This document shows, in pieces, positions 1-64,000 of a stretch of 64,000 nucleotides of DNA. The first letter of the stretch is position 1, and every line of letters begins with the position of its first letter. The position numbers and the translations under genes were made by a program. The notes below the pieces were generated by a model, which made no database searches, was not told where the DNA came from, and saw only the letters and a program-made list of their open reading frames with translations. This DNA is from Astropecten irregularis (Eukaryota > Echinodermata > Asteroidea > Paxillosida > Astropectinidae), in assembly GCA_963971285.1 (NCBI GenBank), contig OZ020251.1, forward strand, positions 3,782,001-3,846,000, written 5' to 3'.

Positions 1-2047
1 ATCATTGCAGAGAAACTGAGATGCAGAGATTCTCTGGCTGCGTTAAATACTCCCAACAGCCCACCGCACTCCACGTCCAGCCAATAAGCAGCGATCACTT
101 ACCACTCGGGTGATGTTACAACCGTCGGTATTGGTTAGAAATTGATATATGGGCGGAGCTAAGACTGAAATCTTATGAGTGGGTTGGTGGCACAACCTGC
201 ACGTTGTGACATAGTGTCCAGATCTGATGCAAATGTCATATTGCGCAATTGGACAAAAAATCACTGGAATCGCATATAAACGGTTGAGCTGAGAAGCATC
301 CAATTTTTTGAGCCATAGAAAGGTGGTATATGAACCCACGTCACTAGCCAATAGACTCGGGCAGCGGGAAATTTCCATCAATCAATACCACGGTCCGAGG
401 GGCTGTTTTCAGTGCATTTCATCAGTAAGCAAACTCAAACGGAAACATCGGCTCCTCTGCCATGGAATGAAGACAATGCGACGAGCAACGCGAACAATGG
501 GCCCTCCTAATCGCCCCCACAATCTAATGGCCATTAAGTGCTCAGCAAAATCAAAAAAAGCTCATGAAGGCATCCTTATACGGCCAAGCCGAACAGGCTA
601 CCGTGTGCAAAATACTGGCCTTGAACGTCTGTATCAGTGCTAATTGTTTACCATGCAAGGGGATCGTGTAGCTCATTGGAAGCTATTTTTCGTGGCTGGC
701 GTCTCTCTGTCGCTTCGTAGCCGTGAAGATGTTTATGCAATTCGGTCTATTCTACGCTTTGCAGCCAAAATTCACCTTCAGGTAAAAATAGACAGATCAT
801 TTTATATAAATGTACAACAGCGTGCTGTACCTCGTACAGTTAACACGTTGGTATGTATCCATGCCATTTCGTTTGTTTTGTCATGTCTTATCAAGTGTTT
901 TGCGATTGTCATGCTAAATTGTTTCCCTTTGTTGGTTTTGCTTTATTTCTTTTGTTTTTTTTGAAATTGTACATCACGCAAAGGCGAAATGTTTTGAAAT
1001 CCAAAGGCTCATAACTGCACATGCCATGCATTTATCTGTAGCACTACAATCGTGCAACATCAGCACGATCTTCTCCTTCTGCCTGCACAATTCTACGTTA
1101 AATTGAGGAAAATGCCAATTACACGAGTCTTTCTATTTTAAGTCTTTTTATTGTTAAACATGAAATCGCCATGCTGAGCGAAATGTGTACAGTAATGATT
1201 TCTATATCATGCCATACCGTTTTATGTGCAGTTTAATATGGCAGCGCGCGGTTTAAAAGAAATGTCATACAAAGAGGTGTGCATATGCATATTAGGAATA
1301 TGGTTTTCAATTGTTAAAAGTGATTTTTCATTCTACCGAGATTCCCTGTGCTGAATGCCATACGGTGTGCGAATATGTATAGCTCTGTAGTGAGCTCAAG
1401 TTCTATACACTGCATCGTTAAAAGGGGTCTCACCCACAAGTACAATATTAAAACTAAGTTACTCAGACCTACGTATATTGAGCCAATAAGGAACGGACAC
1501 AGAGGAATTTGAATAAAATAGTAAATATTTAACGTCAGTACTTGTGAGTGGATTTTTACGGAAGGTATTTCTATTTTCGCCCACAGTTGAGTGGTAACGC
1601 AGCCTGTAAGTTGATACCGTGAGTCCGGAACTGCTGTCTTTTTTTTACACTAAACCAAAAGCAGTACTATCGGAACCAGTAACTGAAGGACTGTCTTTTC
1701 CCTGACTTACAGAGTGTCTTGATTAAACACGTCACCGGCAGGTAATGAATTTTAAAAAAGAAAAATCTGAAGGACGAATTTCTCGGTGGGCGAGAATTTC
1801 CACTAACAAAATAGCTGCAATGCTGATGGGTTCCAGCGCGTTCTACAGATGCACACACGAGCCAGAAATTAAGCCCGGTTACCTTGAATAATTATAAATG
1901 GGCAGATGAACAATGGGTCCTCAAATACGTGCAGCAGCAGCAAGATCTAATGCTTTTCCTATAGCGCAGCCTAATCGATGGAGCGTGTCCTATGTTTGTT
2001 TGCATTCAACAGAACCTTATACATTTTTGCAACAGATAGGCGAATCT
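1..2047. other. No recognised gene
   Basis: Only short open frames without family similarity or convincing splice context occur here. A possible exon around 644-781 (plus strand, ending CTTCAG before GTAAAA) has no recognisable product. Base composition is AT-rich, and no strong repeat structure was found by eye. Confidence 0.4.
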
Positions 2048-3168
2048 TTGATTCTAAGATTCTAAGATTCAACAATATTTATTGTCATGTAAAAGTAAAT
2101 CGTTTTCAGTGTACGGAGCAGAATTTAAAACATAGTACTTAATTTTGTTTTAATGTTAAAAACTAACAAGTGAAAAATACAAACATATAAAATTTACTAA
2201 AACCTTGAAAATGACTCACATAATTAAAATACTAGACTAAAACGCTTGAAAAAATGCTGAAAAAATACGTACATTATGATTAACCATTTGCATACAATAA
2301 CATAAATGAATAGATAATTTAGAAAAAAAAAGACAAATTGCTCATTATAAATTACATCATATTAAAATGAAAGTATAATGAAGGTAGGGGCGATATTTAA
2401 TAGGGATGGGTGGGTCAGGATAAGTGGGAAGTTAAACATTGAGTTAAGGTGAGGGTGTACGTGAGGGGGATGGGGGGGGTAAGAAGAGGAGGTGATGAAG
2501 GGGTGGAGTTAGGGGAAGGTGGTAAGGGAAAGTCGGATGTAAGGGGAGATAAGGGAAGGTTGCAAATGCGAGAAGATAAGGGGAGTGGGGAGGTAAGAGA
2601 GCAGGAGGGGTAAAATGGGTGGGGAGGTAGTGGAGGAGGAGTGGACAAAGGAGTGGGACAAAGAGAAGGGCACGAATCAAGAAGGTAGATAGAGCCCAAG
2701 CTACGTTATCTGGTAAACGTTAAATCAAAAATGTTAATTTTTGCCAATGGTAGGGAAGAGGATTTGAACCTGTTTTTTGTTTTTTTCAGAGCAAGTTGGC
2801 GCACCATTCCTGATCGGTTCTGAATTATAAAAGGGTTGGGAGTATGATTTGTATCAGACAATATTTCAGTAAATTTGGTCATAACATGATGCTGAGCAGT
2901 TTCTTGAATACCGCTGAACTCAGTTCCAATAATCCTCCGTGCCTGCTTGTCAACTCGTTGAAGTTTCCTATTATTGCACGAAGTGAGGGAGTTGAACCAG
3001 CTGATGCAACAGAAAATTACAATGGACTGAACAGTGTTAAAATGTCTTAAAATCTGGTTGCTGAGAAAGTAGAGCCTTTGAATTGAATTCTTCCAGATTC
3101 TTGGTGTATTTGCAGTACAGTTTTATCATCCACAAACGTCCCCAGGTATTTAAAGGTAATATCATACT
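2048..3168 (-). mobile_element. Decayed non-LTR retrotransposon (LINE) 3' end
   Basis: On the minus strand, conceptual pieces of a reverse-transcriptase C-terminal region can be read across stops and frameshifts: YLGTFVDDKT near 3120-3150, then SWFNSLT, RVDKQARRIIGTEF and further traces down to about 2770. The sequence ends near 2048 with ACAATAAATATTGTTGAATC followed by short tandem GAATCTTA units, as in CR1/L2-like 3' ends. It is broken and inactive. The clade is inferred only loosely. Confidence 0.6.
2385..2700 (+). repeat. Polypurine (G/A-rich) tract
   Basis: About 300 bases with almost no C on the plus strand and many GGGG runs. It lies inside the presumed 3' untranslated part of the LINE remnant. 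Such asymmetry can form triplex or G-quadruplex structures. Proline/leucine/serine-rich minus-strand ORFs here are by-products. Confidence 0.75.
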
Positions 3169-3887
3169 TTGGTAGGAAACCAAAACAGAAATTCAAACAA
3201 AATGTGTGCGTGTTCACTAGTTCCACGTCGACTTCGCTTTATGTCGCGAACTGAGGATTGCATAAACTAAACCAAGCAATATGTGTCCGTTGACTGACAG
3301 GACTTGATTGTCAAATATGAAACGCTGTACTTTCATGCTTCAGCACCTGCTCACTTCCATATAAATATCCATGTCATTTATTGAAAATTCCTAAGAGTGT
3401 TTATCAGGCTTTGAAATAACAAATATCGCCAAGAACAAAATTGTAATTGAACTTGTTGCGATGTAGAACATCGTGTACACGGATAATTAAAACTGAGGTT
3501 ATTTATCAGAATAGACGACTTTTAGTTGCACTTCTCGTTTTCTTAGATGCGACTTCTCGTTTTCGCTAAAAGGCATCTTGTTGAGATAATTATTGAGACA
3601 AGAAGACTTTGACCACCATAAAATGTGTGGTTTTCTGCATAACGGGAATGGCACTCGTAGATCTCCGTAGTTTAGAGATAGACGACAATGTGTATTTGGG
3701 TGAGTGATTTCGGTGATTGCCAAAAACTATGGCTTTGTCACATGAGTGACTTCCAGATATATGCGTTTTGAGCATTCGTGTTCTGAACACAACCCTCGTC
3801 AATAAAAAGACACCGTAATGGCGCCAAAAACACTTGTATCTATGATGCTTCGATTGTCAAAACCAGACAGAGACCGAACCATTGGCG
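3169..3887. other. No gene seen; repeat remnants
   Basis: Starts with an AAAGGTAATATCATACTTTGG end typical of the TTAA-flanked MITE family seen throughout the window, without a clear partner end. The rest is unremarkable. Confidence 0.35.
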
Positions 3888-4035
3888 ACGAATGGGAGAC
3901 TTTAGAGAACCTTTTCTTCAAGTCAACAGCGCACGAGCACGCAATTGTGAGCATGCGCGCGTTGTTGTGCGTCTGCGCTGTTGTGCGTACGCGTGCGCTG
4001 TTGACTTGAAGACCGGTTCTCCAAAGTCTCCCAAA
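3888..4035. mobile_element. Foldback MITE (TGGGAGACTTT family), copy 1
   Basis: Terminal inverted repeats pair TGGGAGACTTTAGAGAACC with GGTTCTCCAAAGTCTCCCA, and inner arms pair the TTCAAGTCAACAGCGC-type sequences. A second copy, at 54054-54200, is nested in another element. Confidence 0.8.
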
Positions 4036-4042
4036 GGTTGTA

Positions 4043-4090
4043 TCCATTGATCTCCATAATACATAATAATGTATTATGGAGATCAATGGT
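4043..4090. repeat. Perfect short hairpin
   Basis: ATTGATCTCCATAATAC is followed by eight bases and then its exact reverse complement. It directly abuts the preceding foldback element. Confidence 0.8.
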
Positions 4091-4177
4091 TGTATCATAC
4101 TTTGGTAAAAACGTTACTTTCTTATCTTTAAAATATCAAAATTGTGTTTGGTCATTGGTTTAAGTTTTGGTTTATTC

Positions 4178-4258
4178 TGTAAAGCGCATTGAGGAATATT
4201 TGATTTATAATGCGCTATATAAATGCTGTTTATTATTATTATAACTATTATTATTATT
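4178..4258 (+). repeat. SINE-like 3' tail
   Basis: GTAAAGCGCATTGAG, then GCGCTATATAAATGC and a TTATTATTA run: a tail seen in many metazoan tRNA-derived SINEs. The head is not recognisable. Confidence 0.5.
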
Positions 4259-4556
4259 AGCTAGTCTGGAGAGCGTAGCGTAGGCTGGGGTTCAGCCATT
4301 CAGCGTGTTTACCCTGGCAAGCATTCTCCTTTATCTAACACTACCTTTTAATCAAGAACTTGCGCCGAGCCTAATAATCTATAGCTTTTTAAATACTCGA
4401 GAAAATCATAGTCGGACTTTACACAATAAGAAAATGATGATCTGTGATTACCACTTTTTATTCGTTGTTCCAACAAGACTCCATACAACGGCTTAAGATA
4501 AAATATCAAAGAAAATGCACATACAGAACAGCAAACCAATTGACCAATATCTATAT

Positions 4557-4852
4557 AGACCTTTCTTTTGCAACGTCACATACCGAGTTTTTGCCAACCA
4601 GCATGGCGGAAACTATGGCGAGCCAGGCATTAAAAAATAACCACATATTTGACCCAATTTGTACGCAAATTGCAGATATTGCTGAATGTAATGGAAACAA
4701 CACAAGCGATGCTGATATGTATTTTGTACAGTTATGGAAAGTTTACAAAAACGTTGAAGTTGTTTACGCCATCTGTGAAGAAGACGAAATGATTTGCAAC
4801 ATTTGGCCGCCCATTTCTTGCCAACCAGTGTTTATAAACAAAAGAAAGGTCT
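4557..4852. mobile_element. 296-bp MITE with 14-bp TIRs and AT target duplication, copy 1
   Basis: Ends AGACCTTTCTTTTG and its reverse complement, flanked by AT on both sides. The equivalent site in unit B (about 12059-12071) is empty and reads TATATTGC, which proves the insertion. The 139-residue open frame from 4444 to 4863 spans it and is probably chance. A second copy is split at 41338-42203. Confidence 0.85.
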
Positions 4853-4968
4853 ATTGCTATTAATGTTTAAAGGAACTGTGCGATTATAGGCATTGCGCTT
4901 TTAAAGTTACCTTATGTATGTAATTAGGAAAAAAGGAAGCTGTCTGCTGCCACCTAAATACAATCATC

Positions 4969-5374
4969 TTAAAGGGAGGCTGCAATGATATTTAGTAAAA
5001 TCCACCGAAATAATTTAATTAACTTTTTATAATTATTTTAAATTTGATTAAAGTTTGTTTTTCCCCGCATCAAGTATTTTTTTTCTTGATATAAACCGCA
5101 CCCCTTTAGCATTTCGTGTCCACGCCCCTTCCCTAGTACGGGATTTTGATTGCCGTCAGTGACGCGGGACCAGCTTTAGCATTACTCGATGGCTTGTGAA
5201 CCAGCTACCGGGTTCCCGAGATGACGTCACGATGTTCCCCCCTCCCATAGTTAATCAAAATGATTTTAATACCAACACAAGGGAGGCTAAAACTACGACA
5301 ACCACACAACTGCGTTTTAAACACTTTATTCCATCAATATAGAAGCAAAAACACCCATTGCGGCCACCATTTAA
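4969..5374. mobile_element. TTAA-flanked insertion (piggyBac-type MITE)
   Basis: Bounded by TTAA at 4969-4972 and 5371-5374, with imperfect terminal repeats (AGGGAGGCTGCAATG and CATTGCGGCCACC). The corresponding place in unit B (12187-12190) has a single TTAA with matching flanks, so this is a clean empty site. Confidence 0.8.
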
Positions 5375-6655
5375 CATTTTGATTAGCAAGGACATGTATG
5401 AGTACGGCATCCATGATGATCCTGTCTGAAAATGTAAAACGTTTTTGCCTCGTTTTGTAATCTAAAAAAGACGTTCCAGATAAGATTTATGCACATAATA
5501 ATAAATACATATCAAAATACATTATCAAAACAAGTAATATGCCTAAACACTTGCAAACTGCTAATCGATCAAATAATGACCTCAGGCTATATCCGAGACC
5601 AGTAGCCTGGAGCTATGTCTAGGTCTGGGCCTACTGCAAATACATTGAAACACGCTGACTATAAGACGTAGCTATAGCTCTGGAAATCCATTTAAGACAC
5701 ACCCTAAGAGGTATTAAATGCATGGAGTGTCGATCAAGAATAGAATCGTTTGTTGGTCTTCCACATTTTTTCCAGATGTTTTCATGTTTCCCTTCATATT
5801 ATGTGTTTCTATTTACATTATGCACAGTTGTTGCTCCAAATTAATAAAAAGATCACAATAGCGCGTTTATCATTGTTATGCAATTTCAATCACAGTTTGA
5901 TTGGTTACATGTCTACGTTTTTTGCTCCACCAAAGACGCATTTTCTACTGATTTCTTTCGTGCTCTTGATAAAGTCGATTGTTGTAACTGGAAACTTCAA
6001 CATTAGAGAGGTTTCGCAAGCGAACGAATACGGTTAGCGCGCCGGATACGGCACCAGTATGTGTGTATATATGACGTCACAGTTGTTCTGCTATCCGTTA
6101 TACGTCTTCGAGGCACGGATATCTTGCTCGAAACGCGTAAGTGTTAAACGCGTAGCGAATATCAGTATTCTTGTAATTCTCTGTTCATCTTTTGTCATGT
6201 GCATGATTAGATTGAAAAGACAGGATTTGCTGGACACGAATATGTCATTTCTATGCATTTCAAAACTTCAGAATTAGACAAAATTAGCCTCAAAGTCAGG
6301 TACAAAAGTGGTTCTCCGTTGTCGGAAATAGACTTCACTATTGCGAAAATCGGATCGGCTGTTGACGTTGACGCATAGCTAAACGTACTCGTATGCGTAT
6401 CCGTTCCCATGCGAAACTCATCTATTAACAAACTTCAACAAGTATCAAAAGTCGCATGAAGATGAATCTCACCAAACCGAGTTCCGACTAATCTAGATAA
6501 TATAAATATAGTATAAAAATAATAGTAGCTGAATATTGTATATGATTTTGACAAATAATTAAAAGGATATATTAATTAATTTTCCAAACTGTCATATGAT
6601 AGATGCAATCATCACTTGTTGAGGGGCCGTGGTGTAACATGTAGTGTGATGCGAA

Positions 6656-9600
6656 CTACTGGTAACGACATCCGAGCAACTCGAGTCGCATCCGGGGTTC
6701 CTTGTCCCAAACAGTCGGCTCAATACGCACCGCCGTGGTCACGATGATTCGGTGAAACATATTTTTAACGGTGTCAGTACCGTTTTGAATTCCATCAAAC
6801 TCCTAAGTGAAATTGTGAAAAAATAATGAATGGTGTTATTAGCCATACTAATCACATCTACGTGATGGATATACGCTCTCTCTACCTCTGCAAAACAATA
6901 TGCTTACATTTTAGATCGTTCTGCAAGAAAAGCAACAATTATCGAAGTAACCAATTCCTTTCGCCAGATCATTCAATAGGATTTAATTTCAGTCGTTGAA
7001 AAGTGAACAAAGAAAAATTTACTGGAGCGGAAAACAATTAGCTGAATTCTTTCTCTGCTCACTCTTCAACGGCGTATTCAGTTTCCCCGGGGCTAACTGA
7101 TGATTATAGGAATTAATTTATACTACTGCTCAGATATGAGTTTTTTTTCATTAAACGAACCTTGATGCTTCCATCAACATCCGTCACATATTCGTATTCA
7201 GAGGATCCCATCTTCTTATGAGACACTTTGTACTGTTTTGCATGCTTTCTTCCATCGCCTTGAGTAACTACGCCAGTCACCACTGTAGGTTCAACCAGGT
7301 CCACTTCGATCCAGGAGCCTTCGTAACTATGCAATGAGTTAATGGTTGAGCAAAACATGTCTTTTATTAGTCTGAATACATGAGGCATTGAATGTATAAT
7401 TGATTGATAGGCCTATAGTGATCGTAATGATAGGAATTAATGTTACCAAAACGTTGGATATGTTTGTTACCTACGTTTCAGGACACCAATGATAGCCATG
7501 GTTGTTAAGACGTGCATCTGAGGCAGGGTGTCCGCTTTTGGCACTCGATGCTGTCATGCGATCGTCAGGGATGGTGTGGTTTTCAAGACCCAAGGGCGTC
7601 GGGTTGGAACAATTCACTGTTGGAACAAAGCAATAAACAGATGGACACTAATACCAATTCACCGGTGAAATGAAAAAATATTCAAGAACTTTTATTTGTG
7701 GGTATCTGCTTCATTTTGAGGGAAAGTTGGATATCATGGTTACTTATTTGCTAGTGTTTCTTTTGTATAAGAGCGAAGGTCTTGATTTGAAAATTTGGAA
7801 ATTACCGAGGACGATATTATAAAACGTACTTGTCAGCAGCCAAACTATATTATCTTCGGTAGATGGTTCTTCGGTAGTTGGTTCCTCGGTAGTTGGTTCC
7901 TCGGTAGTTGGTTCCTCGGTAGTTTCCTCGGTAGTTGATTCCTCGGTAGTTGGCAACTCGGTAGTTGGTTCCTCGGTAGTTGGTTCCTCAGTAGCTGGCT
8001 CCTTGGTAGTAGGTTCATCGGTAGTTGGTTCCTCAGTAGTTGGTTCCTTGGTAGTTGGCTCCTCGTTAGTTGTTTCTTTGGTAGTCGGTTCCTCGGTAGT
8101 TCGTTCCTCGGTAGTTCGTTCCTCGGTAGTTCGTTCCTCTGCAGATTGTTTCTTGGTAATTTGATCATCCGCAGTTGGCTCCTCTTCATTTACTCAATAA
8201 ATAAGCAGAATAAGTCGACCCATTACAAAATTCAAAACTAGAATAAGATCGGCATAAACTTAATGACAAATTGTACGACCAAAATAAAACTCCGTAAAAA
8301 AGTTCTGCAACTCAAGATTGAGGGATGATATATTTTTGTTACTGGTCTATGAACGGTGAAATTGGTATCATTGGAAAGTGTGATAATTCCTCTTTACAAG
8401 GATGTGTCATTATTTTGTTAAGCTAATGTTATCGTGGAATGTACAGCCAGGATAAATTTGCAATGTCCAAAAATGAAATGTTGCAAAATTCGTTCTTTTC
8501 ATTAAATCACCAATCGTTTCGAGGATGGATTGGGTTTGATGAATGGTGTTGATGCGCTGATGCGTGAAAGCACGGTCCAAACATGGTGTATTCTCATTTG
8601 CATTTTGCAACATTTCACCTCTGACTTTGCCCTTAATTCAGGAGAAATGTACATTCCATAATAACATAATCGTAATAATAATAATTATAAAGAAGAATAA
8701 GGACGCTTAGCATCAATATCAGTTTCACCGTTCATGGATCAGTAACAAAAGAAAAATAATCCCTCAGACTTGAGTTGCGGATTTTTTAGAGGTTTATTAG
8801 GAATTTCGAATGTCGTTTTATTCTATGAAACATTAAATGTTGTCATCCGCATTTAAAATGATTGAACATGAAGCCATACCTGTTGGACATCCAAAGACTC
8901 TTTGTATTTCCTCAGGATCTTCGGTGAGGAAGAGTCCATCCAGATAGTAGGGCGCCCCCTGGAGGTACGAGGAGGCAGGGATGTTCATCCCACCGAGACG
9001 TATGGCAGTGCATTTGCAGGGATCTTTGTACGGTAAGAACCAACGGGATGGTTTGCCAGATCGTGGGTCGTACTCTGATCCGATGAAGCAAACTTGATGA
9101 CACGATACCAACGCTGTATGGTCAAAATTGTAATGGGCATGTTACACACACTCCATGAAACGTCCTTTCATTGCGGCAAAAACGTAAATGGTAACGATGT
9201 TCAATTATTATATTGTTTTCATGAACGTCTTAGCCGTATTGTAACATCAGTAGCATTGCTGTGAGTATCGAGAAAATAATCCTTGGGATATAGCAGTATG
9301 TGAGTGGTTTCGTGGCTTCTGACTGCCGGTTCGAGTCCCGCTCCAATCAATTTTTCTATGTTCACCTATCAAATCAGTAGGTTCTATTTTCCAAGGAAAA
9401 GAGACTGTATGTTTCTTGGCAGGGTGTGGCCTTATGTAATTACTCTCGTTAATAAAAACGTTTGACAAAATTATACTTTTCCTGAAGGCAGCCAAAAACG
9501 AAGTAACCTACTTTTTTTTCAGAGCCACATAACTCATGAAGAGAGTATGATTTATGACTCATGGTATTACGGCAGAATCAAATATTATCTCATGCATGTC

Positions 9601-10122
9601 CGTCATGCACGATCTTGAATCCTCCACGGACCAGGATCCCAAAGAATCACATATAAGGACCTCACATCCCTCATTTCAATCGTCTCCTGATGAGGACTAG
9701 AGTAGACTAGTCGAAACGTTGAGACCTAATTGCGAGAAGTGCGAACGATATAGAAGTGCGAGAGTACGAACGATCCTTACATGGTGTTTCCGCAAACCGA
9801 TCCACATACCAATATTGTCACCATACAAAGCCTAAAATCTATCTTGAATCTAATTCAAAATTTAACTAGCTAGACAATAACGCAGTGCCATTTAACTCCG
9901 TACCCGGCCACATTCGTCTTAAAACACGCGCATGTAAGACACCTAAGCACAGCCTACATCTGGCTATCTACAGCTTTTTTTTCATATCCGTATTTATGGT
10001 CAATAGGTTAATTAAATTTTTAAAATACTCCACACTTAGAGTGTGTAATATTGAGACCTACATTGTACGTGCCTACCTGTAAGTGTTGATACCAGCAAAG
10101 CGTAGACCACAGCTCCGTCCAT
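6656..10122 (-). CDS. Secreted discoidin (F5/8 type C) protein with Thr/Glu/Pro linker, paralogue A
   Basis: Six exons on the minus strand: 10077-10122, 8880-9113, 7830-8183, 7475-7616, 7161-7326, 6656-6802. All introns are GT-AG with phases 1,1,1,2,0, giving 362 residues. Residues 1-19 form a signal peptide (MDGAVVYALLVSTLT, then ALVS). Residues 20-93 are an unrecognised domain with Cys20, Cys24, a CKC pair at 48-50 and Cys91. Residues 94-211 are a TTEEP-type acidic, Thr-rich tract, probably O-glycosylated. Residues 214-359 match the F5/8C fold: first Cys, ASS and ARLN motifs, WCPE, GSWIEVDLVE, VTGVVTQG, YKVS, and a closing RLELLGC before the stop. The start chosen is the only ATG giving a hydrophobic leader that splices in frame. 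Discoidin domains usually bind glycans, phospholipids or matrix proteins; the ligand here is unknown. The tandem paralogue is at 13208-16073. The gene model is inferred from sequence and homology, without transcripts. Confidence 0.87.
9283..9372 (+). mobile_element. tRNA-derived SINE fragment
   Basis: Box-B-like GGTTCGAGTCCCGC followed by TCCAATCAATTTTTCTATG and TTCACCTATC, the same tail as the SINEs at 43015, 51716 and 59428. It lies in intron 1 of discoidin paralogue A. Confidence 0.6.
9636..9825. repeat. Foldback element fragment (GTCGAAACGTTGAGA family)
   Basis: Shares CTAGAGTAGACTAGTCGAAA and ACATGGTGTTTCCGCAAACC with the element at 58150-58320 in inverted orientation, and the GACGACTAGAGCACACTAGT theme of the larger foldbacks. 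Confidence 0.55.
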
Positions 10123-10290
10123 ATCTCCTGACGGAATGAGCAGCAGTCGTTGATGCTCGCTGGTTTAATCGCAGCCCGCATCACCTACCCAATGACGAAG
10201 GCATTGATAGCCAATTAGAAGAGTCTGCAAACTGCTTAAAGAGTACTGGGCATTTTCTGATTGGTAGAATGTTACAAGGTGGGCGGAGTT
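10123..10290 (-). promoter_or_regulatory. Probable promoter of discoidin paralogue A
   Basis: This flank is conserved with the equivalent flank of paralogue B. On the minus strand it holds a CCAAT box (10260-10264), a nearby GC-box-like CCGCCC (10281-10286) and a second CCAAT-like site nearer the ATG. No canonical TATA box is visible. Assignment rests on position and conservation between paralogues. Confidence 0.4.
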
Positions 10291-10914
10291 TATTAACCTA
10301 GATGTGTGATATGGTTGTATTAGCGCAGGGGCTATATCAATATTCATCCGTCGTGAACGGCCTCCACTGTACTTGAGTGGCAATTCGACCTTTATAATTC
10401 CCTCGCTCAGTCGTGAATTGCTTTATTAATTGACTTCCGGTTAAATTAATATGTGCACCCGCGAAATACAATGAAGGCCGTATTAAACAATTTAATACGC
10501 GGTTGCCATGGATCCATAACAACAATCAAACCAGGACAATAGATCGGTTGAGAAAGGAAAGCCAGGAGCCCAATTAACGTTATAATTTGATTTTCAAGCT
10601 GTGCTATAAACTCAAACCGTATATTTTAGCCTTGACATTCAGCATAATTAGAAAGAGATTATACCCACGGACATAATGAACGCATAGACCGCCAGGTCCT
10701 ATTCAAAACTACAGGGGAAATTCGTGATTTCCGCGGCGCCCGACTAAAATCAAAACTACGGGCAAATTTATCCTTCGGTATAGTGAATTTACGCACAGTT
10801 GAAAGGTTCCATCCAAAAAAAATCAATAATGGCATTTTCCAATTAAAAAAAATCTCATATATACTTAGTTAGGTTTAAGTACTTCAAAGTAATGCGATGC
10901 CAATGTTAATGCTT

Positions 10915-11135
10915 GGGGCCAATTTCATAGAGCTGCTTAGCACAAAAAAAATGCTTAGCACAAAAACGGCTTGTCCAATAAAACAAGCCACCATTGAATA
11001 TTTGACTTGATATTCGTGGTCAATTGCAAGTGATACACAACACATGCACATTTGGTTGTTAATCATGTTTTTATTCAGACAGAAATGTCATGCTTAGCGA
11101 ATTTTTGTGCTAAGCAGCTCTATGAAATTGGCCCC
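10915..11135. mobile_element. MITE, GGCCAATTTCATAGAGCTG family
   Basis: TIRs GGGGCCAATTTCATAGAGCT and its reverse complement, with sub-terminal CTTAGCAC repeats. Related copies lie at 20579, 27657, 37748, 38347, 43357, 49118, 58325 (partial) and 62827. Confidence 0.85.
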
Positions 11136-13207
11136 AGGAAATCATGAGCTAGCGAGACAAAAAAGCTTAAAATATTGGCAAAGTGATGCATGGACCTTAT
11201 CGAGGATAGGTTGTTTTCGGCGCTGCGCGTACGCGCGCAAAGGACAGTGGGCAATTTTGGTTTTAAATTTTTATCACTCGCGTGTACTTGTAAGTACTTG
11301 TAAGTTGTCTTCGCAGTGAAATGTCTTCGCAGTGAAACACGCGGTAAAATAGCAGTGGGCCACCGCTGTTTTCAAATTTATTTGCCTGCGTTACGCAGTA
11401 TCACCTATGACAATGGAAGTTTGGGTGTAGGGGAGCAATTCTGGCCTTGCACACACAGGCACTAACACGTTTCCAAATGAACAGATACATAAATAGATAC
11501 TTATAAATAAATCACGTCATTTACTATGCTCCAATAACTATAGGTTGTTGCTGATTTTTTCCAGAGTTTGCACTTATTAAATTGTTAAACTCTGAAATTT
11601 TCAACTGAAATTGTATTTACAAGAAAAGTCGTTCGATCATGAATTGAATGTTGAATCCATGTATACGGGCATAATTCGAGCATTAATTGTTCCGTTTGGT
11701 TCTATATTTCACATAACCTCATTGATCGTTTCGTTGCTATGCTTGCCATTCAGCGTATTAACCCGGGATTGCCTTCTGCTTTCATCCTTTTATCTAGCAG
11801 TGTCTTTTTTAATCAAAGACTGGTGGCAAGCCTAATAATATATTGTTAATGAAACTTGAAAATCATTGTCAGACTTTGCACAACACGACAATGGATGATG
11901 ATATGTGATTACCACTTTTTATTCGTTGTTCCAACAAGACTACATTAATACGGCTTAAGGTAAAATATCAACAACAAAAATGTACATACGCTTTATCCTC
12001 AAAATTGTGAACGTTATGAAAATGCGGGGTTTTTTTTCAAAGAGGAAACCAATTGGCCAATATTTATATTGCTATTAATGTTTAAAGGAATCGTGTGATT
12101 ATAACCTAACGTGCTTCAAAAGTTACTTTATGTATGTAATTAGGAAAAACGAAGCTGTCTGCTGCCACCTAGTGTCTAAATACATCTTAATATTTTTATT
12201 AGCAAGGACATGTATGACATCGGCAACCATGATTTTTTTTTTTTTTCATTTTGCAAATGAAATACGTTTTTCCTCACTTTGAAATCTAAGGTGAAATCAT
12301 GGACCTTCTAGGAAACTAAGAGGCAGACTTAAGAAAAAAGGAACATGTCAAATTAGGTATAATATGTACAAAATAATAAATACACATAAAAATACATTAT
12401 CAAAACAAGGAAGATTGATTATAGCCCCCTCTATCGGTGTTATCGGTGCGGGACAAACGAAAATGTAAGCCTTGTATCAAGACTAAATAATGACCTCAGC
12501 CTACATCCGATACCATTTGGCCAGAGCTATGTCTAGGTCTGGTCCCATTGCAAATGCATTGAAACACGCAGACTGCAGACAAAGCCTAAGCTCTAAAAAC
12601 CCGTTTCGGACACGGCCTTAAGTGCTTGGAGTTTTGAGGGCGTGGCGACGTTTCAATACTAGCAAGATCTTGATACTCCACCGGAGTCTCAAGCGTCAGA
12701 GATTTGCATGAGGACATGTGACCATAGAATGATTTGATAACCCTCCCCTCTCTTTGGTATTTGTTATACTTTCCTAAATATTCTGTTCTCTTATTTTCAA
12801 CATGCACAATATTGTTGCTCCAAATTAATGAAAGATCACAGAAGTGTATTGATCATTGTAATGCAATTTCAAATATAATTTGATCGGTTACGTCTACATT
12901 TGCTCCACCAAAAAGGCATTTTCTTCCAAAAAAGGCATTTTCTTCCGAAGTCGATTGGTGTAAGTGGAAACCTCAACATAAGGGTGACTCAAATATCAAA
13001 TCTCCCATGAAGATAAATTTTACCAAACCGAGTTCCAACAAATGATATAAATACAATATAACAAATAATAGTAACTCAAAATGTTTACATGATTTGACAA
13101 ATAATTAGAAGGATATTTTAATTGCTAGTACAAACTGTCATATGAAAGATGCCATCATCACTTGTTGAGGGGCCGTATGGTGCATGTAACATGTAGTGTG
13201 ATGCTAA

Positions 13208-16073
13208 CTACTGACGACATCCGAGCAACTCGAGTCGCATCATGGGTTCAACGTGCCAGGCAGTCGGTTCGATACGCACCGCGGTGGTCACGATGCTTTG
13301 GTGAAACGTATTGGTGATTGGAGTGACAGCATCGTCAAGGTTTCCATCAAACACCTAAATGAAATTGTTCAAAAAATGCATAATTAGCCACACTGATTCA
13401 AACCTTTCAGACAGGGATTCGCCCCTCTTTCTCTCGTTCTCCCCCAGCAATATGCTTAAGTAAATAATCCTACGGCAAGACTAGCAAGAATTATCGAAGT
13501 AACCGATGTAAGTTATTGATCTTCAAGCATACCTGTGGGGCTCCACTAGCATCCGTCACATATGTGTACTCTGACGAGCCCTCCATCTTATAAGACACTT
13601 TGTAACGTTTGGCACGCTTTGTCTTATCGCCTTGTGTAACTACTCCAGTCACCACTGTACTTTCAACCAGGTCCACCTCGAGCCAGGAGCCTTCTAAACT
13701 ATAAAACGAGTGAATGGTTGAGCAAATCAGTAATCATAAATAAATAATGAAAGAAATTAATGTTTAATAGCATCATGAGTTATGCTTGTTACCTACGTTT
13801 CAGGACACCAATAAATGCCGGGTTTGTTAAGACGTGCATCTGAGGCAGGGTGTCCGCGTTTGGCACTCGATGCATTCATGAGTTCATCAGGGATGGTGTG
13901 GTCTTCAAGACCCAATGCCGCCGGGTTGAAACACTCGACTGTTGGAACAAAGCAATAAACAAATGGGCATTAATACCAGATTACCGATCGACTGAAGAAA
14001 ACAAATTCAAGAAGTGTGACGACGGAATTACGGTTATCTGTGGGTATTCCGCCTCATTTTGAGGAAAAGTTGGATTTCATGGTAATTTATTTATTTCCTT
14101 GTCCCTGTTTTGTATAAGAGCAATAGTCTTGATTTTTCTAAATTGGAAAATGACCGAGAATGATATTATAAAACCTACTTGTCGGTGCCCCTACTATAGC
14201 ATCCTCAGTGGTTGGCTCCTCGGTAGTTGGTTCCTCGGTAGTTGGTTCCTCGGTAGATGGTTCTTCGGTAGTTGGCTCCTCCGTAGTTGGTTCCTCGGTA
14301 GTAGGCTTCTCAGTAGTTGGTTCCTCGGTAGTGGGTTCCTCGGTAGTGGGTTCCTCTGTAGTGGGTTCCTCTGTAGTCAGTTCCTCGGTAGTTGGTTCCT
14401 CGGTAGTTGGCTCCTCGGTAGTTGGCTCCTCGGTAGTTGGCTCCTCGGTAGTTGGTTCCTCGGTAGTTGATTCCTCGGTAGTTGGTTCCTCGATAGTTGG
14501 TTCCTGTGTAGTCGGTTCCTCGGTAGTTGGTTCCTCGGTAGTTGGCTCCTCGGTAGTTGGCTCCTCGGTAGTTGGCTCCTCGGTAGTTGGCTCCTCGGTA
14601 GTTGGTTCCTCGGTAGTTGATTCCTCGGTAGTTGGTTCCTCGATAGTTGGTTCCTCGGCAGTTGGCTTCTCGGTTGTTGAATCCGCGGTAGTTGTTTCCT
14701 CGGTAGTTGGTTCCTCGGTAGTTGGCTCCTCGATATTTGGGTCTTCGGTAGCTGGTCCCTCGGTAGTTGGTTTCTTGGCAGATTGTTTCTTGGTAGTTGG
14801 GTAATCCGCAGGTGGCTCCTCTTCTTCATTTATGTAATAAATAGGGAGAATAAAAAACAAAATTGAAGCCTGGACGGAATTTGTACGAATTGTACGACCA
14901 AAATATAACGAACAAGTATTTCGAATTTCGTTTTGAATCTATGAATTTTATTCGATGAATCATTGAATTTTGTAATCCTTATTTAAAAGGTTGAACATGA
15001 AGTCATACCTGTTGGGCAGCCTAAGAATGTTCGTATTTCCTCAGGATCGTCTGAAAGAAAGAGCCCATCCAGATAGTAGGGCGCCCCCTGGAGGTACGAG
15101 GAGGCAGGGATGTTCATCCCACCGAGACGTATGGTAGTGCATTTGCAGGGATCTTTGTACGGTAAGAACCAACGTGGTGGTTTACCAGATCGTGGGTCGT
15201 ACTCCGTTCCGATGAAGCAATCGTGATTACATGATACCAACACTGCACAGCCAAAATTGAAATGGCAATTTTACTCTCGCTGCATAAAACGTCATTTCAT
15301 GGCGGCAAAATCGTAAAATAGTGGTAACGATGTTCAATTATTTTACTGTTTTCATGAACGTCCAAATGTATTTAATGTTGGACCGTGTTCATTTATTAGC
15401 CATCTTATAACATCAGTAGGTTCTATTACTTGGTTCAAGGAAAAGAGACGCTATTTTGCACATTGTGGTGGGTGTGACATTATGTATTGCACTCATTAAT
15501 AAAAACGTGAGAACATTTTACTCCTCATGAAGCTAGCCAGAGTATAGTTTACTGGCTAGAACCTCGAGTTAACCTGGTCTTTTCAGAGTCACACAACACA
15601 TAAAAAGAGTATGATAATTATACATCATGGTGTCACCACAAATATCAAATATTCAATTCAAATATCTTGATTTGCGTCATGCATAATCTTGGATCCAATT
15701 CAAAATGTAAATAACGCAGTGCCATTTAAACCAGGGGTCGATTTCACGAAGCCCTTCGATCGATCGCAACTACAGTTACGAAGGATAACCCATCGTATCC
15801 CATGACTTCTATGTAGGGCTGCAATACATTTTTAGTCCTACGATTGATAGTAAGTTACGACGAGTTTCGTGAAATCGATCCTCCACATTGCGCATATGAG
15901 ACACATAAACATAGCCTGCATCTGGCTATACCTACATCTTATATTTCTGGCTATAGTCAAACTCCATTTCAAAAATACGCCACACTTTAAGTGTGTAATT
16001 ATATAGACCTACATTGTAAATGCTTACCTGTAAGTGTTGATACCAGCAAAGCATAGACCACAGCTCCGTCCAT
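13208..16073 (-). CDS. Secreted discoidin (F5/8 type C) protein with long Thr/Glu/Pro linker, paralogue B
   Basis: Six exons on the minus strand: 16028-16073, 15009-15242, 14179-14823, 13797-13938, 13533-13698, 13208-13354. Phases (1,1,1,2,0) and exon sizes equal paralogue A except exon 3 (645 versus 354 bases). The product is 459 residues: signal peptide 1-19; unrecognised domain 20-93 with Cys20, Cys24, Cys48, Cys50, Cys91; TTEEP tract 94-308; F5/8C domain Cys311-Cys457 containing GSWLEVDLVE, VTGVVTQG, YKVSYK, VFDGNLDD and RLELLGC, with stop two residues after the last Cys. The exon 3 acceptor has adjacent AG choices (NAGNAG type) that would add or drop one Glu. The repeat exon is also open in other frames and on the plus strand (Val/Gly/Ser repeats), which are shadows. 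The role is inferred as an extracellular or mucus/matrix adhesion protein. No known orthologue is recognised. Confidence 0.88.
15734..15886. repeat. Palindromic element (TCGATTTCACGAAGCCC family)
   Basis: GGTCGATTTCACGAAGCCC at the left pairs with CGAGTTTCGTGAAATCGATC at the right. Similar palindromes lie at 20010-20275 and 35411-35562, with distant relatives at 20455-20566 and 57425-57576. Confidence 0.7.
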
Positions 16074-16240
16074 ATCTCCTGACAGAATGAGCAGCAGTCG
16101 TTGATGCTCAGTGGTTTAATCGCAGCCCGCATCACCAACCCATCGATGACGTCATTGGTAGACAATCAGGATAGTCTTCAAACTTCTCACAGAGTATTCG
16201 TTGTTTTCTGATTGGTAGAATATTACAAGATGGGCGGATT
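16074..16240 (-). promoter_or_regulatory. Probable promoter of discoidin paralogue B
   Basis: The minus strand carries a CCAAT box (16211-16215), a GC-box-like site (16232-16237) and a palindromic TGACGTCA (16147-16154), a CRE/ATF-type site. The matching position in paralogue A has lost the CRE palindrome. Conservation extends upstream to about 16650. Confidence 0.4.
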
Positions 16241-16650
16241 TCATTCACCTAGCTGATGTGCAATATGATTGTATTAGCTCAGGGGCTATATCAATATTCA
16301 TCCCTTGTGAGCGGCCTCCATTGAACTGAAGTGGTAAATCCACCTTTAGAATTCCCTCTCTCAGTCGTGAATTGTCTAATCCATCGACTTCCGACTTCAA
16401 GGCGCGGTAAATTAATAGATACATCCGGTAAAATACAATCAAGGCCGCATCAACCAATTTAACACGCGGTTGCCATGGATACATAACAGCAACCATTCCA
16501 AGACAATTATGTATCGGCAAAGAACGGAAACCAGGAGCGCCATTTCCGTCACTATTTGATTTTCAAGCTGTGGTATAATTTTCAGGCGTATTTTGGGGGG
16601 GCCTTGACTGTCAGCATGATTAATTACAGCGAGGTTTAGATGCATGATTT

Positions 16651-17602
<952 letters not shown>

Positions 17603-18673
17603 GCAAAAATCAATCCATCTGGAATGAGCAAAATACATGTAATCATTTGAGAGAAACGTGCAAATCCAAAATTAACATGTGGATCGCAGTCCGGACTATG
17701 TGACTTATCGTGTTGTGCATATCACTGGCTAGCATTTGCCTCATGTGCGTTGGGCGTTAAAGGTATTTGAACATTGAGTCTTGTTTGCGCGGTGGCTGCA
17801 AAGAAAAAGTCCATAGTCCTTCCATGCAATAGCGCCCTCACTGTACAAGGACGCCCTCAATACGTCCTCAATAGCGCCCTCATTACAAAGACAAACTGAA
17901 AGCCAAGCCTCTATCGTTGAAATGCACAAAATGACCCTAATGATTCATCGCAGTCTCCGGGTTCGGGCACTGATCTATACAAACTGGATAGGTCGCGCTG
18001 CTCTGCAGGTGAAGCATATCCGTGCAGCCATTTTGGGATATTCAATATATTGGCAGGCGCGGCAGCCGGCGTATACAGAGAATACACGGGTTTACACTTC
18101 CAAAAAAGCGCATGCGTGATAGTGCCTCGTTTTGAAGTCGCGATCAAAACCGCCGAAGTGTAAACCCGTGTATTGTCTTCGACAACGGACGGGCTTACAC
18201 TTCGAAAAGTGCGCATGCGTGGAAGTGCCTCGTTTTGAAGTCGCGATCAAAATCTAAGATGGCCGCCATGGTGTAAACCCGTGTATTGCTGCACTGCTTG
18301 CTGTGCAGTCATGCAGTGCAATGAGTATTGTGCTGAATATCCTAACATGGCCGCTGGTGACTTCACGGCTCGCCGTCTAATCACTGCACCCGCGACCTAT
18401 CCAGTTTGTATAGAACAGTGGGTTCGGGTGAAGAAAGTTTCTGACTGTTTAACGACTGGAGAGGGCGCCTTTCCCCGAGTTGAATGACCTGGGAAGACCA
18501 CAGGTTGTGTGCAGTCGCGGACTTACACCTTCAACTTTTGAATAATTATCATCTGCCGCAACGACCATAACAAGAGGAAAATAATTGAATGCACAGAATG
18601 ATGAACAGATAAAGAAAAAAAATTGCTGCCAAAGTTAAAACGCTTTAATAATGAAGTACAATTAAATCAGTAG
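17603..18673. other. No gene; includes duplicated CACGGGTTTACACTTC repeats
   Basis: Between about 18055 and 18290 the motif GTGTAAACCCGTGTATTG and its inverse recur, enclosing two copies of GCGCATGCGTG followed by AGTGCCTCGTTTTGAAGTCG. Around 17830-17900 GCGCCCTCA repeats several times. No coding exon is supported. Confidence 0.5.
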
Positions 18674-19090
18674 GGTTTGAAGTTTTGTATGGTGGAGAGA
18701 CTAGAATGAGGAAGGCTTACGGTGACACCATGTGTAATACTCTTTTAGGAAGATGTGTGGTCCTGAAATTAGCCGATGAGAGTGGATTCTCGACGTTTCG
18801 ACCAGTGTGCTCTAGTCGTCCTCAGGAGAGAGAGTGCCGGACTAGGTGGATGTGAGTCACATGTACTGACTCAGCCAATCAGCATCAAGATCCCACGCAA
18901 TCCACTCTCCACACCTGAATGAGCAGCATCCAGCATATAAACCAGCACATCCGGCACTCTCTCTCCTGAAGACGACTAGAGCACACTAGTCGAAACGTCG
19001 AGAATCCACTCTCATCGGTCCTTTTCAGGACCACACATCCTCCTAAAAGAGTATTATACATGGTGTCACCGCAAGTCTGACTCATTTTAC
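18674..19090. mobile_element. Large foldback element (GAAACGTCGAGAATCC family)
   Basis: Long inverted arms: GGTGACACCATGTGTAATAC and GATGAGAGTGGATTCTCGAC at the left recur inverted at the right, enclosing a unique spacer of about 80 bases. Relatives lie at 22858-23118, 40826-41121, 53988-54350 and 57370-57690. Confidence 0.8.
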
Positions 19091-20009
19091 AATTTAATCA
19101 ATCAATGACATCCATGTATCCCTTCCTGAAACTCATACTAAACTTGTATATAGCAGGTAGCACAAAACTGGGACTTGATATGTTTTTTTAAGACACGCAG
19201 GGAGTACATAAAGGCATCTCATAGGAACAGAGAAAAACTAACAGGAATTAGAATTTGTAATCTTCCACGTATATCAATTAATTGGTTTTTGGGTGAAGGT
19301 GTTGGGGAGTAACTATAGTGTGATGATTTGAACTTAAAGGTTTACTGTGATCAAAACTCATACGAAGTTTAAGTGCATCTCCATTATAAATAATAAACTG
19401 CTGCAAACTGCTCATCAGCCAAACTACATGAAATGATATCAAATGCTTGGAGTTGGGAGGGCCTGACGCGGTTCGATCCTAGCAGGATTCTTTGATCACA
19501 TGAAGAACGCCAGACCGTTTATACAAGTCGCAAACCTGCCGACACCGCGTTTTTGTTCAAATCGAAGAGCAAAATCCTACATACGATGTGCGCGAGCCAG
19601 CATGAGCTACTGCGGTGCAAGCCTACCGGTACTTGTTCTGCCGGTGACGTCACACGCATTGTTGCATGAATTGGTTCCGAGAGGAATATTTTGGGGGCAT
19701 GGCATACATATAATACTGATTTTTTTGGTCAACATTTTAAGCACTAACATCAAAATATAGTTATATAGTAAATAATTATGCATTAAGCAATCATTTAAAA
19801 GCACTTTCATCCCTTCCCAAATTATTTAAATTAAAGTAAACATTAGAAGCTAAAGGACAACAATTCATCCCATTTTTTTTGGGGGGGGGGGCGGGGATCA
19901 TTCAGTATTCTAAAAAAAAGGAGAATGAAAGTAGGCCTACAGTTTATGGGAGAATTGTGCTGTCAGAATACGAAGTGGCAATCCACATCAAAAATGCCTC
20001 TTTCGACTA
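19091..20009. other. No gene seen
   Basis: Contains at 19390-19500 one arm of the foldback family seen whole at 28727-29022 (GGGCCTGACGCGGTTCGATC) and a T8G11 run near 19875. It is otherwise AT-rich. Confidence 0.35.
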
Positions 20010-20275
20010 TGTCGATTTCACAAAGCCCAACGAGCGATCGTAAGTCGAGCTACGAAGTATCCATCCTATCCTACGTAGGACTGCAATGCATCCTACGATT
20101 CATAGTAAGTTACGATGAGTTTGGTTAAATCGACCCAGCCCAACGATCTATCGTAACTCGAGTTACAAAGGTTAACCTATCGTAGGGGGCCTATCCTACG
20201 TAGGACTGCAATGCACTATAAGTCAAAATGATTGATACTATAAATTACGATGACTTTGATATAATCCACCCTTGA
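20010..20275. repeat. Two adjacent palindromic elements (GATTTCACAAAGCCC family)
   Basis: Two degenerate copies of the palindrome seen at 15734 and 35411, sharing TCGAGTTACAAAGG-like and CTATCCTACGTAGGACTGCA blocks. Confidence 0.65.
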
Positions 20276-20454
20276 GGAATCCCATCTTGAAATTGCAGCA
20301 GGATAAATTAAATATCGCCAGACTCTTTGGAGCTTGTCAGTGAATCAATAATACCCTTTATGATTGTGCATAATAATAATCGTAACATGAGCGATGTGTG
20401 ATAAAGATTTTTCGATACTTTGGTTTTAAGAGAAAATTACTCATTATTCATCTG

Positions 20455-20566
20455 CAGCCGATTTCACAAAACTGTACACAGTTGCGCAAGTCCACTTACG
20501 CCACATTGTGGCGCAAGTGGACTTACGCAACTGCGTAAAGTTTCGTGAAATCGGCTTCCCCATAAA
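20455..20566. repeat. Near-perfect palindrome
   Basis: GCCGATTTCACAAAACTG, then GCGCAAGTCCACTTACGCCA, mirrored by TGGCGCAAGTGGACTTACGC and a closing TTTCGTGAAATCGGC. It lies directly next to the MITE at 20579. Confidence 0.85.
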
Positions 20567-20578
20567 GGAACAGTACAA

Positions 20579-20817
20579 GGGCCAATTCCATATAACTGTT
20601 AAGCACACAAATTTGCTAAGCATGACATTTCTGTCTTAATAAAAACAGGGTTAACAACCAAATTTCCACGTGTTGTGTATCACTTGCAATTGTTCTTTGG
20701 ATGTTGTTTGCTGACCATGAATATCAAATGGAATTTTCAATGGTGGTTTGTTTTATTGGGCGAGACATTTTTGTGCTGAGCAAATTTTTGTGCTTAACAG
20801 TTTTATGAAATTGGCCC
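20579..20817. mobile_element. MITE, GGCCAATTTCATAGAGCTG family
   Basis: Starts GGGCCAATTCCATATAACTG and ends CAGTTTTATGAAATTGGCCC, with sub-terminal AAGCACA repeats. Confidence 0.8.
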
Positions 20818-22249
20818 TAGGATTGGTGACATATCCAAGCAGAAATGTTTACAGGCTTACGTATCAATTTCAGGGTATGAGGATGGTGCTGGTAGAAACA
20901 TACCGTTAAAATATTTACGCCTGTGATGTTGTATTTCTCAAATTAGTCATAAACGAAAACAGTTTTGATCTTGGGGTAAGAATCAAAATAATTCTTTATG
21001 TTTTTGAAGAAAAATTGAGTTGGGCTTCCGCTATTTTCTTGTGACTTAGATGGCCGATTGAGCTCAAAATTTCACACATTTGTTATTTTATGTACAACTT
21101 GGATACGTGTGAGTGCTGCTTTGTGACCTTCACCAATCAGGTATTATATACCTTTAAAAGTTTATCCCAGTGATGGAGCTATAAGGTGGGGAAAAGTTAC
21201 ATTAATCATTGTGAGGAATGTAAAAGGTTCGAAGAGGTTCATTTAGACAGGTCTGATTTCACCATGAGCTTGGCTTATACCAACGCACTAGAGTTGATTG
21301 ACAGAAAGTATACTGCTTCTCATTAAAGGCACCGCCACAACAAGAGGTGGGAAAAGGGTTGACATTTTGGAGGGGTAAAAAAAATGAAGTATGGGAGTGA
21401 AAGGGCCGGAAAGTGGGCTGAACGAGGTAATCAAATCCTCTGCTTTGGGGAAAAGGGGGATTGAAGGAAGAAGAATACTGGAAAAACAAACTGAAAGTAG
21501 AATTCCCTCTCTGAATTAAATATGATTGACTGGATTAGTCGTCGCTAATCGATGTAACACAGCAACCCTTGGGCTACCGGAGGTCAGGGTGTGAATCAGG
21601 GGGACACACTGCCGTACATAACCCAGTGTTGTAATGGCTGGCGGCCATCGTCCCAGGCCCTGATTGGCCACTTGGTCTGACTTTTGAGGTTCTTGGACTC
21701 GAGGTCTGCTGGCCATCCCCAGGAGAGGCCCTGTCATCATGTCAAGAAAGAAGTAGGGGAAAACAAGACCAAAAAGGAACAATAGCTACAACCCCCAGGG
21801 CCTGACTATTGTTGTTTTGGAACCAGTTGAAGTTTCACCGTGTGTTTACTTAAGATACAGTCACAATGAATGTTGGCATATTTCTACGCTGTTGTGTAAA
21901 TCCTTCATCGGAAATGCAGTTCCCTGTTCACTTGTAGTAAAAAAAGAACCTCTTTTTCTTTCTTCCTTTTTTTTGTTGGTGGTCGTTTATCAAAATATCA
22001 AATAGTATCCTTTCTTGAAGCTGAGAATTAATACCATTACAATGGCCGGACAAAAGAGGACCGTGTAAACGTATCCTGGTCTATTCCCTTACTAACTGTG
22101 GACCAGTGTATTGCTGACTTGCCAAATCAATGACATGGTGTATATACATACGCATGATAATATGAGTGACAGAAACGGGAAGGAAATCTCTGTGGAGCTT
22201 GGGGTAGGTTGGTTGGGGAGAGAGGAAAAAAATACGGAGCTGGGTTTTG
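20818..22249. other. No gene seen; MITE fragment then unique sequence
   Basis: From about 20865 to 21170 the sequence matches the interior and one end of the TACAGTACAGG-type TTAA MITEs. From 21180 to 22249 no repeat or exon is recognised; a moderately GC-rich stretch at 21540-21800 has no convincing frame. Confidence 0.35.
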
Positions 22250-22782
22250 CGGCCTGGCCTGCTATATGCTGCGGATATTAAGAGGGGGGTTTTGGTGTTC
22301 TGGCTTCAGACTCCACAGTGCAACTTGAGGGTATTGGCCCGATTCCGCGCCTAGTCCGGGAGCGTTCACCCCCGAGCGTCTTTGTGCTGATCAATTCCCC
22401 GGGAACCAACTGCAAAAACACGGCACGTCGACCCTGCGCCGCGGGCGACTAACGACCCGTGGTTCTTTTTTTTCTGATTTCTGATTTCTATACCAACATC
22501 TTTCTAGAAGAATAACACCCCCCGCACCAGTGGTTATACGCGAGCCAGTAAACGGAGGTAGAGACTGAGAAAAAAATAGGGGAGAAACTTTTCATAAACT
22601 TTTGAGCCCTCATTTTCTTGGTGAGTGGCTTAGTCAATATTGGGTTCAACGTCATTGTTTGAGGATTGGATCGCTGAGAAGTTGGTTATTTTGTGTGCGA
22701 CGTCGTGAAAAGAGGACGCTTACTCCTAGAATCGGAAAGGACTTAATAACAGCTACAATTTTCCAAACCTTAAACAAGGGGT
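22250..22782 (+). promoter_or_regulatory. Possible distal promoter and untranslated first exon of the midkine-like gene
   Basis: A locally GC- and CpG-rich stretch (about 22320-22570) stands out from the AT-rich background and is followed by a strong donor (GGGGTAAGT near 22779-22786). The first coding exon of the midkine-like gene is preceded by a good polypyrimidine-CAG acceptor at about 25489, which suggests an upstream untranslated exon. Linking the two is an inference; no transcript evidence is available. Confidence 0.3.
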
Positions 22783-22857
22783 AAGTTGTCATTCCCTTTT
22801 TCATTTTTTTTTCCAGTCTTGTTTCATGCAAAATGACTTTATAATATATCTAAGATA

Positions 22858-23118
22858 CTTAAGACTTGAAGCTATGCATGGTGGAAGTACTAAAAGACGG
22901 TAGATTTGCGGTGACACCATGTAATCTGTTCTGTGAGAGTGTGTGGTTTTGAGAAGAACCGTTGATATTACCTCGATGTTCCGAACAGTCACTCTCCTGA
23001 GGACGAACAGAGCACACTGTTCGGAACGTCGAGATAATACCAATGGTTCTTCTCAGAACCACACACTCTCACAGAACAGATTACATGGTGTCGCCACAAA
23101 CCTACTTCATTTTATAAC
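22858..23118. mobile_element. Large foldback element (GGAACGTCGAGATAAT family)
   Basis: Arms begin GCGGTGACACCATGTAATCT and close AGATTACATGGTGTCGCC, with an inner pair around TCTCCTGAGGACGAACAGAG. The loop is short. Confidence 0.85.
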
Positions 23119-24174
23119 TAACATATGCTGTGCAACTTAGAGTACGTCCATAGTCGATTCGCTTGGACGAAATTGTTTCGCCTTGTACAACCGTCTGAAG
23201 AAAGAATCTCTCTGTGCATGTAATTCTTCAAAGACGTTTCAACTACAAAGTAAAATTCGTCTTTCACCATAAACATGGGACTTAGAAATCAGGATGATAA
23301 TAATTAATACCGCACTTACAAACACTGTTAATGGCTGTAACAACCGTGGGGTCGCATGTGTTTTAAGATAAGTTGTATGCGAGATGCATTGTCATTGTCG
23401 GGACGTCCTTACAACAACATTTCTGGCATGACTTTTTACTGACGTATCTGGACTCGCACAAGTTGTATAAGATTACGAAATCTCTTGTGAGAAATTGTTG
23501 TAGTGTACAGATTGAATTGGAAACGGATTTGAAAAGTTACAAAATCAACGAAAGGGTGAAATTCGAAGCATTTCATTTTTGTGGGATGTCATATCGATTA
23601 GAGCCGTGGATATGTTGTTAAAGTTACTTGACTATTATGCATAAAAATAATGCTTCAAATAACGAGTCTTGCATGGTAAACACAAAATAAGATTGCCAAC
23701 CAATATTCATGATGTTTATTGCAATTTATTCGTTTTTCGATATATTTTTGCATCGGGTAACATTCAGACGGAGTTTAAAATTACAGTCTTATTTTTTTTA
23801 ACTAGTTTAGGCGCTTAACGGCAGATTTGTCTTCTTTGAGCGAATTAGTCTTTCTTGAGCAAGCGAATTTATGAAAATTGCGCTCATGGCAACACCCCAA
23901 ACTAAAAAAAAAAGATGATTTATGTTGTAGGAAACTTGGCTTATTTCCAAATTTACTTTCAATGTATTGTTTTATTCATTCTGATTGTCTGACTAGATTG
24001 TGTTTTCCATTTCATAGACGTGTCGCTTATATTTGATAGAAATGTTCGTTTAATGCTTAAAAAAAATATTATGAAAGCTCATAATTTTTCGAATATCTCG
24101 TTTAATAGCTTATGAGAAGTTGAAAATGTTAATGTATTGTTTACGATGCTTGGATAAAATTGCAGATTGTGTCT
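23119..24174. other. No gene seen
   Basis: AT-rich, unremarkable sequence without repeat symmetry or supported exons. Confidence 0.35.
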
Positions 24175-24552
24175 TTAAAGGTTGCGTACTTTTGTTTGTT
24201 GTTAAAGAAATGGTGATCCACATGAGCAAAAATACCAAGAAAGAAACAGCAACAGTTATCTGTGAAATTTCCAGTCCACTACTGTGCACACTCTTTTAGA
24301 AAACATGAAAACGCCCACAGTATTTTTAAATCTTTTCACCGTTATTTTTGATCTGTTAAAGATTTTTTAGAAAACAGTGTTTTTTTGCCCAAATTGTTTT
24401 TGGTCCTTGGTTTTACTCTTTTATTGATATTTGCAGCATTTCAGGCAGAAACAAAACTTGAACAAGATGTTTCTACCATCACCATCTTTATACCCTGTAA
24501 GTTATAGGTAAATCTGTGAAGGTATGCTACCAAAGTATGATAGTACCTTTAA
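24175..24552. mobile_element. TTAA-flanked MITE (ATCATACTTTGGT family)
   Basis: Flanked by TTAA at both ends. The right end is ACCAAAGTATGATAGTACC; the interior has the family's ACAGTTATCTGTGAAATTTC and TAGAAAACATGAAAACGCC blocks. The left end has diverged. Confidence 0.65.
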
Positions 24553-25489
24553 GCAACATTTGGTGTTTATGTAGGTCTCTGAATCTGGCCCCAGGTGAGT
24601 CCTGTTTAAATCCACCGTCTTGGTTTTGCCGTCAAGCGTCTGGCTTCTCGATCCAGTAGCTAGTCTAGCCTTCTCAACGATCCACCCATTTCACCCTAGC
24701 CAGCTCTGACATACAGGAAGCCATAGGCTAAGTCACGCAGCCCAACCCCCCACAACAAACACACGATACAGCCGGATTCTAACATTATCCTTATAAGATG
24801 TCCCGACCCTCCCCCATCATATGCACGTCTTCATTAAAACCTAAAGGAAAAATATAATAATATGCACGGAAAAGAAAGAAAAGGGGAACCAGCTGGCCAA
24901 AGCTGCCAGATTTGGGCGTAAGATTTAGAATCGAATTGAACAGAGTCTTGTCATCGAGTTTATTTTATTTTCACTTTTCGTTCTGGATGCAAATCGGAAA
25001 GGCGTGGCTTCAGACTGAATCTGTATAATGCTCAAGGCGGTACACGTCAATTTTTTTGAGCCCGTCCCTTCGCAAGGAATGACAGCTATACGTTTAATAG
25101 GAACTTTCAGATTTGTATTGTCTTACTTTCTTCCCGAAACAGTGCCTTGAAGTGGGTAAAATCAAAGGCCCCCATAAAACAGTTGCTTTTTGACACATGG
25201 TCAAGCCACAATATTCCTATTGCAGAGTTGATAGCTTCTGTTTGTGTATAAGAGATAGCTGTTTGTTAACGGGCATCTGGGACAATATTTTTTTCAGACT
25301 TATTCATTCCTGGGTCATTCCCAATAAAGCAAAATGACCGATGTAATTGATTGCGACGTGATCTGATGTAGACTTTGATCTTGTTCACTCCCCACCAGAG
25401 GTGATGAGTGATTTGATCAGAGCCTCTCAATTACATATCAATATCGCTATCGATATTGTTTGTCTAACTCTAATCCTTGCTTTCAACAG

Positions 25490-25548
25490 TACACCCTCTC
25501 GTCCATCACTTCGAGTCTTCTGGAGAGAAACCCACAAAACAGGAAAAC
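25490..25548 (+). other. 5' UTR segment of the midkine-like gene
   Basis: The sequence between a strong acceptor (pyrimidine-rich tract ending CAACAG at about 25489) and the ATG at 25549. An upstream ATG exists in frame with the leader, but it would place a hydrophilic extension before the signal peptide, so the inner ATG preceded by AAAAC was preferred. Confidence 0.4.
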
Positions 25549-28500
25549 ATGAGGAAGTTTGTGGTTGTACTCGTGGTCATCGCGATTTGCGTCGCCATGG
25601 TTACAGCTGGAAAGAAGGACAGGACCAGAAAGGAACGGCGCAGAGAGGGAAAACGAGGTAAGGCTGACCTCTGACCTCTGACCTTTTAAAGAATAATCTA
25701 TCAAGACAGAATCATATTTTTTTGGAAGACTGCGTGGTGGATTTCCTCAGAAATTACCTGGTTTTCATTCGTATCTCCTCCTTAATGCTTCATACCCTGA
25801 AAAAACATATTACCTGAATACTCCAATTAGTCACAGCCTCTTTGAGTCTTAAGGGGTCATGTTGTGACTGCTTAACTGATGGATGATGAGGTTAAACCGC
25901 TTCATGTTATAAGATACATGGTGCTGATAACCCAAAGGGACGTGCAGTTTCCGTGGAGTAAATCCACTGTGATGCAGAGGATGGAATGATTTTCAATATT
26001 GATCCTGACTTCTGTGCCGGGGCTGTACGTCAGTAACAGTGATGGACACGGGCTTTAAACTCTGACAGGCAACTTGGAGGTAACCAGTCACGCCACGTGC
26101 AAATACGTGGGGTGCTGTGACCTAGTGGTCTGGTGTGTCGTACTCAAGATCTTGGGTTTGAACTCCAGCCATGGGCTATAGTACTTGGTGCTTGCGTTCT
26201 TGGGCAAGACACTTTCATTTGTCAAATATTGCTCCTCTCCACCCAGGTGTAAATGGGTACCTGTTAGGGAAGTGATGGCTTTGTGGTTTGATTAGCCTCT
26301 GTGTGCCCTATGGTTGCCAGTATGGGGCTGTATGCTCCCCAGGGAGTTGAGATGGTTTCAGGAAGATAAATTATGGCCCGATGACCAGGGATGATAGTAA
26401 ATTAGTTTCGCGCAGTAGTAGACTTTTGAATTTTTCTCATGCTTGAGAAATGTTACAAAAAGCATCATCGTGTGAAAGTACACCAATGCTTGAGAGTGAC
26501 CGACGTCTCTGGTGAATCTTTGAGAAATTTCTCAAGCATGAGAAAAATAACTAGCCAGGCATGCGATTATTATTTTTTTCACGCTTGAGAAATCTTACGA
26601 AGTTGCCATCGTGTGAAAGGACACCAAATGCTTGAGAGTGACCGACATCCCTAGTGTATCCCCTTGAAAAATTTCTCAAGCATTAGAATACTTGCCAGGC
26701 TTGCGAGTTTCTCTCATGCTTGAGAAATCTCACGAAAGTGCCATCGTGTGAAAAGACACCAATACTTGAGAGTGACCGACGTCCCTGGTAAATGCTTGAG
26801 AAATTTGTCAAGCATGAGCAAAACTCGCAAGCCTAGCTATTTGTTTTAGTATCATGTGCAGATGCCTTAAAGGGAGCATATAGGATTTGCAAAGATGTGC
26901 GTATTGGCTGAATTTGGTACTTAAACAAAAGTGAAGGTCTTAAACTTCCTTACAGACGTTGTTTCATGTACCTTTTCACGCTTTGTTCATCTGGATAACA
27001 AAAAAAAACAACGGCAGAAATAATCTTGCCACCTCCGAATTCTTCATGGTTACACCACGCTTTCGAAAGTGCTATGAAAAAAATCGTTCGGATGAACGAT
27101 CTTTTTAAAAGACACTAAATCTTGATTTGCTTGAGAAACCCAGCATCTGATGAACCAAGATTTCCCATGGTGACTGTTTGCACTGTTTACGAACTGTTGA
27201 GTTCATTTTCTGTCTCAAACTCAATAAAAACATTTTTGGAGGCCTTGCAAATCCTGTACGCTGCCTTCAAAATAATTATGTGCATGAACCGGCGTAACTG
27301 TTGGGGGCGGTAACCCTATAGCGGATGGTGTGGGAGACGCATGGACTAAGCAAAAAAATCCAGGCAGACTATTAACCGAGATACGTGCTCTCCCGGCCAG
27401 TAAAATGAGTCACTGAAATCGAATTTTGAAACATTTTCAAATTTCATTCCATTTATGTTTTTAACTTAAAATTTCCGTGATAAGTGTATATTTCAGATTA
27501 ACAGAATTATACAACGGAAGGGTTTCATTAAAATTCATTTGGAATGTTTGGATTGGTTGTTTCCTCAATTACGGGGTTTCTTCAACCTTATCATTCATTT
27601 AGAGTATCTTTAAGGAGATTTTAAAAGTGTTGAGGAAAAACACCCATATCTTTAGATGCCAATTTCATAGAGATGCTTAAACACAAAAATCGCTCAAGAA
27701 TGAAAAGTCTTCCTTGATCAAACAGGATTACCAAGCAAATTTTCACGTGATGTATACAGCTTTTGACTTGTATCCGGCCATTGTTTGCTGAGCATAACAT
27801 TCACAAGAAGTTTTGGCTGACATTTCATTTACCAAGGTTTTTGGTGCTTAAGAACAATTTGGTGCTTAATCAGCTTTATGAAATTGGCCACAGATTGTAA
27901 ATTTATATACCCCCTGAGATGTTGTCTTCAGATCAGTCTTTTGGAACCCAGGCTTGAAAAAAGGGGGGGGTACAGTGGAATGACGTCACAGGGCTCACAC
28001 ACTCCTGGTCACGGGGTGGTGACCTGTCATCATCGCCATGGTAACGGAACAATAGCCAATAGCAAACGGCAAAGTTAATTTCCATAATGCCTGCGAGGCT
28101 TTATGGTTTTTGTCTCGTTATTATTATGAAATACTACTCTTTTGGATATCAAGGGCATTTGGGGTCAGTAAATTTGACAGCGCTGTCTTTAGTTAAAGGT
28201 AGTATAATACTTTGGTTTTTATCAAAGAAATACAGATTCATGAGCAAAAATATCAACACAAATCCAGCAACAGTCATCTGTGAAAATTTAAGTCCCATAC
28301 TATGCCCACTTTTTGAGAAAACATTGAAAAACAGCCACAGTATTTCTTAAGTCGTTTCTCTTTTATTTTTGATCTTTTTGCACCAATTTCAGCTTTTCAA
28401 TGTTTTTTTTTCTTTTATAGTTCATTTGATTATTTATACTTCTTATTATTGTTCGCCATGGACCGATTGTGCACCTGTCTCTTAAACTCTGCTCCCCTTG

Positions 28501-31500
28501 TGATGGGAAGGTAATTGATTCCCCTTCCTCCTACCCCCCCCCCCCCCCCCTCACAACATCACAAGGGCCCTGGCAGATCGGAAAACCCCCTTTGGATGGG
28601 TATCGGCACACTAGTGCGTCACCTTCCTGTAGCGCCTATAGCTAGCTACCTAGGTGTGCCAGGTATACATGAGCCCTGGGAGTGAAGAACATAGGGGGCT
28701 GGAAGTTTCAACAAGAAAAACATGTACTAAACTGATGCAAACTGCTCATCAGCCCAAATAAAGACCTGGAATTTTTATAAACTGATTGGAGTCAGGAGGG
28801 CCTGACGCGTTTCGATCCTAGCAGGATCTTTATCGAAGGCTAAATGACAAGAGGACAAGAAAAGTAAAGATACACGTGAATGGATGAGAGGATCTGACCA
28901 AAGAAGGGGTGTAGGAAGGGTGGGGGTTGCAGGTGTGGTCAGAGCATGTTCTTGTCCTCTTGTCATTTAGCCTTCGAAAAAGATCCAGCTAGGATCGAAA
29001 CGCGTCAGGCCCTTCTAACTCAACACAAATCTGAAATGTGCATTGTTTAGTATCACCATGCATAGCGATTTGCATTGTGATCACACTTTTCCTATACAGT
29101 ATTTTTGAGAGTTTGAGACAGAAAATGGACTCAACAGTTCATAAACAGTACAGACGGTCACCATGGGAAATCTTGGTTCATCAAATGCTGGGTTTTTCAC
29201 GGAAATCAAGAACGATCTTTTTAGAATTTCGAAGATTGGGTTTTGCACTTAAGATGAGTTTTATTGCGTTATTGTGAAATCGACCACGTGAGCCTTATAT
29301 TGCTTATTTTCACCGCATATATTTTTCATTATTAAAATCTGTAAGGGACAAAAATGCAACTTCAATAATCCTTTGAGAAGTTCAGGTTTAATAAGCAACG
29401 TTGCATGAAGGCTTCACCTCTGGGATTAACATTAGACCAAATTTGTTCTGAGATATGGGTAATAAAACGGCATTAAAATGCGTTACATGTTCCAAGAAGT
29501 ATCAAAGTTCATGTTTGCCGGCTCTTAATAATGTTTTCACCTTCATAAAGTAAACGCAGAGGACCACGGGGTGCTGTAAATCATGTTTGGTGTTGCTTTT
29601 TCTAAAACAAATAGTCGTGCTACCCAAGCAGTACAACATTTTGGTGCATTTCGTTTTGATCAGTTACTATTTACTCATTTAGCCCATGTGCTATGAAGTA
29701 CAGGAAGGCTAATAAGTTGGAGGCCCTCTCCATCACCTTGTTCTCAAATAATTATTCAGTGTCATTTTTAATGATTCATGTGAAGTGAAATTGTAACAAA
29801 GTTTCTTCCATAGAACTTAGAGGATTTCCTCTATGAAGTTCATAAGAAAAACACTCTAAACATTGAGGTATTCAGTCTTACGGGTTATATCATAATACTT
29901 ATGATATCAAGATATATCAAACATATCAAGAAAGAAACAGCAAGAGTCATCTGTGAAATTCCCAGTCCCATACGGGGTCCACTCTTTTGGGAAAACGGTG
30001 GAAAACGTCCACGATATTTTCAAAGTATTTTCACCGTTATTTTTCATATTTTAAAAGACCCAACTTGATTTTAGTCATTGGTTTTACTCTTTTCTTGATA
30101 AATTCACCACTTTAGGTGAAAAAAAACTTGAACCGTATAATTATTTCTTCCAACACCATCTATCCTCTATAAGTTATAGGTAAATCTGTGGAGATTTCCG
30201 TTTCGGTATGCTACCAAAGTATGATAGTAGGCCTATACCTTAAGGAAGGATATAGGCCTATTGAATGCAATTATTGTGAACAGCCAATAAGGCTTCGAGT
30301 TTCAAATCAGTGGATACGTGGCGGATTTTGATTGGCACTGCTGTGCAGACAGACGTTTTGTCTGTTGACAAAACGGGTATAAAAATAGTAGACTTCTCCC
30401 TCCAGGAAGCATTTGGACCTGACGTCAGTCTGACCGTGTATGCCCTCCTTATGGGGTTTCTTTATGCCTCCCACAAGAAATCAATCTTCATGTTGAAATA
30501 TTAATAATCTTCGTGCAGTGCGTATTGTATTGCCTCTCCTGAGACGGGATAATGTCACATTGTATTCAAGTAAACTGCGTGGATTGACCGATAGATGCCA
30601 GATGTGGTTAAGCCAGATACGGAATCAAGTCACTATGTCGACATCGTGACATTGATTCTGCATGATTTTTGGTCTCAAGTTTCTATACAGACTGAGGAAG
30701 AAAGCATTCCCACACCATGACTGTCAAATGGAAAGATCTTTTTCCGGCTCGTTTCACCGGTGTTAAAATGTATCATTTCGTGGGGAATTCCAGCGACTTT
30801 CCTCCCACTCTCAATCCCTTCCTCTCTCGCTTGGCGCTGGGTCACGTCGTCTGCCTCGAGGAACGAGACGGCACATGAGGGACTCTTAAAAAATATTTGA
30901 TCCTTGACTCTTAGCGCTCTAGACTTTCAGCCTTACTGAGAATAAGCAACAGCTTCAACTTCAGGTTGTCACATACCACACCGATCACGGTCCCTTAAAG
31001 GTATATACCCTGTCAGGTTGGTTAGATTATCATTCTCTAAGTAGCAGACTGAATGAAAATATTTTGCATTGGTGCAAAAGGTAAAGTTATGGAAGTGGTA
31101 TGTCCAGGATCGGCATTAGACTGGAGGGTTACGTTCTTCTGTTGAAACGCAAAGTTGGAGGTAGTTGGAAGTTGGAGGTAGTTGGTCCAAATTCCGTAAA
31201 AGAACCAAGGGGGATCGAGGGGAATGGTGTGGCCTGTATGTTTGGGGATCGTGATTATGAATTCGCTGAACGAAAATGGTCTGCATGGCTGGATTCTCAG
31301 GTTAAGTCTCAGAGTTTTCTGGGTGTCCTCAGACCTGGGTGTATGATCCTGTAGCTGGGTCATACTTCCATAATATATGTTTGTGCACAAATACATATAT
31401 ACATGCACCCTCCCCCTAACCCCCTCCCCCCTCCCCTTGGATCTACGCCCATGTTTCAGTGCCATTGTAGAACACGTGGAACGTTACTCACAATAATATT

Positions 31501-34500
31501 CTTCACAATTATTGTTATTAAGTGCCGAGGTTAACACCATGCTCTTAATCTTACCCAGGAAGCGAAAAGGGGTTTAAAATGTAGTCGCCTCTACTTTTAC
31601 TTCTGGCCATCATTTCTAGGTTGTAACAGTCTTTATCATTCGTTTGTGTAGCCCTTTTAAAGGCAGCGTACAGGATTTGCACTGCCTCCAATAAAAATTG
31701 AGTTTGAGACAGAAAATGGGCTCAACAGTTCGTAAACAGTGCAAACGGTCACCATGGGAAATCTTGGTTCATTAGATGCTGGTTTTTTTTTTCAAAGAAA
31801 TCAAGATTTAGTGTCTGAAAAAGATCGTTCGTCCGAACGATTTAGTAGTATTTCGAAAGCGTGGTGTAAACGTGAAGGATTTGGAGGGGGCAAGATTATT
31901 TTAGCCGTATTTCTGCTATCCAGATGAACAAAGCGTCAAAAAAGGTACATGAAACAACGTCTGTAAGAAAGTTTAAGACCTTCACTTCTGTTTAAGTACC
32001 AAATTCAGCCAAAACGCACATCTTTGCAAATGCTATATGTTCCATTTAAGTACCGAAGGAAAAGCATTTCAAAAATATTTTCACTGAAGCACTTCTGAAG
32101 CTTCCTGCATGGGGATGTCAGCAGAGCTAATAAGCTCTTGAAGGCTGATCAAATCAGTCAGCTACCTGTTCCTTCTTGATGGATTGAGGCAATTTGCTAC
32201 TGGGAATCTTGTCAAGGTTAAAGCTCTGTGCACGTACGTGATCTCAACTCCATGCCTTGATTCAAGCATTTTAGATTGGTGACATTCAGTCTGATTCGAG
32301 GACCGCTCAATTATCGCATCAGATACATTTAAGCAAAATCGTGCCGAAATTAGCGAAAATATGACCAATTAAAAGAGCACACTTTTTAAATACAAAATAA
32401 TTTGCAGTAGGCCTATTCCGGAATAAGTTGTCAATACGCACATAATGTGTACTCAAAGAAAGATGAAAATTGGGTTTTGAGGTTGAGTCATTCAATCTCA
32501 GTTTGTTCTCTCAATTTCAGTCCAATTTTGCTCAAATTCTACATGGTGATAGCCAAGACATAGTTGGATCCCATATCCTGAATATTTAAGTGATAAAAAT
32601 ATTCATATAATAGTTTTCGACACAAAGTGTTTTGGGGACACCCTGTATCTTAAAGGTAATACTTGTCAAAGAAATACAGATTCATGGGTACAAATATCAT
32701 GGAAGACACAGTAACTGTCATCTGTGAAATGTTCAGTCCCATACTGTGCCTACTGTATCTTACTTGATATTTTTGCGCACGAATCTGTATTTCTTTGACA
32801 AAAACCAAGATATGATATTACCTTTAACTAACTTATACGGCAAAATTCGAAACCATGAAACTTTTGAGTATGTTTTTTCTAGTCTGTCCCAATAGTTAAC
32901 CCCCAAGCTATGTGTACGATTCGTGTACAAATCTTGCATTTCCATTCCATCACGTATATTGTATCTTGGCGTCGGCGCGTAACTTGGGGCCTTAGTATTT
33001 TGAATAGATTTGCTTAGTAAACTTTAGGCTATGTTGTAGCGGCGTCCACTCAGAGATATACCCTGACTGTTTTGTTGCCTACTAAGCGAATTTGTTGTTT
33101 TTTGCGTTGGGATATTTTCCCAGCTTGTGTAAGTAATAACATCGGTGTCAATATTCGGTAGTAGTTTATATGTACATTCAGAATATGAACTGCTTTTCAG
33201 GACCGTGAGAAATCTTGTTAAAGGTATAATACATGATTGGTAAAGGTCATAGAACAGCACCCACACTTTGTCCGATCCAGCATGTACATAAAATGATAAA
33301 CCTGTGAACATTGAGCTCAATCGGACATCTGAGTCACGAAAAAAAAACACGAAAAAAACGACTTAATTGTTCTTATAAAACATAAAGAATGGTTTTCATC
33401 TTACGCCGAGATCAAAACTGTTTTTGGTCTTTGTTCTATGGTTTTACTAATTTCCGGATGAATTTATTTATTCATTTTTTTATGTATTCACCATATCCAA
33501 CAGCAACACAGTCGCCAATTACAGGAACTGTTATTAAAAAAAAACATTAATAAGTACAATGAACTTAAAAAATTATATAAATATAAAATATATCTATATA
33601 CATGTCAAATATAATACAATACAAACATTCCGGCAGAAATATTTTAACGGTATGTTTCTACCATCATCATCTTCATATCTTGAAAGATGATACGTCATTC
33701 TGTGAACATTTCTGTTAGGGAAAGTTGCCAGTCCTGTAATGTACCTTTAAGTTGAGCTATTTTCAGAAAGTGTTCCGTCTGGTTTTTTTTTCCTGAGACG
33801 AGAATCACGAGATATTAAACTATAGCGTCTGACACCTAATGCGCAAAACGGTTCCCATCTGATTTTGATCTAATTTCCCAGTATGATTTAGAGATGGACA
33901 TTTATGAATCCTCAGGGGTGTGTTCAGTTTGTTGCTGATGTTAATGTCTTGAATGTAATATCATGTTGCCTGTACTGCTGTTTACTTTAGATTTAGTAAA
34001 TGAAATGAGAATGAAAACTTCACCAAAATAATGGCACAAATCATTATTTTGTGTTTATAGTGCATGCATGAACATTTTTCTCCAACAGGGCGAAAACACG
34101 ACCAGGGGAAAAAAAGTCGGAAAAATTGAATTTCACAAACACCTGTCCCTAATAGCCAGGCGTATTGGGTTGCGCTGTTGGCCCACTTTTGGGGTCTTGC
34201 GACAAATTGGGGATTACTTAGAATAAATCACCGCACCTGGCTGTGTTCAATCACGGGTAATTGTGTGAAAAAATAGGGCGAGAAAGGTCCGGCTAGACGC
34301 GCTGAGACGGTACACCGTGCTTCAGTTTCCACCAAAATAGGCTTCGATGTTTGTGGGAGGAATTTAGACATAGGCCTAGCACTTGTTGTTGCATCTGAGA
34401 TTAAAGGTAATATCATACTTTGGTTTTTATCAAAGAAATAAAGATTCATGGGCAAAAATATCAAGACAGATATAGTATGAGTTAAAGGGTATGAAGATGG

Positions 34501-37500
34501 TGGTGGAAGAAATATACCGTTAAAACCTTTCCGCCTGAAATGGTGTATTTATCCAGAAATTAGTAAAACAACGACCGAAAATATTTTCGATCTTTTAAGA
34601 GATCAAAAATAAAAGAGAAAAGACTTAAAAAATACTGTGACCGTTTTTAACTGTTTTTCTAAAAAAGTGAGCACTGTATGAGACAAAAATGTTCACAGAT
34701 GACTGTTACTGTATCTGTCTTGATATTTTTGCATTTGAATCTGTATTTCTTTGACAAAAAACAAAGTATGATACTACCTTTAAAAGGTCTGTCGTTCTTA
34801 GATAGAGTGAATTGCTTCTTCTATTTGCCTTTAACTTACAGGGTGTAAAGATGGTGATGGTAGAAGCATACCGTTAAAATCTTTCTCCCTAAAAATGTTG
34901 TTTTTATCCAGAAAAGATTCCAACCAATGACAAAAAACAAGTTTGATTTTTTAAAGATAAAAACATAACGGTAAAAACATTTTTTTTTAAATACTGTGGG
35001 CGTTTTGCACTGTTTTCTCAAAAAGTTTCCAAGATTTCTGTTTTGTATCTTCCTTGATATTTTTGCCCATGACCCTGCATTTCTTTGACAAAACAAAAGT
35101 AACCTATTACCTTTAAAGACAAAGTTGGTTTTTCTTTAAAATAATACTAATTTTCGACCTTCTACTTTTCATTATAGATTAATGGCCTCGGTATTGATTT
35201 AGACCATCAATTTCGATCGGCTTTTAAAATTGTTCAGTTGAAATTCCTCAATCAAAAAAGGAAATGCCTATATGAAGCATTTCCTCTACTTATACAAACA
35301 TAGGTCGCGCCTTAATTGTGGTGTCCTATTCCCCATACACACGATTCGGGTTCAAAACGTGCGTCTTTCCTTGGGTATAAGATACTGTTTGGTTAAAGGT
35401 ATACAGTATACAGGGGTCGATGTCACGAAGCCCTGCGATCGATCGTAACTCGAGTTACGAAGGATAACCCGTCGCAGGTGACCTATCCCACGTATGGTTT
35501 CAATGCATCAAAAATCCTACGATTAATCGTAAGTTACGAAGAGTTTGGTGAAATCGACAGAAATGGTCACAGATTGAAGTATCTTTCAGGGTATGAATGT
35601 GGTCCTGGTAGAAACATTGGGTTAAATATTTCTTCCTGAAATATTGGTTAAACAAAGACCGAAAACAGTTCTTATTTCGGGGTAAGATCAAAACCATTTT
35701 AAATGTTTTATAGGAAAAATGAGTCGGGTTTTCGCTATTTTTCTCGTGACTTAGATGTCCGATAGAGCTCAAATTTTCACAGGTTTATCATTCCATGTAC
35801 ATGTAGGATCATACAATAATGTGAGTGCTGTTCTGTGAGCTTTACCAATCATGTATTATACATTTATTACAGTAACTATGTGTGCAGTGTAGCCCCTAAT
35901 TATTCGCTTTCTTGAGCATAATGAATGCTGGTTTGCACATAAGGTATCTCTCGTGTAGAAGTACAAATTATCGTAACGAATTGGACCGGCAGTATCAAAT
36001 TAGGATTCACATACTTATAACCACACTTGCCTATTATACCTCTATCCTCCCTGGTCACTCTGAACCACCCTCCTCCTTTTGTTATGATCCTCTCATCCAT
36101 TTATGTGTATCTTTTCTTGCATATTCTTGTCCTCAAAGCATTCGATAAAGATGGAAACGTCAGATCCTCCTATAACTCCAAGACTTTAACATTGAAAGGC
36201 ATTGACTGAGATGACCCCACCTATTTGATCTATAACTGATTAATGCCTTCTCCTTAATTCCACAGCCCAGCCTCAGGCTGACGCGGCACAACCCCAAAGC
36301 ACGCCAACTGAGGACACGGGTAACCCCAAGCACGTGGAGTCGCCGACGCAACAGGCCTCCAACCAGCCACAGCCCTCACCGGACCAAGCATCCGAACGGC
36401 CCAGGCCCACCGGCGGCCACTCCGGTCAGCGATGCGGCGAGTGGCAGTGGACACCGTGTCAGGTGCGCCAGGGACGGCAGTGCGGCAAGGGGTTGGAGAC
36501 GGCCACCAGGGAAGGAGAGAACTGCAAGAAGAAGGAGCAGACCAGGCCGTGCAGGGTGGAGTGCACGGAGAGGGAGCCAAAGGCAGAGCGTGAGGGCAAG
36601 AAGAAGGGAGGCAGCGAGACCAGAGAACGGGATGCTGGGGCTGAGAACGGGCAAAGGCAGAGGACCCAACCCCCCAGAAAAGAAAATGTGGAGCGACCAC
36701 AGAAACAGGAAGGAAATGACAGGAGTGAGTAGACCTACAAACAACTCCTTCACAACGACCTCTGTTCCTAACTCTTGCACTATAGCACTTTATACTCTCA
36801 ACAAAAAGTGGACAAATAGAGCTGAGTTGAGCATTCATTTGGGGCAACTTGGCTATCGCTACTAGTAGAATTATTCTTCACCTTTTGTTGGTCAATTTGT
36901 TAACAAAACGTTTGCGCAACTCAGTTGATTGTACAAACTTTACGCAACTTCCAATCAATCATTCAGGTTATTGGCAGTGAGTATGTTGACCAAAGGCCGA
37001 GTTGGTTCACTGTTTGTTTATCAACTACTGCTTCATTGTGCCTGGTAACCTGTCATTCATTCTTTGTGTTAAGGTTACCAACAAAGTCGACTAATTGTCG
37101 CCGAAATGGTCCCATACCGAACTCGTCCGTAATATAAGAGTGTATAGCGCCATCTAGTTTTCTGCCTATACGAAATGTGGCTTGAGGCTAGGCTTGGGTT
37201 TTATTTTGCTGCTGCCATTTTGTGTCCTAAATGAAATGAATGGCTTGAGATACACGACGAAGCTGGATCCTTTCTTCAGCTGCGTCGTGTAGCCCAATCC
37301 CTTCATTTCGTTTTATTGACCTCAAATGACGGTAGCGACATAAGTACCAAGCCATAGCCTGAAGGAAGGTTTCGTAAAAATTCTAAGTAAGATTGTTTTC
37401 CCGCCAATTTGACAGAGTGTAAATACAACAAGAAGGACTGGAGCGAGTGCGACCAGCAGACGAGTCTGCAGACGAGAATCTACACGCTGAAGAGTGGGGA

Positions 37501-40500
37501 TCCAGACCGGTGCCAGCCCAAGAAAGTCATCACCAAGCCCTGCGACAAATACCAGCGCCGTTTGGAGAACAAGAATGGTAGGCCAACATTCTTTTTATTT
37601 CGTCCCTATCAAACCTTCAAGAAGAACCAAACTCGTAGAATTTGGGCTGTAACCTACAACGTCTCTCTTCCAGTTAGACTGGAAATGAATCTGCTCTCGA
37701 ACTTAAATTTCACATCAATGCACTCCCTTGTTGAGAAGAATACCTGTGGCCAATTTCATAAAACTGTTAAGCACAAAAAGTTGCTTAGCACGAAAATGTC
37801 TCGCCCAATAAAACAAACCATGCACCATTGAAAATTCCATTTGATATTCATGGTCAGCGAATAACGGCCGAAGAACAATCACAAGTGATACACAACACGT
37901 GGAAATTTGGTTGTTAACCCTGTTTATATTAAGACAGAAATGTCATGCTTAGCAAATTTTTGTGCTAAACAGTTTTATGATATTGGCCCCTGGCTGACAA
38001 AGAATTCAGTGACACTCGTAACAGGTAATATTGTTGAAAAGACATAGGCATAACTGCCCTTTTAAAGGAAAAAGCACATTAATTTCAATAACCAAGAACC
38101 CTTTTCTTTGACTCTCAAACGAACCAGACAAATTAACTTCGTATAAGGGTCTGTAGGTCAGCCCCGAGGGCATTTGAGGAAATCCCAAAGTGCATCCAAC
38201 TGAGACCATTGCAAGGAAGGGGCAGATGCCTGATCTGTCTCTCTATGAGAAACAAGCTCTCAAGTGTCTTCGATGACCCCGGGGCTGAGAGATCCTGGCA
38301 GTGACATGTTGTGGTCATAAGAGACCTTAAACCTTCCGGTCAATCTGTGGCCAATTTCATAGAGCTGCTTAAGCGCCAAAATGTGCTTAAGCACCAAAAA
38401 CCTTGGTAAATAAAATAAAGATGCCAGTCAAAACTCCTTGTGAATGTTATGATCAGACTCAGCAGACAATGGCCGAATACAAGTCAAAAGCAGTATTAAA
38501 AAACATCACACGACATTTTGGTTGGCAATCCGGTTTGATCAAGGAAGACTTTTCATGCTTAAGCACATTTGGTGCTTAAGCAGCTCTGCCAGGAGGGTAT
38601 GATGCTGTCATCGCACGAACTGTCTTCTGTAAGCATTCGCCGATTGACTCTTAACATCACCAATCAGCAATCATCTGAAAAAAAGACGGTTGAATACCGT
38701 CCAAGATGTTACGGTAAATACAGCCGTTTGGATGTGCAATTTAGAACCTTCCTCCGGATTTTGGGGGAGGCCGGCTGGGCCAACTCGATCATCTCACCGA
38801 CCTCGCCGTTCCCTTCTAACTCGCGTCGACATCCCACAGACACCTAAACTCTGGCCTGCTCCTCGGAGATAGCCTTCTCCGAAGCGTGGGTCAGACACGC
38901 ACAATTAGCGCCGGCATCCGACATCTGGGGTGGCTAAATTGAAATGACTCAGCGAATGTAGAGTAGCGAAACGCTCATGAAAAATGACATTCGGCTTTCA
39001 ACTGGTATGACTCAAATTCACTCCCTCTGGCACCCCTACCCCTACCCCCTCCCCCGTCTCCAGCACTACCTCCTCACCCACGTTCTTCATGCCTCTTTCG
39101 AGGAACTAGACGTCACCAAACTATTACGTCCTGGGCTGATGTCCATCAACCAGCGGAAATAATTTAAGACTGCTCGAAAGCCGCATACTGCATCGTGAAG
39201 GTCTCTCTTTATACCTTCAACTTGGCCAGTTCTCCCCCATGGCTACAGAATAGCCTATAGCTCACCAGTTTCGAAGAGTCAATTTATCGTGATTCCATAG
39301 CAGTTGATAAATATATACGTCAGGGGGGATTCTGATTTGTTCAGGGATCTGCTTCCCCAACTCTGGAAAAAGTGGGTAGAGGGCGGAGTTGCTGATAAGA
39401 GGGAGGTGGGACTGACTGACTCAGCGAGTCATTGGACACGTATTATACCGTATCAAACCATTCGCTTGACGTGGAATACTTAAAGGTAGTATCATACTTT
39501 GGTAGCATACCGAAGCAGAAATCTTCACAAATTTACCTATAACTTTACATAGTATAAAGATGTTGATGGTAGCACAACATACCGATACCATTTTTCTGCC
39601 TGAACTGCTGTATATAGGCCTATCCAGAAAAGAGTAAAACCAGTGACCAAAATTATTTTTGATCTTATAAAGATCAAAAATAGAAGAGAAAATGCATAGA
39701 AATACTGTGGCCGTTTTCCACCGTTTTCTCAAAAAGTGGGCACTGTATGGGACTGAAATTTTCACGGATGACTGTTACTGTATTTTTTCTTGATATTTTT
39801 GCCCATGAATCTGAATTTTTTGACAAAAAAACCAAAGTATGATATTACCTTTAAAGGTCGGTCGTTCTGAAATAGAGTGAATTGTATCTAACTGTAGATA
39901 TCTGTATTTTCCAAAGATTATTTCAAAATGTAGCTATGTCATATGTGACAACAATCATGTGTTCCGTGCTCATTACTGTTTTACGGCCTTTTCGAAGCCA
40001 GGCTTGAGGCTAAGACTTGGGACTTATTTCGCTACCGCCATTTGAGGCCACAAGTCTCATTTCGTAAGTGCAAAAGTATTAGAAGAACCTGACGTTTCTA
40101 TCCTAGTATAGTTATGATTAAAGGGATGGTATACAAAACTGGTATTTGCGACAAAACCGTTGATGACAATGAGAGCATATTATGTAGAGTAATCCATCAT
40201 ATACCTTAACTGACAAACCTGTAGAAGTTTGAGGTCAATCAGCCATCTGGGTCACGAGAAAATAGTGCAAACCCGTTTACACATTTCAACGATATTATGC
40301 GTTCATAATAAACCGCTTCGAAGCGATTTATTCCAATCGGAAAATAGTTTCATTTATTTCTCAACAAATAATATGGCATTTCAGACATAAACATTTCATG
40401 GGATGTTTTCTCCTATCATGACCATTATACTGTGTAAGTTTGATGTGAATCTGTGATCTTGCAGTGTATTTTGTCTTACCAATTATGTACCATCCCTTTA

Positions 40501-43500
40501 ACCTTCTCGCAGCCATCCGACTGAATTACAAATGAGTCATTTTAAAACATTTAAAACTTTACAAGGAGAAAACTTCTAATGATATTGTTTTCCCCTGATA
40601 CTTCCAGGTTGCGAGTATGTACTGGGCCAATGGAGCCTGTGCAATACCACAAGTGACATGCGTGAACGGCGGGATACCTTGACCGAGCCTACCAAGGAAG
40701 AGCACGGGTGCCGTGCCGTCAGGGAGATCCACCAGCGATGCGCTGTCGGTAAGCATTTTCCCAAAACTTCCATCTCTGAAGCAAAATACATGTAGAGACC
40801 AATTTTCCTTCTACAATATCTAGATCGAGTAAGACTTGCGGAGACACCATGTATCACACTCTTTTCGGAAGATGTATGGTCCTGAAAAGGACCGACGAGA
40901 GTAGATTATTGACGTTTCGACCAGTGTGCTCTAGTTGTCCTCAGGAGAGAGTGCACATTTGAGCACGACTAGAGCACACTGCATGGCGAAACGTCGAGAA
41001 TCTACTCTCATCGGAGTTTTCAGGACCACACATTTTCCAATTCGTGTAATTCATGATACTTCCGCAAGTCTTACCGGGTACTCATTCTAGTCTCTCCACC
41101 ATGCAAAACTTCAAATCTTACTTACAAAATATATCTTCTATATACGGCGTACCCCTTCCCATTATAAATACCGTCGATTCCAAAAAGTGCACCATAAAGA
41201 GTTTGCAACGTATTGGCCAATCATAACACACGAAATTTGTCCACCCAATGCGCATCTGGAAAGGGTCCACCAATTTCGCACATTCTGATTGGCCAACGCA
41301 TTGCAAACTCTTTAAGGCGCACTATTGTGAATCGCCCGTATTGACCGTTCTTTTGTTTATACACATTGACTGGTGGTTGGCAATACTTGGCATAGGCGGC
41401 CAAATGTTGCAAATCATTTTTCGTCTTCTCGAAAGACGGCGTGACCAAAATCAACATTTTGTGCAAACTTTCCATAGCTGCACAAAATATACATACTATC
41501 ATTGCTTGTGTTGTTTCAATTACATTCAGCATTATATAACACCTAAGTAGATCCTTGTCATTTGATTGGAGGATTGTATGTCACGTAATATGTGATAAAT
41601 AGACCAATTCATGGCTTACGTCACAACCGTTGAAATTTGTACCATCCACCGTGCACTTTTGGTGCCATCCGATTTGTACCATTGCACGCCAGGGACTCTA
41701 ATACGTGATTGGTCAAGCGGCGTTCCATTTATTTGTCACTGCGTGCGCGCGTACGCGTTGGTGTGCAACGCGCGTTACTGTAATAAGAGCAATATAGTTT
41801 GCCAAGATTTTAAGCTTTTTTTGTCTCGCTAACTCTTAAAATGTTATCCTCCAATCAAAATCAAATGACAAAGATCTACTTAGATGTTATATAAAACAAA
41901 TAATGAATGTTTCACATTCGTAGAATGGTAAAAATAATTTCATTCGATGACAGATGGACTGTTCCATTCCACTCGGCTTCGCCTCGTGAAATGGAACAGT
42001 CCATCTGTCACCTCATGAAATTATTTTTACCATTCCACTCATAAACATTCATTATTTGTATAATATCTTTCAATGTTAATTAAACGTTGTGTACAAATTG
42101 TGATTATTTTTTATGCATGGCTTTGATGGATCTCCATAGGTTCCGCCATATTGGTTGGCAAAAACTTGGGCTGTGACGTATTTTGCCTAAAGAAAAGTCT
42201 ATTGTCGACGTTGTCTGTGACCCTAGCTTATATTCCCAGTAAGAAAACTGGGCTATCTGCCATAAAGATCCCACGCGATTTAATTTCCGCAAGGGGAATC
42301 AAATTTGACTTCGCACGAGTCATAAGCAATTTGCATCAAGTAGGATTCTGTCAGTCAATCGAGTTTAAACAAAAACTTCAGAACTTTGATGACTTCTTTG
42401 GATTGCACGTCTACATTGAATATCCTTAATTGGTTCAATTTAAGCCTCACTGAAGTTTTTTGTTTTGTTTTTCAATGTCTGTCAATTTTGCAAAGTCACA
42501 ACAAAATGTGGCCGTGACCTCGAAGACGAAATCTTGAGCGGAGCTGCCACTAGAAAATGTAGATTAAAAACCTCTTATTCATTTCAGGGTCTTCGTTATT
42601 TCCCCGCAAAATAAGTATCACGGTATCGTATATCAGTGTCCATTGGCTCTCCACCTTATAGAGCTTTTGCATTTTCTCTTCAAATGTAATTTCATACTTT
42701 GTCAAAGAAATACAGTGACAGTCATCTGTGAAATTCCCAATCTCATACGGTGTCCACCTTTTAAGGAAACAATGGCAAACTCCCAAATTCTTTTTAAGAT
42801 CAAACGGTGAACAGATTGTAAAAAATTAATACTTTGGGCGTTTTTCACTGTTTTCCAAAAAAGTGGGCACCGTATGACACTGTACATTTCACAGATGACT
42901 GTTACTGTATCTTCCTTGATATTTTAGCCCATTAATCAGTATTTCTTTGACAATGACCAAAGCATGATAATTTACCTTTAACGAACAAAGACTATTAGGG
43001 ACACCACCGAAGTAGGGTTGGGCAGCTCAGTTGTTACGAGCGCCGATACGGTATTCCAGAGGACGTCGCTGGTTCGAAGCCCGCTACAGTCAATTTTTGT
43101 CTTTGTTAACTTTGAACTGTTGTAATCTTGTTTTCTTTGAACTTTGTGAAGCTTGTGTGTACAGTTGGGGCGAGTGGAGCGACTGTGATGAAGATGAGGG
43201 TAAGCGGTCGATACTTGGCACCTTAGAGCAAGAGGATATCACTCCAGAGGACTGCGAACCTACCGTTACAAAGACCAAGCCTTGCTATGGCAAGAATGGA
43301 ACAGGTAACAAGTCAAAGGGTGAAATCACAATGCATTACACTATTATCATTCCTGGAGCCAATTTCATAGAGCTGCTTAAGCACCCAAAGTTGCTTAAGC
43401 ACTAAAAACCTTGCTAAATAAAATCAGTATGCCAGCCAAAACTCTTTGTGAATGTTATGCTCAGCAAACAATGGCTAAAAGCATTAAACATCACATGAAC

Positions 43501-44891
43501 ATTGGTTGGTAATCCTGCTTGATCAAGAAAGACTTTACATGCTTAAGCAATGTTGGTGCTTAAGCAATTTTGGCTCTTAAGCAGCTCTATGAAATTGGCT
43601 TCCGGGTGACGAGGAGCACTTAATGAGCGTTTTGTTTAAGGACTCAAGTTCCATTAGCCCGTGGCTGGATTCGAACCCACTATTGTTGTGGGGTCAGAGT
43701 CAGATCAAATAACAAGGGGTGGGGTATATTCAAGACGACATAAAAAAAACTGAATATAAAAATGCAGACGTTCCAACGAGAAATTCAGTCAGTCGAGAAA
43801 ATGGAAATTCCACTCGATGTTTTGCACCGTGCTTCAACCAAAAATCACGGCGGCTCTTCGCACGAAAACCCCCTAATCCCTAATATTTCCGTAACTGAAT
43901 TGAAAGAGAATTGTTTTCGGGAAAGCAATGATTAACCATTCTATGTTCCATATTGTCATTCTGTTCAGGTGCATTATGATAACCCCCATTGGGTTCTAAT
44001 CAAGTACTTCTCTATCACTTCCTGTCAACCCCGCCCACACCCTCCCATGCTATTTCCTCTGATCCTAATCCTACTTGTTTTCACACAGTCTCCAGTTCTG
44101 TTTAGTCTGATCTTCCTTTTGATCCCCATCCTGTCTGTTCCTCATTTGGCCCTTCCAACCCTTTTGCCATTGCATTCACCCCGGGGAAGAGGATTATGCA
44201 CATATTCATGCCAAACAATTTTGTTGCATTACCCATTCTTACTCTCAATTTTTTTGCGTCGGCAAAAATAAAAAATGTGACGCCAAAATAAAATGCGACA
44301 CCAAAGACACAAATAAAACAAAATGCGATGCGTATTTGGCGGCACTTAAAGGTAGTATCATACTTTGGTAAAAAACCAAAACAGAAATGTTCACAGATTT
44401 ACATATAACTTTCAGGGTTTGAAGATGGTGCTGGTAGAAACCTACCGTAAAAAAAATCCGCCTGAAATGGTGTATTTATTCAGAAATTAGTAAAACAACG
44501 TCCGAAAATCTTTTTGATCTTTTAAAAGATCAAAAATTAAAGAGAAAAGACTTAAGAAATACAGTGGCAGTTTTTCACGATTTTCTCAAAAAGTGGGCAC
44601 CGTATGTGACTGAAATGTTCACAGATGACTGTGACTGTATCTTCCTTGATATTTTTGCCCATGAATCTGTACTTCTTTGACAAAAACCAAAGTATGATAC
44701 TACCTTTAATGGAACACGATATAATAAAGGATATTATTGTCTTGATTTTCTCGACAGAAAAATGCTTCTTCGGTCCCTGGAGCGGCTACGGGAAGTGCGT
44801 CGGAGGTTACAAGCTGCGTACAAGGAAGCTTCTTGTGGGTGACAGGCGGTGTGAACTGAGGGCCAGTCATGCCGTTCCCTGCAAAGGGTGA
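25549..44891 (+). CDS. Midkine/pleiotrophin-family secreted protein with one N-type and four C-type modules
   Basis: Six coding exons: 25549-25657, 36266-36724, 37416-37577, 40608-40748, 43152-43304, 44758-44891. Every intron is GT-AG and phase 1; the product is 385 residues. Residues 1-20 are a signal peptide ending VTA, followed by a basic stretch (KKDRTRKERRREGKR). Residues 38-92 are a Gln/Pro-rich linker. Residues 93-136 are the N-type module with the family's six cysteines (93,101,109,123,132,136) and CGEWQW. Residues 138-189 are a Lys/Glu/Arg-rich linker. Four C-type modules follow, each with four cysteines: 191/201/222/232, 245/255/278/288, 292/302/325/335 and 344/355/373/383, most with 10-(21 to 23)-10 spacing. 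Vertebrate midkine and pleiotrophin have one module of each type and act as heparin-binding growth factors. Heparin-type ligand binding here is inferred; the vertebrate basic C-terminal tail is absent. The last module diverges most (11-18-10 spacing). Confidence 0.9.
26107..26412 (+). mobile_element. tRNA-like SINE (GTGGTCTGGTGTGTCG family), intact copy
   Basis: A tRNA-like head (GACCTAGTGGTCTGGTGTG, then GGTTTGAACTCC) is followed by the body GGGCAAGACACTTTCATTTG, GTGTAAATGGGTACCTGTTA and the tail GGCCCGATGACCAGGGATGA. It is a useful reference for the interrupted copy at 61435-62300; a minus-strand copy lies at 58575-58770. Confidence 0.75.
26425..26833. repeat. Three tandem palindromic units (CTCATGCTTGAGAAAT)
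   Basis: Three units of about 135 bases, each bounded by CTCATGCTTGAGAAA and its reverse complement with AATGCTTGAGAGTGACCGAC inside. A divergent relative lies at 59885-59995 in a GPLD1 intron. Confidence 0.85.
26877..27270. mobile_element. TTAA-type MITE (GCAGCGTACAGGATTTGCA family), copy 1
   Basis: Inverted relative to the copy at 31657-32049. They share ATGGTGACTGTTTGCACTG and CGATCTTTTTAAAAGACACT-like blocks. The left boundary is TTAAAGGGAGCATATAGG; the right TTAA is degraded to TTCAA. Confidence 0.75.
27657..27889. mobile_element. MITE, GCCAATTTCATAGAG subfamily (CTTAAGCAC)
   Basis: Left GCCAATTTCATAGAGATGCT and right CAGCTTTATGAAATTGGCC, with sub-terminal GCTTAA repeats. The interior resembles copies at 38347, 43357 and 62827. 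Confidence 0.8.
28193..28410. mobile_element. TTAA MITE fragment (ATACTTTGGTTTTTATCAAA)
   Basis: Left end TTAAAGGTAGTATAATACTTTG plus the family interior (CATGAGCAAAAATATCAA, GTCATCTGTGAAAAT). The right end is missing. A C18 run follows at about 28532-28550. Confidence 0.65.
28727..29022. mobile_element. Foldback element (GGCCTGACGCGTTTCGATCC family)
   Basis: AGGGCCTGACGCGTTTCGATC and GGCTAAATGACAAGAGGACA at the left are mirrored by TGTCCTCTTGTCATTTAGCC and GGATCGAAACGCGTCAGGCC at the right. Single arms also occur at 19390-19500 and 60040-60145. Confidence 0.85.
29905..30240. mobile_element. Degenerate TTAA-family MITE
   Basis: Interior blocks AGAGTCATCTGTGAAATTCC and CTCTTTTGGGAAAACGGTGG, right end ACCAAAGTATGATAGTAGG. 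The terminal TTAA at the right is preserved as CCTTAAGG after an apparent short insertion. Confidence 0.55.
31657..32049. mobile_element. TTAA-flanked MITE (GCAGCGTACAGGATTTGCA family), copy 2
   Basis: TTAA at 31657-31660 and 32046-32049 flank AAGGCAGCGTACAGGATTTG and GCAAATGCTATATGTTCCAT. The interior is similar to the reverse complement of 26877-27270, with a further fragment at about 29085-29220. Confidence 0.8.
32650..32827. mobile_element. Short TTAA-flanked MITE (deletion derivative)
   Basis: 178 bases flanked by TTAA. Both sides carry GTCAAAGAAATACAGATTCA in opposite orientation, so much of the element is a hairpin. Confidence 0.75.
33218..33750. mobile_element. TTAA-flanked MITE (TACATGATTGGTAAAGG family) with internal AT-rich insertion
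   Basis: TTAA at 33218-33221 and 33747-33750. The ends AAAGGTATAATACATGATTG and GTCCTGTAATGTACCTTT are weakly inverted. The family interior is interrupted by an AT-rich block at about 33455-33620. Confidence 0.7.
34401..34783. mobile_element. TTAA-flanked MITE (ATCATACTTTGG family), near complete
   Basis: TTAA at 34401-34404 and 34780-34783. TIRs AAGGTAATATCATACTTTGG and CAAAGTATGATACTACCTTT. A good reference copy for the family. Confidence 0.85.
34825..35117. mobile_element. TTAA-family MITE, left end missing
   Basis: Shares GGTGTAAAGATGGTGATGGT, ACTGTGGGCGTTTTGCACTG and a right end CCTATTACCTTTAA with the preceding element. It lies head-to-tail with it about 40 bases away. Confidence 0.65.
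35411..35562. repeat. Palindromic element (TCGATGTCACGAAGCCC family)
   Basis: GGTCGATGTCACGAAGCCC and AGTTTGGTGAAATCGAC are the arms, with ACTCGAGTTACGAAGGATAA inside. A MITE fragment with GGGTATGAATGTGGTCCTGG follows to about 35870. Confidence 0.7.
36725..37415 (+). other. Intron 2 of the midkine-like gene, with palindromic element 37165-37375
   Basis: The palindrome pairs CGAAATGTGGCTTGAGGCTA with CCTGAAGGAAGGTTTCG-like sequence and has a central TGCGTCGTGTA/TACACGACG stem. A fragment of the same element lies at 39988-40065. Confidence 0.6.
37748..37990. mobile_element. MITE, GGCCAATTTCATAAAACTG family
   Basis: TIRs GGCCAATTTCATAAAACTGT and ACAGTTTTATGATATTGGCC. It lies in intron 3 of the midkine-like gene. 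Confidence 0.8.
38347..38588. mobile_element. MITE, GGCCAATTTCATAGAGCTG (CTTAAGC subfamily), right end truncated
   Basis: Left end GTGGCCAATTTCATAGAGCT. The right end stops at GTGCTTAAGCAGCTCTG without the final TATGAAATTGGCC. Confidence 0.75.
38590..39479. other. Unique intronic stretch, GC-richer than its surroundings
   Basis: Intron 3 of the midkine-like gene. No exon with family cysteines is visible. Locally raised GC at 38740-38900 includes the small inverted pair CTCCTCGGAGATAGCC and CTTCTCCGAAG. A control element is possible but unsupported. Confidence 0.3.
39480..39854. mobile_element. TTAA-flanked MITE (ATCATACTTTGGT family)
   Basis: TTAA at 39480-39483 and 39851-39854. TIRs AAGGTAGTATCATACTTTGG and CCAAAGTATGATATTACCTT. 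Confidence 0.85.
40118..40501. mobile_element. TTAA-flanked MITE (AGGGATGGTATACAAAACTGG family)
   Basis: TTAA at 40118-40121 and 40498-40501. TIRs AAGGGATGGTATAC and GTACCATCCCTTT. It ends 106 bases before exon 4 of the midkine-like gene. Confidence 0.8.
40826..41121. mobile_element. Large foldback element (CGAAACGTCGAGAATCTACT family)
   Basis: GGTCCTGAAAAGGACCGACG, GAGAGTAGATTATTGACGTTT and CTAGTTGTCCTCAGGAGAG at the left are mirrored at the right, ending with CATTCTAGTCTCTCCACCAT. Confidence 0.8.
41170..41337. repeat. Inverted repeat around AAAGAGTTTGCAACG
   Basis: GTGCACCATAAAGAGTTTGC and ATTGGCCAATCATAACAC pair with TTCTGATTGGCCAACGCATT and GCAAACTCTTTAAGGCGCAC. It abuts the split MITE that follows. 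Confidence 0.75.
41534..41893. mobile_element. Nested TIR element inside the split MITE
   Basis: TATAACACCTAAGTAGATCC and CATTTGATTGGAGGAT at the left are mirrored by ATCCTCCAATC, AAATGACAAAGATCTACTTA and GATGTTATA at the right, giving arms of about 40 bases around 280 bases of unrelated sequence. Confidence 0.85.
41897..42062. mobile_element. Nested long palindrome next to the TIR element
   Basis: Arms of about 75 bases contain CAAATAATGAATGTTT, GAATGGTAAAAATAATTTCA and GACAGATGGACTGTTCCATT. The loop is CTCGGCTTCGCCTCG. Confidence 0.9.
42690..42983. mobile_element. Degenerate TTAA-family MITE
   Basis: GTCAAAGAAATACAGTGACAG at the left; AGTGGGCACCGTATGACACT and a right end AAAGCATGATAATTTACC followed by TTTAAC. 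Confidence 0.6.
43015..43100 (+). mobile_element. tRNA-derived SINE just upstream of midkine-like exon 5
   Basis: Box-A-like GGGCAGCTCAGTTGTTACGA, box-B-like GGTTCGAAGCCC, then the tail GTCAATTTTTGTCTTTG. The T-rich tail runs into the acceptor of exon 5 at 43152. It is not a functional tRNA: there is no complete acceptor stem. Confidence 0.7.
43357..43603. mobile_element. MITE, GCCAATTTCATAGAGCTGC (CTTAAGCAC subfamily)
   Basis: Ends AGCCAATTTCATAGAGCTGC and GCAGCTCTATGAAATTGGCT. It starts about 50 bases after exon 5 of the midkine-like gene. Confidence 0.85.
43605..44345. other. Intronic stretch with SINE remnant, no gene
   Basis: A minus-strand SINE remnant (CCGTGGCTGGATTCGAACCC near 43660-43700) and a pyrimidine-rich block at 44020-44190. 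No exon seen. Confidence 0.4.
44346..44709. mobile_element. TTAA-flanked MITE immediately before midkine-like exon 6
   Basis: TTAA at 44346-44349 and 44706-44709. TIRs AAGGTAGTATCATACTTTGG and CCAAAGTATGATACTACCTT. It ends 48 bases before the last exon, leaving just enough room for branch point and acceptor. Confidence 0.85.
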
Positions 44892-45109
44892 TCGGTAGGA
44901 TGGAGGCAGTCGCTATAGGGTCCAACTCGGATATAACTTGGTTCTGTTTTTGTTGTTGTTGCTGGTGGTGGTTGACTTGGTACGGGGTATGTGGCAGGAA
45001 ATGGCTTATACAGACCTTGGCAAATCGGGCAGACATAGTTACAGGGACTAAGAAATTGATAGTATATGAATTCAAAGCATGCCACACCCCTTTTTATGAC
45101 AGTAATTCG

Positions 45110-45431
45110 AGCACACGGTTTTGAATGGCGCCCTCTTTTGATTTAAACAAGAAACTTTGTTATGATGTCAGTATAATTATTATTTTGTACACCGAAAATA
45201 AAAATTTTTTTACTGAAATCTGGGAAGCTGGAAAGCTAATCATGAGCAAACGACCGGTGGGGAAATCCGGGAGATGTTGTCCATGCCGAATATTCTTCTG
45301 ACTCCGTGTTCCTTTCAGGAATAAATCGCGAACCACGCACCAAGCCAGAGTTGTAGTGCATTTAGATCGATAAACACCACCACAGTTTCTTGTTTTAAAC
45401 AAAAGAGGGCGACACTCAAAACCGTGTGTTC
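45110..45431. mobile_element. TIR element (GCACACGGTTTTGAA)
   Basis: GCACACGGTTTTGAATGGCG, CCCTCTTTTGATTTAAACAAG and AAACTTTG pair with CAGTTTCTTGTTTTAAACAA, AAGAGGGCGACACTC and AAAACCGTGTG. It lies just past the stop codon of the midkine-like gene. Confidence 0.85.
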
Positions 45432-45604
45432 GGATTAGTGTGCTTTATCCGTAATATCGTCCTATACCAAAACAATTATTGCAGATCTGCAGAAAATCTC
45501 ACAACTGGGATACCGTTAGTTTTACCATTAGCAACACTTTCAGGGATAACCTTCCCTTTTTGAAAAAACTCAGAATGCTTGGAGATAAGAGGGCCTTGCT
45601 AAAA

Positions 45605-45779
45605 TAATAACGGTGAAAAGATTCTTAAAAAGTACTGTGGGAGGTTTCCACTGTTTTCTCAAAAAGTTGACATCGTGTGGGACTGAAATTTTCACAGATT
45701 ACTGTTACTGTATCTTCCTTCATATTTTTGCACATGAATCTGTATTTCTTTGACAAAAAAAGTATGATTTTACCTTTAA
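45605..45779. mobile_element. TTAA-family MITE, right part only
   Basis: GGTGAAAAGATTCTTAAAAAG, CTCAAAAAGTTGACATCGTG and a right end AAGTATGATTTTACC followed by TTTAAT. Confidence 0.65.
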
Positions 45780-46640
45780 TGACATGACAATTATAACATG
45801 CAACGATGAAGTTATAACTTGAAGTTATGCTATTTTTTTAATTATACCAGAAATTGTTACATTGCTGGAATGCCTGCTTCGTACCTAACTATTAACATTT
45901 TGCCACCACCAGCAATATCATGCTTAAACATGACCAAGTCCGAGTCGGGAACTTTATGTAAAATGATCACCGTATAATTGTATTGTAAAAAGAGTTGGTT
46001 TTAATTTTGTTTTAGTTATTTTCCTTCATGTATAATCACTTTATAATGTTAAATCATGTTTGTGGTATAACAGGTAATGGTTTGTATTACTATTAGGCCT
46101 AGGCTTTGTTGTTTGATTTGCAGTATATTGTCATAGTAATTTAATTACGTTTTCGTAATTGCGATCATTTTTTAGTGAATTGTTCCATTTTTGTTTCCCG
46201 AAATATTCGCTTTTCAGTTTGATTTGGTTTCGCATTTTTATTACGATTGTCACATTGCATGAGTTAGTATGTAAAGGGCTTATAATTGAAATAGACTGCA
46301 TATACGTTGGCCCATATTGAAATATAAAACTCTTGTTCTTTATTATAATACGCGTGTAATCAACAATATTACACCATTTTTTACCATAATTGTTTTCTTA
46401 AAATCAGATTGTTCGAATTTTGATGTAAATACTGGCTTTAAATTTGCTGTATTTTCGTAATTTTAAGCACATTCACGTACTGCTGTACAAACAAGCTGTA
46501 ATTCATTTTGAACCTGCGATCGAGTTTTTTAACGGAATATTTTAGTTAGGAATTAGAAATGTAGTGTTAGTTTTATTTGTTTTGGACGATTCCTTTTTTA
46601 ATTAGGCTATAAAGCAAAAAAATAAATGTTATAAGTGCCT

Positions 46641-47855
46641 TATTCTTCCATTTTAAGGTCACCTGCCTTTTTTTTCTATCTTTCATTTTTTTTTTATTAA
46701 AACCAGAAACAAAAATTAAATGTAGATTTCATTTTGTTTCGTACATTCGTAGCCTGTGGGTCCTGCCAGTTGTTTTGTATAAATAGGTCGGTCGGCCATT
46801 TTGGAAAGAAAAAAAAAGGGGGTCCTCTTTCCTTTCTTTCCAAAAAGGCAGGACGCTAAACATGTTTTTTTTTTTTTACTTGGCCTATTAAGTTGAGTTT
46901 CTACTTACTTGTTGCTCCTACCATTTATTGTAATTATATTTACACCAAGATTTGAATCGGTCCATGTGCAAAATTCTACTTCTAGGAAGATGTAGCCTAG
47001 GACCTATCCCTTTGGGTATTCAAATAATGACCAGGAATGCAGCTCCTTTTTTCCCTGGGAGTGGGATAAGTTCGTCTAAAATTCTCATTTTTTTCGAATT
47101 AAAATGACATGAATATGTCACCGGCTCATTGAGAGATAAGCCTTTAATAATGGTTATCTCAAATTTGTCACTGAGTTCCAACCGATCAGTTTAGAAATAA
47201 TTGAGTCTTCCCACTTTCCCCGACCTTAGCTCCACCCCTCGTTTTACACAGTATTCGATTATTACTACAACCTTAGTATTTGTTTTCCTTTAACTTGTGT
47301 TTTTGCTTAAAATGTTAGATACATGTTATTGCCTATAGCAGCCGCAGCTTTTAAGTAAATAATTGAAAAAAATAAGCTTTGAAATAAAAAAATTGCACAG
47401 AAAATGTATAATTCTGCCTGTTTCATGTCGTAATGACAAATTATTGTCCCCGACGTTTGTTTCATGTCGTAATTATAATTGTCTATTGCCAAATTATTTT
47501 ACCGTCTCCCTCCATCCCATGCAATATTCCTGTTTGATTTTAACCTCCAACTTACAATTAAGACTCTTTCCTTGAATATTCCCTCCTATTCTCTCAACAA
47601 AAAAGTTGGGGCAGCAAAACAATGGCTTTCGCGATCCAGTTGAAACGAACTAGTGACATACAACAGTCGTACGCTTGTCTAGTACCTAGAATCTTCGAAT
47701 GACTTGTAACGAACCGAGAAGGCGTGGCACCATACTATTACGCATACAATGTTTTGATTGAGTTGTGTTCATGGGGGTGGATGACGGAATGACAACTTAC
47801 TTCTAGAATGACAACTTCCTTTTAAAAATATCGATTGAATGTAGAGGAAATAATC
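46641..47855. other. Intergenic region between the midkine-like gene and GPLD1
   Basis: AT-rich, no gene seen. It holds a small purine/pyrimidine palindrome at about 46796-46850. The last 250 bases before the GPLD1 ATG should hold its promoter and 5' UTR; a TATA-like AAAAATATC lies about 35 bases before the ATG, too close to act as an ordinary TATA box if the 5' UTR is contiguous. Confidence 0.35.
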
Positions 47856-50800
47856 ATGGTTGTGGTTATTTTCATTCTGTTGGTGGTAAAGCTTGCATTT
47901 ACCTCAGGTTGTGGGGTTACCACGCACATTGAAATAGGTGAGTTGTAAAAACTAAAGTCACATCGCGATGACAACATTCTCGTTATGTTAATTGTTAGGG
48001 TAATTGGTTTACACTGTAATCATGTTTAACGTTAGACAAAGTGTGTGAGTGCTGTTCTGTGACCTTTACCAATCATGTATCTTCCGGTAACGGTTCACTA
48101 ACGGGTACGATACCTATAAAAGGGAATAAAAACAACTTAATAGGCCTAGTTTCTACTCACTGTTCCCAAATGATATTTTTTACTTTCAGCAAATGTTCCC
48201 GAGTCCGTAAAACCCCAGATAGGCCTAGAAGAATTTTGTGCAACATTTAAGAGTAAAATCACAATTTTCTTACGCGCTTGTTGCAAACTTGAAAACAACC
48301 TGTCGGCCATTTTGTCTGGTATGGCTAGTCTAGTTTAGTCTGGTACCTATACAACCAACGTATTGAAAGTTCACACAATGAGAGGAGACACTGGACCATG
48401 TTATCGTTCCGTGCGTCTGTGAAAAGTCGCAATTTTGTTACCGTTTTTACCCCATAATTTCCCTCAAAAATCAAAGCCCTGCCCTCTTTCCACAAGGCAC
48501 AAATTTAACCTTGCTAATAATATTTTTATTAAAGAGGACACCATGAACGCATATTTTAGGTAGGCCTAAGTCTCTTTATATACAAAAAGTTGTTTAATTC
48601 CCTTTAAAGGTATCGTACCCATTAGTAAACCCTTACCTATTTTCCTATACCTAGATAGAATCTGTAAGCAATACTGCTATCTCATATTGGAAATAGGGCG
48701 CCCCTTTTTATTACTGTGGTTCTCATTTCCGACCAACCCATATTTTGGGCTCCGACCGAAGAAAAAAAAGCAACTTTTTTTTGGCCGCCGACCCTGTCCA
48801 GAATGACATCATATTAAAAAAAATAATAAAAAAAAATTCCCAGAATGGAGACAAATTTTGCCAATAGGCCTACAATTTTTATACTTTTTATCACAGAAAT
48901 AATACAAAAATATTCAAAGAAGATTGCAGTGAATACAATTAATGTTCTCATCATTTTCTTTAGGTTTTTGTGTATTCAGCCAGGTTTTTTTTCACCAAAC
49001 TGTTTTTTTTTTTTTCGACCGACCGACCCTCCCTCAAGGTGAAAAAGAAATGAGATAAAAAGGGGCGCCCATATACGTAACTTCTACAAAAAGTGAGACC
49101 ACTTGCATACTGTCATGGGGCCAATTTCACGGCGCTGCTAAGCACAAAAATTTGCTAAGCATGACATTTCAGTCTTCATAAAAACAGGGTTAATAACCAA
49201 ATATCCATGTGTTGTGTATCACTTGTGATTGTTCTTTGGCTGTTGTTTACTGACCATGAATATCAAATGGAATTTTTAACTGTGGCTTGTTTTATTGGGC
49301 AAGACATTTTTGTGCTAAGCAAATAATTGTGCTTAGCAGCGCCGTGAAATTGGCCCATGGCTGTAATCGAGTTACCATGCTGCATTGACCTTCTGTCTGC
49401 ATTTTGTTTTCATTGTGTGTAGGACACAGAGCGACGGAGTATTTTGAAGATCACACTGGAGGAGTGGACTATAAGAAGGTCAGTCTGTCCTTTATACATC
49501 TACGAGACAATGATTTTGTTTGGATCTTATTCTTTGGCCTATCTCTCACTCAGTAAAGAATGTTGAGGATTGTACAGACTTAACTTGCATGCTGAGGGAG
49601 AAACCTTTAGAAGTGTGCCTGCACCATTAGTCTTCTGATCGGTCAATTTTCAATTTGCCATGCCGGTCTCCTTTTGTGTATTAATACACGATATTTTGAG
49701 GAGGTACTTGGGGGCATGATATATTGGAAATTGGCAAATCAGAGTTTTGAATTTGTAGGAAGAATGCGAGTGCTGACAAAATTGGGCCTACTCTGTACAT
49801 CCTGGCCCTGCCAATCTTTAATACTGGAAACCCTGACTAGGCCCTGGCTTTCAAGCCTGAAACTCTACTCCTTTCCACTGTGACCTTTACTGCCATGACT
49901 GCAATCATCTGCTTGAAATATAAAATCAATCAAGCCCTCTTCACAGTTGCAACTCTGTTGAGGAAAGCCATGTCCTTACACGTATGTCGTCACCAGGACA
50001 GCGATGAGCGTTCGTCGTTGGATGGGCGGTGTTGATACTGTCCTTGATCAATGTGGACTCAAATTTGTTAAATAGTGTATAATTGGGTTGTTGCAAACTA
50101 TAATGACCCAGGAGACTTTAAAGAAGGCAAATTAAAGCCCATTCCTGGCCAGGCTTTTCAGTGGCAAGGCCGGACCAGTATTAATCCCTTTATACAAAAT
50201 AGAAGGAAACGTTCCCTTATTTGTTTCGACGATCCAGAAAATGAACTTGTTACCCTAGTTAGCCCAGCAGGATTCTCCTGACATGCTTGATGATATAAGT
50301 AGCGCGCACTCAGCGCAGTGAGTGAAACGTCAAGCCATCTGGTTTTCATCAGAAGCCCACTTCCCAGTTCCGCATGAAACTTTTGAATATCACATGGTGC
50401 GATGGCAAAACTTTACATTGCTACATTGTATCTCTGTCGTGCAAGCAAATTCCTTCAAGTCTCTAAATTTGCCACATCCCATATCTGCCACAAATCCATC
50501 CCAAGTAAATTGTCAGAATTTGTACACTGATCTCGAAGGAAACACGGAGAATTAACCTAACTGCCTAACATAGACCACAACACTGACCTTATTTTGGGAG
50601 TCGTTACACATGTATGCATGATGATGGTACTCCATTCCATGCATGTATAATGTACGGTATTATTAGGCTGGTTGGTACTCTCTGCGTTCACACAAGGGCA
50701 GCGCACAACGCAAATATCACACTAAATGTTCATACTCTGCCATTTTTCAAGTCTCTACTGTGTGTTTGCATCCGCCGATTGTTAAAATATTTTAACTTAT

Positions 50801-53800
50801 CCGAATAAGGGTCAAATTTGCACGGACAAACTTGTTTCATTTTCAAACGCTTATATAGGTTAACTGTTAACCTGAATTTTGTTTTGCAATCTGTGACCTG
50901 ATATGAATTAATTACCCAATTTTTGCCTAGCACTAGTCAAGTTAGATGTATAATGTTGTTTGTGTTTATGATTTGTTTGTTTGTTTATTTGTTTGTTTGT
51001 TGCTTATCCATGTAGCTCATCCTTGACAACCAAGATGCTTTCCAGGGAGGCAACCCTTACCCAGATGCCTTTTACCCAAACATATGCAAAGGAGGTAGGT
51101 CAGAGGTCATCTGTGTGGTCACAAGTCTGCTGATGCAGTATCATGAACATACTCAGAATCTTGCCTCACCCTGGCGGAATGTAGCCTATGTGATAGATGC
51201 ACTCACCAAATACAGTGAGCAAGCATCTATCACATGCGTGCAGATTTCCTGATTAATCATGTTAATTATGCGAGCCAGCCCAGCGCTGACCGCTCTAAGT
51301 TTTGACCAATCAGGGGCCATTTACTTTCGTACCGTGTGGTGAGTGCGTCTATCAGAAAGATAGCTGATGCCGCGCGGATGCGCAAAATTCACCAATCAAC
51401 ATTCTCCATCATGATCCAGATGGAAATTTTCTCAAAACAGATCTGATTGGTTAATGTGCCACGTTGCTTAAAATTTGCATGCATGCATGTATCAGACATT
51501 CGTACGAAGTTGCACGGAGTAGAATGGGTGAAGGTGGAATAACCCAAATCTTTCAATTTTGCAAGTGTTTGTTAGTTAAGGCCACCTATCATGTCTAAGT
51601 GTCAAATAATGCCTAAGTGTTTCTTCTGTGAAATGTCGCAGCTCCCAAGCATCATTTTACCTCATAATTTCCGTCAAAAAATCAAAGCTATGTGGGACTT
51701 TGCCAATATAGGTCTGTATACATGTAGCTCAGTTGGCAGAGCGCCAGTGCAGTATTTCAGGGGTCTCAGGTTCGAATCCGACTCCCATCAATTTTTGTTG
51801 TTCACTTGTCTTTCCTTTTTTCTCCTAGGTAAATTCCACCAGGTTTCGGAAGACACTCATTGGGTGCCGTTTCTCAATGCAACCATCAACTACATCAGGA
51901 GGGTGTATCCCAAGCCTTGGGATAAGGTATGTCCCACCCGTTTATTTAAAGGTACAGTACAGGATAGGTAACATACCCAAACAGAAATGTTCACAGATTA
52001 ACATATAATTTTCAGGGTATGAAGATAGTGCTGGTAGAAATATACTGTTAAAATATTTCTGCCTGAATTGGTGTATTTATCCAGAAATGAGTTAAACAGC
52101 AATCGAAAAGAGTTTTGATTTCGGGGTAAGATCAAAACCATTCTTTATGTTTCATCAGAAATATTGAGTCGGTTTTTCACTGTTTTCTTGTGACTCATGA
52201 CTGAGCTCAAATTTTCACAGGTTTATTAATTCATTCACATATTAGATCAGACAAAGTGCGAATGCTGTTCTGTGACCTTTACTATTCATGTACATGTATT
52301 ATACCTATAATTACATGTTTCCAGAAATCGACCTGCGACCAAATTAGTCAAATTTAGCCACAACTTGCTGTAGTTCCTTTGATTATCAACAGCCAATAAT
52401 ACAGCCACTGAAAAGACAGGCCAGGCCAGGGCCTTCAGTCTTCCACTATCTTCCTCATGTCAGCCTTCAACTTCAATACAACAGATCTGCTCTAAATTGC
52501 TCAAGCTAGGCTTCTGGGTTACTGTCCATGATCAATGTGGACTCAATCTGTCATTCAGGTTTAACTGCCAACTATGATCCAGGACACAGCCGGGGCTTGA
52601 AAGTTTAATACACGATTGGTAAAGGTAACAGGACATCACTCACACTGTGTCTGATCCAGCACTTACATAAAATGATAAACCTGTGAACATTTGAGCTTAA
52701 TTGGACATCTGAGTCACAAGAAAATAGCGACAACCTGACACTATTTTTCTTATACAACATGAAGAATGGTTTTGATCTTACCCAGAGATCAGAGAAAACT
52801 GTTTTCGGTCTTTGTTTTACTAATGTCTAGATAAAAACAGCATTTCACGTGGAAATATTTAATAACGGTATGTTTCAACCATCACCATCTTCATATCCTG
52901 AAAGTTTTACATATAAATCTGTGAACATTTCTGTTTGGGTATGTTACCAATCCAGTACTGTACCTTTAATATTGATGTACTACAAGGCTTGGGATTATAG
53001 CAGCCTGAGATTCCAGGCGAAGCTCAGGCCTGGCCAGGCATTTCAGTGGCTGGACCCAACCAGCATTTAAGTTTCTCTCCCTAAGGTTAATTTGCTTGGT
53101 ATATGTCAGACTGCTTGAGTGCGTCACCATCTTGAACAAATCTTCGCTGTTTTTTACTTCGCAGGAAACTGAGAAGCTGGTAGTGTTCATGCTGGGCTTT
53201 GTGTCCCACCAAGTTGCGGATGTTACCTGGCATAGTCTTGGTATAGACCAGGGCTTCCTTACCACCATGGGAGATGTGAGTACCTGAAAAAGGAACTTGG
53301 GGAAGGCAGGGAGGCAATTACCTTAATGCCACTTGCTCATGGGCGGGTTTGATTCCCATGGTCATTGCCTTGGTGCCCCTGGTTATTGCCCTGGTGTCCC
53401 TGGTCATTGCCTTGGTGCCCTCTAGTCATTGCCTTGGTGTCCCTGGTCATTGCCTTGCTGCCCCTGGTCATTGTCTTGGTGCCCCTGGTCATTGCCTTGG
53501 TGTCCCTGGTCATTGCCTTGGTGCCCCTGGTCACTGCCTTGGTGCCCCTGGTCATTGCCTTGATTCCCCTGGTCATTGCCTTGATTCCCCTGATCATTGC
53601 CTTGGTGCCCCTGGTCATTGCCTTGGTGCCCCTGGTCATTGCCTTGGTGTCGTCTAGTTATTGCCTTTGTGCCCTGGTCATTGCCTTGGTGTCCCTGACC
53701 ATTTTTCAATATCTATTTGTGAACTCTTAATCTACATTGTACAGTTTTGTTTTGTAGGTTTCTATAAATTGATCAACAACCTTTGACATTGAATGTCAAA

Positions 53801-56800
53801 GAACGACTAAGGTTCATTTGCCCCAAGATCCAGTTATAGTTTTGATTGTGTTTTCAATTTGCAGGTGAATTTTCACGGCAGTTTTGATGCAGCTCACAGT
53901 GTAGGAGACATTGGTGAGTCCAGTAAAATTTATCGCAAAACATATCCTAGAACTTTGAATCTTAAAACATCGTGAATAAAGATCTGAAGTTCTTCATGGT
54001 GGAGACTAGAACTGAGTAAGATTTGCGGACACACCTGTGAAGTGCTCTTAATGGGAGACTTTGGAGAACCGGGCTTCAAGTCAACAGCGCTCGCGCACGC
54101 AATTGTGAGCATGCGCGCGTTGTTTTGTGCTTGTGCTGTTGTGCATGCGCGTGCTCTGTTGACTTGAAGACCGGTTCTCAAAAGTCTCTCATTGGAAGAG
54201 GGCTGGTTCTGACAAGAACCAATGATGAGTAAGACTTCAATGTTTCGGCTTATGTGTTGTCCTGTGGACGGCCAGAGCACACTGGCCAAAACGTTGAATT
54301 CCTACTCACCGGTTCTTCTCAGAACCACACGTCTTCCAGTTCCAACAAACCGCAAATTGCTATTCAGTTCTGGTTAATTGTGCTTCTCTACACAGGCCTA
54401 CGATATACTTGCTATGTAAATATCTATTTTTCTCTTTCTTCTTCATTCCCCAGGGGGCGACATTGTGGCTGTATCTGAATTCAATCTGTCCTACATCGAC
54501 TCCCTCTCAGAATGGTAAATAGAACCTTGTTTTTTTTTAGAGAATTTGGGGTCTCAATTACGTCATAGAAGCAGGTGAACAAATTGATCAGTGTGGAATT
54601 TGAACCTGCGACTCTCAGAATACCATGCCTACCAACTGAGCTATCCCGGGCAGTTTCCAAAATAGGTAAAATTGTTTGTTCCAACTTAACATATTGAGTT
54701 ATAAACAACACTTTAAAGGTACAGTACAGAATTGGTAACATACCCAAATAGAAATATTCACAGATTTACATATAACTTTTACGCACGATTGAATAGAGAG
54801 GATTGATTCAAACAAATTTCACTTTAAACCCATTGGAGCATTAGGTTTAATACCTCACTTACCATTGCACAGTACTGTTTTTCAAATAAGGCCATAAAAA
54901 AAAAATGGTTGTATTGGCGTAACGGAGGTTTGGAAAATAGGGTAGGGCGGGCGGATTTTTTTTATTTTTTTTATTTTTTTTTTCCGTAGGGTATTAAATG
55001 CCTTTTCCCCTGTATATCACAGTATTTGACGTGTCAAATAAAGACAAGAAATGACATAACAACTTTAACCAGTCTGGTTTCCATCTTTTGCTCCTTTTAA
55101 GCTTTTAATCTGCATAGAAATTTGCGATTGTTTTTTTTTATTATTTTTTTTCCCGATTTTTATTTATTTATTTATTTATTTTTTGGTTTAAAATGTTTAT
55201 GGTCGGGGCATATTTTTGGGTCGGGCGGGTTACGCCAATACAACAATTTTTTTTTTATGGCCTAATGGAAAGAGTTAATGAAAATTTCTGTGTTTGAAAT
55301 TTCATCTTGATTAGTTGAGAGGGAACTACATGTAGATTACGTGCCTCTTTTAAATCTCTGCAAGATTCCAAAATAAAATGATTGTTTACGAGCGCCCTGC
55401 GCGCCTCGTGCACTGTGTGACGCGCAAGTTTGCCCATAGTTTTTAAGATGCCGTCCTTTTCCCAAATTCCGCGCTCGCGCCCTTTGCTGTCAGTCTAAAG
55501 GTTATTTATGTCTATAGTTTCCCCTGTGTCAGCTCACCATACAGGAGGTCTTTGGCAATCCGGCCATCATCCATGTGCACAGCATGACCGAGCCAGCGCA
55601 TGTGTCTCTGCCTCAGCTAACTGATTGAAGATCGATCTTAGAGATTCCTGACCATAGATTAATCACTTTGTCTGTGCTAGGTATGTGCCTACTAAAGATT
55701 CCTGACCATAGATTAATCACTTTGTCTGTGTTAGGTATGTGCCTACTAAAGATTCCTGACCATAGATTGATCACTTTGTCTGTGCTAGGTATGTGCCTAC
55801 TAAAGATCTGGTGGAGATCTATAAGGACCTCTATGGGAGAGACATAGTCAACAGCAGCCTGATTGAAGAATGCACAGCACTGCTCTTCCTTGAAAGGTAA
55901 CGTCAGTGCAACCAGGAAACAAAGACCCTTTACAAAACCACAGCTTGGGCTTGAGCTTAGGCTCTGTCATCTAAAAGCTGAAAATACAGGTTGTGGTTTT
56001 TCCCTGAGGTTGGAGCTAATTTTCCTTCTTCAAAGCAAATTATGTACTTCGAAACCGAACTTGAAAAAGTTCTATTTTGATACCTGTTACTTTATAATGA
56101 ATGTAAGAAAAGGAGCCAAAGCTGGAGCCTAAGCCGGGGTTTTGTAGAGGACCTTAGTAATCAGAGAAGATCTTTGTTTCAGTCAATCAAAATTAGTCTC
56201 CCAGAGCACAAGATTAAAATTAAACATTCTTCCTTGCTTATCATTACAAAGTGTCTTGCTCAAAGACACAAATACCAAATCCCTGTTCTTACAAATTGTC
56301 CTGCTCAAATTGACTCAGTAATCAGAGAAGATTGTACATTCTGTCAACCGAAATTAGTCTCCGGAGTGTAATATTTGATTTTCTCTTTCTTCGTCATTTA
56401 TCTCTGCAAAGTGTCGTGCTCAGAGACACAAAAACCGAATCCCCGTGACTATTTTTGGACACCTGCAAAACCTGCGAATTATTAACTCCTTGAAAGATAA
56501 GTAAATATTAAGTAAAGTTGAAAGGTGAACAAAGAAAAATTGACCAAAGTGGGATTCGAGTCAAGACGCATTTGTTGATCGAATAACTGTGACTTTCCTT
56601 GTCATTTTTACAGACTTGGTGAGAAGCTGGCCATAGCTAAGGTGAGTGACTGCAGTAACACATTACTTTGATCATTTGTTGTCATTTAAAGACAAACATT
56701 GAAGAATTGATTGAAGTGGGATTCGAACCTGTAATCCCCAGAATACCGTACCAGTTTTTTACCAACTGAGCTATCAAGCCCTATGTTGGCGACGTCAACT

Positions 56801-59800
56801 ATCCTTATTCGTTTTGAAAATAATTTGTGAAAAAGTTTACACAATATTTGTGTACAAGACTGTCATCCTATTGCAGAAATCAGAGGAATTATTACAAATG
56901 GGGTATTAGGGAAACATGTTAGCATCTTAAAGTGAACATTAGGGAGATATCTGGGCTTAGGGAGACTTTTCTATGTCTCCCTAATAAGGTATCAGCTATA
57001 TATAAGACATATTTTTACTGTCCATTTTTTAATAGAAGACAGAGGATGATCTCAATATGAACATGTCAATTTCAAGTTCATTGGTTTGGAGGATGTTTAG
57101 AAATAGGTAGGTAAAGTTTGTGCATGACCATATTGGAAAGTCTCCCTAAGGTCCCATCCTCGGTTATTATTATAATTAACTGTTATTGTTACCGTGATTG
57201 TTTATTTATAATCTGTCCCCAGCTCTTCCCCGATTATGCCAGCAAGTCACCGTTTCTGGTGGAGCAGTTTCAATCCTATTTCCTGGGCGGGCTGGACGAT
57301 ATGGCCACGTGGAGCGCTAACGTATGGCATGAGGCAATCTTCATGCTAAACAATGGAACCAGGTAAGTAGGATTTGAAGTTATGTATGGTGGAGAGACTA
57401 GAATGAGTAAGACTTGCAGAGACTACGGGGGCGATTTCATAAAGCTCTGCGACGCGTCGCAACTCGATTTGCGACGCGTCCTAGCTGTGACGCGTCGCAT
57501 CTATGCGGTGAGTCCATAGAGAAAGGATGCGTCTTAACTCTGCGACGCGTCGTAAGTTTTATGAAATCGACCCCATGTATAACACTCTTTTTGGAAGGTG
57601 TCAGGTCCTGAGAGAAGGACCGAGTAGAGTTAATTCTCGATGGTTCGGCCAGTGTGCCCTGGTCATCCTCAGTATTACTGAATGTGACATGTTTTTTTTT
57701 ACTTCTCAAAACAACTTCTGTTTATATTTTCTTTATTAAAGAAACTACACGATCGAATCTGATTGGAGTATTTTCATCAAGTGCTTACAGTATGAGACTC
57801 AATTCTCCAAATGTGGGTTCGAATCCACCCAGGGGTAAAAAAAATAACCATCACACATGCCCTATAACTCATATTTCTGTTCATGTTGTTGGCATTACGT
57901 GCAGTGCGTGTAGTCTTCCCAGAAACCCCATATACATGGCATGTAATAAGTCTTCCGCTGCGAGGCCCTCGTTCACAACAGACTCCAAGGATTTCCGAGG
58001 TCTCCACACCAATGGCAACCTCCATGGCTTGACCTCTGACCTCATGCTTCGACGACCAACAAGACGAGGCGTGTATTTCACGGCTTCTGAAACACTGCAG
58101 GTAAGACCAGCTTAGCACAAAATGTGCTGACGACGAAATTTCTAGAAAGATTTGAGACTTTGCATGGTGACAATAATGGTATATGGAACGGTTTGCGGAA
58201 ACACCATGTAAGAATCTTTCGTACTTTCACACTTATTTCGTTCGCACTTCTCGTAAGGTCCCAACGTTTCGACTAGTCTGCTCTAGTCATCATCAGGCAT
58301 GTCAGGAGACAATCATCATTGAATGATCATGAAATTTCTGTCTTAATAAAAACTGGATTAACAACCAAATGTCCGTGTGTTGTGTATCACTTGTGATTGT
58401 TCTTTGGCTGTTGTTCGCTGACCATGAATATCAAATGGAATTTTGGTGGTTTGTAAACTTTGTTTTATCGGGCAAGACATTTTTGTGCTAGGCAATTTTT
58501 TGTGCTTAGCAGATCCATGAAATTAGACCCTGGTTTGAACGAAAAAAAATTTAGTTCTGATTCAGTGCACAGAGTCTAATCAAGCACAAAGTCATCTCAT
58601 ACCCTCACCTGTACCAATTTACACCTGGGTGAAGAGAAGTAATATATTACAAAGCGTCTTGCCCAAGGATGCAAGTACCACTAACCCATGGCTGGATTCA
58701 AACCCACAATCTGAAGATTGACCGCAAGATCTTCAATTTGACACACCAGACCACTAAGCCAGAAAACCTCACAGGTTTATGACATGTGTAACATTTCTTT
58801 TTGTTCCAGAGAAAAATCGGGACACTGTACGCCAGGAGGACGAAGGCAATAACCAAGTCTAAGACGACGTCCAAGTCTTCAAAGTCTAAAGCTACACCTT
58901 ATCTTAGATCGACTTTAACAACGTCGAACCCTTATGCCCATCTGGGATGGTAAGTGTTTTGGGATTTTTTTTTCCTCCAGAAATCTGTTTGCTATTTTGC
59001 TTTATTTGTCTTTAGAGGTACAATACATGATTGGTAAAGGTCACAGAACAGCACTCACACTTTTTCTGATCAAACATGTACATAAAATAATAAACCTGTG
59101 AAAAGTTGAGCTCAATCTGACATCTGAGTCACAAGAAAATAGCGAAAACCCGACTCAATTTTTCTCAAAAACATAAAGAATGGTTTTGATCTTACCCCGA
59201 GATCGAAACTGTTTTCGGTCTTTGATATACTAATTTCTGGATAAATTCACCATTTCAGGCGGAAAAATTGTAACGGTATGTTTCTACCATCACCATCTTC
59301 ATACCTTGTAAGTTATACGTTAGTCAGTGTACATTATTGCCCAGAATACAGTACTGGTGCTCTACCAACTGAACTATCAGTGTCTATGTTGGCAGTGTTC
59401 CTAACAGACAATTATGGGGTCACCAATAACATAGGGCTGGATAGCTCAGTTGGTAGAGCGCCTGTACGGTATTCAGGAGGTCGCCGGTTCGAATCCCACT
59501 CCAGTCAATTTTCTTTGTTCACTTTTCTAATTACTTTAAATTCAGTCAGTTTCCCTTGTGGTTATTTGATGATGAGACAATTATCTTTGTTCGTTTGGCA
59601 TTCAAGAAGTCTTGAAACCACTCACATACCGCTATAATATTTCTTATCAATTGAAACAGGAGCCTTGTGACGGCGGACGTAAACGGTGATAAGATCGATG
59701 ACCTGATTGTGGGGGCACCGGGGTACGGTGTGCCAGGCAACCCACAGAGCGGACGAATATTCGTGGTGTTTGGTCAGGAGGGGGCTCTGCCTCAGCACAT

Positions 59801-62800
59801 GGACCTAAACGCAAATGCCAATGTTACACTTTCTGGGCATGCCTGGGTAGGTGCATCAAGAATTTAGCCTTAAAGCCTTTTCACACGATGCTAAAATAAC
59901 TCTCAACCATTGAGAAATTCTCTCATGGTTGTGAAATCTGACAAAGGTCTGATCATCGTGTGAAAGGATACCAATGCTTGAGAGTGACATTTCAATCCAA
60001 ATAGGATCTTTCTCAAAAGCTACACAACAAAAAGACGAAGATCCTCCTAGGATCGAAACGTCGGACCTTTAACTGTACAAATTTTACGTATTTCAGGCCA
60101 TTATTTTGGTTGATGAGCAGTTTGCAGCAGTTTATTACTTGTAAAGATTTCATAATCTTTAGAATATTCTTTGATCTTTACAGAAGAATGGTCGTTTTGG
60201 GGCAGCCATTGCAGTGCTGGACTTCAACCAAGATGGCCTCCTCGACCTGGCAGTGGGAGCGCCCTCTATTGGTTCGTCAACCTTAAACTACACGGTACTA
60301 CTACATGTTTATCAATCTGAATACGCGTTGATGAAACTCTTTACCTTTGCCATGCTTGTGAACCACTATTACTCATCGTTCAATTCATTGATTACCAGTC
60401 GCCTTTCTTATGTCCGAGTGGTGGGATTTTTATTCGGTTATAGGTTAACTGACCCTGAATTAATTATCCGGTTACAAATTTTCACTAACCGTTAACCAAA
60501 ACCGGAAAGGAATAAAAAGGGACGAACGTTTGGCTCATGCTCAACAACCCAAAAAGTGTCAATTTAACTGTAGAATTTCAGTTAGTAATTTTGTCCATTT
60601 TGCCAATTAAAAACTAGTTTTTCAGATAGTGGATATAAAGAAAACATTGAATGTACCTGATCTAGATGCTTGATCTAAAAAAATAACATTGGAAAAAGCA
60701 TTTCGAAAGTGACAATCACATTGAAGAAGACGTATATACCATAAATCGCACATATCACATGTGATTACATATAGGTTAACTGTTAACCTGATTTTTTCTG
60801 CAGTTAATAAACGGATATGAAATTAATACCCGATTTTGCCCAGCACTAGCTATAGTCCTTCATTTACTGACTGACATTTTAACTTTTGATTCATTTTTGA
60901 TATTTCCCAGGGTGCCGTCCACGTTTATTTAGCCAAATCTCCCGGTGTGTTTAACTCAGCCCCGAACATCACCATTGGCTGCAAGGTGAGATACTTTGAC
61001 CAAAGACGTTGATTGAAATTATCTGGTGATTATTTTAGGAACGAAAAGAGTTTTAGTTGACAGAGCATCTAGCCTTTCCCTATTTTCTAAAGATGTGGTC
61101 ACCGTATAGGACTGGACATTTCACAGATGACTGTTACTGAATCTTTCTTGATATTTTTGCCCATAAATCTGAATTTCTTTGAAAAGTATGAATTGAAGTT
61201 ATCTTGACGATAGTTTTGCTTTTGCTTGTTTGTGTTTCCAGTCAAGATACTGCAATCTGGGTTGGTCCTTAGCAACAGCTGATCTGAACCAAGATGGCTT
61301 CCACGATCTAATAATAGGATCACCATTTGTTGCCAGCTCAGGGGGTCTGCCTCAGAGTGGTGCATTGTGGGTCGTTTACTCACGTAAAGACAAACCAGGT
61401 GAGAATATGGTAAATACTTCGCTCATTACACGTATTATGGGGTTCTGTGCCCTAGTGGTCTGGCATGTCTTACTAAAGGTATTGCGATCAATCTGCAGGT
61501 GGGTCCGAATCCAGCCATGGGCTAGTGGTGCTTTTGTCCTTGGGCAAGACTCTTTGTCACGTTCCTCTTCACCCAGGTGTAAATGGGTACAGGCGCGGTT
61601 CTAGAGCCAAAATTTTGGGGGGGCTAGACGGGAGCCATTATTTTTGGGGGGGGCTAGAAGACCCAATATTTTGGGATCTTCTAACATTGCTTCTGCTATG
61701 TCTTAATAGGGGTCGAAAAACATGCACATTATAGCCCACACAACGCGTTTTTATGTAATTGGCGCTTAATAACTGAAAAAAATCCAGTATTTTCAAGATT
61801 TTTTGAAATCCCCCCCTAGCCCCCCCGTAGAACCGCGCCTGAATGGGTACCTGTGAGGGTAGAGATGGCTTTGTGGTTTTATTAGCCTCTGTGTGCCCTA
61901 CGGTAGCAGTAGCAGTATACTCCCCAGGGAGTTGAGATGGTTTTAGAGAGTCAGGTCAGCGTAGCGGTTCTTTCCTCGTCTTTCACCTCTGTGGACCGGG
62001 TTCAAGTCCGGCTCGGTCCACAAGTGGATTGGGTTTTCAGTCCCTACCTGATTCTGTGGGTTTTACCCAGAATATTACTCTGTGGTTTTCCTCCCACCTC
62101 TAAAACTGTATCTTCTTCTCGTCATCTTTCCATAATATAGGAGTCATCAGGCTTTTGAGCTACAGTGCCTAGGGCCCTTTTGAGGAATCATTGGTTTTAT
62201 TAGCAGAAATAAATAAATAATAAAATAAAATAAATAAGGAATGAAAATTATGGCCCGATGACCAGGAATGATAATAAATTTGTAACGCGCAGTAAAGTGT
62301 AAATTGTAGCTGCCCAATATAATAAATGTCGTATATTATTATAATTATTCAAAGAAGCAGGAAGGAGAGATCTGTTTGTTGGAGGTAAAGGAACTACGTT
62401 GATACTTGAAGGAGATCGGGTGAGCAAAATCTGTCAAGAAGAACAATTTCTGTTCAATTTTTTAAACGAGATGGCTGGATGCATTACCAAACTAGAGATT
62501 ACACAAATCCCATCCTCTTTATATAAGTGACTTGTTCCCTCCAAGCTCACTCGTAGTCAATAAGCCTGTTGCGAGTTCAAATTTGACAATATGTGCTACA
62601 CTGAATTGACCGTTTCCGCTTTGCTCTTAAGCCCCACCCACATGTGTGTTTACAAACAGCATGTGACCGAGTTTGACCAAGGCTTTTTCGTGGTCACCTG
62701 GTTTAAAGGCGTCCTCCAATTGGTCAATGCGCACAATTGATGACAGGCCGGGATGGTCCATTCTTGCTTTATCCCAGACCCTTTGTCCCTTTTCCCTGAC

Positions 62801-63694
62801 CACACTTGCCTACCCCTACTCTCCCAGGGGCGAATTTCATAGAGCTGCTTAAGCACAAACTTTGCTTAAGCATGAAAAAATTGTTCCTTGATCCAACAGG
62901 ATTACCAACCAAATTTTCATGTAATGTTTACTGCTTTTGACTAGTATTAGGTCATTGTTTGCTGAGCATAACATTCACAAGGAGTTTTGGTTGCCATACT
63001 GATTTTGTGCTTAAAGGGATTGCATACGTTTGGTAAATTGAGCCTATTGTTTGTTTCAAACCAATATAATTGTATATATATACCATAAAACTAACCTGTG
63101 AAAGTTTTAATTCAAAAGGTGGTAACGTTTGTGAGATTTTGGCGACAAACTAGAGCGGTTATTTCACGCCAGATAACAGTAAGTCAATAGCTGAGAAGCG
63201 TTACGGCCATAACGCTTCTCAGATTCATAATTTTTGGAGATAAAAAGTGACATATTTTTCCATAACCGCGGTACTTCGAATTGAACGTTTCTCAATATGC
63301 ATTATACTATCCAAAGCAGCTGTACTTCTCACCAAGTAAGTTTTTATTGCCATATATTTTCAGAGTCATTACCAAACGTATGCAATGCCTTTAAGCATTT
63401 TTTGGTGCTTAAACAGCTCTATGAAATTGGCAACGGGTCACTCTGAGGGCCCCAACCCATTTTGTTCTGATTCTCTCATCCACTTGATTTATGTGTGTAT
63501 CATAATTTGCATGTTCTTGTAAAGGAAACTCTGTTAGAAATTTAAAAGTTAATTTTGAAGTTAGTTGCATTTGTTTTCCTTTTGTTTTGACAGCAATATG
63601 GCTGGTTGGGCTACAGCCTCCTTACAAAGCCCAAGATGCGAGGTCAGGGGTCATGGCTACTAGTCTCCCAACCAGCCTTCCGCACCTGTGCTAA
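47856..63694 (+). CDS. GPLD1: Phosphatidylinositol-glycan-specific phospholipase D, 5' part (continues beyond window)
   Basis: Exons: 47856-47937, 49423-49478, 51016-51094, 51829-51926, 53165-53275, 53865-53913, 54454-54514, 55789-55896, 56614-56641, 57223-57362, 57905-58100, 58810-58949, 59660-59846, 60184-60294, 60911-60985, 61242-61398, 62361-62419, 63594-63694. All junctions are GT-AG and in phase, giving 612 residues; human GPLD1 is about 840, so the C-terminal part of the propeller is missing to the right. Residues 1-18 are a signal peptide. The zinc-dependent phospholipase domain (about 19-335) has GCGVTTHIEIGH, DTHWVPFLNA, SHQVADVTWHSLG and FLVEQFQ. His29, His120, His128 and His153 match the spacing of the family's catalytic histidines. 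FG-GAP repeats carry calcium-loop motifs DVNGDKIDD (389-397), DFNQDGLLD (458-466) and DLNQDGFHD (521-529). Exon 12 carries a Lys/Ser/Thr-rich interdomain linker. The enzyme releases GPI-anchored proteins from membranes and is secreted. Exon 18's donor (GTTAGT) is the least certain junction. Confidence 0.93.
48693..49072. mobile_element. TIR element (AGGGCGCCCCTTTTTA)
   Basis: AGGGCGCCCCTTTTTATT at the left and AAAAAGGGGCGCCCAT at the right, with GACCGACCGACCC-type sub-terminal repeats. It lies in intron 1 of GPLD1. Confidence 0.75.
49118..49356. mobile_element. MITE, GGCCAATTTCACGGCGCTG variant
   Basis: TIRs GGGCCAATTTCACGGCGCTG and CAGCGCCGTGAAATTGGCCC match perfectly, including compensating differences from other family members, so this copy is young or gene-converted. 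Confidence 0.88.
49479..51015 (+). other. GPLD1 intron 2, mostly unique
   Basis: Contains a palindromic fragment near 50270-50340 (AGCGCGCACTCAGCGCAGTG), a block AACCTGAATTTTGTTTTGCA that recurs at about 60780, and a TTTG microsatellite just before exon 3. No other gene seen. Confidence 0.4.
51186..51360. repeat. Inverted-repeat element in GPLD1 intron 3
   Basis: CTATGTGATAGATGCACTCACC pairs with GGTGAGTGCGTCTATCAG, and GCATCTATCACATGCGTG repeats the first arm. Boundaries are uncertain. Confidence 0.5.
51716..51805 (+). mobile_element. tRNA-derived SINE just upstream of GPLD1 exon 4
   Basis: GTAGCTCAGTTGGCAGAGCG, GGTTCGAATCCGAC, then ATCAATTTTTGTTGTTCAC. The T-rich tail continues directly into the exon 4 acceptor at 51828. 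There is no acceptor-stem pairing, so it is not called a tRNA gene. Confidence 0.75.
51946..52315. mobile_element. TTAA MITE (GTACAGTACAGGATAGGTAA family)
   Basis: Left end TTAAAGGTACAGTACAGGAT and family interior (AGTGCTGGTAGAAATATACTG, GTGACTCATGACTGAGCTC). The right end has decayed to ATTATACCTATAATTA. Confidence 0.7.
52605..52969. mobile_element. TTAA-flanked MITE (GTACAGTACTGGATTGGTAA family)
   Basis: TTAA at 52605-52608 and 52966-52969, inverted relative to the preceding element 290 bases away. Right end CCAATCCAGTACTGTACC. Confidence 0.75.
53354..53700 (+). repeat. 21-bp minisatellite in GPLD1 intron 5
   Basis: About 16 units of CATTGCCTTGGTGCCCCTGGT with variants (GTGTCC, ATTCCC). 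Because 21 is a multiple of three, both strands stay open for 90-120 codons; these frames are by-products. Confidence 0.9.
53988..54350. mobile_element. Large foldback element with nested MITE
   Basis: Outer arms TCTTCATGGTGGAGACTAGA and ACCGGTTCTTCTCAGAACCA belong to the GAAACGTCGAGA family. The left arm is interrupted at 54054-54200 by a copy of the foldback at 3888-4035. Confidence 0.75.
54054..54200. mobile_element. Foldback MITE (TGGGAGACTTT family), copy 2, nested
   Basis: TGGGAGACTTTGGAGAACCG at the left and CGGTTCTCAAAAGTCTCTCA at the right, interior GTCAACAGCGCTCGCGCACG; closely similar to 3888-4035. Confidence 0.85.
54560..54660 (-). mobile_element. tRNA-derived SINE, minus orientation
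   Basis: Reverse complement carries AGCTCAGTTGGTAGGCATGG and CGCAGGTTCAAATTCC. It lies in GPLD1 intron 7. Confidence 0.65.
54889..55263. mobile_element. TIR element with 36-bp arms (AGGCCATAAAAAAAAAAT)
   Basis: Left and right arms contain GTTGTATTGGCGTAAC and its complement next to A/T10 runs. The interior has GGGCGGGCGG and T-rich blocks. Confidence 0.88.
55640..55805 (+). repeat. Three tandem copies of the GPLD1 exon 8 acceptor region
   Basis: A unit of about 55 bases, GATTCCTGACCATAGATTAA to TAGGTATGTGCCTACTAAAG, occurs three times. Each copy contains the branch/pyrimidine region, the AG and the first 16 exon bases. Only the last AG (55787-55788) reads into the open exon; the earlier two meet an in-frame TGA after Tyr-Val-Pro-Thr-Lys-Asp-Ser. 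Confidence 0.9.
56158..56460. repeat. Duplicated SINE-like block in GPLD1 intron 8
   Basis: Two near-copies of a segment containing AATCAGAGAAGAT, AAATTAGTCTCC and CAAAGTGTC followed by TGCTCAAAGACACAAA or TGCTCAGAGACACAAA, resembling the reversed body of the SINE at 26107. Confidence 0.5.
56700..56785 (-). mobile_element. tRNA-derived SINE, minus orientation
   Basis: Reverse complement carries TAGCTCAGTTGGTAAAAAAC and GGTTCGAATCCCACTTCAAT. A remnant of a second one lies at about 56515-56580, immediately before exon 9. Confidence 0.7.
57370..57690. mobile_element. Foldback element arm with nested palindrome
   Basis: GAAGTTATGTATGGTGGAGA, CATGTATAACACTCTTTTTG and CGGCCAGTGTGCCCTGGTCA are one arm of the GAAACGTCGAGA family; the other arm is absent. 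A palindrome is inserted at 57425-57576. Confidence 0.65.
57425..57576. repeat. Nested palindrome (GCGACGCGTCG)
   Basis: GGGGCGATTTCATAAAGCTC and GCGACGCGTCGCAACTC are mirrored by GACGCGTCGTAAG and TTTTATGAAATCGACCCC. Confidence 0.85.
58150..58320. repeat. Foldback element fragment
   Basis: GGTTTGCGGAAACACCATGT, CCAACGTTTCGACTAGTCTG and CTAGTCATCATCAGG; similar to 9636-9825 inverted. Its second arm has been replaced by the MITE that follows. Confidence 0.55.
58325..58532. mobile_element. MITE, GGCCAATTTCATAGAGCTG family, left end truncated
   Basis: Family interior GTGTTGTGTATCACTTGTGA and right end AGATCCATGAAATTAGACCC. Confidence 0.7.
58575..58770 (-). mobile_element. tRNA-like SINE (GTGGTCTGGTGTGTC family), minus orientation
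   Basis: The reverse complement matches 26107-26300 (CTTAGTGGTCTGGTGTGTCA, GGTTTGAATCCAGCCATGGG). It ends 40 bases before GPLD1 exon 12. Confidence 0.7.
59015..59325. mobile_element. MITE (GTACAATACATGATTGGTAA family)
   Basis: Left end AGGTACAATACATGATTGGT and interior AAATAGCGAAAACCCGACTC and AACGGTATGTTTCTACCATC. The TTAA flanks are eroded and the right end is lost. Confidence 0.65.
59428..59530 (+). mobile_element. tRNA-derived SINE, best preserved copy
   Basis: GGATAGCTCAGTTGGTAGAG (box A) and CGGTTCGAATCCCACTCCAG (box B), then TCAATTTTCTTTGTTCAC. A reversed fragment lies at about 59340-59390. It lies in GPLD1 intron 12. Confidence 0.8.
59878..60145. repeat. Remnants of two inverted-repeat families in GPLD1 intron 13
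   Basis: 59885-59995 is a single divergent unit of the triple repeat at 26425 (CATCGTGTGAAAGGATACCA, AATGCTTGAGAGTGAC). 60040-60145 is one arm of the family at 28727 (TCCTAGGATCGAAACGTC). Confidence 0.6.
61591..61840. mobile_element. 250-bp TIR element with 9-bp target duplication
   Basis: Perfect 13-bp TIRs AGGCGCGGTTCTA and TAGAACCGCGCCT, flanked by AATGGGTAC on both sides. The undisrupted SINE at 26107 shows a single AATGGGTAC at the same place. Confidence 0.9.
61946..62235 (+). mobile_element. Second SINE family, nested
   Basis: tRNA-like head with GTCAGCGTAGCGGTTCTTTC and GGGTTCAAGTCCGGCTC, a non-tRNA body, and an AAATAAAATAAATA tail. It is inserted after GAGATGGTTTT of the host SINE. 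Confidence 0.7.
62827..63431. mobile_element. MITE, GCGAATTTCATAGAGCTGC (CTTAAGCAC subfamily), interrupted
   Basis: Left GGCGAATTTCATAGAGCTGC and right CAGCTCTATGAAATTGGC. The interior is interrupted at 63011-63394. Confidence 0.85.
63011..63394. mobile_element. Nested TTAA-flanked MITE
   Basis: TTAA at 63011-63014 and 63391-63394 flank AGGGATTGCATACGTTTGG and CCAAACGTATGCAATGCCT. The host MITE is otherwise continuous, so insertion into a TTAA site is clear. Confidence 0.9.
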
Positions 63695-63765
63695 GTTAGT
63701 ATGTTATTCAAATTCTGTGTCATGTGTTGTCTGTGCCAGTATAAATGGTTTATGATCCAGTTCCC

Positions 63766-63925
63766 CTGTGGAGACTGGTAATGTGTGGTAAGCAGCTCTT
63801 GTCTTGTGTGGTAGGTGCAGAGGGTTAGGGTTACATGTAAGTCCCCCTGTGGAGACTGTGGTAATGTGTGGTAAGCAGCTCTTGTCATGTGTGGTACATG
63901 TAGGTGCAGAGGGTTAGGGTTAATG
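63766..63925 (+). repeat. Two tandem copies of an 80-bp unit
   Basis: Each copy has GGAGACTG, TAATGTGTGGTAAGCAGCTC and GTGCAGAGGGTTAGGGTTA. It lies after GPLD1 exon 18, in the intron that leaves the window. Confidence 0.85.
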
Positions 63926-64000
63926 CTTAATTTTCACACCTTTTAAACTTCCAAGCGCAGTACTTAAAAGCACCAGTTTCAGAATGAAATCTCTTATCCT

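Follow-up and report, generated by a model that had tools for sequence, protein, structure and literature searches.

Does the locus at positions 25549-44891 encode a single protein of the midkine/pleiotrophin family in which an N-type module is followed by a series of C-type modules, and do all of these modules belong to the family? It lies in a 64,000-base stretch of the genome of Astropecten irregularis, hereafter the window (contig C15, positions 3782001-3846000). Midkine and pleiotrophin are usually treated as two-domain vertebrate cytokines, and a gene from an invertebrate deuterostome that combines an N module with C-type modules in series helps to date the N+C pairing. The answer we favour, with a probability of about two in three, is a single secreted protein of the midkine/pleiotrophin family, with the C-type module repeated through old exon duplication after the N module, giving the order N, C1, C2, C3 and a fourth module of the thrombospondin-repeat (TSR) superfamily.

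Six exons on the plus strand, from a start codon at 25549 to a stop codon ending at 44891, were joined by script into a frame of 1158 nucleotides (385 residues) with no internal stop. Introns 1 to 5 measure 10608, 691, 3030, 2403 and 1453 nucleotides; all five have GT-AG borders and lie in phase 1, so that exons 2 to 5 are 1-1 exons and exon 6 is terminal. The coordinates and in-phase exons of the initial annotation proved exact. The gene model comprises the following features.

25549-25657, plus strand: exon 1, with start codon, hydrophobic leader and basic N-tail GKKDRTRKERRREGKR; ends in phase 1 at donor GAG/GTAAGG.
36266-36724, plus strand: exon 2, with P/Q/T-rich linker, N-type module and charged hinge; acceptor ccacag, donor GGA/GTGAGT; matches PTN_MK_N when trimmed.
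36433-36564, plus strand: N-type module with six Cys, net charge +3; PF05196 23.3 bits, pleiotrophin 2n6f 24.7 bits.
37416-37577, plus strand: exon 3, C module 1 (C1), Cys span 37418-37543, net charge +4; PF01091 52.2 bits, E 7.9e-14; structure model compared.
40608-40748, plus strand: exon 4, C module 2 (C2), Cys span 40610-40741, net charge -1, N-glycosylation sequon NTT; PF01091 27.1 bits, E 5.5e-6; midkine-b E 0.034.
43152-43304, plus strand: exon 5, C module 3 (C3), Cys span 43154-43285, net charge -8, sequon NGT after the module; PF01091 36.4 bits, E 6.9e-9; midkine-a E 6.7e-6.
44758-44891, plus strand: exon 6, TSR-like module 4 (C4), Cys span 44763-44882, net charge +6, stop codon, no C-tail.
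45197-45202, plus strand: AATAAA, first candidate polyadenylation signal, 306 bases 3' of the stop; the next AATAAA is at 45320.

The donors match 6 to 7 of the nine consensus positions. By a crude pyrimidine score, four of the five acceptors rank within the best 10% of the AG sites in the window, and that of exon 5 is mediocre, being equalled by a third of all AG sites. The GC content is 0.51-0.64 in the exons compared with 0.33-0.48 in the 150-base flanks, with a GC3 of 0.68. The joining of the exons, above all over the 10.6 kb intron 1, is a prediction from sequence. The leader of exon 1 is hydrophobic, as judged by eye, and the N-tail, formed by the last 16 residues of this exon, contains 10 K/R and 3 D/E (net +7); the protein is likely to be secreted. 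Past the exon 3 donor (37577 onward) the frame stays open for 84 residues, with 15 K/R and 2 D/E, and a form retaining intron 3 would resemble the vertebrate layout, N and C1 being followed by a basic tail. Positions 42989-43113, ending 38 bases 5' of exon 5, are occupied by a SINE-like element that carries a box-B-like GGTTCGAA; a stretch 78% alike is located at 59406-59525 and a partial copy at 51726-51807. Another repeat, about 80 bases long (42900-42982), matches ten other sites in the window, one of which (44630-44709) lies just 5' of exon 6.

The predicted chain consists of the leader, the basic N-tail, a P/Q-rich linker, the six-Cys N module, a 54-residue charged hinge and four exons with one four-Cys module each. 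The linkers are 54 residues between N and C1, 12 between C1 and C2, 3 between C2 and C3 and 8 between C3 and module 4, and two residues follow the last Cys. The Cys spacing of the N module is 7-7-13-8-3 (7-6-13-8-3 in pleiotrophin), and those of exons 3, 4, 5 and 6 are 9-20-9, 9-22-9, 9-22-9 and 10-17-9, respectively (9-21-9 in pleiotrophin). These spacings confirm the initial description of a six-Cys N module followed by four exons each holding a four-Cys module. A loosely defined pattern, C-x(4,8)-W-x(1,6)-C-x(14,28)-C-x(6,12)-C, has six matches in the six frames of the window: four are the modules, which share a strand and follow one another in order, and the other two are minus-strand matches. 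Among 100 copies of the window generated by a first-order Markov model, the same pattern is found 0.28 times on average and twice at most (78 copies with no match, 16 with one and 6 with two), a contrast that is generous because the pattern was devised after the modules had been seen. Neither the introns nor the downstream sequence in the window yielded further modules (best unrelated frame E 0.32). The modules are 25-38% identical to one another in the alignments made, and a recent duplication of the exons is excluded, exons 2 to 6 having no other blastn match in the window at E≤1e-4.

The Pfam profile PTN_MK_C (PF01091, cut-off 25.3 bits) identifies exons 3, 4 and 5 with scores above its cut-off, and three stretches pass when the whole protein is searched; for exon 4 the placement is thin, at 27.1 bits. 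The profile PTN_MK_N (PF05196, cut-off 20.4 bits) reaches its 23.3 bits on the N module only in a trimmed stretch of 51 amino acids from which the low-complexity flanks had been removed. Untrimmed exon 2 and the full 385-residue chain give no match at E≤1, nor did a genome-wide PTN_MK_N search recover the N module of the window, so that the N-type placement hinges on the trimming. With phmmer the N module aligns to pleiotrophin (2n6f, 24.7 bits for the N stretch; 8voh N chain, E 2.5e-5). Profiles made without the module under study recover C1 at E 1.7e-9 and C3 at E 2.7e-8 to 3.2e-9, and C2 weakly, at E 0.0013-0.0033, where unrelated frames reach 0.016-0.16 at best. Shuffled sequences with fixed Cys positions match the pair scores of C1-C3 and C1-C2 in 0 of 300 cases each, and that of C2-C3 in 3 of 300. 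A profile of all four modules, compared with all PDB chains, finds eight sequences at E≤1, of which the top five are midkine/pleiotrophin (E 7.4e-8 to 1.8e-6), followed by F-spondin at 0.26.

Exon 6 does not share this support. The initial assignment to the midkine/pleiotrophin family stands in Pfam for N (trimmed) and for exons 3, 4 and 5, but not for exon 6; the PTN/MK profile check that had been proposed for exons 4 to 6 thus separates exons 4 and 5, both above the PTN_MK_C cut-off, from exon 6, which has no match. No Pfam family, neither PTN_MK_C nor TSP_1 (PF00090, cut-off 21.6 bits), and no PDB sequence matches exon 6 at E≤10. Its scores with four family profiles are reached by 206, 297, 174 and 22 of 1000 Cys-fixed shuffles, so that it stands out with one of the four, and in searches with seven profiles made without it, exon 6 is absent from the best seven rows of each. 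The pair score of C2-C4 is no better than that of Cys-fixed shuffles (matched by 209 of 300), and those of C1-C4 and C3-C4 are matched by 8 and 22 of 300, respectively. An hhalign comparison of C1-C3 with C4 gives a probability of 0.9% and an E-value of 0.062 for a single comparison. Structure prediction, also proposed in the initial annotation, was carried out for module 4 and C1, and the model of module 4 suggests a three-stranded fold of the thrombospondin-repeat type. C4 further contains an L-R-T-R motif; at the same place, counted from the second Cys, pleiotrophin has L-K-T-R and C1 has L-Q-T-R. The C-type placement of exon 6 is not supported by sequence; it rests on the Cys/Trp pattern, the phase-1 acceptor, this one motif and the predicted TSR-type fold. 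This TSR-superfamily module is probably, but not demonstrably, a diverged C module. It could instead be a foreign module of the thrombospondin-type-1 superfamily, acquired via exon shuffling, which would make the protein N plus three C plus one TSR. This origin is possible but doubtful: TSP_1, as noted, does not match module 4, pleiotrophin and C1 share its Cys3-Cys4 spacing of 9 and have a motif like its L-R-T-R at Cys2+6, shuffles seldom attain the C1-C4 pair score, and exon 6 adjoins the other modules and has a phase-1 acceptor. Judged from sequence and structure model together, the composition is one N, three C and one TSR-like module.

The modules differ strongly in charge. Within the Cys spans the net charge is +4 for C1, -1 for C2, -8 for C3 and +6 for module 4, and the N module contains 9 K/R and 6 D/E (net +3). 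The last module had initially been described as diverged in basic charge; exon 6 is in fact the most basic, and the description fits exon 5. In the pleiotrophin C domain, basic clusters are formed by K84/R86/K107 (cluster 1) and K68/K91/R92, according to PMC8773689. At the cluster-1 places, two of the three residues are basic in each of the four modules, in differing combinations, and some glycan-binding residues may therefore persist in each. Multivalent attachment to glycosaminoglycan through all four modules, as suggested at the outset, is nonetheless unlikely because C2 is neutral and C3 acidic, and strong glycan binding by C3 is unlikely. Charges and residue positions make multivalent binding plausible only for N, C1 and module 4.

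The genome (475,729,200 bases in 168 contigs) was searched for related genes. With PF01091 the sole matches at E≤0.001 were C1 and C3 of the present gene (two among eight candidates scored); since this search missed C2, absence elsewhere is no proof. A search for the N module returned one match for one candidate, and PTN_MK_N gave five weak rows under the cut-off (E 1.5-6.9). Two further rows were rejected: the second row of the module-4 query (E 1.4, contig C24) has two of the four Cys, lacks Trp at the conserved place and is not module-like, and the third row of the C1 query (C15:1981987, E 0.28) contains a stop. No convincing second N module or family gene emerged from these limited searches, and this is possibly the sole family gene of the genome. 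In human, MDK and PTN adjoin diacylglycerol-kinase and muscarinic-receptor genes, as stated in PMC3267162. Among the best 13 candidates scored for a diacylglycerol-kinase linkage, all nine DAGK_acc matches lie on contigs C14, C16, C23 and C27 and none on C15.

The same assembly contains a 16,335-base contig (C168) with COX1. Aligned with mammalian COX1 (901 bits), AAA stands at Asn in 5 of 5 cases, AAG at Lys in 4 of 4, TGA at Trp in 13 of 13 and AGA at Arg in 0 of 7; ten ATA codons, at three Ile, three Val, two Met, one Leu and one Ala, are not decisive. AAA encodes Asn in the echinoderm/flatworm mitochondrial code (table 9); taken together with an animal COX1 of such similarity to the mammalian one, this marks the genome as very probably that of an echinoderm. 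A COX1 without in-frame stop on a small contig (C131, 102,890 bases) perhaps stems from a bacterial associate or contaminant, and a COX1-like stretch with seven TGA codons in a 14.4 Mb contig (C25:9951047-9952018) is probably a nuclear copy of mitochondrial DNA. Elsewhere in the window, the minus strand carries what looks like a single gene in two similar copies, next to each other (7116-9141 and 13494-15270). Each has an F5/8 type C exon, scoring 27.8 bits (just below the cut-off of 28.2) and 33.1 bits (above it), respectively, and between the frames a 15-base tandem repeat that reads Thr/Glu/Pro (7856-8139 and 14202-14800). FG-GAP repeat frames (34.7 and 40.1 bits) on the plus strand at 60175-61601 are reminiscent of GPLD1 or an integrin-like propeller, and a minisatellite of 21-base units (16.3 copies) is found at 53355-53697.

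Under the preferred reading of one secreted protein with repeated C-type modules, the C-type module would have multiplied via old duplication of phase 1-1 exons. Through N, C1, module 4 and the basic N-tail, the secreted protein would be tethered to sulfated glycosaminoglycans of the cell surface or matrix, and it could serve as an extended ligand or matrix linker, with the 54-residue hinge and the long P/Q linker extending its reach. C2, which is neutral, and C3, which is acidic, are only three residues apart and may form a rigid spacer or a protein-binding rather than a glycan-binding face. A more elaborate version, which we regard as unlikely, is a bipolar modular ligand, in which C2 and C3 would lie between the basic regions that bind glycan (N-tail, N and C1 on one side, module 4 on the other). 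C2 and C3 would have lost glycan binding and would instead recognise either a basic partner or the protein itself, so that molecules could assemble head to tail along glycosaminoglycan chains in a regulated way, and skipping of 1-1 exons would tune the valency.

The uniform phase of the introns also allows exons 3, 4 and 5 to be viewed as cassettes, with splicing yielding isoforms of differing module number. The open frames into intron 3 (the 84 residues described above) and into intron 5 (33 residues) make early-ending forms possible, among which could be a vertebrate-like N+C1. This reading is rather improbable: the 1-1 phase is common among extracellular modules, and the modules are too unlike in sequence and charge to be interchangeable copies. 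Far less credible is a division into two genes, exons 1 to 3 forming a vertebrate-like N+C1 gene and exons 4 to 6 a second one. The 3.0 kb length of intron 3 would suit such a boundary, and the 84-residue read-through tail could close a short form, but the phase-1 acceptor of exon 4 fits exon 3, the frame is open over all junctions and, as judged by eye, none of exons 4 to 6 begins with a leader. A main role in innate defence, with the protein acting as a secreted cationic antimicrobial and not as a growth factor, is quite unlikely. A review (PMC6163309) describes midkine and pleiotrophin as bactericidal and Drosophila Miple2 as strongly antibacterial, and basic charge is found here in the N-tail, C1 and module 4; C3, however, is acidic and C2 neutral.

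Compared with vertebrate pleiotrophin and midkine (PDB entries 2n6f, 8voi, 8voh, 2lut, 2luu, 1mkc and 1mkn), the Astropecten protein is alike in its six-Cys N module with near-identical spacing, and in four-Cys C modules with the conserved Trp and part of the cluster-1 basic residues. The initial contrast with the vertebrate proteins, which carry one module of each type, was right: instead of the layout of a one-to-one MDK/PTN orthologue (one N, one C and a basic C-tail), several C-type modules are found, one of them acidic, and the chain ends two residues after the last Cys, without a C-tail. In addition, the hinge before C1 has 54 residues, whereas 9 residues separate the last N Cys from the first C Cys in pleiotrophin 2n6f, and a P/Q linker follows the N-tail, unlike in the vertebrate proteins. 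The gene is an example of C modules multiplying and diverging in charge, and its naturally occurring combinations of modules could be used to ask which of them bind glycan and which bind a receptor. Neither an echinoderm report of such an architecture nor one of three to four C-type modules, split in charge, behind an N module was found among the open-access papers listed, most of them judged by title and start of abstract, which is no proof of novelty; in a sea urchin paper (PMC10131483), PTN_MK_N and PTN_MK_C are among the domains searched. Thrombospondin type-1 repeats (TSP1, properdin, F-spondin, BAI1 and Sema5A) may resemble module 4 and C1 in the predicted three-stranded fold; TSP_1 gives 10.6 bits on C3, below its cut-off, and nothing on module 4. 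Repeated C-type motifs have already been reported for Drosophila Miple1 and Miple2, according to PMC3267162, PMC6163309 and PMC9530663, and serial C-type motifs are therefore not new in kind. In comparison with the published description of these Miple proteins, the Astropecten gene keeps a recognisable six-Cys N module.
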